From a virus, in the IMG/VR virus record IMGVR_UViG_3300010153_000020, positions 1-40,590 of that record: a DNA stretch of 40,590 bases. One strand, given 5' to 3'. The notes beneath the pieces were generated by a model. The model saw only the letters and a program-made list of their open reading frames with translations, was not told the DNA's origin and did no database searches. The translations under genes and the position numbers were made by a program. Position 1 is the stretch's first letter. The number at the start of each line of letters is the position of its first letter. Shown here in pieces: positions 1-40,590 of this stretch.

Positions 1-684
1 TATTTTATATGCTCTGCCTGAACCTTCTTCATAAAATGCTCTCATATTCATTTTTGTAGCATCCAATTGGGTTCTCAACTTAGCTAACTCAGTGGGATTA
101 TCAGTAACTGATATTCTTCTAGATAAAGATTTAAATGTTTCTTGTAATTTAGAGACCTGTCTTTGCCCTGCACTATCAAGTGTAGAGATGTTAATGAATT
201 TTTCACCCAAATCTAGAGAAAAGTCCTTCCAATCGCCTAGAATCTCATTTACCTGTCTATTTGTTTCATTGCTATAATCTCTATAGTATGATGTTTCTTT
301 TATAAGGTCTTGCTCAAACTTAGCTAGTTCAGGAACTCTCTTTAATGCTGCTCTTGGCAAGTGAAATTTAGCCCATAAAGGACCATCTTTCTTTGTTATC
401 ATAGTATTAAAGGTTTCTAAACCATATTCAAATTTTCTAACATCTCTTAAGTTTATAGGATTCTCTGCTAAATCATATACCTTACCTGTATATGTCATAA
501 ATACTTCTTCGAAAGTTCCGAAATTATTCCAGTTACCATCTTGAACATTCTTAAACCTGCCACCACGTTCCCAATCAAGAGCAAGCTTCTCCAGTCTTTC
601 AGCAACACGCTTCTTAGCTTCTGGAGTCATTTTATCTTCTCTTCGTTTTTCAGTAGCTCTCATGCCACAAGTCCAAATTGACAT
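1..684 (-). CDS. Helical virion protein, 3' end cut by window edge
   Basis: An open frame of 228 codons starts at ATG 684-682 and runs off the left edge without a stop. A Shine-Dalgarno AGGGGA overlaps the stop codon of the giant gene upstream and sits a few bases before the ATG, which fixes the start. The protein begins MSIWTCGMRA and is charged and mostly helical, with Trp/Phe-rich patches (WAKFHLPRAAL near residue 103) and coiled-coil-like stretches later. I recognise no family. It lies 9 bases downstream of the giant protein in the same operon, so an ejection or other internal virion protein is the simplest guess. The true length cannot be judged. Certainty that it is a gene is high; its function is unknown. 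Confidence 0.85.
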   Translation of the reverse strand, partial: MSIWTCGMRATEKRREDKMTPEAKKRVAERLEKLALDWERGGRFKNVQDGNWNNFGTFEEVFMTYTGKVYDLAENPINLRDVRKFEYGLETFNTMITKKDGPLWAKFHLPRAALKRVPELAKFEQDLIKETSYYRDYSNETNRQVNEILGDWKDFSLDLGEKFINISTLDSAGQRQVSKLQETFKSLSRRISVTDNPTELAKLRTQLDATKMNMRAFYEEGSGRAYKI

Positions 685-693
685 ACAGTTCCC

Positions 694-3600
694 CTATTTA
701 TAGCAGTTTAATAATTCTCTAGTTCTATCTACAGCTGACTCTCGTACAGAGCCACGATCACCTACATTTTTTCTTCTTATTGATTCTGATTCGCTAATTA
801 ATACCTTCTTAGCTCCAAAGTTTCTAACAGTACCATCTGGATTAGTAGCGTACTGCTCTATACCCCATTGTTTTTCAACCTCTATACCTTTAGCTTCCAT
901 TACCTTAGAGGCTTTATAAAGAACGATAGGATCTACTAATGTTCCACTAGCATGCTCTATCATTACTTTTGCAGCTTCACGCTCATTGCCAGTACTTATG
1001 TCTCTTGCTTCAAATATTTCTTGATTTAAATATCTCTCTGTTGTTAAATATCCCTCTAAAGAACCAGGCTCTGTAAACATATTAGATTTAAGCTGTTCCA
1101 TATTAATATTAGGATTTCTTGAACTTATGTAAGCAGCATTCTTCATAAGATTAATATCATTTAGAATCTCCTCTGCTTGCATCTTTAATCCAGAATTTGG
1201 TTTATATTCACCACTTGCTAATTGTGACAATAAAGACATAACAGGTTCGCTCATTCTATTTTCTAGATACATATAATCAAATACAGCTTGTTTGCTATTC
1301 ATAACATTATTACTTCTAATAGAAACAATCTTATCTGACACCTCAGGAGTCAACATTCTTAGTATTAAAGCTTTTCTAAAAGCAATATCTTCTGTTTTTC
1401 CAAACAAGAAATCAAAGAATATAGCTTGTCTTTCCATACTATAATCTGTCTGTCCCTGCCTGTTAGTTAAATCAGAAGATTCTCTTAATTTTATAAGTTC
1501 AGATTGTAATAGTTTATATTCTGACATTAAATAATTCTTTGTTTCATAAGATGAGAACCTACGCACATTTCCATCTTCTAATCTAATAGAAGGAGTTCCT
1601 GCAAAAGCTTCAAATAATGCTCGCAAGCCACCTTGCTCTACACCATCTGTGACTTGATATCTTCTTCCATTTACTACCATTTTATCTCTACTAAGAATAG
1701 GTTGTCTATTAAATTGACCTGGCAATATAACTTCTTTAATACTACCCTTCATGTCAATAACAACTACTGGCTTATCTTCAGCACGATATGTTTCTATTCG
1801 ATGTCCTTTATGGAATATAGTCTCTGGAGGATTGCCAGGATCTTTAGAAGCAAATTTATAAGATAAAGCTTCCTCCATCATAGCTTTCATTTCTTGAACT
1901 CTCATTAATTTATTTTGAAGAGAAGTAATTTCAAGAGTATCCATATCATTTCTTGTGAAATTCTTTTTTGTTTCAATTTCTATTTGCAAGCTCTTTTCTT
2001 TAGCAGATAAATCTACAAGTCTTAATGCCCTTGCTTCATCTTTTACATAATGTTTTAAAGCACTATTGAACATATTATTATGTTTTGCCTCTGTAGTATT
2101 TCCAGGGATTGCTGATAGACCATTATCAATATATTCTTGAAGCTGTTCTACTTCAGACTTACCTCTACCATATTGCCCTGCTTCTTTAATATTATTCTGT
2201 TGCTTATAAATCTCATGCATTTTTTGCATACCTATATCATAAGGATTGTTAGGATTTTGAAAGAATTTTCTAGCTTGATTTAATCCATCAAATTCTATCC
2301 TTTCATCGATTCCCCATCTCTTTGAAGGATCTAATGATTTAGATACCAAATTAGAGAATGCATTATGATAGTCCTGTAGTCTTGCTGAATTCTCTTGCCC
2401 AGCTTCGGATACCTCTACTCCCTTATTATATCTTAAATACTTATTTAAAGGATGTATAAGCCTAGACATTATAGCATTTTTTACATGCTCAAATTGAGCT
2501 ACATTCATATCTTCAGCTACTTTAAATTCTTTACCCTTTTCTTGATAGCCTATTTCAAATATTCCATTTTTACCAAAATATATTTCAGCTAACTTGTTCT
2601 CAAATTCTTTCACATTTTTAAAGGAAGGTAGGTTTTTATAAATATCAATATATTCAATAGCAAGTTTAGATATAGTATCTACCATATTAACATACTTACC
2701 ATTCCTATTTAATCTAACTTGGAAATTGCTTTGATTCTGATACATTCTTTTAGTGCTAAAACTCATCACCAATGGATCATTTTTATATATATTAGATAAG
2801 TATGTAGCAACTTGATGCATCTTTATAAACCTACCTCTAGCTGCATCTACCTCTTTCTGAATAGCCGAAAAATTACCAATGTCTTTACCAATTAATCCAG
2901 GCAATGCTTGAGCAAATGCTCCTTCTCTTACATTAGGGTCAAAAAATCTATCGATAGTAGTTAATGGACTTTCAATTGCATCTGTTACATGTCCTGCTAA
3001 TTTATTAGTTTCTCTCCAAAATTCACCTGGAGCTGATGTATAATTAAAAGATTTGTCAAAATCAAAGTCAGCATCCTGAGGTTTAATAGCATCTCTAGCA
3101 TTCATCATACTAACATTACCTGCATTTTCATCCATATGCCATTTGCCATCATACTTAGCTAGCTTACTGATAACCATATCGCCCATCATATTTCTAGGTT
3201 GTCTACTATTTAACATACCTATACTCAATCCATATTTATCAAATCTACTAGCTGCTTCCCAAATCTTAGTAAAGTCTCCTAAGAACCGATTCTTTGTTAA
3301 TTCATCTATAGCTGACTGCTCTCTTTCAAGAGCATCCTTATAAGCTTTCTTATTATCAGCTGAAATAACTTTATTATTAAAGTCAGCATCTACTAATTGA
3401 CCTTTTTCATTGATATATCTACCTTCTACCTGAAGAAATTTTTGACCTCCAATGGAAACAAAGAATGCATCTGCATCCCTAGAGCCTGTCTCAGCATTAT
3501 ATTTAATCTTCTGTATTAATACATTATGAACATTATTACCATCAGGTTTTAAACTAAATGTTTTATTTGCTGCATAATATGAGGGTACAAACTCTCCAAA

Positions 3601-6600
3601 GTATTGCACAACAGGCTTGTCACCTATTTTACTTCTAACACTACCTTTTAATGTCCCCCAATCAGCTCTCATAACATCTAATGAGCCATGTGTAACTTCT
3701 CCACTACCTATTCTACCATTATTAACAAAGAAATTTATCATATTATCCTGCAACCTTTGTTGTGCCCAAGGTTCTAAAATAAGTCCATTTCTAGTTACAA
3801 TAGAATTTAAAGAGCTGCCTATCATAGAAGGATTGCCTTCTGCAGATAGAGTCCCCAATATTTGTTGAGCCAAAGCTGTTCTATGAAATGGATCTTTATG
3901 AGTATAAGCTAAGTTCTGTTCATATCTATCTATCTTGCCTCTCATATTAATCCAACCAGCTATACCATTATCTGTACTCATATGAACACCTGCATTCTGA
4001 CCAACTAATGGATCGTGTTCTTTTGAAACATTTCTAAGACTAAATGACTCGAATGGTAATTCAGTTATAGTTTGCTTTGACATTCTATTTGGGATATAAT
4101 CATACCAAGCTGACTCTAAATCTATATCTCTACTAGCTAAATCTATTTCAGTATAATTATCTTTTAACTCTTCATTCTTACTTTTTTTAATCTTATTTAA
4201 CTTATTAGCTGATTTAAATGTGAGCATATCAACACCTAAATCACCCAATAAAGTTTCAAGCAAAGGATCATATTGGATAGATGTTTTATTAAAAAATTGC
4301 TCTATTCTACCATAATTAGCATCCTGCTTATTTTCCCAATTTAATTTATTGTGAGTTATAGTAGGTTTTATAGCTCCAGACTTAAATCCTTGTATGTTTC
4401 CAGCATTATCTACTACCAACATCTCTGGATTTATCCCATAAAGGGCTAAATTAGCTAAATAAAATTCTTTTGTGACAAAGGTACTACCATCGACAATAGA
4501 CTTCGTAGTTTCCTTGATTCTATTAATATTATATTCCAGATCTTCTAGAGAAATCTCTTTATTTTTTTCCATTTTCTTTAATCTTATCTCTTCTCTGGAC
4601 AATGCATCGAATATATTTTTCCTAGTTTCACCCCTATCCATTATAGGCTCATCATTGATAGAAGTTGTCTTTACTTTTCTATAATTTCCTTTTGCATCAG
4701 GGATAAGCCAGGACTCTACTTCACTATGAACCTTCTTAAATAAATCAGATTGAGAATTTTTTAATATAAGATTAGCTTTTTCTCTGTTACCTTCGGTAGG
4801 AATAAATCCATTCTTAGTTTCATTTAACTTATCTCTTTTATGTAAGTCTATTATATTCTCATGATTTAATCTAACTTCACCATTTTCAATAACCCCAGGT
4901 ATTTCACCAGACATATTCAATAGCATTCTGGTTAGCTTTACAGCTTCAGCTATAGCTTCTGGTGTCTGGGCTTCTCTTATTCTGGATAATAATTGAGATA
5001 CAGCATTCTTTTGAGCTGTACTTCCTCCAAGATCACCGTCATATACTGCTTCTAATCTTTTAAACAATTCTCCTTGTGGTCCAAATTGAGCTGCAATTTC
5101 TTTATGTATAGAACGATTAAATGCGTCTGTTCTTATTGCTATGGCAGTCCCTTCATTAATTTGCACAATATGAAAATCTTGCTTCATTAATGGCTTATCC
5201 TTAGCATTGCCCTTTAATTTAGAGGCAGTCCCTTGATTATAAAATTCTCGTTTACCTTCTGCATTATATAAAGAGAAGTCACCTGTTCGGAGAGCTGCAT
5301 TAGTCTTATCTAAGTCTACATTTAGAATATTTCGCATTACTCTACCATCGCCATCAAACCCTGATGTTTCAACTAAATATAAATATTTTTGATTAGGATC
5401 TAGCTTAGCCAATAAACCTGTTAATCCCCTATCTTTAGTTTCACCAACAACCTTTGAACCCAAAATAAGTCTATTATTCTGCAAGTCTACTTTGACAGTA
5501 GATACAACTTGCTTAGAGAAATAGCCTGCATTAATTGCATACCAGTCAGCATCTATTTCAGACTTAGAAAGTTTTAAATCGCCTGCAGAATTAGATACTT
5601 CCATCTTTAAACGAAGAGGCTCTGCTATTAAATTATGATAGTTCTTAGAATTTAATTCAATCTTACCTGCTAGACCGTTCAATGTATTTATCATAGTTTG
5701 AACTTGTTGTCGTAATTGAGGATTAGATATCAAACTTGGATCAGAGTAAACATCTCCTAATATATTTCTTCCAATGTTCCTAACTTCATCTGCATTTTTC
5801 CTAATACTTCTATCAACATCAAATAGATTATCTAATTCAAGTTTTGGGATTTGATACTTAGTTGAAAATTGATTCGTAGATATTCTCAAAGCATTATCCT
5901 GTACATCTTTAGTCCCTATAACATCTCTATATGGAGAAAGTTGAGTATCAACAAAATCCTTTATAGTACTTTCATTTAATGCAAGTGTTTGAGCTTTATT
6001 CATAATATCTACAGTAGTTTCAGTTATCTTTGTTAAATAATCTATTCTAGTAGAGCCTACCATATTTTTACTTAAAGCATTAATGACATCATTAATAGAC
6101 CCTTCTTTCTTCCCTAATGCTCTTAATTTATAAACATTTCTTTCTTCCAATGCTGTTTTAATAAAATCACCTAATTCAAGTAATGCTTTTCTCTCTCCGT
6201 TCATAGCTATTGTAATTTCATCATGCTTCTTTCTTAACTTTGCATCTACCTCACCAAGTCCTTTAGATAAATCATTTGCCATTCTACCTAATTTCTCAGC
6301 TTCATGATAAACCAATTCTCCCTGAGTTGTTACTCTGTCAATAGTAATACCATCCCAAGCTGTCTCAGCTGTCGCCTTAGACTTTAAGAGCGATCTCATC
6401 CAAGCACCCTTATCTGTTTCAACTAATCCATCTTGCAATGATGTAGGAAACTTAGATCTTTCAATAGCGTTTGTTAATTTTTCATAATAATTTCTTAACT
6501 CTACATAAGTATCTTTACCTATCTTATTATTCTTCAATAACATAGTTAAATTAGAATCCATATCTTTCATTGAAGGCAATATCGCTGTCTTCCCTTCAGC

Positions 6601-9582
6601 CTGATAATTTAAATTTATATCTTTTAATATTGTTACAAGTCCAGCTTTGGTATCAAAACCAACTTGAACATCATCAATACCAAGTGCATCTATAGACCTA
6701 TCTAATATATCTCTCTTTAAATCTCTTAATGTTTTAGAGTCAGTAAACACATCTCCAAAGTTCTCTCTCATCTTTTCCATAACAGCAGATGCTTCTTCAA
6801 AAGTAACTGTTTTCTTTTGATTAGGAACAGATCCAGCGTTAAGTGATCGTAATACTGAATGCATATCTTCAACAAACTTAGCCACTTCACCAAAGTTCTC
6901 AGGCAAAGATTCAGGTTTTAGTAACTCAGGAACTTCTCTATATAATAACATTCTTTCCATCTTATTTATTAAATCTGAAGCTTCACCAGCACGCATGCCA
7001 TGGTCCTTGCCTCTAGATAAGAATTCATAAGTTCTATCTCTTTGCTGCATTTTAATTACTGTATCATAAGGTAAATGCCAAGCATTATTTTCCAATATTC
7101 GAGGGTCAACTTCCATAGTTTTAGACCACTCAGGACCATATGTGAGTCCCATTAGATTATTAACTGCTGAATCATATGATGACTTAGCATTAGCAGCCAT
7201 CTCCCCATCAATACCTGGAGGCAGTTTACCTTCTATTTCTCTAATCCAATTATTCTTAACTCCCCAATCATATACTGTAGCAAATGCTTGATTGACACTC
7301 CTATCTCCAGTATCAAATTGCTTTTTATTTAATCGTGGACCCTGTATAACTCCAGTATCAGGATCTATTTTATAGAAAGATTTTAATCCTAAAGATTCAT
7401 ACATATCTGTGATAAATTTCTGGAAATATTGAATAGGCTCTTCAGCAGCCTTTATATATGCTTTCTTTCTCCATATTCTCATTTGAGGATCAGCAGTTGA
7501 AGGAGTAAGTATCTTACCTGCAAATTCCATTTTAGAAACATTACTTACTATTTCAAAAGCTTGCTCTGGAGTATACTTGCTAACACCTAAGAAATCAGTC
7601 AATCTATTAGTATCATATTCAGATATTATCTTTTCTGCTACAAATAGTTTATCATTTAAAATCTTAGCTTCTGCTGTAGTAATATCTTTTGCTGAAACTA
7701 AATCAGATACATGTTTATGGAAAGCTGTCTTTAAATCAACTCCATCAATTGCTTCATTCGCTACAAATGGTTTAAATATATTTTCTAATTCTGCAAATTC
7801 AGTTGTTGAGTCCATAGCTCTTTTTATAACATTATCAGCTACTTTCCCTGCATCTGTACTAGTTTTAGGATCACCATAAATATAACTAATAGCTTTTAAT
7901 TGATTTTTATCTACTCCAAATGTCTCTAATCCACCCATCAATCTTCTGAGCTTACTAGCTTTACCACCAATATAACTTTCTACATTACCTGTTTGGAATA
8001 CTGTTTTGAATCCCCCACTACTTACTGGAGTGTGAAAAGAATGTGGAGTCCTGGTGAAATACATAGCTGTCATAATATTTGCTATTCTTTCTTGAGGTGA
8101 ACCACCCATAGCATATTTTAAAGATTCATAACTTAATCCATTTTCCCAAAAAGATTGAGCTAATCCAGTAGAATTCATTGCCATTACACCAGCACCCATT
8201 CTAGGTAATGATTTAAATACATCGCTACCAAATTCCTTAACCCATTCTTTAGGGGCATTAACTAAAAACTTTTTACGCATTTCACTTAAAAACTCTTGCA
8301 TTTCTGCAGTACCAGCTTTATCGCCCTTCTTAATAGTATTCCACCATTCAGCAGGCTTCTGAGACCATTTAGAAGATAACCTGCCTTCTAGATTGCCTCC
8401 AGATATTTTATTCATAGCTGTTAATTGAGCCTTTAGCTCTTTTCGTTTCATATTTTTGATAGGCTTTAGCGATTTGTAACCCTGCTGGAATATTCTATTT
8501 AATCTAGACATATGATTTGCATTAGTTCCACCTTTTACAAATTTCACAGGACCTAATAATGAGAAGAATGCTGCTTCATGCATTGCATCATGTGCCCATT
8601 TACTAGCTATATGATATGGATCAAGAGCTCTACCTGTTGGAGACATTGTATGCTCACCAGTTTCATCATCCCAACCTACTCCCCAAAGACCTTTATGCGT
8701 AGCATCAACTGCAGTATGTAAAGTAGCCATTGCTACACCAATAGCAGCATCATATCCCATAGCTCCTACAAAGAGATTAGCTTTAGGTCCTAATCTTTTA
8801 CCTAATACAGGAATTTTAGTAACAAAGTAATTCATCATCTGCATTGCATCTTCAGGATTATTCTTTGAAACTATCTTAACTGTTTCTTTAGATAATGCTT
8901 CTAAAATATCATCATCTACAATACCAGCTACATCTGACAATGTATTCTTAACACTTTTGCCCATGACTTGCTCAAGCATTTCTGCCCCAAGAGCTTTTTC
9001 AATAGCTCCTGCAGTAGCTGAAGCTGATGCTATCTCATATGCATCATCAACTATATGCTTTCCAACTGTAGCTTCCACACCTTCACGAGTAACTTTTTTA
9101 CCAAGAACTTCAGTAACAGACTCTAATCCTTCTTTTGCTGCTATCTTAGTTCCAGCTTCAGTTAATTCTTCTAAAGATTTCTTAGCAAAATGCTTGCCTG
9201 CTCCTGTGGCTAATCTACCTGCACCTTGAATACCTGCTCTAGCCGCCAATCCTCCGAAAACAAATGATGGTATCATACCTAAAGCTGAACCAATCATATA
9301 TCCTGCTTTACCAGAATTAGTTAATTCACCCCAGTCACCAGCTGCATCTCCAGCTAAGGACTCTTCCCAAGTAGTAACATCATCACCATATACAGCTTCA
9401 TTATAAGTATCTGCTACATCTAATGTCCCTAATGTTCCTTGATCTACAACCCCCCAGAGTGCTTGTCCTAAAAAATCATATACAGCATTTCCAGAAGTTT
9501 GTACTTGAGTATCTTTAAAGGCGCTTGAATGGTCCTCTTGTCTGTCTCTCAAGATAGAGAGAAGCTCCCGATTAGTAGCCAT
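694..9582 (-). CDS. Giant virion protein, candidate two-barrel RNA polymerase (2962 aa)
   Basis: Seen: residues 2127-2129 are R-Q-P inside MLNSRQPRNMMGD, and residues 2170-2176 are D-A-D-F-D-F-D (Asp 2172, 2174, 2176; bases 3055-3069). Known: in bacterial beta-prime, NRAPT is followed about 35 residues later by NADFDGD, whose three Asp bind the catalytic Mg; crAss-like phage virion polymerases carry a DFDxD variant. A G-K-D-I-G stretch follows at about 2232. Residues 1965-2000 might hold the first barrel, but I cannot assign its lysines. The rest is mostly helical, with hydrophobic Gly/Ala-rich segments near residues 94-118 and 265-290 that could contact membrane during ejection. The start follows SD AGGGAA overlapping the previous stop. 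Inference: a polymerase packaged in the capsid and injected with DNA to transcribe early genes. Alternative: a purely structural ejection protein with a chance motif. Confidence 0.6.
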   Translation of the reverse strand: MATNRELLSILRDRQEDHSSAFKDTQVQTSGNAVYDFLGQALWGVVDQGTLGTLDVADTYNEAVYGDDVTTWEESLAGDAAGDWGELTNSGKAGYMIGSALGMIPSFVFGGLAARAGIQGAGRLATGAGKHFAKKSLEELTEAGTKIAAKEGLESVTEVLGKKVTREGVEATVGKHIVDDAYEIASASATAGAIEKALGAEMLEQVMGKSVKNTLSDVAGIVDDDILEALSKETVKIVSKNNPEDAMQMMNYFVTKIPVLGKRLGPKANLFVGAMGYDAAIGVAMATLHTAVDATHKGLWGVGWDDETGEHTMSPTGRALDPYHIASKWAHDAMHEAAFFSLLGPVKFVKGGTNANHMSRLNRIFQQGYKSLKPIKNMKRKELKAQLTAMNKISGGNLEGRLSSKWSQKPAEWWNTIKKGDKAGTAEMQEFLSEMRKKFLVNAPKEWVKEFGSDVFKSLPRMGAGVMAMNSTGLAQSFWENGLSYESLKYAMGGSPQERIANIMTAMYFTRTPHSFHTPVSSGGFKTVFQTGNVESYIGGKASKLRRLMGGLETFGVDKNQLKAISYIYGDPKTSTDAGKVADNVIKRAMDSTTEFAELENIFKPFVANEAIDGVDLKTAFHKHVSDLVSAKDITTAEAKILNDKLFVAEKIISEYDTNRLTDFLGVSKYTPEQAFEIVSNVSKMEFAGKILTPSTADPQMRIWRKKAYIKAAEEPIQYFQKFITDMYESLGLKSFYKIDPDTGVIQGPRLNKKQFDTGDRSVNQAFATVYDWGVKNNWIREIEGKLPPGIDGEMAANAKSSYDSAVNNLMGLTYGPEWSKTMEVDPRILENNAWHLPYDTVIKMQQRDRTYEFLSRGKDHGMRAGEASDLINKMERMLLYREVPELLKPESLPENFGEVAKFVEDMHSVLRSLNAGSVPNQKKTVTFEEASAVMEKMRENFGDVFTDSKTLRDLKRDILDRSIDALGIDDVQVGFDTKAGLVTILKDINLNYQAEGKTAILPSMKDMDSNLTMLLKNNKIGKDTYVELRNYYEKLTNAIERSKFPTSLQDGLVETDKGAWMRSLLKSKATAETAWDGITIDRVTTQGELVYHEAEKLGRMANDLSKGLGEVDAKLRKKHDEITIAMNGERKALLELGDFIKTALEERNVYKLRALGKKEGSINDVINALSKNMVGSTRIDYLTKITETTVDIMNKAQTLALNESTIKDFVDTQLSPYRDVIGTKDVQDNALRISTNQFSTKYQIPKLELDNLFDVDRSIRKNADEVRNIGRNILGDVYSDPSLISNPQLRQQVQTMINTLNGLAGKIELNSKNYHNLIAEPLRLKMEVSNSAGDLKLSKSEIDADWYAINAGYFSKQVVSTVKVDLQNNRLILGSKVVGETKDRGLTGLLAKLDPNQKYLYLVETSGFDGDGRVMRNILNVDLDKTNAALRTGDFSLYNAEGKREFYNQGTASKLKGNAKDKPLMKQDFHIVQINEGTAIAIRTDAFNRSIHKEIAAQFGPQGELFKRLEAVYDGDLGGSTAQKNAVSQLLSRIREAQTPEAIAEAVKLTRMLLNMSGEIPGVIENGEVRLNHENIIDLHKRDKLNETKNGFIPTEGNREKANLILKNSQSDLFKKVHSEVESWLIPDAKGNYRKVKTTSINDEPIMDRGETRKNIFDALSREEIRLKKMEKNKEISLEDLEYNINRIKETTKSIVDGSTFVTKEFYLANLALYGINPEMLVVDNAGNIQGFKSGAIKPTITHNKLNWENKQDANYGRIEQFFNKTSIQYDPLLETLLGDLGVDMLTFKSANKLNKIKKSKNEELKDNYTEIDLASRDIDLESAWYDYIPNRMSKQTITELPFESFSLRNVSKEHDPLVGQNAGVHMSTDNGIAGWINMRGKIDRYEQNLAYTHKDPFHRTALAQQILGTLSAEGNPSMIGSSLNSIVTRNGLILEPWAQQRLQDNMINFFVNNGRIGSGEVTHGSLDVMRADWGTLKGSVRSKIGDKPVVQYFGEFVPSYYAANKTFSLKPDGNNVHNVLIQKIKYNAETGSRDADAFFVSIGGQKFLQVEGRYINEKGQLVDADFNNKVISADNKKAYKDALEREQSAIDELTKNRFLGDFTKIWEAASRFDKYGLSIGMLNSRQPRNMMGDMVISKLAKYDGKWHMDENAGNVSMMNARDAIKPQDADFDFDKSFNYTSAPGEFWRETNKLAGHVTDAIESPLTTIDRFFDPNVREGAFAQALPGLIGKDIGNFSAIQKEVDAARGRFIKMHQVATYLSNIYKNDPLVMSFSTKRMYQNQSNFQVRLNRNGKYVNMVDTISKLAIEYIDIYKNLPSFKNVKEFENKLAEIYFGKNGIFEIGYQEKGKEFKVAEDMNVAQFEHVKNAIMSRLIHPLNKYLRYNKGVEVSEAGQENSARLQDYHNAFSNLVSKSLDPSKRWGIDERIEFDGLNQARKFFQNPNNPYDIGMQKMHEIYKQQNNIKEAGQYGRGKSEVEQLQEYIDNGLSAIPGNTTEAKHNNMFNSALKHYVKDEARALRLVDLSAKEKSLQIEIETKKNFTRNDMDTLEITSLQNKLMRVQEMKAMMEEALSYKFASKDPGNPPETIFHKGHRIETYRAEDKPVVVIDMKGSIKEVILPGQFNRQPILSRDKMVVNGRRYQVTDGVEQGGLRALFEAFAGTPSIRLEDGNVRRFSSYETKNYLMSEYKLLQSELIKLRESSDLTNRQGQTDYSMERQAIFFDFLFGKTEDIAFRKALILRMLTPEVSDKIVSIRSNNVMNSKQAVFDYMYLENRMSEPVMSLLSQLASGEYKPNSGLKMQAEEILNDINLMKNAAYISSRNPNINMEQLKSNMFTEPGSLEGYLTTERYLNQEIFEARDISTGNEREAAKVMIEHASGTLVDPIVLYKASKVMEAKGIEVEKQWGIEQYATNPDGTVRNFGAKKVLISESESIRRKNVGDRGSVRESAVDRTRELLNCYK

Positions 9583-9591
9583 GTATATTCC

Positions 9592-10599
9592 CTATTTTAA
9601 AATTTCTTGGACATCATCTATATTTAGATATCCATCTTCAATCAAATCATCTAAGATTGTTTCGCTAATTTTTCCTAAATTGCTATCTGCTTTATTAATT
9701 GCTGCATCCAATACAGCTTTCTGTTCAAATGCTGCTTCATATTTTTCTTCAAAATTCTCTAATGCGGAATAAGCATTACCTAAAATGTCCTGAGCCTGCT
9801 TATAATCATCACTCCAACCCATATGACCTTGTTCAGGATTCCACCTAAATAATTCATTGTCAATCTTTTCCATGCCAGGCTCTTTAAATGCATCTGACCA
9901 TCCTGTGAAAAGTTGAGTAAATAGTCCTCCAATATGCCCCGCATAACTACCAACTGGTCCCATTGCTGGATTTGATAAAGGAGCATTTCCTAGTATCCAT
10001 TCAGCTGGATTCCACCAATTTATAGACATTTCTTCTTCTTCTTTAGATTTAATCTTAGTCAATTGAGATAATTTCTCTTCTATGTCTGCCTTCAATATAC
10101 TTTTCTCATCAGCTAATGGAATTAATGCATCTGAAATCATTTGATATTGACTCTTATCAACACCTAATTCACCAGATTCATTTGTATTTAGCATGAGTGA
10201 AGTTTTACCTTCATTCTCTTCCAATAATTTATTCACCTCTGGATTATCAAGTATGCTCAATGCACTTATATCTATATTTTCTAATTCATCTTCATCCCAT
10301 AAAGCTGCAAGTTCTTTATTGCTTAAATCTCTATCTGTGGTTTGAGTGTCAGTAGGATCAGACCATGAAAACATATCTTGACCAGAAGTACCCACATCTT
10401 CTTGCAAGGAAGTAATCATATTTACATTAATTTTGTCTTGTATACTTGAATATGAAGTAAGTAAATCAGCTACTGGAATCTTTTTGCTGCCAATAGTTCC
10501 ATTAGTTAAATAATTATGCTTCTCTTCATAGGTATCAAATGAAGATAGTGTATTTAATATATGTTCTTGTAATTGTATTTCTGGATGCTTTGTGCTCAT
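9592..10599 (-). CDS. Helical virion (ejection-cluster) protein, 335 aa
   Basis: I do not recognise a family. The protein is acidic, with helical N- and C-terminal parts (coiled-coil-like at about 255-335). A central Trp/Pro/Gly-rich stretch near residues 193-235 (WWNPAEWILGNAPLSNP, then HIGGLFTQLFTGW) looks amphipathic and could contact membrane. Its ATG shares one base with the stop of the 462-aa gene (TAATG at 10599), with AGGA a short way upstream, so the pair is translationally coupled. It directly precedes the giant gene. The position in the block 13690-1 suggests an internal or ejected virion protein; this rests on context only. Confidence 0.8.
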   Translation of the reverse strand: MSTKHPEIQLQEHILNTLSSFDTYEEKHNYLTNGTIGSKKIPVADLLTSYSSIQDKINVNMITSLQEDVGTSGQDMFSWSDPTDTQTTDRDLSNKELAALWDEDELENIDISALSILDNPEVNKLLEENEGKTSLMLNTNESGELGVDKSQYQMISDALIPLADEKSILKADIEEKLSQLTKIKSKEEEEMSINWWNPAEWILGNAPLSNPAMGPVGSYAGHIGGLFTQLFTGWSDAFKEPGMEKIDNELFRWNPEQGHMGWSDDYKQAQDILGNAYSALENFEEKYEAAFEQKAVLDAAINKADSNLGKISETILDDLIEDGYLNIDDVQEILK

Positions 10600-11987
10600 T
10601 ATAATCCTAATCCTTTTAAAATATTATCTTCTTCTTCTTCACTACCAGAACCCGATGGCAATACAACCTCTTCTTCTTCGAATACAGCTAAAATATCTCT
10701 TGCAAAGTATTCATTAGCTTCAACTATAAAATCTTTAAAAGTCATATGGTCAGGGAATCCAAATAATGATTGAGCAGTTTCATCTAATTCTTTTCTTTTA
10801 ATATCTCCCTTAGCTTTACCACCATGAGGTAAAGAATAATATTCCCATAGTTTGTCTAATTTATTTCTAAGCTCATTGTAATCAGGTTTACCACCCTGTA
10901 TTTTTCCATAAGGACCGATTTCAGCTGTGCTTAATTCTACTAGAGTTTTATAATCTGCAGTATATTCTGCTAACTTCTCAGGCGATGTATCTGTGAACCC
11001 ATGCATATTAGCCCATAAGAATCCTACATCTTCATTAATTAATTCAATATTTTTATAAGCAGAATCTAATCTAGCTCGATCATCCTCAGTTTTAACATTA
11101 CCTTCTAGATTTTGAGCAATAGTCCAATAAGTATCTAATTGTCCTAATTCAAGTTTAGTTGAACCACCTGTTATTCTCATATTAAAGTATTCAGCGACAT
11201 TTTTATCTTTTTCTTCTTCTTTACTCAAGGTATGTTTGTCTTTTTTAATTAACAATTCCAAATCTTTTATCTCTTTAGTTATATCAGTACTTTGCAATTT
11301 GGCTAACTGAGCCATAGCAGGGCCTGTATTTCCTGCAAAGTATTCCTTAATAACATTTAACTCAGCATTATCTTTCTGAGCTTGAGCAACCACTGTAGCA
11401 TCTTTAGATTGTAAATTTGCCTCTATAATTGTAGGATCTATATTATATATATCTAAATATCGTTCATAGCTTAAATCATCAATATTCCACTTCTCATCAG
11501 CTCCTGGACCACCACCACCTGCCATAATATTCTTAGCTCTATGTATTCCACTCGCTAACAAATCAGATAACTCAGCAGAACTTTCTTTCCAATATTCAGA
11601 TTGACTTGAGTAATGCTCAGCTAATTCATTATAATTATCAAGTTCAGGCTTTTGAGTATTAGCTATTAATTGTTTTGAGCCATGAGTACTATTGTAATCT
11701 TCGATAGCATCTAAAGATATACCCAATTGATATATATTGTCTTTTTTCTTTTCAAAATCCTGTTCATATGCAAGAGATAATGCTTTATTTTCTTTGTATA
11801 AATCTTGTGATTGCTGATATTTTTGCTGTGTTAATCTTAATCCTGCTTCTAATGCATACTTTTTCTCAAGCATCATTTCATCATGAGCTTCTTGTCTACC
11901 CATCATTTGATATTGTAATAATAATTTAGGCAATTCTTCGAAGAAATCTTGCCATGGAGATCTCTCTATAACTATTCTACTTCCCAT
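10599..11987 (-). CDS. Alpha-helical, coiled-coil virion protein, 462 aa
   Basis: The protein is rich in Glu, Lys, Gln and Leu, with long predicted helices across residues 30-110 and around 230-265. It has a Gly run (AGGGGPGADEKW) near residue 155 and a very acidic tail (about 435-457, with E-E-E-E). No enzymatic motif or membrane segment was seen and I recognise no family. It starts 10 bases after the Hint-domain gene stops, with AAGG before the ATG, and its stop overlaps the next ATG. It sits between the Hint protein and the 335-aa protein in what looks like the ejection cluster, so a helical internal or injected protein is likely, by position only. Confidence 0.8.
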   Translation of the reverse strand: MGSRIVIERSPWQDFFEELPKLLLQYQMMGRQEAHDEMMLEKKYALEAGLRLTQQKYQQSQDLYKENKALSLAYEQDFEKKKDNIYQLGISLDAIEDYNSTHGSKQLIANTQKPELDNYNELAEHYSSQSEYWKESSAELSDLLASGIHRAKNIMAGGGGPGADEKWNIDDLSYERYLDIYNIDPTIIEANLQSKDATVVAQAQKDNAELNVIKEYFAGNTGPAMAQLAKLQSTDITKEIKDLELLIKKDKHTLSKEEEKDKNVAEYFNMRITGGSTKLELGQLDTYWTIAQNLEGNVKTEDDRARLDSAYKNIELINEDVGFLWANMHGFTDTSPEKLAEYTADYKTLVELSTAEIGPYGKIQGGKPDYNELRNKLDKLWEYYSLPHGGKAKGDIKRKELDETAQSLFGFPDHMTFKDFIVEANEYFARDILAVFEEEEVVLPSGSGSEEEEDNILKGLGL

Positions 11988-11996
11988 TTTTAATCC

Positions 11997-13049
11997 TTAC
12001 TTAGGTTCACTAGTTGTGAGTTTATATAAAGGCTTATACCATAAATAATTCAAGTTATAAAACCACTTAAATTTATTTGCTACTCTCCATCCCCATAAAG
12101 CTAATTTATGTGGTAAAGGTCCATCAAATATAGTGCAAGCTATATTATCTACTATAACAGATCCCTCTTCTGTAAATAAATCGTACTTACCTTTCATCAT
12201 CTTATGTTCAACGGAATGCACTTTAACGCTCTTTAAGGTACCATTTTCGACAATATTAATTTCATCTCCAGGGTGTATATATCTAGCCTTTTTTGTCTTT
12301 TTAATTCCATTAACAAATATTCTATGTCTAGCAGTGACTTTTAATTTTGAATCACCTGCCTTTATAATAGTATAATAGTATTTATTTTTTGAATCTTTTG
12401 TATTAAAGAACATATCTTTAACTACTTTAGAATATATAACATCTCCTGAATTATTGAATGCTTGAATCATGTCTCCATATTCTACATCCTTAACTTTTTT
12501 AGTTATGCCATTTTTAAGAGTAACTATACTATTGCCATGGAAACAAGATTTTTTATCATCTTTATCAGCATCAGCAGCAGTTTCAGCTGAAACAATATCA
12601 GCTGCAAATTCTGATTCATATTGAGCATATGCTGATTGTTTTTGTTCTTGAGCTTGATTGAAAGCACTTTGCCTGCCTGCTTGAGTAGCTCCAAATAATT
12701 CTGCTCGTTGCGCTTCCATTCTTTGTTTTATATCACCAGCACCTTCAAATCCTCTCATAGAAGCTGTAGCTGCACCTTCTTGTGTTAATTTAGAAAGATT
12801 ATTCCTATTAGCAGAAGTAAGTTCACCCATCCTTCCTCTCATTACATCTTGTATTCTATCTATTTTATCTGTATCAAAGGCTGAAAAATATTTTGCATAA
12901 TCAGATCCAACCCCTGCTTTAGCAATAAGAGCATTTAAATCTTCATTAGACATTTCGGCTAATTGTTCTGGGGTTATATCTGCAAGTTGATTCTCATCCC
13001 ATCCAGAACTGCCAGGACTGTGTGGGTTAGTGGGTCTCATATCAGACAT
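11997..13049 (-). CDS. Virion protein with C-terminal Hedgehog-like Hint (autoprocessing) domain, 350 aa
   Basis: Residues 1-168 are a Gln/Ala/Glu-rich helical region ending in DKDDKKS. A Hint domain starts at Cys169-Phe170 (CFHGNSIVTLKNG). Y-G-D at 191-193, Y-S at 206-207, V-T-A-R-H at 238-242 and I-A-C-T-I-F at 303-308 match Hedgehog CF, IGD, YS, VTPAH and ASCYAV in order. From the Cys to Y-S the spacing equals Drosophila Hedgehog with no gap. Thr239 and His242 are the expected block-B catalytic pair. There is no terminal His-Asn plus C-extein nucleophile, so self-cleavage or nucleophile transfer is expected rather than splicing. The position of Hedgehog Asp46, needed for cholesterol activation, is Phe214. 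An aromatic tail (311-345) follows, where Hedgehog has its adduct-recognition region. Known chemistry: the Cys makes a thioester that a nucleophile resolves. Processing here, and any adduct, are inferred. Confidence 0.85.
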   Translation of the reverse strand: MSDMRPTNPHSPGSSGWDENQLADITPEQLAEMSNEDLNALIAKAGVGSDYAKYFSAFDTDKIDRIQDVMRGRMGELTSANRNNLSKLTQEGAATASMRGFEGAGDIKQRMEAQRAELFGATQAGRQSAFNQAQEQKQSAYAQYESEFAADIVSAETAADADKDDKKSCFHGNSIVTLKNGITKKVKDVEYGDMIQAFNNSGDVIYSKVVKDMFFNTKDSKNKYYYTIIKAGDSKLKVTARHRIFVNGIKKTKKARYIHPGDEINIVENGTLKSVKVHSVEHKMMKGKYDLFTEEGSVIVDNIACTIFDGPLPHKLALWGWRVANKFKWFYNLNYLWYKPLYKLTTSEPK

Positions 13050-13051
13050 AT

Positions 13052-13690
13052 TTACTTATCTCCTTTTAACCAATCAAAATTAAATTCAATTGGATCGTCT
13101 GTCCTAGTTTGAAGTCTACCTATACTATAAGGATTATCAGCATCTAAAACCTCAGGAACAGCTGCTTTGTAATTAGCATCACCAGGTACGCCCACTGCTT
13201 TAACTCCTGGGGTAATTACATTCTTAGTCCCCCCTGCTTGTTTAACCTTATCTAGGAATTTCATTTTTTCACCACCTTCAGCTACTTGCCCAGCTTTAGC
13301 AAATTCTTTCATAAATTCACCACCACCTGCTAACATAGCAGTAGTTCCAGCACTTTTCATCATACTTACATTAGCATCTTCAATGATATCGCCCCTAGCC
13401 CCTTGATTCATATGCCCATATTCAGTATCTGCCATTACGTCCTTTGTTGGAGTGAATGAAACTTTTTTAGCAGCAGCCATTCTTCCCCCTAAATTACCAG
13501 CCATTGAGCCTATACCTGCTACAGCAGCAGTTGCTAATAACCCTGCAGGATTCAATGCAGCTACAAGACCTAATGCCCCCAATGAACCTCCTATAGAGCC
13601 AAATAATCCTTGCTTTCTAGCTTTTGATTGAAGCTCTCTTTGAGACTTCATTTGATCTACTTGTAATTGTGCTCTTCCTAGTGCACCCAT
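13052..13690 (-). CDS. Gly/Ala-rich membrane-active virion protein, 212 aa
   Basis: A basic N-terminus (residues 1-28, Q/K/R-rich) is followed by a strongly hydrophobic Gly/Ala segment at about 29-72 (GLFGSIGGSLGALGLVAAL, then a second stretch LLATAAVAGIGSMAG). That is long enough for one or two membrane passes. The rest is soluble and Gly-rich. Small proteins of this kind in short-tailed phages (P22 gp7, T7 gp14) are stored in the capsid and insert in the host envelope during DNA ejection. The resemblance here is in composition and position, not in a recognised motif. It is the first gene of the cluster 13690-1 and has an excellent SD (AAAAAGGAG) before its ATG. Two bases separate its stop from the Hint gene's start. 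Confidence 0.75.
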   Translation of the reverse strand: MGALGRAQLQVDQMKSQRELQSKARKQGLFGSIGGSLGALGLVAALNPAGLLATAAVAGIGSMAGNLGGRMAAAKKVSFTPTKDVMADTEYGHMNQGARGDIIEDANVSMMKSAGTTAMLAGGGEFMKEFAKAGQVAEGGEKMKFLDKVKQAGGTKNVITPGVKAVGVPGDANYKAAVPEVLDADNPYSIGRLQTRTDDPIEFNFDWLKGDK

Positions 13691-13754
13691 ATAATGCTCC
13701 TTTTTACCTTAGTTTTAGTCAATATAAAATACATTTATAACCTCATAATTCCTA

Positions 13755-15767
13755 TTAAAAATTTGCTCCTAAAAATATTGCATTCTCTGTTGTTGCTGCA
13801 GATGCTGTAACCACTAAATATGGTGCAGTTGCAGTACCATCCGTTTCTTCTGTAGAATAATAGGCTAATCTAGTCCCAAAACCTGGGCCAGAACTAGCAC
13901 TAGAATCATATGTTCCGTCAGCTGCATAGTGAGCATTCATATCATCACTGATAACTACAAATGCAAAGAAAGAATTTCCAGGGCAGTCACCTTTAGCAGT
14001 ACTATTTAATTCATAAGTCATTTCAGCATCTGTAGTACCCCCCGCAGCTGTAGCACCATCATTATATATAGGAGCTGCATAATCACGAACACTAGTATCT
14101 GTATCAAATGCTCCTGATGCATAGTTTACCTTTCTTACATTTGTTTGAGTAAAATTGCCAGTAAAAGCAACTGCTTTCTTCCCCCATAATTTTAAATCCA
14201 AATCAGTTACAGTGCCACTTATTGAAGAGCAATCAAATTTATGATGAACTTCACTATGAAAATATTGATAAGGAAATTTAGAACTACCTAATCCTGTCCT
14301 ATATGTACTTACGAAAGTATTGCTTCCAGTTCCTTGAGAAGTCCTTGCCCATGAGCCAGTGCTTAATACAGTGCTCCAACTTGAAGGAGGGAAGAAAAAT
14401 TGCCCAACATTAGCATATAATACATCACCACCTGAATTTATATTAGTATCTATATACTCTGCAATCTTTAGCCTGTCTTCTAATATACCTTCAGAGGTTA
14501 AATATTTAGTATATTTATATTTATTATTACCTAAATCTTGCAATGAATGGGTAGTCCTTGATTCTAACTCATCTAAATTTTCATCAAATAGTTTAGGGTT
14601 TTCAAGGGTAAGCACAAGGTCATCAAATTTAAAATCAATAAAATCAGTATCTATATTATAATATGTATTATCTACAGTCACAGTATCTATAGAAACACTA
14701 AATTTATTCTTAACCTTAGTAATCATATCAGCCAAAGTAATGTCAATATAAGATGTATCATTAAATGTTTTTGTTTTAAATAAAGTCTTTATCTCATTCG
14801 GGATAGGTTTAGTGTTAAAATATGCAAGGTAAGCTTTCTTATCATAATCATAATACCAACCACCAACCTTCTTTCCACCTATTAAAAAGTATTTACCAGA
14901 ACCCTCTGTCTCTTCATATGCTGTTGCCTCAAGCATATCTTCTATCATATGAGTAAATATAGTATCCACATCGCTTATATTGTCAGATGTAATATAGAAA
15001 GTGATTGCATCTTTCATGTACATAGAGCCACCACCTGGATTCTTTCCACCACTATATATACTAGATGTATTATACCCAGTTAAATCAACATCAGTGAACT
15101 CTTCTGACCTATCATAGTCTCCAGTTAGTATGTATTCATCGTTAAATTGCCCAATACAGAAAAGAATCTTCTTATCATCAGTACCAGATATATCATCATA
15201 TAAGTCGTCATCAGAATTGAATTTTAAGCCTGTTAAAAGATCATTCCCTGGTATAGATCCATCTTCTCTAAATGTTGTAGTTATAGGCTCTACTATATCT
15301 TTTGAAGATTCATATTTTGCATTTAAAATATCTACACCTGCCAAATCTACATTATACTCCACCTCAAAGTTTCTTGAAGACTTGTCATTCGGAATTAAAT
15401 GCCTTGTCATACCATGAGGATGGATTTTAACAAGGTCATTAGAAAGATTTAATGTCTGAGATACTCCATCTAATTTAACAGAGTTTAATGTAAATTCTAA
15501 TTGCTCACTTCCACTTTGATTGCAGTCAGGTCTAATACCCATAAACTTAGTAGGATTGTCATCGTCTCTTATACCTACGCTAAATATAGACTTATTCATT
15601 AATTTAATATTGCCTATAGTAGATGATGAATCATTTAAGGTCAAATCAGTATTATGGAAATCTCCATTTGAATCTTTGTAAAATTTATATCTTGAATGTA
15701 TATGTTGCTTTACAATACCATCATCTTCACTAATAACTTCAGCTACTCTTGATAGAATTTTAGACAT
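13755..15767 (-). CDS. Tail fibre or appendage protein, 670 aa
   Basis: The sequence is rich in Asp, Ser, Thr, Asn and Tyr with little charge clustering, typical of beta-structured phage appendages. The N-terminal 150 residues look like a beta domain. From about residue 445 (VGQFFFPPSSWSTV) to the end there is a distinct Gly/Thr/Ser-rich domain, probably a beta-sandwich, ending in FLGANF. No catalytic motif was seen and no family is recognised. Its ATG shares a base with the upstream fibre's stop (TAATG at 15767) and I see no SD, so it probably depends on coupled translation. Its place right after the fibre suggests a receptor-binding or tail-spike component. Confidence 0.7.
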   Translation of the reverse strand: MSKILSRVAEVISEDDGIVKQHIHSRYKFYKDSNGDFHNTDLTLNDSSSTIGNIKLMNKSIFSVGIRDDDNPTKFMGIRPDCNQSGSEQLEFTLNSVKLDGVSQTLNLSNDLVKIHPHGMTRHLIPNDKSSRNFEVEYNVDLAGVDILNAKYESSKDIVEPITTTFREDGSIPGNDLLTGLKFNSDDDLYDDISGTDDKKILFCIGQFNDEYILTGDYDRSEEFTDVDLTGYNTSSIYSGGKNPGGGSMYMKDAITFYITSDNISDVDTIFTHMIEDMLEATAYEETEGSGKYFLIGGKKVGGWYYDYDKKAYLAYFNTKPIPNEIKTLFKTKTFNDTSYIDITLADMITKVKNKFSVSIDTVTVDNTYYNIDTDFIDFKFDDLVLTLENPKLFDENLDELESRTTHSLQDLGNNKYKYTKYLTSEGILEDRLKIAEYIDTNINSGGDVLYANVGQFFFPPSSWSTVLSTGSWARTSQGTGSNTFVSTYRTGLGSSKFPYQYFHSEVHHKFDCSSISGTVTDLDLKLWGKKAVAFTGNFTQTNVRKVNYASGAFDTDTSVRDYAAPIYNDGATAAGGTTDAEMTYELNSTAKGDCPGNSFFAFVVISDDMNAHYAADGTYDSSASSGPGFGTRLAYYSTEETDGTATAPYLVVTASAATTENAIFLGANF

Positions 15768-17413
15768 TATGAGAAGTTTTGACTTGCAACGCCATATGCG
15801 ATTTTTTCATTTGCATCCCAATAAAAGCAAAAGACATCCATTTTATCGGCAGTTTGAGTAACACTAGGCTTGCTTCCACCTGGCCACTTCACAGTCGCAG
15901 GATCTGTATCAGCGGCACCATAATGAGAAGTCCATGTGGTTATTAAATTCTTTGTAACACTACTATGTGTTTTTACTAATACCGTATAGTTACCAGAACC
16001 AGTTACTGGAAATATTAACCTTGCATCTGCAACTGTTATATCAGCTCCAGTAAATGTCATTCTAGCTTTATTACCATTGCCATTAAAATCAATATCACAA
16101 TCAGCACTATCACTAGGAGTTGGTGTCGCATAATGATTAAAAGAAAAAGGCTTGGTAGTAGTAACTGCTCTCTTTGGGGTAAGTTGAATATCTCTTCCAT
16201 CACTTATTGATATTAAACTACGATTACCTGCACTAGCATTACCTGAAGATAATACTATTCCATAATTCCCATTAGAAATTATAGTTGCATCTGCACCAGT
16301 ACTTCCAACTTTTATATTTCCACTTCCATTGGGAGTAACGAGAATATCTTCATTAGCGCCATCTGTAATAGTCATAGTACCAGTAGAACTATTGCCTGTA
16401 GATAATACTAAACTATTATTACCATTTGATTTAACTGTAGTATCTCCTGTCCCAGCACCTACATTTATAGTATTACCAGCTGATCTTCCTTGATATGTAT
16501 CAACTCTAGTAGATTCTCCTACAAAATCAGCATAGGCTGAGGCACCTGAGCTACCAGTATTTTTTTCAATTACTAGATTACCAGCATTAGATCGTAATTG
16601 AGTATTATAACTTGCAGGAGATTCAGCGGCACCTTGCCCTCCAGCATTAATAATAAATGTATCACTATTAGTCCCATTAACAGCTGCTTGCTTATCACCT
16701 ATCACTTTATTCCCATGGTCAATAGGAGCACCTTGTAGATGATGATTTGTATTTGGACCAGGAACTACGTGGTTTGTAGTAGGCTCTGTTGTTTGCTTTT
16801 TAATTGGATATACAAATGCCCTCACTTCTACTGCTGGGAATTCTACATCTGTTAATTGATTCCCACCCGCATCCTTGCTGGTAACAATTAAATCTTTATA
16901 TGTTCCATCATCAAACAATTCAGAATATAACATTGTTAGTCCATGCTCATGTATATGTAAGTCAAAGGTATTATTATCTATTATTCTTATAAAATAGCCA
17001 TAAGAACTAGATTTGGGTCCTAAATATGATACATGAGATGTTAGATTAATAGTATATTTCTCTTGATTACCATTATTTAAAGCAGTAAACCTACAATACA
17101 ATTCTGCCTTTACAAAAGCTGTTCCTGAATTATGTTTAATTCTATACTTGCCTGGAGTCATACCATTACTATTAGCTACATCAGGGAATTGCGTTGAATC
17201 ACTAGGAGATTGCACAGGGAACCAACCTGTATCATGACTATAAGATAAATGAGATAAATCTTGTTTCTTTTTACTGCCAAAAGATAACGGTATACTACCC
17301 CACATGTTTCTCGATTTTAATAGTAAGGTAGCTATTCCTGCACTTTGATATAGCAACATATCTCCATTATTTCCTTGTGATGAGGTGGGATATTGAGTTA
17401 CTACAGGTACCAT
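15767..17413 (-). CDS. Tail fibre protein with beta-helical middle and C-terminal knob, 548 aa
   Basis: The N-terminal 210 residues are a beta-rich attachment domain. Residues about 240-410 are short Asn/Gly/Ser/Thr repeats (LVLSTGNSSTGTM, ILVTPNGSGNIKVGS, IVLSSGNASAGN) of the kind that form trimeric beta-helical shafts. The end (about 430-548) contains KWPGGSKPSVTQTADKMDVF and finishes YGVASQNF. This is a tip signature I recall from many marine phage fibre-like proteins, where K-W-[PA]-G-G is followed by a V-D-V-F/L-x-F strand. The likely role is host recognition at the tail tip. The start overlaps the stop of the nozzle-like gene by one base (TAATG at 17413). Confidence 0.8.
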   Translation of the reverse strand: MVPVVTQYPTSSQGNNGDMLLYQSAGIATLLLKSRNMWGSIPLSFGSKKKQDLSHLSYSHDTGWFPVQSPSDSTQFPDVANSNGMTPGKYRIKHNSGTAFVKAELYCRFTALNNGNQEKYTINLTSHVSYLGPKSSSYGYFIRIIDNNTFDLHIHEHGLTMLYSELFDDGTYKDLIVTSKDAGGNQLTDVEFPAVEVRAFVYPIKKQTTEPTTNHVVPGPNTNHHLQGAPIDHGNKVIGDKQAAVNGTNSDTFIINAGGQGAAESPASYNTQLRSNAGNLVIEKNTGSSGASAYADFVGESTRVDTYQGRSAGNTINVGAGTGDTTVKSNGNNSLVLSTGNSSTGTMTITDGANEDILVTPNGSGNIKVGSTGADATIISNGNYGIVLSSGNASAGNRSLISISDGRDIQLTPKRAVTTTKPFSFNHYATPTPSDSADCDIDFNGNGNKARMTFTGADITVADARLIFPVTGSGNYTVLVKTHSSVTKNLITTWTSHYGAADTDPATVKWPGGSKPSVTQTADKMDVFCFYWDANEKIAYGVASQNFS

Positions 17414-20400
17414 TATTTGTGAACCTTCTGCTTATACGTTATTGATATATCATCTAATTTAAACGTGCTAGGAATATTATAACTTGTAGATGATAATTTT
17501 AACAAAGATACCTTTATAGCTGTAACCTTCTTAACAACAGATCTTATAGAAACTGCAGCCCCTACATGCCCTGCAGGTAAACAATATTTAAATGTAAAAG
17601 TTTCTGTTTTATTGGCTGTGGTAGGTAGTATCCCTGCAAAAGTATTAGTTGCCAAGTCTGCTGTCCCACTCGTTGTAGTTCCAGATGGTACACAGAAATA
17701 TTCAACAGGAGGGCCACCTTCTGTATAGAACGCTTCTATCCTTGCAACTAACTGAGTAGAGGCATTTGCTTTATAGGTAAAGTTTAAAGAGTATACTGTT
17801 TTTCTTTGAGCATGATTATTGAAATCTATTGCTGGAGATTCGTATAATAATATTTGATGTTTCTCGTTTTGAGCAGCAGAGTTCCACTTCATAAATTTAG
17901 CACCAGATGTTGCAGCTCCTGTTGGATACCCACTTGTGTAACTGTTGTAAATACTATTTCTTACTGTTACCACTTTTGAATCTCTAGTTATAATACTATT
18001 GCTACGTTCAGTTATACTTTGAGCATCACTAAATTTTCTAAAGAATTGAGTCAAATTCTTTCTATATATATTCCACATAAACCCAACATCTTCAAGATTA
18101 GTACCTGCCAGCCCTTGATTGTGAATGATAACATTCTTTTCAATAGGATCGTAAGATACTACAGGCGCTTGAGTACTATTCTCAGTAAAGAGATCTGTCC
18201 ACCTACTTTCAGAAGTAGTCATTGTTGCATTAGATGCAATACTAGGCAGTGCAGATGTTACATCCAATCCAATTTCAGAAAATAAGTTTACTATCTGCTC
18301 TCCATCAAAAGCATATAAACCATTCTTACTAGCCCATACTACTCCTTGCTCTGTCTGAGTTACTTGACAAGGATTTTTAACACCTGTATGTTTTGCAGAA
18401 GATTTCAACATTTCCAACTCTTTAGAGATATCAATAGCATGTACTACATTTTCTTTAAATTGCAATATGAAATTTCTCCAGGCTTCTAAATGAACTACTG
18501 TATCTGCATCTGAAGCTGTTACATCAATAAATGATTGCTTGGTAAATACATCATATTCTCCAAAAGCAGTTTTCATCATTCTATCTGGATAATGAACCCC
18601 ATCAAATTTAACATTACCTACATATGTTCTACCGTTTGCAACTACTGCAGTTTTATAATAACAACTTCCTATATCTTTATCAGGGTATCCATGTATAGAC
18701 TCAAACGTCTCATCACCTATAGAACGAACTGTTGCTTCGCAAAAATGAACATGCCCTTGAGCATCAGGCCAGTGACCACTTCTTCCATTATAAGCAGTTC
18801 CACCATAAGTATCTGTAGCAATTTCACTTAAAAATTTAGCTCCAGCAGGAGCATGCCATTCAGTATCTCGTCTTTGCCAAGGATTCCAACTAGCAGAACC
18901 TGCACCTCTCATCCCTCTTTCGTAATCAACTTCACATAATAATTTCTTTGAAGAAGTTGTAATATAAACATCTTTCTCGGGATCACTAGAACGCTGCTCA
19001 ATATATACTCTATATCCTTTTATTCTTGGATTGGCAAAACATGACAATCCATCATGCAGAGCTCTTAAATTAAACCATCCTGTCCCATAAACTCGTCTTG
19101 AATAATGCTGATTTGAGAACCCAGACCCTGGTAAATTGAAAAAATTAGGAGTTTCTGTTAATGCAGATTCTTGTCCATTTTCATATACATATCCTACATA
19201 CATTCTCCATCCAGGATTAGCAGTAGTTCCTTTAGCTAAATATATATCTCCATGCCCAACAATCTCCGCATCCACATCTCCACCTGCATGGATATCTGGA
19301 GAGCCATCGTGTCTAAATGAAGGAGAAAAGAAGGTACATCCTTTTCTTCTTAATCCCCAATCTCCTGCGTGTGAAGAATTTTGAGAATAAGTATTATGAG
19401 CATCTATGCTCAGAGGTCCATTTATACCTACGCAATACCCCATCCCACCTCTTTCTTGAGAAGTACTTTCTCCATTTACTAAATGACCATCTTCGCATCC
19501 AAAGAAATTCCACAGTACAACAAAATGATAATCCCAAGTAAACCATGCCATGTCATAAAACATAGTTTGACTAGTTTGATCTGCTCTACACACACCTTGA
19601 CTGGTTCTTCCATCTTCACCTGCTGGAGAATCTGGGGTCCATGTACCATTCCGAGGAGTACTATTTTGTCTATCACTCTTAGTTCTATCTTTCCAATCAT
19701 ATGGACCTCTATCATCTGCTCCACTTTGCCAAGTATGGTCTGGTCCTGACCACCAATACATGCTATGAATTTGAGGAGTTTGTAGTTGTCCATGCCCTGT
19801 ATAATACCAATTCCAATTAGTACTTCTACCAGGATTTGCTTCATACTTTTGAGATGCTGAACCTCTATCTAATACCCAGCAATCAGTTTTTGCACATGCA
19901 TCATCATCAGTTACTCCAGCTTTCGCTATTTTATCTTCAGGAAATACATAACCATCGCCTTCAGTATTACTAAATAACTTCCCAGATTTTACATAACCCA
20001 ACCACAACTTAGTAGAATACCAAGGATTAAATCCTCCGTCACTAATTCGTATTGCTCCATTTGATGTATAATATACAGGATAAAAAGTTTCTGCCCATTT
20101 TTCTTCATCCACTAGAGCAGTTCCTGCATAAGTTGCGACTGTACCATCATAAGCCCACCACATACCATCAAATCCACCCATTCTTACATCTAATAGCCAT
20201 CCCCCTTCTCTATTAGTACCAGCTTCATTTTCTTTAATATCTCGTTCATATATATGCAGGGTGCCGTTAGCATATCCAGGTTGAGTAGCTACACTATTAC
20301 CATTCCTATGTTTAGAACCTAAAGCATAATATTCCGTAGGATTATTAGTAATTGCACGTGGACCCCATCTAAAATTACAATTTGGTATATCTAAATATTC

Positions 20401-20712
20401 ACTAGTAAATCCATTTGAACCTGATCCTACTCCATGAAGATTATCATAGTCACTAGTAAAATAATGCAGTCCTCTCCCTGGAATGCCAACATAATTTCCA
20501 GGAGGCTGCCAATCTTCTAAATCATCATCACTTCCATCATCTTCATATCTTTGTCTAATCTCCCAAGCTCCACATAATCCAAGTATGCCAGGATTCCTAT
20601 TTATATCAAACCCCATACCTGTAGCTATAGAAGTTGGAGCTTGATCTTGTCCATGTTCTCTTTGAACAAGACCTCCAACGAAATCTCTTATAGATAATGA
20701 TTGTTTAGGCAT
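17413..20712 (-). CDS. Tail nozzle-like or tail hub structural protein, 1099 aa
   Basis: The N-terminus (SLSIRDFVGGLVQREHGQD) is followed by a very Trp/Tyr/Gly-rich region to about residue 450, then a beta-rich remainder. Around residues 740-805 it has FILQFKENVVHAIDI and, later, GVVWASKNGLYAFDG, a pattern of propeller-type blades seen in tail nozzle or tail stabilisation proteins of short-tailed phages. The C-terminal 170 residues form another beta domain. The Trp-rich, Cys-containing first half is unusual and may be an inserted lectin-like part. No enzyme motif was found. It lies just upstream of the fibre genes, consistent with a tube or nozzle to which fibres attach. The SD is weak (AGAGA), so coupling to the small ORFs before it is plausible. 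Confidence 0.7.
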   Translation of the reverse strand: MPKQSLSIRDFVGGLVQREHGQDQAPTSIATGMGFDINRNPGILGLCGAWEIRQRYEDDGSDDDLEDWQPPGNYVGIPGRGLHYFTSDYDNLHGVGSGSNGFTSEYLDIPNCNFRWGPRAITNNPTEYYALGSKHRNGNSVATQPGYANGTLHIYERDIKENEAGTNREGGWLLDVRMGGFDGMWWAYDGTVATYAGTALVDEEKWAETFYPVYYTSNGAIRISDGGFNPWYSTKLWLGYVKSGKLFSNTEGDGYVFPEDKIAKAGVTDDDACAKTDCWVLDRGSASQKYEANPGRSTNWNWYYTGHGQLQTPQIHSMYWWSGPDHTWQSGADDRGPYDWKDRTKSDRQNSTPRNGTWTPDSPAGEDGRTSQGVCRADQTSQTMFYDMAWFTWDYHFVVLWNFFGCEDGHLVNGESTSQERGGMGYCVGINGPLSIDAHNTYSQNSSHAGDWGLRRKGCTFFSPSFRHDGSPDIHAGGDVDAEIVGHGDIYLAKGTTANPGWRMYVGYVYENGQESALTETPNFFNLPGSGFSNQHYSRRVYGTGWFNLRALHDGLSCFANPRIKGYRVYIEQRSSDPEKDVYITTSSKKLLCEVDYERGMRGAGSASWNPWQRRDTEWHAPAGAKFLSEIATDTYGGTAYNGRSGHWPDAQGHVHFCEATVRSIGDETFESIHGYPDKDIGSCYYKTAVVANGRTYVGNVKFDGVHYPDRMMKTAFGEYDVFTKQSFIDVTASDADTVVHLEAWRNFILQFKENVVHAIDISKELEMLKSSAKHTGVKNPCQVTQTEQGVVWASKNGLYAFDGEQIVNLFSEIGLDVTSALPSIASNATMTTSESRWTDLFTENSTQAPVVSYDPIEKNVIIHNQGLAGTNLEDVGFMWNIYRKNLTQFFRKFSDAQSITERSNSIITRDSKVVTVRNSIYNSYTSGYPTGAATSGAKFMKWNSAAQNEKHQILLYESPAIDFNNHAQRKTVYSLNFTYKANASTQLVARIEAFYTEGGPPVEYFCVPSGTTTSGTADLATNTFAGILPTTANKTETFTFKYCLPAGHVGAAVSIRSVVKKVTAIKVSLLKLSSTSYNIPSTFKLDDISITYKQKVHK

Positions 20713-20715
20713 ATT

Positions 20716-20842
20716 TTATTTTTCTCTTTGAAGTACTGGAAGAGCACCACCGCGGATGAAGATTGCCAACTGTCGCGCTATATACGAAGGAGTATGAAGA
20801 CGTTGAGGAGGCAGCACTCTTCCATTTCTTTTTTCTTTTCAT
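20716..20842 (-). CDS. Small ORF region, possibly a frameshifted gene of about 41 aa
   Basis: The ATG at 20842-20840 overlaps the previous stop (TAATG). In the ATG frame a 45-codon ORF reads through to a TAA inside the next gene's start, but its product (Ser-rich, ending SSSTSKRKIKYA) looks unlike a protein. In the +1 frame, bases 20817-20716 read GTG-CTG and continue as LHTPSYIARQLAIFIRGGAL to a TAA six bases before the next ATG. This is a natural-looking amphipathic peptide with codon use like its neighbours. The switch would fall in the A-rich start AAAAGAAAAAAGAAA. So this is either a GTG-start 33-aa gene, programmed +1 frameshifting, or a one-base indel in the A run. Confidence 0.45.
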
Positions 20843-21015
20843 TATTTCATTATTGCTTTTTTAACACAAGCTTCTACAGTTTCATAGATAGCTTCAATAA
20901 TCTTACCTTCTGTCTTTTCATTAATAATGGGAACATTAATATTGTCATTTAATTCTTTAACAATCTTATCTTTCATCTCATCATTAAATAGGTAGTTTGC
21001 GATCATTTCTTTCAT
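20842..21015 (-). CDS. Small unknown protein, 57 aa
   Basis: ATG 21015 is preceded by a textbook SD (AAAAAGGAG) and the frame runs 57 codons to TAA at 20842. The product begins MKEMIANYLFNDEMKDKIV and ends VEACVKKAIMK. It is short and mainly helical, with mixed charge and no hydrophobic segment long enough to cross a membrane. I recognise no family. It lies 14 bases after the 97-aa membrane protein, so it may belong with the lysis genes, but nothing in the sequence proves that. Confidence 0.75.
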   Translation of the reverse strand: MKEMIANYLFNDEMKDKIVKELNDNINVPIINEKTEGKIIEAIYETVEACVKKAIMK

Positions 21016-21029
21016 TATTTTTCTCCTTT

Positions 21030-21323
21030 TTAATAATCTCGTTTACGTTTAACAAATTTCTCTTTTAAGCCATTTCCGCTTAAACTAGCCATAATTTCAA
21101 TGATTGCACTAATAGAGGACTTTATCTCAGCTTGATTCATTTGCATCCCTTTTTGGGCATCTATGAGCTTAATAAGGATACCTTCTAGTCTTCCAAAGGA
21201 TTCTCTTAGTTCTTTTTGCAATTCATCTTGTATAAACTTATTTTGTTTCCATATAAAGAATCCAAAAGCTACACTCATTGCGACTGGAACTCCAAACGTC
21301 TCTAATACTGAAAGAATATCCAT
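21030..21323 (-). CDS. Holin-like single-TM coiled-coil protein, 97 aa
   Basis: One N-terminal hydrophobic segment (residues 9-25, FGVPVAMSVAFGFFIW) is followed by a charged coiled-coil helix (about 28-80) and a basic end (EKFVKRKRDY). This architecture matches the BhlA/UviB-type small phage membrane proteins, which act as holins or holin-like factors that open the inner membrane so that the endolysin can reach the wall. The start shares one base with the preceding stop (TAATG at 21323). The endolysin candidate is far upstream in the same strand block, at 39310-39702. Alternatively it could be a Rz-like or superinfection membrane protein. Confidence 0.6.
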   Translation of the reverse strand: MDILSVLETFGVPVAMSVAFGFFIWKQNKFIQDELQKELRESFGRLEGILIKLIDAQKGMQMNQAEIKSSISAIIEIMASLSGNGLKEKFVKRKRDY

Positions 21324-21784
21324 TACTTACATGCAACAAACATTTCTAAATTAACAGCAGCAGTATCAGCTATTGCATTTATACTTGTTAATTTTTCAAG
21401 AGTAAGTCCACCAGTATCACAATAATCATCTACTCCAGTGATAACTGCATCATTCTCACCTATTAAATAACTCATTCCTGCATCTAGTCGTACAGCAAAA
21501 TCCGTTGTACTTTCTCCTAGGAATCTTAATTTAACAAAATTCAAAGCATCTAGATTGGTAACTCTTACATATTGAACATCGCTAAACACATAATCTCCTC
21601 TACCATTAGCTGCACCAAAACTACATAAGGATTTCTGACTAGTAGGAATATTAATAATCCTATGAGTTACTTGATTAATATTAGCAATATTAAAAGTTCT
21701 AACCGAACCTTCATCTTTTTCATTCAAGGTTATTGTTTCTGATATTGTTACTGTTAAATTTGCTGGAACTACTTTACTTGCCAT
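21323..21784 (-). CDS. Beta-rich structural protein A2, paralogue of its neighbour, 153 aa
   Basis: The N-terminal half parallels the next gene (21794-22297): here ANLTVTISETITLNE, then FNIANINQVTHRI; there TNMTVTLTENVSLGD, then MNIADVAEVYKRI. Both proteins end in a short hydrophobic strand (LEMFVACK here, IEIMVALGA there). Such small beta-sandwich proteins in a virion gene block usually decorate the head or the tail machine. No enzyme motif was seen and no family is recognised. SD TAGGAG overlaps the previous stop, nine bases before the ATG. The tandem duplication followed by divergence is visible in the sequences; the structural role is inferred. Confidence 0.75.
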   Translation of the reverse strand: MASKVVPANLTVTISETITLNEKDEGSVRTFNIANINQVTHRIINIPTSQKSLCSFGAANGRGDYVFSDVQYVRVTNLDALNFVKLRFLGESTTDFAVRLDAGMSYLIGENDAVITGVDDYCDTGGLTLEKLTSINAIADTAAVNLEMFVACK

Positions 21785-21793
21785 ATTATTCTC

Positions 21794-22297
21794 CTATGCC
21801 CCTAAGGCTACCATTATTTCAATATCTGTTTCTGCGGTTGCTTCTGATTGAAGACGAACTACTGATATATCCTCAACACTCATAGTATTCAGGTCTACTC
21901 CTGCATTGAAGGTAGCATTAAAAGAATGCAATATAAAACTTTTACCTTCTTCCAATAAATACCACATACCTTCCTCATCGGTGTCGTCTGAATCATCATC
22001 TCTTGCTATGTGAACTTTTACACCTTCACCAGCCGCTGTCATTAGGTTAGTTATTCTCATATACTTAATTTTAGTTACATCAAACAATGCTTTCTCTACA
22101 GCTGACTCAGTACCTGCTGTTGTGGCAATAACTTCCATTACTCCACTTCCTGAAGCAGGTACAGTAACTATACGTTTATATACTTCGGCAACATCTGCAA
22201 TATTCATTGTTTGAGTTGAACCAAAATTTCTATCACCTAAACTGACATTCTCCGTAAGAGTAACAGTCATATTTGTAGGATCTATTGTTGTAGCCAT
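21794..22297 (-). CDS. Beta-rich structural protein A1, paralogue of its neighbour, 167 aa
   Basis: It is homologous to the following gene over the first 60 residues (shared T-V-T and N-I-A patterns) and in overall strand layout (a central YMRITNL matches YVRVTNL in the partner). It differs by an acidic insertion (RDDDSDDTDEEGMWY) near residue 100. No catalytic residues and no signal peptide were found. It starts four bases after the metallophosphoesterase stop, with SD AAAAGGA. The duplicate may form a hetero-oligomer, or serve as a decoration or tail protein pair. Function is not known. Confidence 0.75.
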   Translation of the reverse strand: MATTIDPTNMTVTLTENVSLGDRNFGSTQTMNIADVAEVYKRIVTVPASGSGVMEVIATTAGTESAVEKALFDVTKIKYMRITNLMTAAGEGVKVHIARDDDSDDTDEEGMWYLLEEGKSFILHSFNATFNAGVDLNTMSVEDISVVRLQSEATAETDIEIMVALGA

Positions 22298-22300
22298 ATC

Positions 22301-23080
22301 TTATCCTTTTATTAATTTACCCCATAATGAGGTTTTGCCTTTTATAATTTCAACTACTTCTACTTTAAAATTCCCGCCTTTAAACCAATCCACGATAGCA
22401 AATGCATGATTCCAATTAGTAAGTAACCCTCTTAACCAATCTTCATCTGCTTCTATATCCTTTAAACATCCTAAACTCCATGAGCTTAATGTACCTCCTG
22501 CAACAGTTTTAGTATGTCTTTGCAAATCATGTGTGTGTCCATACATTATATTCTGTCCATATGCATCTAAATGTTTAAATGCATGATACTTTGATGTGTA
22601 TTTTCCATGAGTAAAACTCAATTTTCCTATTCTTAAATTCTTCTTTCTATTATAAGGATGGTATTTATATCCTCGCTCTTTTAATCTTAATGCATTCTCA
22701 GTCATATACTGCTTTAAATAAGGATATCTTTCTACAAATTTATCTAACCATACCTCATGATTACCTTGGACAAAATGTCTTTCTTTAACTCCTGCTTTAT
22801 CTAAAGATTCATCTATCCAATCCATTCCAGCATTAACTTCATTAACATCTTGATCTAACAATGGAATTAAATCTTCCATAGGTTTTGCAGATCTTCCTCT
22901 CCAATAATGAGTACTAAAATAAGACCATTCACCTGTATCACCTAAATCAATATAAATATCTGGTTTAACTATTTCTATTGCTTTTTTAACAACACTTATT
23001 GCATCTGGATCATGCAATGGGAAATGCTTGTCTGGTGTTACTATTGCCCTTTTAATAACTCCATTGTTAGACTTACTCAT
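22301..23080 (-). CDS. Calcineurin-like metallophosphoesterase, 259 aa
   Basis: The metallophosphoesterase motifs appear in order: D-x-H at Asp17 and His19 (PDKH), G-D at 47-48 (DLGDTGEW), G-N-H-E at 106-109, T-H-G at 157-159 and Y-G-H-T-H at 180-184. In this superfamily they bind two metal ions and hydrolyse phosphomono- or diesters. The length fits a single-domain enzyme. No signal peptide or TM segment was seen, so it should act in the host cytoplasm unless packaged. It is embedded among structural genes, with a TAATG start after the small membrane protein at 23080. The substrate cannot be told: nucleic acid 3' ends, nucleotides or a signalling nucleotide are all possible. Confidence 0.9.
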   Translation of the reverse strand: MSKSNNGVIKRAIVTPDKHFPLHDPDAISVVKKAIEIVKPDIYIDLGDTGEWSYFSTHYWRGRSAKPMEDLIPLLDQDVNEVNAGMDWIDESLDKAGVKERHFVQGNHEVWLDKFVERYPYLKQYMTENALRLKERGYKYHPYNRKKNLRIGKLSFTHGKYTSKYHAFKHLDAYGQNIMYGHTHDLQRHTKTVAGGTLSSWSLGCLKDIEADEDWLRGLLTNWNHAFAIVDWFKGGNFKVEVVEIIKGKTSLWGKLIKG

Positions 23081-23229
23081 TACTTACGTAGTTCTTTGTA
23101 TATCTTAACAACTAAGTAAGCAGCTGTTGCTATCCCTACTGCAACTCTAACCATCTCTGGCAACATAGACATAAATTGGACTCCAAATCCACCTGCGCCT
23201 ACGCTTGCTGTTCTTAATGTGTCTACCAT
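23080..23229 (-). CDS. Small single-TM protein, class II holin candidate, 49 aa
   Basis: ATG 23229 is preceded by GGGAGG, and the 49-codon frame ends in a TAA that overlaps the metallophosphoesterase ATG (TAATG at 23080). A short N-terminus (MVDTLRTASVGAGGF) is followed by one hydrophobic helix at about 26-42 (MVRVAVGIATAAYLVVKIY) and a basic end (KELRK). T7-type holins also have a single helix of this style followed by a basic tail. With the 97-aa protein at 21030 this gives two lysis-membrane candidates. It could instead be a minor virion membrane peptide. Confidence 0.65.
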   Translation of the reverse strand: MVDTLRTASVGAGGFGVQFMSMLPEMVRVAVGIATAAYLVVKIYKELRK

Positions 23230-23238
23230 TTTCCTCCC

Positions 23239-23754
23239 TTATGATGCATCGTTTATTATTGCTGCCACTAAACACTGTGTTATCGTGGGACTGCTGTCAG
23301 CAGCAAAACCAGCATTCCCAGCCTCTGCATGAATATCTGCTACAGGGCAATTTATCTTTAAAGCTAATGACTCATTTGGACCTATTTCTATACAATCAGT
23401 AAGATTAACTCCCATATTATCAGTAGCATTAGCATCTAAATTAATATACACACTACTAGTGCTTGCTGTACTACCATTTGCCTGTACAGCTAAATTCTTT
23501 ATAAATAGAAATTTGACATCATCATTAGCTGAATCAATTGTTCCTAATGTACCTTTTGCAGTAGCTTCTCCTTGGAGAAATGTCCCTGAAATTAAATCAG
23601 TTGGAGTAACTGCAACATTTGTTATCTTATAATACCATTTATCATCTGCATTCGCAGTTGTAGGAGTATAAGAATATGTTGTATTATTAATTATCGTTAC
23701 TATCTCATCAGGTAATAACTGTGCACTACCTACAAATTTTGCTATATCTGCCAT
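23239..23754 (-). CDS. Beta-rich structural protein B2, paralogue of the protein at 24507, 171 aa
   Basis: The C-terminal two thirds correspond to the 182-aa protein encoded at 24507-25055: STASTSSVYINLDA here matches STASTAKVWLTLDGG there; IEIGPNESLALKI matches LEVGAGESIVLKF; DIHAEAG matches NLHAHSS; and the ends CLVAAIINDAS and KVCALIDDGA align. The two copies are separated by two adaptor-like genes. A small beta-sandwich decoration or tail protein is likely. No enzyme motif was found. The ATG overlaps the previous stop (TAATG at 23754). Confidence 0.75.
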   Translation of the reverse strand: MADIAKFVGSAQLLPDEIVTIINNTTYSYTPTTANADDKWYYKITNVAVTPTDLISGTFLQGEATAKGTLGTIDSANDDVKFLFIKNLAVQANGSTASTSSVYINLDANATDNMGVNLTDCIEIGPNESLALKINCPVADIHAEAGNAGFAADSSPTITQCLVAAIINDAS

Positions 23755-24233
23755 TATCTTGTCATCCCAAATCCTTGTATAACAGTAGGACCATGCTTCC
23801 TAGCTGCTACATTTTTCTCTATCTGTCTTTTAAATTCCCTTAGATACATTTCTCTTGTCTTGAAATCCGAAACATCCTCAGCTAATTTAGCTTTAATATA
23901 ATAAACTATAGCTAAAGCTTGATACCTTGGAATATCTACTACACTTGACTCATCTACTAGATTAGAAGCAGGCATATAAGTATACTCTAATTCTATTCCA
24001 GTATCTACACTTGATTTTGGACTTACATAATTATAGTCTTCAGGAACACCACTAGACATCGATGAACTACTAGGAATCCATTGACCACCTGCAGCTTCAC
24101 AAGTATCTTTAGTGCTATATCCACTTATAGTACAATGAGCTACAGCTAGATTATTTCTAGATCTACTGTATTCTTGTTCTACAATAGCTATCTTATTGCC
24201 TTTTAAAAAGTATGCATATTTCTTAGATGCCAT
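23754..24233 (-). CDS. Head-tail connector-type protein, 159 aa
   Basis: The open frame extends upstream to 24302, but ATG 24233 (MASKKYAYFLKG) has a good SD (TGAGGA) and overlaps the preceding gene by only 11 bases, so I use it. The product has a beta-rich first half with a Ser-rich loop (SSSSMSSG), then a helical region (IPRYQALAIVYYIKAKL) and a basic end (LREFKRQIEKNVAARKHGP). The C-terminal pattern M-Y-L-R-E-F followed by a G-P loop is one I recall from marine phage head-tail connector proteins. It follows the 93-aa adaptor-like gene and may work with it. Identification is by context and weak resemblance. Confidence 0.65.
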   Translation of the reverse strand: MASKKYAYFLKGNKIAIVEQEYSRSRNNLAVAHCTISGYSTKDTCEAAGGQWIPSSSSMSSGVPEDYNYVSPKSSVDTGIELEYTYMPASNLVDESSVVDIPRYQALAIVYYIKAKLAEDVSDFKTREMYLREFKRQIEKNVAARKHGPTVIQGFGMTR

Positions 24234-24504
24234 CTGTATCCTCAGTTTTAGGTTCATATAGCATTCTAGGTATAGTTCTATAAGTCCCCTCAGCATTATC
24301 ATGATCCTTACATCTAATATCCAGGAGTTTGACTAGATCAGCAGGTAAATCATAGAACCTTTTACCTTCTACTATATGTATTCTTGTAGTATTAACATGA
24401 GTTTCAGAGATAGTATTCATTTCTTCTAAAGCATCTTTTATGTATGCTAAAGCTCTACCAGTCTCATTCATCCCTGCTCGTTCCATTATTTCTTCAACTT
24501 TCAT
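24223..24504 (-). CDS. Small head-tail adaptor-like protein, 93 aa
   Basis: The N-terminus is helical (MKVEEIMERAGMNETGRAL, then LEEMNTISE). A beta segment with FYDLPADLVKLLDIR follows, and then YRTIPRMLYEP. The combination of a helix, then T-T-R-I-x-I-V, then F-Y-x-[LI]-P is a pattern I associate with portal-proximal adaptor subunits of short-tailed phages. It starts two bases after the 182-aa gene stops, with SD GGAG. The stop (ATC-TAA) lies inside the start of the next gene. No catalytic features were seen. Function is inferred and not certain. Confidence 0.65.
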   Translation of the reverse strand: MKVEEIMERAGMNETGRALAYIKDALEEMNTISETHVNTTRIHIVEGKRFYDLPADLVKLLDIRCKDHDNAEGTYRTIPRMLYEPKTEDTDGI

Positions 24505-24506
24505 TC

Positions 24507-25055
24507 TTAAGCTCCATCATCTATTAAAGCACATACTTTAACTAAGATATTTCCGCTACTTGAATGAGCATGCAAATTATCAATATCTACTGCAGCTGCT
24601 CCTGTTTTAAATTTCAATACAATTGATTCCCCTGCTCCTACTTCAAGCACATCTAGCTGAGTTGATGGATTACCACCATCTAAAGTTAACCATACTTTTG
24701 CAGTTGAAGCTGTTGATTTACTTGTATCAGAATATCCTAAGTTCATAATACATACCATTTTAACTTCATCACCAGCCGCAAATGCTGTTCCGTCCGTAAA
24801 ATCTCCTACTACTGCATCTGATCCATAAAATGTACCATTTGTATGACCACCTATTAAATTGGCATTTGAGCCAACTAAATACTCGCCTCCCCACCACTTT
24901 ACAGCAGTAAAGCCTGATGATGTGTCTACCTCTAATTTACCACCTAATGCTGACTTAAAATCATGATGGATTGCATCTACTGCATCTGTATCAGCATCAG
25001 CAGTTATTGTTATTACAGGAGTCATATTAACTGCCCCTCTAGCTGTATCTGCCAT
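24507..25055 (-). CDS. Beta-rich structural protein B1, paralogue of the protein at 23239, 182 aa
   Basis: A Thr/Asp/Ala-rich N-terminus (ITITADADTDAVDAI) precedes a beta-strand body with WWGGEYLVGSNANLIGGH, and then the segment shared with the 171-aa protein (STASTAKVWLTLDGG onward). No TM segment, signal or active site was seen. It has a strong SD (GGGAGG) and a TAATG overlap with the coiled-coil gene at 25055, suggesting high and coupled expression. It is probably a head or tail decoration or fibre-like subunit. Confidence 0.75.
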   Translation of the reverse strand: MADTARGAVNMTPVITITADADTDAVDAIHHDFKSALGGKLEVDTSSGFTAVKWWGGEYLVGSNANLIGGHTNGTFYGSDAVVGDFTDGTAFAAGDEVKMVCIMNLGYSDTSKSTASTAKVWLTLDGGNPSTQLDVLEVGAGESIVLKFKTGAAAVDIDNLHAHSSSGNILVKVCALIDDGA

Positions 25056-26689
25056 TACTTACCTCCCTGGCTTTGTTGTTTTGATGGAGGCTGCATTAAT
25101 AAAAAAGCTCCATCATATTCTTGTTGTAATTTCATTAATCTTGTTGTCATCCATTCATAGTCAGACTTTACTTTAGCAACCTTTGCCATATAATTTTGTA
25201 TTTCTGCATTATGAGCTCCCACTTTACTTTCGTTAGAAGCTCTAGTGGCTTGAACATCACTAGTAAACTTTTCTATACCTTTTTCAAAAGTAATTTGATT
25301 CTTATTTATATCTGCTTGGTATTTTGAAGTAGCTGCTTGAATATTAGCTTGATATACTGAAACATCATATCCTGTTTCTGCATTATATTCTTTCATAACT
25401 TGGTCTACCTCTGCTTGAAATGTTTGAATTGATAATGCTATTCTAGCTTGTTCATTCTGAATATCAGCTTGATACTTACTTATTTTTGATTGCAACTCTT
25501 GAATCCAATGTGCTGTAGCTACTTCAATCTCTTCAGACTTATATCTTTGGACTTCTTTTGCTACTTCTTGAGAATATTTTTCAACCTCTCCTCTAAATTT
25601 AGCAATAATATTTTGATCGTCTCCTGATCCTAATGTAGCATCTTTCTCTGCTTTCTGTAATTTAGCTTGATATTCTACATTCTCTTGTTCAAATTTTACT
25701 CTTGCATTTTGAATATCTGCATTATATTGACCAATACGAGCATTAATAACTTGCATCCTTGCAGCTAAAAGCTCCTCATCCTCTTCTATGTTTATCCAAT
25801 TATTAGCATCATCATAATCAGGAGATACTATTGGTTGTACAAATGTAGGTACTCCTGAAGTAGGTAATGTATAACTATTACCCCCAGAACTTCCAGAACC
25901 AGTCAATATTGGAACTATAGGAGTATCAGGTAAATCCATATCACTTATAGTTGGAGCGTCTGGTAAACTTAACACAGGAGCTATAAACGTACTTATACTT
26001 GTTACAGAACTAAAATCTACATCTACCCCAGCAGGAGCAATAGGCATTACAAATGCATCTGGTGCAGAAAATGTTGGTAATGTTTCTGTAATAGTATCTA
26101 AAACTAAAGCTGTTAAATTAGAAGGTAGTTCTTGAGCTTTAGCAGCCAAAGAAACATCTAATGATTTCATTCCAGCATATATAACTACTAATCTTATCTT
26201 ATCTGCAGGGAATGCACTAATATTAGTATCATCATACTCTAATGCTGTACTACTCCCATCTGTAGGAGCATTGTTAATATAATATACTTTAGTCGCTTCA
26301 CCTGTCTTAGGAACAGGGAAAACATTTATTGATCCATCATCTAACATACACCATACTGGATTATACTTAGATGCATAATTTAAACTATTAATATCCTTTA
26401 CTCTACCTTGCATGCTTGAAGATACTTGCCTACATTCTCTCCAATCATTATCGATTCCACTTTCTCTAATAACTGAAATAATTCTGGCACCATTCACATT
26501 TATAGAATTACTAGTTATTTCAGCAGTAACCTCCGAAAAATAACCAGCATCTTGAGGTCGTAACGATATAACTCTATGAGTAACATCATTTACTCCATCT
26601 ATTAAGAATTGTGTTAATTCTGTAGTAGTGGGAGTTGTCCCTACGCTTAATCCTGTTATTCCTTCTACTTGTGCTTGAAATGTTGCCAT
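25055..26689 (-). CDS. Head-tail structural protein with long C-terminal coiled coil, 544 aa
   Basis: Residues 1-210 are a globular domain (TELTQFLIDGVNDVTHRVI, then ASKYNPVWCMLDDGSINVFP). I recall this type from marine phage connector or structural proteins. A Pro-rich linker follows (about 210-285, FSAPDAFVMPIAPAG, SLPDAPTISDMDLPDTPIVP). Residues about 300-530 are a coiled coil with a recurring Y-x-A-x-I unit (YNADIQ near 321, YQADIQ near 406, YQANIQ near 446, YQADIN near 456, HNAEIQ near 492). The tail is Gln/Gly/Lys-rich. It is the first gene after the terminator, with SD AAGGAA. A rod or spacer at the head-tail junction or a tail component is plausible. Confidence 0.75.
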   Translation of the reverse strand: MATFQAQVEGITGLSVGTTPTTTELTQFLIDGVNDVTHRVISLRPQDAGYFSEVTAEITSNSINVNGARIISVIRESGIDNDWRECRQVSSSMQGRVKDINSLNYASKYNPVWCMLDDGSINVFPVPKTGEATKVYYINNAPTDGSSTALEYDDTNISAFPADKIRLVVIYAGMKSLDVSLAAKAQELPSNLTALVLDTITETLPTFSAPDAFVMPIAPAGVDVDFSSVTSISTFIAPVLSLPDAPTISDMDLPDTPIVPILTGSGSSGGNSYTLPTSGVPTFVQPIVSPDYDDANNWINIEEDEELLAARMQVINARIGQYNADIQNARVKFEQENVEYQAKLQKAEKDATLGSGDDQNIIAKFRGEVEKYSQEVAKEVQRYKSEEIEVATAHWIQELQSKISKYQADIQNEQARIALSIQTFQAEVDQVMKEYNAETGYDVSVYQANIQAATSKYQADINKNQITFEKGIEKFTSDVQATRASNESKVGAHNAEIQNYMAKVAKVKSDYEWMTTRLMKLQQEYDGAFLLMQPPSKQQSQGGK

Positions 26690-26703
26690 TAAATTCCTTA
26701 TTT

Positions 26704-26733
26704 AAAACTACCCCCAGCTAATGCCAGGGGTAG
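26704..26733 (-). terminator. Rho-independent terminator after the capsid block
   Basis: In the minus-strand RNA an 11-bp stem (arms at 26733-26723 and 26718-26708) closes a 4-base loop (AUUA) and is followed directly by UUUU. Two of the pairs are G-U wobbles that would be A-C or C-A mismatches in plus-strand RNA, which shows that the structure was kept for minus-strand transcripts. It lies between the 94-aa gene stop and the next gene's SD and would end transcripts carrying portal, scaffold and capsid genes, wholly or partly. Confidence 0.85.
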
Positions 26734-26742
26734 AATTGTTTA

Positions 26743-27027
26743 TTATGCTATGGTTTTGAAGTTTAGGAATGCACTTCCATCAGAAACTATCATAGCTGCA
26801 TCATGTGCCGCATCTAGCGTTAAGCTATTAACGGTATTTGATCCACTGCTTCTGAAGAATGTAGCATGCCAGCCCACTCCCGCATCTGCATGCGAAGGCA
26901 ATGTTACTGCTGCTGCTTGACAGATGAATACCTTACCACTATCGTTCTTGGTAAGAGTTACTGCACCTGAAATAACTTCAGCAACTGCATTGCCCCATCC
27001 AGCTCTAGAATGTACTGTTTTTGCCAT
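26743..27027 (-). CDS. Small capsid decoration or knob-like protein, 94 aa
   Basis: The protein has an N-terminal tail (MAKTVHSRAGWGNAV), a strand pattern VISGAVTLTKNDSGKVF, then AAAVTLPSH and a closing strand FLNFKTIA. The T-L-T-K-x-D-S-G-K plus V-T-L-P sequence resembles the small beta domains found in phage head fibres and decoration proteins. It is the last gene before the terminator, 10 bases after the 149-aa gene, so it should be made in quantity with the capsid protein. No enzyme features were seen. Confidence 0.7.
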   Translation of the reverse strand: MAKTVHSRAGWGNAVAEVISGAVTLTKNDSGKVFICQAAAVTLPSHADAGVGWHATFFRSSGSNTVNSLTLDAAHDAAMIVSDGSAFLNFKTIA

Positions 27028-27037
27028 TAGTTACCCC

Positions 27038-27487
27038 CTAACTTACTTTGCCTGGAACAAAATATTTGATCCAGATATTACCCACTAAGCCAGCTAAAGA
27101 TGCACTTCCATCTCCAGTTATATACTGAGTAGAAGTCATAGGTACAAATGTTTTACCATTTGTTCCACCATTAACCCCAGAAGTTGCAAGTATAGCTGCA
27201 GAACCTACATCTACTCCATCAAGCAAAGTATCTGAACCTGTAGTCCCATTAGCTGCTACTCCAATATCTATAGTAGGACTACCAGTAGCTGCGGTTGTAA
27301 CATCAAGAACTATGCATTCTACAATGATGTCTTCACCTTCAGGATTTAACCATGATATTCCATGGGCACCAGCTGCATGACCAGTAGCTGTTATAGCAAC
27401 ACCACCATTAATAGGTACTTTTACTACTTTAGGTTGATAATCAAGATGATTATCTGCTTTATTTTGTCCGTATAAAGGATTCGCCAT
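27038..27487 (-). CDS. Head decoration-type protein, 149 aa
   Basis: It starts MANPLYGQNKADNHLDYQPK, an N-terminus I recall from short proteins next to capsid genes in marine phages. The body is Gly/Ala/Thr-rich and beta-structured (SPTIDIGVAANGTTGSDTLL) and ends WIKYFVPGKVS. There are no charged catalytic clusters. It lies 9 bases after the capsid gene with a strong SD (GGAGG), so a capsid-surface or cement protein is the best guess. The virion role is inferred from position. Confidence 0.75.
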   Translation of the reverse strand: MANPLYGQNKADNHLDYQPKVVKVPINGGVAITATGHAAGAHGISWLNPEGEDIIVECIVLDVTTAATGSPTIDIGVAANGTTGSDTLLDGVDVGSAAILATSGVNGGTNGKTFVPMTSTQYITGDGSASLAGLVGNIWIKYFVPGKVS

Positions 27488-27496
27488 GATAACCTC

Positions 27497-28993
27497 CTAT
27501 ACCCAGATAGCGTGAGTTTCTGGACAACACCATTCCATTCCCGCTTCTGTTAGTATTTGATCTACTCGTCTGTCGACCCCAGAGTTCTCAAGTGTTTGCA
27601 CACCTACGTAGACTGATGTATCTCTATTTAAACCATTACCAACTAGTGGTCTATAAGAACAGTATTTCATATTAATACCAAGCATCTTAACATTAGTACC
27701 ATCAAGGTGGATATTTCTAGCCACATTCATGTCACCATATATTGTAGATATAGTAGTAATATCAATACCAAATACTTTCTTCTTGCCAGCTATTGAGAAA
27801 TCAGCTCTATAATTTGCTGACTTTTCTAAGTTGTTTCTGAAGTAACCATCTAGTTTATGCAACCAGTTATATACTGCAGTATTGCAGAAGAATACTGTTG
27901 CATTTGCATTATTATACCTAGGATCTAACATAGCTGATAAATCATCTAAGAAATCATCTTGTGTCTTAGACGCAAGAGTCATACTAAATGAATTACCATA
28001 TGTTGAAATAAACTCAACAGCACCTTGTGTTGTATTTATTCCACCTGTAGTTTTTTGTGATCCGAATAGTAAAGATTGCTCAATATCCCATTTATGTTCA
28101 ATTAGCTTTTCTTTCCATATTCTTGCCCACTCATTTCCTTCATACTTGAGAACAGTGGCTCTGTCTGTGTTATTCATAACAGCTGCAGTCTTCCATATCT
28201 GTGTCTGTCCGTGTGAAGTACTAAATGGCTGGTCTTCCCAAGTTTCTGGGTAACCAGTTCCAGCACCATGAGCAGTACCTACAACATAACATCTGAATGG
28301 TTCAAGGTCTTCTTGAGATTTAGATGAGATTGCTGCGCCTACTACATCATCACCATCAGGCATTCTAAATACTGCCGATGTGCCTTTAACACATGTAGCA
28401 TTTACAATTGCATGATTAGCTGCACTAGTTGTATCAACTGAATTAACTTTCCATAATGTGTAACCATCATTAGTTGCTGAAGTAAATGCACCACCTGTAG
28501 GAGCTTTGTTAATCTTAATGATTTGCCCAGGTATAAAGAACTTTGGTTGAGTTCCTGTTACACCATCGTAATAATCACAAGTTTGCCCTTTGATGTTTAC
28601 TAAGTTACCTTCAAAGTTATAATCAGTGAAGAATTTAAAAGAATATATACTTGAACCAGCTGTAGCTGCCGCACTTGTATCCGCATTATCTGGATTAGTT
28701 GCAGGTACAGAAATTCCTACCTCACTAAACTCTGCTAAGTATGCATATCTTTTTGAATAAGATGAACGTCTTTCAGTGAATTTGAAAGTTGGATCATCAG
28801 TTGGTTTTTTTGAAACCATGCTCACGAATCTAAAGAAAGGATCTTGTGCTAGTGCTAATTCTGTTACCCTATTACCGAAGTTATACTTCCGTCTCAGGGC
28901 ACCCGTATTAATACTAGACTGAGTTCCTGTCAGCGAGCTATGGTCTTGATCTGAATAGAGGGAATTTCCCACTATCGATGTACTATCTGCCAT
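27497..28993 (-). CDS. Major capsid protein, 498 aa
   Basis: The N-terminal region (ALRRKYNFGNRVTELALAQ, then FFRFVSMVSKKPTDDPTF and FKFTERR) and a body of mixed strands and helices with KLIEHKWDIEQSLLFGSQ and FGIDITTISTIYGDMNV fit a large HK97-type capsid subunit. The length is in the usual range for that class. The order portal, scaffold, this gene, small decoration proteins is the classical head-module order. Bases 28994-29033 can form a hairpin touching its SD (AAGGAG), so expression may be controlled by leader structure. The assignment rests mainly on order, size and recalled similarity; fold identity is inferred. Confidence 0.85.
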   Translation of the reverse strand: MADSTSIVGNSLYSDQDHSSLTGTQSSINTGALRRKYNFGNRVTELALAQDPFFRFVSMVSKKPTDDPTFKFTERRSSYSKRYAYLAEFSEVGISVPATNPDNADTSAAATAGSSIYSFKFFTDYNFEGNLVNIKGQTCDYYDGVTGTQPKFFIPGQIIKINKAPTGGAFTSATNDGYTLWKVNSVDTTSAANHAIVNATCVKGTSAVFRMPDGDDVVGAAISSKSQEDLEPFRCYVVGTAHGAGTGYPETWEDQPFSTSHGQTQIWKTAAVMNNTDRATVLKYEGNEWARIWKEKLIEHKWDIEQSLLFGSQKTTGGINTTQGAVEFISTYGNSFSMTLASKTQDDFLDDLSAMLDPRYNNANATVFFCNTAVYNWLHKLDGYFRNNLEKSANYRADFSIAGKKKVFGIDITTISTIYGDMNVARNIHLDGTNVKMLGINMKYCSYRPLVGNGLNRDTSVYVGVQTLENSGVDRRVDQILTEAGMEWCCPETHAIWV

Positions 28994-29033
28994 AGTCTAT
29001 CTCCTTAACTATTTAATTAAGTTCGAATAGACT
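28994..29033 (-). promoter_or_regulatory. Leader hairpin over the capsid gene ribosome-binding site
   Basis: In minus-strand RNA, AGUCUAU (29033-29027) can pair with AUAGACU (29000-28994), which sits between the SD and the capsid ATG. An inner CUUAA/UUAAG stem (29021-29017 with 29008-29004) takes in half of the SD AAGGAG (29006-29001). Open or closed forms could tune capsid translation. The pairing is visible; the regulatory effect is inferred. Confidence 0.45.
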
Positions 29034-29054
29034 TTTAATATTTTAAAATGTTAT

Positions 29055-29969
29055 CTATCCAAACAAGTTATCAACGCCACCATCAAGGTCTAGTAAACCA
29101 TCAAACACATCATCATGTTCTGATTTATCTTTATTTCCTTGAGAGTTGGCTCCACTGGCACTTGTTGGCATGTTACGAACATTTTTCATTTGGGCAAGCA
29201 TATCAGTACGTGTAGCATTAGCAGTATTAGCTGCGACTTTATCTCTATTAACAAGAAAATGAACATCTTCTAATGTCAATACATGAGTCTTAGCTGCTTC
29301 TACAAATGCGTTATAATCTTCATCTGACATAGGATTCGCCTCTCTAAAAGCCTGCTCCTCCTGCCTTTTTTGTATTTCAGCTTGGACCTTAGCAGCATTC
29401 TGTTTTTCAGTATTTAAAATACCTCCAACTCGATTCTGCACTAATTGGTCTACATGAGCTTTCATAACTTTGGCACTATCAGAATCACCATCTGTCATTG
29501 CTTCATTGGCATCAAACATAAAATCCTCATCAAGTCCTAAACGTTCTTGAACAGTTTTAGCTGGTGCTCCACCATTTTGTAAATATTCCCTAACATGGCT
29601 TACAAGGCCACTATCGTTTTTCATAGCTTCTAACACAGGGACAAATGGACTTAACTCTGTCATCTGGTCTTTTAGCTTAACAGCTTCGCGACTACTGTCC
29701 TGGTATCGCTTCTTCCAGTCTTGGCTGTCATCTGACTGTACCGTAGTATTGGAGCCACTTTCTTGAGTTGGGGTTGCCTCAGGCTGAGCCATATTGGGGC
29801 CTTCCTCGAAGTGGGTTGCCTCATTCGGATCTACTATACTTCCATTAACGTCTTGTTCTAATGCATCAAAGAAGTCACTAGAGCCTGAATCGGACTTTAA
29901 TTCTGCAGATTCAAATGAATCTTCAGTCATTCCTATCTCAGGGTTACCACTGATTGTTTCTTCTGACAT
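29055..29969 (-). CDS. Capsid scaffold protein, 304 aa
   Basis: The protein is acidic. Residues 1-85 are Glu/Asp/Ser-rich and disordered. A charged helical core starts at about 85 (DWKKRYQDSSREAVKLKDQ), continues with VQERLGLDEDFMFDANEAM, and ends in a long coiled coil (ILNTEKQNAAKVQAEIQKR). The C-terminus is acidic with DGLLDLDGGVDNLFG. This layout, size and place between portal and major capsid genes is that of phage assembly scaffolds, which bind the inside of the procapsid and leave before or during packaging. No protease motif was seen. SD AAAAGGAG lies before the ATG. Confidence 0.85.
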   Translation of the reverse strand: MSEETISGNPEIGMTEDSFESAELKSDSGSSDFFDALEQDVNGSIVDPNEATHFEEGPNMAQPEATPTQESGSNTTVQSDDSQDWKKRYQDSSREAVKLKDQMTELSPFVPVLEAMKNDSGLVSHVREYLQNGGAPAKTVQERLGLDEDFMFDANEAMTDGDSDSAKVMKAHVDQLVQNRVGGILNTEKQNAAKVQAEIQKRQEEQAFREANPMSDEDYNAFVEAAKTHVLTLEDVHFLVNRDKVAANTANATRTDMLAQMKNVRNMPTSASGANSQGNKDKSEHDDVFDGLLDLDGGVDNLFG

Positions 29970-30004
29970 AACATCTCCTTTTAGTTGTTATTCTTCAACA
30001 TATT

Positions 30005-32299
30005 TTAATCAGAACTATCCTTCTTTTGCAAATCATTTTTTATTTTCTCTGCATCTAGAGCTAGTTTCTGATTTTGAGTGCTTACATTATTATTCATAAC
30101 ATTACGTAATAATTTTTGTTCTCCCTCTGTCTGAGTATACTGCTTATTCATGTTAGATTTAACTTCTTCTTTCTTCTTATTAATCTCAACATCAGCTTGC
30201 ATAACCTTTTGCTTAATGCCTGCTTGAACAAGTTGTCTCTCAAGGGTTTCAATTGTTCCTTCTTTATCTTTAAGAGATTCCTCCATTTGCCCAATCTGTC
30301 CTTGTAACTGAGCATATAAACTCTTTCTTTTTATAATATTTTCTTTATTCTTTAAATCTGTTTCAGATAATAAAGCTATATCATCTATAACACCTAATTG
30401 CATTAATTGCTTTAATTCTTCTAGATATGCCCATCTATTTACAGGGAGTGTTGAACCTGCTACTATTCTAACATCATATTTAACAACACTTATATCCATT
30501 GATTTACCTATTGCTTCGCCCATATCATTATAAATAGGTACATTTATTTCGGATTCTTTCTGCTCCTGTATAGCACTTGGTTGAATTAACCTAAATCTTT
30601 TATGTGCTGTATATACTGACTGAGCAAATTGAATTACTGTATCACCTAATTTTTTCAAAGAAGGTTCTATAGATGTTGTCATCCATTGTTTAATTCTTCT
30701 TGTTCCGTATTCATCTAAAGCAAGCATCCCTCTATATGTGTCACTTGCACCTCCAGAATCACCCATCATTGAGCTATAGATTCCAGCTAAATATTCCATA
30801 TCTCCCTTTGCTTCCTGTACAATCTGGAAGAATGCATTTGCTAAAGGAGCAGGCATCACAGGTGTAGGTCTTTCTACTCCAGGTCTTATAGGTAATAATG
30901 CCCCAGGTGCAGCTGAATACTTCTCCCATATATCTGAATCAATAGATCCTTCCTCATACATCCAACGTAATGATGAACCTAATGATGCATTATGTACCAT
31001 TATTTGATGTGCTTTATTAATCTCTTGCTGCTTACCTATCAATGGAGCTACTGCACTAATTGGATATGGTGTTCCTGTCCATTTGTAATGAAAAGGAATT
31101 AAAGGATAATCTTTTACTCCCTCAGGAAGAATATTTTCTGAGATTAATTTATCGCCTATTACTATTATTTGTTTTATACGAGTATCATAGAATTGAACTT
31201 GATCTACGATATTATTAGCAATATCCTCATTTTGCATTAATACTTTATATTCTTTTTCGGATACCACTAGATTTTCTATTTTAGATGCTTCAGCTTGTAA
31301 TTGACTCATTACTTCTTGCTCATATGCCATCAACTGATCTTGCATCATTTTCTGTTCTTTTTCTAATTCTAATTGCATTCTCTGTGGGAGCATCTTTCCT
31401 TCTTCAACAGCCATCTGTAATTGTTGTTGAGTTTCTAAGAATTTAACTTCCATCTCTGCTTGCATTTCCTGAACAGCAACTTGAGCTTGTTCTTTAATTT
31501 TATTTAAAACTTGCTTATTGGGTGGAATCCTGTAGAATACATTCATATATGATACTTTAATTTTTTCATATACTTCAAAATATTCAGCTAATAAGTCTTG
31601 TTCACCCTTTTCATTTGAAGCAATGCTAGAAGATTCTGTTGTATCGTTATATGAAAATAACTTCTGGTCTCTCCCTCCCATTTCTCTAGTTGACCAAGAT
31701 TGCTGAGATTGCTCATCGCTACTAGCTTGACTTATCTTTCTTTTAGCATCTGGGAATAATTTCATTAAATGATTTTTAGGCAATACTTTTCTAACTAATA
31801 CATATGCAGCATCCCTAAACAACATATCTCTAGATTTAGGATCTATATATATATCAAATGGTTCAGGTTGAGTAATAACAACTTCTCCCATTCCATTGTC
31901 CATATCACTATCAACTGAAACTAATAGGTAACCAATTCCTTTTGTAATAGAATCATTAATTGTATTAGCATATAAAGTGCTTCCTTCAGATAAATTCCAA
32001 ATGTAATCACATAAATCAGATAATACTGCTGCGACATTACTATCACTGCCTTCTACTCCAACAGCTTGCCATCTAGGTGTTTTTGCTGTTGCATAAAAAT
32101 TTAACATTTCTACAACTGGAAGAATCCTATTTATTATAAATGTAGGCATCCCTTGTTCTTCTAAGGAATTTTTTTCATCAGCAGTTAATTGCTCGTCATG
32201 TGCAAAATCATATCCTTTTTGATTGACACTTTCCCACTGCTTTCTTGTAAAATTGTTAGAAAGCTTATACATATTCCTAACCTGATCTACTTTTTTCAT
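30005..32299 (-). CDS. Portal protein, P22-like, 764 aa
   Basis: The N-terminal region has FIINRILPVVEMLNFYATAK and LSDLCDYIWNL, followed by ITKGIGYLLVSVDSDMDNG and PFDIYIDPKSRD, the usual opening of long P22-type portals. Residues about 266-346 are a Gln/Glu/Met-rich coiled coil (MQAEMEVKFLETQQQLQM) that looks like an insertion. The core resumes with IPFHYKWTGTPYPISAVAPL, GALLPIRPGVERPTPVMP and YRGMLALDEYGTRRIKQW. The last 120 residues form a charged coiled coil like the P22 portal barrel. The portal is the dodecameric DNA gate at one capsid vertex. The start overlaps the previous stop (TAATG at 32299), with GGAG upstream. Confidence 0.9.
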   Translation of the reverse strand: MKKVDQVRNMYKLSNNFTRKQWESVNQKGYDFAHDEQLTADEKNSLEEQGMPTFIINRILPVVEMLNFYATAKTPRWQAVGVEGSDSNVAAVLSDLCDYIWNLSEGSTLYANTINDSITKGIGYLLVSVDSDMDNGMGEVVITQPEPFDIYIDPKSRDMLFRDAAYVLVRKVLPKNHLMKLFPDAKRKISQASSDEQSQQSWSTREMGGRDQKLFSYNDTTESSSIASNEKGEQDLLAEYFEVYEKIKVSYMNVFYRIPPNKQVLNKIKEQAQVAVQEMQAEMEVKFLETQQQLQMAVEEGKMLPQRMQLELEKEQKMMQDQLMAYEQEVMSQLQAEASKIENLVVSEKEYKVLMQNEDIANNIVDQVQFYDTRIKQIIVIGDKLISENILPEGVKDYPLIPFHYKWTGTPYPISAVAPLIGKQQEINKAHQIMVHNASLGSSLRWMYEEGSIDSDIWEKYSAAPGALLPIRPGVERPTPVMPAPLANAFFQIVQEAKGDMEYLAGIYSSMMGDSGGASDTYRGMLALDEYGTRRIKQWMTTSIEPSLKKLGDTVIQFAQSVYTAHKRFRLIQPSAIQEQKESEINVPIYNDMGEAIGKSMDISVVKYDVRIVAGSTLPVNRWAYLEELKQLMQLGVIDDIALLSETDLKNKENIIKRKSLYAQLQGQIGQMEESLKDKEGTIETLERQLVQAGIKQKVMQADVEINKKKEEVKSNMNKQYTQTEGEQKLLRNVMNNNVSTQNQKLALDAEKIKNDLQKKDSSD

Positions 32300-32649
32300 T
32301 ATTCTCCTGTAAAGGTTGAACTACCAGCTAAAGTTTGTGCTTCAGATTTAGTTAATATACTAAAGTTTGGGTATGCTTTACTAGCACCTAATGCTACTAA
32401 CTCACTTAGCACCCCTTCCTTCATAGACCATTCGCCTTTAATGATACAAAAGGCCTTATCGTATGAATAAGCAGGAACTCCTACCTTGCCTGCCCATATA
32501 ATATCATCCCATGTAGGAGCTGATTTATATGTTATAGTATCATCATCTGCTACTGATTCTACTATTGGATATAGTGCTTTAATTTTAGTCCCAACAGCAC
32601 TATTATATGCACTGCTAGGTATACAGAAATACATTTCATAATTAGTCAA
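32299..32649 (-). CDS. Small unknown protein upstream of portal, 116 aa
   Basis: The frame is open back to an ATG at 32709, but that start lies well inside the adhesin gene and has no SD. TTG at 32649 has GGAG eight bases upstream and overlaps the adhesin stop by only 8 bases, so I prefer it. The product reads TNYEMYFCIPSSAYNSAVG and later TWDDIIWAGKVGVPAYSYD, KAFCIIKGEWSMKEGVLSEL and FSILTKSEAQTLAGSSTF. It looks like a compact alpha/beta domain with Trp and Cys. I do not recognise it. It is coupled to the portal through TAATG and may be a virion or assembly factor. The choice of start is moderately supported. Confidence 0.6.
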   Translation of the reverse strand: MTNYEMYFCIPSSAYNSAVGTKIKALYPIVESVADDDTITYKSAPTWDDIIWAGKVGVPAYSYDKAFCIIKGEWSMKEGVLSELVALGASKAYPNFSILTKSEAQTLAGSSTFTGE

Positions 32650-35600
32650 TTTTGTGACTCCTTTTACCTGATTTAAAAATTCTACCCATTTCTCCTTTTG
32701 CCAATTCATCTATACTAGCATTACCTATAGATACAGCTCTATCATATATTAATACATCATCAACAAATCCTCTTACAGGATATTGTATACTACCTGCACT
32801 TTCCCCAATACCGCTAGAATTAAATCCAGAAACTCCAAACGTATCTACTGATTGTCCAGTAAATTTTAAATCGGTTCCAGTCATTTGAGTATAGGTAGCT
32901 TTATAGATTCCATTTACAAATAATTTTTGATTAGTCCCATCCCAAGTTTGAGCTAAATGAACCCATTTATTTAAAGGTATAGCACTAGTAACTGAATTAT
33001 AACCATTTCCACATCCAAATAATGCAGTAGTACTTCCAGATGCTGTTTGACCTATATACATTCTATGGTTTTTGCCATCATTCATTCCTACTATTCCTCT
33101 ACCACTAAAATCTGAAACCTTAAGCCAATAAGACATTGTAAATCCAGATTCAGCAAAAGGCAAATAATTTCTATTTCTAACATAACCTACAGTATCTGAA
33201 GTTGAAGTTGTAACTAATACATCTCCCTTCCAATTCAATGAACTAGTTTCTCTTTTTTTATTTAGAAAGAAACCTCCTGAATCTGTTGAACCATCTGCTG
33301 AACTTGAAAGTAATATAGTTGATTTAGGAGGTCCATTAGAACTAGTATTTTTCCACTCCATATCATAACTACCCACTCTATCAATCCAATCACCTGGACC
33401 ATCATTTCTCCAATAATGAACTAAACGTTTCGCTTTCACTGAAATAGAAGAATATACGGAACCTGCACCGCTTGCACCATCTTCTAATTGAAAGTATGTT
33501 GTAGTACCAGTAGCAGTAAAAGTATATGAAAAATCTCCTGTACTACTTACAGTTTGGTTTAATAAATCAGCAGCTGCATTAGATGTTCCGACTTCTATTA
33601 CATTGCTAGTACCAACGCTTTCACAATGTCCTGTAACAGAATATGTAACTCCAGCTACAGTTGTCAAAACTTGTTTTGCTCGACAGAAACCATCACCTCC
33701 ACTATTCATTACCATATTACCATTTGAATAATAAGGCAATCCATCACCTACTGAATGAGTATTCTCTAGTGTCCATCCATTTAAATTTCCATCAAAATTT
33801 CCATTTGTTAACATTTCAAAATTATGTGCAGAATGAGTAGTTTGGTCAAGCATTTTACCATCGTTATATAATTCTCTTACATCATCTGCAGTTAAAAAAG
33901 CATTCCATATTGAGACATCGGCAAAAGTTCCATCATGATATGATTGAGTTAGTCCACCACCATATCCTATATTTATTTGTCGTGCAACTTGAGTCATTGT
34001 ATGAGCACCATTGGTATTACTTGCATTACTACCAGCATCTTCTCCATTTATATAAAGACGATGACCACCACTAGCTCCTCCTGTTTTATTAAAAGCTACA
34101 GCACAATGTATCCACTTACCACGAGTCATGGTAGTTGCTGTAGTAACGTAACTATTAACTGAACCATCATCACTACCTGAACCAGAAGATGTTTGTAATT
34201 GCAATCTATTACTATTATCTGCAGTTATTCTCCATCCACTATTGAGCCAGTTTATATTATCAATAAGGCCTCTATTCTCTCCGTCAGCTCCATTTAAAAA
34301 TACCCAGAATGCACAAGTAAGAGAATCTGTAGGAGTATAGTTTTCATCAGGATATAACCTTTCATCTGCACCTTCAAACCAACCTAAATTACTATAAGAT
34401 TGTAATGCTATTTGAGGTATATCTTTTTGTCTGTCTGCATCAATATATCCTGAAGCGATACCTTTTTGTTTTATAGTTATATTATCAACATACATATGTT
34501 CCATTCTATATATATAAATATTTTTAGCATATATAAAATCACCAGCAGTTGTAGCGTTTTGACTTCTTAAATATAATCTAGCAGTTAAATCATGTGATGA
34601 ATCAAGTCCAGTGCAATCAAGCAATAAGTATGATGTATACCATGACCCCCTATGACTTGCTACTAATGCTTCTCTTTGTATTGTCTGGACAACATCTGAA
34701 TTACCTGTATCCCACCATATAAATGCATCGCCATTTGCAGTTGCATAATCACTCGTTGAAGCTGGAATAAATATTTTCGCCTGTACTTGGTATTTATGTC
34801 CTGCTTCTAAAGTAATATCGGATGTGTTTCTTCCAAACCATTGATTACTACCAACTGCTGTAAATTTAGTTGCATCATTACCACCAGCTCCATCAGTGTC
34901 TACATTTGCAGCTGCAGCCTGAGCTCCATCCTCAGGATACTTTATCCATCCAGTAGTATCAGTTTCCAATACTGATAGATGAGTAACACTATTGCTAGTA
35001 CTCTTACTTGTTGTCTGATCTTTAGCATATAAATATGCATTTGTTGCATGTCCTGCTGTAAAGTCTATATAATTATCTATAAATTTTGTAACTTTTACAG
35101 CATCTACATACACAGTACCATCAGCAGTACCGCTATAAAACCATACTTTTGTCGATGTATGCCCAGCTGTAAATTGATAATTATATTTTACCCAAGAAGT
35201 TGCTGTCCCAAGTGGAGTAGTATTTATAATTACAGTACTATCATCTCCGTTATCAGTAACTTGGAGTCTAACATTTTGATTAGTACTTCCTCCACCTTTA
35301 GCCCAAAAAGTTACTAAATACTGACTACCTACTTCTGTTGTAAATGCTTGTTTTATATGTCCTACCGTAGAACCACTTCCTGATGTTACTAATTGAGCAG
35401 AATGAGCATTTATTTTTCCACTATTAACATATGTGGCTCCTGTAACAGCTGCCCAACTACTTAAATCTCCAGCAGAAAAATCATAATCACTTATTAAATT
35501 AGTAAATGTAATATTAGAATTAGCTGAAGTAACTACACTAGCTCCATTATGCACTGCAAAGTTAGAAATATCCATCCCACTTCCAGTAGTTGCTGTAAAA

Positions 35601-37714
35601 TCAAGCCTGTAATCTCTACCTGGAACCATATCTCCCATAGTTGAAGATAATGTTCCTGAAGTTGAATTATTTAAATATATACCTATACCACTAGATGCCA
35701 TACCAGGAATTAGATGCACTCCCATATGTGCAGCATCTTGACCTGCACCTGTAGAAATAACTTCAATATCAGCACCAATAGTAGCTCCACCTGAATTGCT
35801 TGTAAGATTAGATGCAAGTGAATCATCCCATTTATTTGTACCTTTCTCAACATAATTATCAGCTTTATTCCAACCATCGTCACCAGTAAACACAGTAGTT
35901 GCATGATGTTTGTCGCTTACAGGTTTAATTGATAATTGCCCAAGATAAAATGTAGTTGTTCCTGAATTTGCAGTTTGAATATAAAGTGCATCTGTTGGAT
36001 TGCTACTACTCGGAGAATCACAAGTCATATAACAAACAATCTCTACCCATTCATTATTTACACTACTATTTACTGTATTGGCACTATCTGCAAAATAAGA
36101 ATTATCTGGATTTACAGTGACAGTATTACTTGTATATATCCAAGCTGAGACTTTATAAGTAACCCCTGAATAATATTTTCCTGTCATTGATGCCCTTACT
36201 CCATCCCCTGCTCCCCCAACAACAAATTTTAAAGACTGGGAATTTCCTCCATAAGTTTGTTCAGTAGATACTGACATAGTAGCACCAGGGCCATCACTAT
36301 CTACAATATATCCAGTAGTTCCACTACTTAAATCTCCATTATTTACAAGTTCATCACCCAACCCTGTATTAGCTGCATCCATTATAAATGATTGCCCTTT
36401 ATGACCTTCATTCATAGGATACCATATCTTTAGATTAGATTCTGCAAGTGAAGTGCTACCATTATTTAATGCTAAAGATTCAGGGTTAAGGTGGTCGTAA
36501 GTAACATCAGAAGCACTCCATGCTGAATCCCATATTTGAAAATCAGACATCATTCCTTTATATGCATGCGCTAAGTCAGTACTATATGGACTTCCTATAT
36601 TAGAAAGATGTGCTTGAATACCTTTATATCCTTGAACTAAATCTGCTCTATAGAAATAAAAATCATTATATCTATTTGTAGAATCTGCATTTAAACTTCC
36701 ATATAATTGACCATTAACATAGCAATGCACAGTAGAGTCTACTCCAGTCCCAACATATACCACTCTAAGCCATGTATTTAATGGTAAAACAGTAGTTGCG
36801 AAATCAAAATAAGAATCACCTGAATCATCTGGATTTCCATCTACTAATCCATTCCCTGAAGGAGCCCCATCTGGTCTATAGCCTAATTTAAATCCACCTG
36901 AAGTAGGGTCTATATAAAACATCATTACTGAACTTTCATTTCTTCCAACATAAAATTCCAAACTATCGCTAGCTGCATTTATCCAGCATGCCATTGTAAA
37001 TGCATCGCCATTAGTATGTTCAAAGGCATTTATTCCTGATACTCCAGCTGCGCCTCCAGGAATTTCAAGATCATCGGCAACACCATCAAACTCTAATGCT
37101 CTACCTGAATATAATTCTCCATGATAGTTATTTTTTTGTACACTACATTTTCTTAAACTAACCTGACCAATTTCTATTATATCGCCAGATACTGAATCAG
37201 TAGCTCCTGTACTTCTATTATAAAATCTAATATAAGTTGTTCCAGTACTACCTGCTGTTTGAAATTGCCAAGTATGCTTACTTGCATGGTCATCTGACTC
37301 ACCTATAATAGCAGCATGAGATTTACCTTGAGTGCCTAAATGAGGGTCATTAGGACTTTGCTCTACTATATATGCAGCACATCCATGGCTACTTCTTTGA
37401 TAATAACTAATTTCGTAAGTTGAATAATTATCTAATGTTCCTATTTCTTGATAAATAAATGTATTAGCACCACCACCACTACCATCACCACCACTAATTA
37501 CTTTCTGAGCATTCGCTGGAAAACCATTGCCTGAAGTTATAGATTCAGTATCATTAGAAGTATTTCCACTCGCCCAGCCAGTTGCTAGTCCACCTGTATC
37601 AGTAGCCATATTACCATTAGTAAGTAATTCTTCACCTGTTGGCTGTAATGATGATGAAGTATCTTTTATTCTATATTTCTTTGGTTTTAATATTTTTTGT
37701 ATTGTAGCTGGCAT
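32642..37714 (-). CDS. Giant multi-domain LamG / carbohydrate-binding adhesin, 1690 aa
   Basis: Three LamG (concanavalin-like) domains are visible at about 205-395 (FTMACWINAASDS, then FQIWDSAWSASDV), 1110-1280 (LTCAFWVFLNGAD, then VSIWNAFLTADDV) and 1490-1670 (FTMSYWLKVSDF, then VLIYDRAVS). Between them are CBM4/9-like units, each opening with a short N-G-[DN]-[LFM] or similar strand, at about 28-190, 450-595, 735-890 and 1298-1420 (ELLTNGNM, ELVNNGDLSSG, LISDYDFSAGDLSSW, EMLTNGNFDGNLNGW). Such domains bind glycans or mediate protein contacts. No signal peptide, sortase motif or catalytic acid pair was recognised. Next to the portal gene and within the virion block it should be a capsid- or tail-displayed adhesin. 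The ATG overlaps the 401-aa gene stop (TAATG). Confidence 0.85.
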   Translation of the reverse strand: MPATIQKILKPKKYRIKDTSSSLQPTGEELLTNGNMATDTGGLATGWASGNTSNDTESITSGNGFPANAQKVISGGDGSGGGANTFIYQEIGTLDNYSTYEISYYQRSSHGCAAYIVEQSPNDPHLGTQGKSHAAIIGESDDHASKHTWQFQTAGSTGTTYIRFYNRSTGATDSVSGDIIEIGQVSLRKCSVQKNNYHGELYSGRALEFDGVADDLEIPGGAAGVSGINAFEHTNGDAFTMACWINAASDSLEFYVGRNESSVMMFYIDPTSGGFKLGYRPDGAPSGNGLVDGNPDDSGDSYFDFATTVLPLNTWLRVVYVGTGVDSTVHCYVNGQLYGSLNADSTNRYNDFYFYRADLVQGYKGIQAHLSNIGSPYSTDLAHAYKGMMSDFQIWDSAWSASDVTYDHLNPESLALNNGSTSLAESNLKIWYPMNEGHKGQSFIMDAANTGLGDELVNNGDLSSGTTGYIVDSDGPGATMSVSTEQTYGGNSQSLKFVVGGAGDGVRASMTGKYYSGVTYKVSAWIYTSNTVTVNPDNSYFADSANTVNSSVNNEWVEIVCYMTCDSPSSSNPTDALYIQTANSGTTTFYLGQLSIKPVSDKHHATTVFTGDDGWNKADNYVEKGTNKWDDSLASNLTSNSGGATIGADIEVISTGAGQDAAHMGVHLIPGMASSGIGIYLNNSTSGTLSSTMGDMVPGRDYRLDFTATTGSGMDISNFAVHNGASVVTSANSNITFTNLISDYDFSAGDLSSWAAVTGATYVNSGKINAHSAQLVTSGSGSTVGHIKQAFTTEVGSQYLVTFWAKGGGSTNQNVRLQVTDNGDDSTVIINTTPLGTATSWVKYNYQFTAGHTSTKVWFYSGTADGTVYVDAVKVTKFIDNYIDFTAGHATNAYLYAKDQTTSKSTSNSVTHLSVLETDTTGWIKYPEDGAQAAAANVDTDGAGGNDATKFTAVGSNQWFGRNTSDITLEAGHKYQVQAKIFIPASTSDYATANGDAFIWWDTGNSDVVQTIQREALVASHRGSWYTSYLLLDCTGLDSSHDLTARLYLRSQNATTAGDFIYAKNIYIYRMEHMYVDNITIKQKGIASGYIDADRQKDIPQIALQSYSNLGWFEGADERLYPDENYTPTDSLTCAFWVFLNGADGENRGLIDNINWLNSGWRITADNSNRLQLQTSSGSGSDDGSVNSYVTTATTMTRGKWIHCAVAFNKTGGASGGHRLYINGEDAGSNASNTNGAHTMTQVARQINIGYGGGLTQSYHDGTFADVSIWNAFLTADDVRELYNDGKMLDQTTHSAHNFEMLTNGNFDGNLNGWTLENTHSVGDGLPYYSNGNMVMNSGGDGFCRAKQVLTTVAGVTYSVTGHCESVGTSNVIEVGTSNAAADLLNQTVSSTGDFSYTFTATGTTTYFQLEDGASGAGSVYSSISVKAKRLVHYWRNDGPGDWIDRVGSYDMEWKNTSSNGPPKSTILLSSSADGSTDSGGFFLNKKRETSSLNWKGDVLVTTSTSDTVGYVRNRNYLPFAESGFTMSYWLKVSDFSGRGIVGMNDGKNHRMYIGQTASGSTTALFGCGNGYNSVTSAIPLNKWVHLAQTWDGTNQKLFVNGIYKATYTQMTGTDLKFTGQSVDTFGVSGFNSSGIGESAGSIQYPVRGFVDDVLIYDRAVSIGNASIDELAKGEMGRIFKSGKRSHKID

Positions 37715-38919
37715 TATGATAGTGTCCCTGTATTTCCATTTATTTTCTTTAGAGATATATTTGACATGCTAAAATTAATTACATCAGTTTCTTCGCCAGT
37801 TCCAATTTGCAAATAAGCTGCGCTGTCTGTATCAGTAATTTTAAAATAAACTGTATTAGCCCCATTTGTGCTTGTAAAAGTATCATTACTTCGTTCACCA
37901 CTAGCTCCACTTGGCCCATTTCCAATTACTACTTGAAGATTGTCAGTGCCAGAAATATATGTTAAATCAAAAGTACATTTATACCATTCTCCTGCAGTTA
38001 CATTTATTGCATTAGATGCACATCCACCCCAATCACCACTTGTTTCTATCGCTGCTGATATATCTCTTCCTGATGAAGTAAAAGTATCAAAGGGATAAGA
38101 ACTACCATTAGTAAATCCTGTAATTAATTCACTACCTAATGTAGCATTATTATCAAGAACGAAACCATTGTCAGTTCCAACAGAATCAAATTCAGTTAAA
38201 TTATCTAAATTCCACCATGATACTAAATTAACTTTTTCACTAGTTGATAAATCTGCATATTGTTTCCACATAATCGACTTAATTTCTGGTTCAATTAATC
38301 TCCTATTCCATATTGCTGCATTACACATATATCCCTGATAATTAACACTTCCATTTGCTGTTCTTGCAAATGTTAAATCAGTTGCTGTATTATCCATAGA
38401 GGCAAACCCACTACCTGCATTTTGATTTGAATCATCAACTCTTTCTCCATTTAAATATATTCTAACACTATGGTCGGTAGTTCCTCCATCATATGTAGCT
38501 AATCCATAATACCATACATTAGAAGATAGACTAGTATTGTATTTTCTACCTATTATAGCTGATTCGCTAGGGTCAAAACATTGTAAACATAGTTTGCCTC
38601 CAGAAGCTAAATGAAAATACCATTCATTATTTGCATGGCTATCAGATGTATTATTAGTTTTTCCTATCAAATGGTCAGTTCCAATAGGGTTAGGTTTAAA
38701 CCAACATCCTACTGAAAATGCATTACCTGCTGTAAATGTAAAATCACTACTATCAGAAACAGTTATTCTATCACCAGATACAAAATATGCAGCACCATCG
38801 GTTACAAATTCAGTTTCTCTTGTACTATTATCATATCTTAATTTCAATCCACTCGTAGGTATTCCAGGTGTAACAAGGGAAGATGATGATGATGCATTTC
38901 CTAATCCTAGCTTTGGCAT
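37714..38919 (-). CDS. LamG plus CBM-like adhesin, 401 aa
   Basis: A short low-complexity N-terminus (GNASSSSSLVTPG) leads to a LamG domain at about 40-215 (FSVGCWFKPNPIG, then VRIYLNGERVDD and CNAAIWNRRLIEPEI). A CBM4/9-like unit follows at about 265-395 (LGSELITGFTNGSSYPFD, ending FSMSNISLKKI). It is the small sibling of the 1690-aa protein directly downstream, with which it is coupled by TAATG. It may be part of the same surface appendage. The domain calls come from the recurrent W-[IF]/L-N-G-x and I-W-[ND] patterns, which I read directly. Confidence 0.8.
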   Translation of the reverse strand: MPKLGLGNASSSSSLVTPGIPTSGLKLRYDNSTRETEFVTDGAAYFVSGDRITVSDSSDFTFTAGNAFSVGCWFKPNPIGTDHLIGKTNNTSDSHANNEWYFHLASGGKLCLQCFDPSESAIIGRKYNTSLSSNVWYYGLATYDGGTTDHSVRIYLNGERVDDSNQNAGSGFASMDNTATDLTFARTANGSVNYQGYMCNAAIWNRRLIEPEIKSIMWKQYADLSTSEKVNLVSWWNLDNLTEFDSVGTDNGFVLDNNATLGSELITGFTNGSSYPFDTFTSSGRDISAAIETSGDWGGCASNAINVTAGEWYKCTFDLTYISGTDNLQVVIGNGPSGASGERSNDTFTSTNGANTVYFKITDTDSAAYLQIGTGEETDVINFSMSNISLKKINGNTGTLS

Positions 38920-38920
38920 A

Positions 38921-39253
38921 TTATCCTATATAGCATATGCATGCACCATTAGTATTTAAAGATACGCTAGTCCATCTACCATATATTGTCATACCTGATG
39001 GGAATAAATCAGTATTGCCTAATTCATCTCCACCTGATTCATATCCTGTACCACCTACTTCAATACATTTAGTTCCTGTTTCAGGAGTTAATGTATCAAA
39101 ATCTGATTCTTGTATCATTGTGATTGCTACTACTACTCCAGAGGTTGGAGTAAATACTTTTCCATCAGTGTCTAAAAAAACACTACCAGCTTGTCCCATT
39201 GTAGCATTTTGAGCTTCTTGCACAGTATAACTGTGTAATCCTTTACCTGCCAT
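38921..39253 (-). CDS. Small beta-rich structural protein, 110 aa
   Basis: The protein begins MAGKGLHSYTVQEAQN and has a beta body (GSVFLDTDGKVFTPTSGVVV) with FPSGMTIYGRWTSVSLNTNGACICYIG at the end. Residues 30-60 read like a short virion domain found in small head or fibre proteins of marine phages. No enzyme motif is present. The gene has a good SD (AAAGGAG) and is separated by 1 base from the LamG gene. It probably decorates the head or anchors an appendage; the exact role is unknown. Confidence 0.7.
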   Translation of the reverse strand: MAGKGLHSYTVQEAQNATMGQAGSVFLDTDGKVFTPTSGVVVAITMIQESDFDTLTPETGTKCIEVGGTGYESGGDELGNTDLFPSGMTIYGRWTSVSLNTNGACICYIG

Positions 39254-39271
39254 TTTATTCTCCTTTGAGTT

Positions 39272-39305
39272 GTGCTTTAAGGACTTGCATTGTCCGTGAA
39301 CGCAC
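39272..39305 (-). other. Nested hairpin in the leader of the 110-aa gene
   Basis: In the 56-base gap after the peptidase gene, minus-strand RNA has outer arms GUGC (39305-39302) and GCAC (39275-39272) around an inner GGAC/GUCC stem (39295-39292 with 39284-39281). It is short and has no U-run, so it does not look like a terminator. An RNA processing or mRNA stability element is possible. Confidence 0.3.
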
Positions 39306-39309
39306 TATT

Positions 39310-39702
39310 TTATTTTATTAATTCAAAATGAGGGAAGTCATCGAACATATTATCTTGAACTTCAAAGTCACGATCCCAGTCGCCTCCCCATCGTACTTCT
39401 ATTCCCATTTGATTTGCAATACCTAGTACAAATCCTGCGAATAATGTCATTCTTTCTCTATCTGTCCAGTCTACGGGATAAGGGACGCAATCAACAGCCC
39501 TAGAAGGACTAGCATTATGCCGACCTCTAGGATATTTGACTTTTGTTTTTCCTTCTTCATACAAAGAATTTTGCCTATCTTTGCTCCTGTGTCCTTCAAG
39601 TATTGAACAATCCACATATTTTATTACCTCATTAAATAGCATCTGTAAATCTTTTTCACAGGTAGCTAATCTTTCTTTTGATCGTTTACCAAATCTCGGC
39701 AT
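39310..39702 (-). CDS. Peptidase M15-type endolysin (L-Ala-D-Glu or D-Ala-D-Ala peptidase-like), 130 aa
   Basis: The protein has EGHRSKDRQNSLYEEGKTK, then RHNASPSRAVDCVPYP (His62 and Asp71), WGGDW (105-109) and DFPHFEL (His125). The R-H-N-x-x-P-S-R-A-V-D block and the terminal [DN]-x-P-H-F/W-E supply the zinc-binding His/Asp/His set of VanY-type M15 peptidases, such as phage endolysins that cleave the stem peptide of murein. No signal peptide is present, so a holin (candidates at 21030 and 23080) would be needed for access. The length of 130 aa is the usual compact single-domain size. The start is a TAATG overlap with the Lys-rich gene upstream (39702). Confidence 0.85.
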   Translation of the reverse strand: MPRFGKRSKERLATCEKDLQMLFNEVIKYVDCSILEGHRSKDRQNSLYEEGKTKVKYPRGRHNASPSRAVDCVPYPVDWTDRERMTLFAGFVLGIANQMGIEVRWGGDWDRDFEVQDNMFDDFPHFELIK

Positions 39703-40079
39703 TATTTACCTTCTACGTAACCGCCAGAACCATATGTCTTAACAGAAGATCCTACAGAGCCACCACGCTTCATTTTACTAGCATCTGAAATTCTTTTTTT
39801 ATTTCTATCTTCCATTCTTTTAGTCTTAGCTTTTCTCTTTAGTACTTTCCTTGCAACTCTACCAGACTTTTTGACCATTCTATCTTTTTTTCTCTTGGTT
39901 CTTTCTGCTTTTGAAAAATATTTCTGTACATCTTTTTTCTTTTTATCAGTAATACTTTTCCATTCTTTTTGAGATTTTCCAAAGATAGTTGCCCCATCTC
40001 CACTTCTTTTATCATCCTTAACCAACATCCAGCCTTTGCTGTGATCGTTGGGATCATGATATTTTTTCTTCATTGCCAT
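39702..40079 (-). CDS. Lys/Gly-rich small protein with shared C-terminal tail, 125 aa
   Basis: Residues 1-40 are mixed (MAMKKKYHDPNDHSKGWMLV), then the body is dominated by Lys and Arg (KYFSKAERTKRKKDRMVKKS). The last 20 residues end GSSVKTYGSGGYVEGK, matching the upstream gene's end with one changed residue. The basic body suggests nucleic-acid contact or a packaged DNA-binding role. The identical tail suggests a common targeting or docking peptide. No enzymatic motif or known family was recognised. It is coupled to both neighbours by TAATG (40079, 39702). Confidence 0.7.
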   Translation of the reverse strand: MAMKKKYHDPNDHSKGWMLVKDDKRSGDGATIFGKSQKEWKSITDKKKKDVQKYFSKAERTKRKKDRMVKKSGRVARKVLKRKAKTKRMEDRNKKRISDASKMKRGGSVGSSVKTYGSGGYVEGK

Positions 40080-40590
40080 TACTTACCCTCCACGTAGCCA
40101 CCGCTACCATATGTTTTAACTGATGTTCCTACAGAGCCACCCTTTTTATATTCGCCACTATCTATTGCTGTCTTTTGCAATTTCTTAATTTTTTTAGCTC
40201 TATGTTTATGTATTATATTCTTATCTCGAGTTTTAGCTCTTGCGTCTTGCTCTGCTTTATAAACATCTCTAGTGCTGCCACCTTTTGCTTTTGCTTTTTT
40301 CCCTGCCTTAGCCATTTTTCTATTTACAAGTTTATTCTGCTTTTTAGCTAATTTCATAATTTTACGAGATCTTCTTTTGCTATCCCATCCAGTAGGCAAA
40401 TACCACGGTTCATCATGTCCCCAGTCCATGCCTTCTCTTTCTTTAGCTTCTTTGGCTGTAACTTTGCCACCTTTTTTATATTTTTTCACAGGCAATTTGC
40501 CTTCCTTGTTTATTTTATCTAGATTCTTCTTACCTATTTTCTTTACACTAGACTTTTTAATTATATACTCACCGCCTTCTGCCTCAAGGA
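40079..40590 (-). CDS. Lys/Gly-rich protein, 5' end cut by window edge
   Basis: The frame is open from the right edge (first complete codon 40588) to TAA at 40079, with no internal stop. A TTG at 40495 could be called as a start, but the upstream residues read GGEYIIKKSSVKKIGKKNL. That is a motif I recall from marine phage virion proteins (E-[YF]-[IV]-I-[KN]-K-S-[AS] plus a distal L-D-x-[IL]-N), so the gene very probably begins outside the window. The C-terminus ends GTSVKTYGSGGYVEGK, almost the same as the next gene's. The protein is highly basic with a KYKKGG element. Function is unknown; a structural or DNA-packing protein is possible. Confidence 0.75.
   Translation of the reverse strand, partial: LEAEGGEYIIKKSSVKKIGKKNLDKINKEGKLPVKKYKKGGKVTAKEAKEREGMDWGHDEPWYLPTGWDSKRRSRKIMKLAKKQNKLVNRKMAKAGKKAKAKGGSTRDVYKAEQDARAKTRDKNIIHKHRAKKIKKLQKTAIDSGEYKKGGSVGTSVKTYGSGGYVEGK

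Follow-up and report, generated by a model that had tools for sequence, protein, structure and literature searches.

The window, by which we mean the whole stretch of 40,590 bases of a virus record, carries a virion operon on its minus strand. This operon starts with genes for an endolysin-like M15 peptidase, lectin-like proteins, a P22-like portal, a scaffold-like protein and an SU10-type capsid protein, and continues after the capsid gene with a metallophosphoesterase, tail proteins, proteins of 462 and 335 amino acids, a giant protein and the first part of a protein of ~1,030 amino acids. The giant gene lies near the operon end, and the gene order at this end was common to three relatives (contigs of 54.1, 49.6 and 82.9 kb). 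Genes of an early type, encoding a primase/DnaB helicase, an Erf annealing protein, an SSB-like protein and a DUF932 protein, occupy the opposite strand, and a terminase large subunit was recognised in one relative. The genes of most concern here are as follows.

1..684, minus strand: start (228 amino acids) of a ~1,030-amino-acid protein, with 28-40% identity to proteins of 1,020-1,050 amino acids that adjoin the homologues of the giant protein; it follows the polymerase gene in 3/3 relatives examined.
694..9582, minus strand: giant virion-module protein of 2,962 amino acids, a predicted single-chain two-barrel RNA polymerase, with more than 40 homologous contigs; complete homologues have about 2,950-3,210 amino acids.
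9592..11987, minus strand: two unannotated proteins of 335 and 462 amino acids, directly upstream in the operon, partially conserved and without a family match; candidate ejection-channel partners.
27497..28993, minus strand: major capsid protein, SU10 type (PF17236, E 1.1e-21).
30005..32299, minus strand: P22-like portal protein (PF16510, E 9.5e-56).

Several other genes were also characterised. A 350-amino-acid virion-module protein (11997-13049, minus strand) contains a hedgehog/intein-type Hint module near its C-terminus (PF01079, E 1.1e-24, residues 164-319), which was absent from the position-nearest proteins in three relatives. The metallophosphoesterase (phrog_221; 22301-23080, minus strand) lies in the tail-gene region, and a member of the same family is likewise found in the crAss-like phage phi14:2. 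Upstream of the portal gene, proteins of 1,690 (32642-37714, minus strand) and 401 amino acids (37714-38919, minus strand) carry lectin-like Laminin_G_3 domains, together with CBM_4_9 in the larger; both are likely to be receptor-binding, and neither gene is conserved in the relatives examined. The early arm of one relative encodes a ThiF/E1-like protein (L073:6088-6741, plus strand; PF00899, E 1.9e-18).

A repeat inside the 82.9-kb contig indicated a genome unit near 54.6 kb (~54 kb). The major capsid protein of the window matched SU10_MCP only, whereas that of phi14:2 matched Crass_capsid and not SU10_MCP; the phage is hence no crassvirus. The portal proteins also fell into different families (phrog_156/P22_portal in the window, phrog_6547 in phi14:2), and the ~1,030-amino-acid neighbour had no match among the phi14:2 virion proteins. 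Membership of the Crassvirales was rejected on the SU10-type capsid, the P22-type portal and the size of the genome unit, as compared with ~95-100 kb.

The giant gene is an open reading frame on the minus strand, running from 9582 to 694 from an ATG to a stop codon without a break, whilst the plus strand over the same interval is riddled with stops. A reading of this DNA from sequence only, which gave no strand, had claimed a 2,962-amino-acid protein with the catalytic signature of a two-barrel RNA polymerase, R-Q-P at residues 2127-2129 and D-A-D-F-D-F-D at 2170-2176, and both motifs were found at exactly these positions. The protein comprises an N-terminal region, a further ~1,100 residues, the predicted polymerase core and a final ~540 residues, such that ~1,600 amino acids precede the core. 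Its features, all on the minus strand, are as follows.

8215..9582, minus strand: N-terminal domain (amino acids 1-456) with conserved Gly-rich hydrophobic stretches at ~90-125 and ~270-290 and invariant G94, G98 and G102; a candidate envelope/ejection domain.
2323..4785, minus strand: predicted RNA polymerase core (amino acids 1600-2420), from an AlphaFold2 model and its Foldseek match to 6VR4.
4183..4491, minus strand: predicted beta-like barrel (DPBB-B) block (amino acids 1698-1800) with K1739, K1766 and K1794, from the invariance of the lysines and hhalign to the crAss block.
4366..4368, minus strand: codon of K1739, in an I-K-P motif.
3028..3525, minus strand: predicted beta-prime-like barrel (DPBB-A) region (amino acids ~2020-2185), strand-rich in the AlphaFold2 model and covered by the hhalign windows with DADFDFD.
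3196..3204, minus strand: R-x-P motif, R2127-Q2128-P2129.
3055..3075, minus strand: predicted metal-binding motif D-A-D-F-D-F-D (amino acids 2170-2176), with D2172, D2174 and D2176 present in every homologue read.

The R-x-P motif lies 45 amino acids upstream of the aspartate triad. When the same protein was shuffled 20,000 times, an R-x-P 25-60 amino acids before a D-x-D-x-D occurred in 2.9% of the shuffles, falling to 0.4% when A or G was required ahead of the first of the three aspartates. As 2.9% of shuffles match, the bare motif is modest evidence and a lead only, though it is far beyond chance once homologues are counted in.

Library searches with the 2,962-amino-acid protein yielded no match in Pfam (the T7-like RNA polymerase domain, PF00940, included), in PHROGs or among PDB sequences, and no usable one came from a tblastn comparison with isolated phages. 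A pattern search for relatives over the whole protein also returned none, its patterns having fallen in unconserved stretches. A DNA pattern for DADFDFDK retrieved 12 virus contigs, with every match located inside a giant open reading frame of one family. Because this selection itself uses the motif, the search was redone with motif-free patterns, taken from an alignment of residues 1560-2060 (17 loci) and from the equivalent of residues 1640-2060 in a second clade (21 loci, one of them on a contig that ends before the motif). R-x-P followed by three alternating aspartates was found in 17/17 and 20/20 of the motif-reaching loci, 37/37 in total. No relatives were identified in bacterial and archaeal genome contigs, and no prior report of this polymerase family was found in the open-licence literature.

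In their cores the clades of the family share no more than about 20% of residues, yet R2127, P2129, D2172, D2174, D2176 and K2177 were unvarying in 36/36 aligned members, and K1739, K1766 and K1794 were identical in all 31 aligned members with a residue at these sites. Variation was seen in the middle of R-x-P (Q, T or V) and in the residue before the last aspartate (F, M or L), with one clade (three contigs) reading DADYDMD. Conservation of the three aspartates among homologues had been set as a check by the sequence-only reading, and they were invariant both in the aligned members and in the motif-free loci.

A more divergent variant was encountered in the 82.9-kb contig (L071; 82,923 bases), which contains one genome unit and part of a second, different relative. 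The latter encodes, in the same place as the giant gene, a protein of 2,830 amino acids (P0003; L071:959-9451, minus strand) that shows homology with the 2,962-amino-acid family over its N-terminal ~400 residues (hmmsearch E 6.6e-14), this domain being the sole part with sequence likeness between them. The P0003 core, which is beyond the reach of sequence comparison, reads ERGPRKG...GDWDGDH and therefore carries a cellular-type D-x-D-G-D. The contig may be chimeric; the P0003 gene nonetheless lies within its own intact operon. With its D-W-D-G-D, P0003 may reflect a swap, between members of the group, of the core or of the catalytic loop alone.

The sequence-only reading had also likened the motif to that of the crAss virion polymerase, said to have a similarly relaxed fifth position; phi14:2 gp66, named a catalytic RNA polymerase subunit in its RefSeq record, indeed reads RIPNQG...GSDFDIDK. 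BLAST and HMMER found no match between gp66 and the giant protein, and sequence-profile likeness was weak. Gp66 (KC821624, 45265-51807) and nine relatives were aligned for profile comparison. The invariants of this crAss family, namely the D of a DAQ, three lysines, R, P and D/D/D, occur in the same order as in the 2,962-amino-acid family, so that the order D-K-K-K...R-x-P...D-x-D-x-D has been kept independently in both, the first D being N in 9 clade 2 members of the latter. With hhalign, the lysine block aligned to the crAss lysine block at P=4.8e-4 and the aspartate loop, aligned separately, to its crAss counterpart at P=0.009. When the whole-protein profile was slid past the crAss blocks, lysine-block windows ranked 1-3 of 48 and DADFDFD windows 1-4 of 42, and reversed and column-shuffled controls were clearly lower. 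A core profile of 31 sequences (A8) aligned with the crAss profile (A7) at P=6.6e-4, again over the lysine block.

Fold prediction pointed in the same direction. A first AlphaFold2 model (amino acids 1560-2740, 18 sequences; pLDDT 74.9, pTM 0.65) had as its two best PDB matches in Foldseek the plant two-barrel polymerase RDR2, without significance. In the viral library BFVD it matched a crAss protein of cr118_1 (8.6e-9), an entry named DNA helicase from a record that contains a gp66 homologue, and a 'putative RNA polymerase' of cr111_1 (1.4e-4); the unnamed viral proteins also matched there are probably relatives of the 2,962-amino-acid family. A second model, restricted to the core (amino acids 1600-2420, 31 sequences; pLDDT 81.5, pTM 0.82), ranked the virion-packaged RNA polymerase of phi14:2 (6VR4) first among 350,542 PDB chains (E 5.3e-8, probability 1.00). 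The two-barrel polymerases RDR2 and QDE-1 took ranks 2-12 and 14 (E 0.006-0.7) and were followed by the large subunits of Pol II and the ASFV RNA polymerase with non-significant E-values. Over the length of the query the global TM-score is a low 0.38, and confidence in the modelled catalytic loop was poor (model residues 569-574, pLDDT <50).

Taken with the profile alignment and its controls and the invariant catalytic residues, the fold match upholds the claim of a two-barrel RNA polymerase, and we consider it almost certain that the protein belongs to this fold and family. With high probability it is an RNA polymerase akin to the crAss virion enzyme, though far diverged from it. The further suggestion of a place in the crAss lineage stands in part: the fold is closest to crAss gp66, but by its capsid and genome the phage is no crassvirus.

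We estimate at roughly 85% the probability that the giant protein is a single-chain DNA-dependent RNA polymerase with two double-psi barrels, carried as capsid cargo by a short-tailed phage of ~54 kb; its role as a virion-borne early polymerase would have the same standing. Whilst homology, fold and invariant residues were computed, we infer that the protein is catalytically active on DNA, is packaged and ejected, and uses promoters. Against this reading stand the blank Pfam, PHROG and PDB sequence searches, the weak likeness to gp66 in sequence profiles, the low TM-score, the poorly modelled catalytic loop and the early intergenic regions, which shared a promoter motif no more than shuffled sequences did. 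The one line of evidence for packaging is the position of the gene in the operon, and the earlier proposal that the protein is injected to start early transcription is consistent with this place and, by analogy, with the known cases.

Among the alternatives, an unpackaged two-barrel polymerase, expressed from the virion operon at a late stage for late or middle transcription, is improbable. Of the two-barrel RNA polymerases of phage P23-45, one is indeed a virion protein and another is not (PMC10770324). However, the gene studied here lies at the end of a structural operon and encodes a non-polymerase N-terminal part of ~1,600 amino acids, as in virion RNA polymerases, and an enzyme made late would be unable to start the early genes.

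It is very unlikely that the protein is a degenerate, inactive polymerase retained only as an ejection or internal virion protein. Motif-free giant ejection proteins do exist in a comparable place, for example gp35 (2,016 amino acids; L081:16062-22112, minus strand) of Roseobacter phage CRP-810, the one isolate whose capsid is related. Gp35 lacks a DxDxD and was on that account rejected as a relative of the 2,962-amino-acid protein; comparable phages thus seem to differ in whether they carry a polymerase. In the family itself, R2127, P2129, the three aspartates and the three lysines have persisted despite the low identity between clades, and lost activity is unlikely since catalytic residues would otherwise not stay invariant.

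Scarcely any probability attaches to a two-barrel polymerase with another function, RNA-templated or primer-making, in the manner of RDR/QDE-1. The Foldseek ranks of RDR2 and QDE-1 would agree with such a role, but gp66, which ranks first, is a virion enzyme that works on DNA, a dsDNA phage particle would not be expected to hold RNA templates and the relatives own a primase-helicase. That an unrelated ejection protein, of the T7 gp16 kind or another, bears the motif by chance, as the 2.9% of shuffles might allow, is extremely unlikely given the fold match to 6VR4 (5e-8) and the 37/37 conservation.

Packaged single-chain virion RNA polymerases are established in crAss phages (PMC10172136), P23-45 (PMC10770324) and N4 (PMC12633501). 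For the virion-borne early polymerase preferred here, ejection and anchoring at the inner membrane are proposed because the domain layout equals that of N4 gp50. The N-terminal hydrophobic domain and the neighbouring proteins (335, 462 and ~1,030 amino acids) would leave the capsid before the DNA does and bridge the envelope, with the 2,962-amino-acid protein anchored at the inner membrane and its core (amino acids ~1600-2420) refolding in the cytoplasm. There, D2172, D2174 and D2176 would bind two Mg ions, whilst K1739, K1766 and K1794 of the other barrel, together with R2127, may handle the RNA end and the substrate NTP. The early arm, which runs in the opposite direction and includes the primase/helicase, Erf and SSB-like genes, would then be transcribed during DNA entry.

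The proteins described here make up a new family, strongly diverged but of an established type, in podoviruses that are not crassviruses, where it was previously unannotated. We give even odds to the broader proposition that they represent a lineage of their own, which branched off early among single-chain two-barrel RNA polymerases, combines an N4-like arrangement of membrane domain, core and tail with a cellular-type catalytic fold, runs early transcription in a widespread group of small podoviruses and has seen the core, or just the catalytic loop, swapped between members. A family of ~3,000-amino-acid proteins in more than 40 such contigs would widen the range of packaged two-barrel RNA polymerases and would offer a compact, single-protein system for host-independent early transcription. 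The varied neighbours of R-x-P and D-x-D-x-D, even D-W-D-G-D, would enrich the sparse data on whether such enzymes diverged from, or predate, the cellular RNA polymerases.

Among phages, the crAss-like, P23-45-like and jumbo groups are already known to package two-barrel RNA polymerases. P23-45 gp96 is a giant virion protein with a two-barrel RNA polymerase domain (PMC10770324). Its polymerase is N-terminal and fused to the tape measure of a long tail, whereas the core of the present protein lies in the C-terminal half of an ejection-type protein of a short-tailed phage, and gp96/gp64 were absent among the best 50 PDB matches listed. The core of N4 gp50 adopts the single-subunit fold of the T7 type, which has no relation to double-psi barrels, and its likeness to the present protein is one of convergent layout only. 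A search for a second, T7-type RNA polymerase in the record found none, although the search's own control was also silent. Gp50 joins its polymerase core to an N-terminal domain active on membranes and to a C-terminal part, and leaves the particle via a channel of neighbouring gene products (PMC12633501). This giant cargo protein of the Schitoviridae shares with ours the same domain layout and adjoins ejection-channel genes, these being candidate roles in the window.

YonO of SPbeta, likened to the present protein by its published description, is a single-chain two-barrel DNA-dependent phage RNA polymerase (PMC5467207), a prophage enzyme of ~100 kDa. QDE-1 and RDR2 are likewise two-barrel single chains, but are non-viral enzymes of eukaryotic RNA silencing (RNAi) and far weaker fold matches. 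The closest known system is phi14:2 gp66, top among the PDB fold matches, a single chain with both barrels, the lysine barrel preceding the aspartate barrel, R-x-P followed by D-x-D-F-D-x-D-K and an equal order of K/K/K/R/P/DDD, likewise encoded by a large gene of the virion module, on the same strand as the structural genes. The two differ in length (2,962 versus 2,180 amino acids), in the last variable position of the motif (F, M or L here, I in gp66) and in their phages, with an SU10-type capsid and ~54 kb genome here and a Crass_capsid and ~100 kb genome there, and they share no significant full-length sequence likeness.
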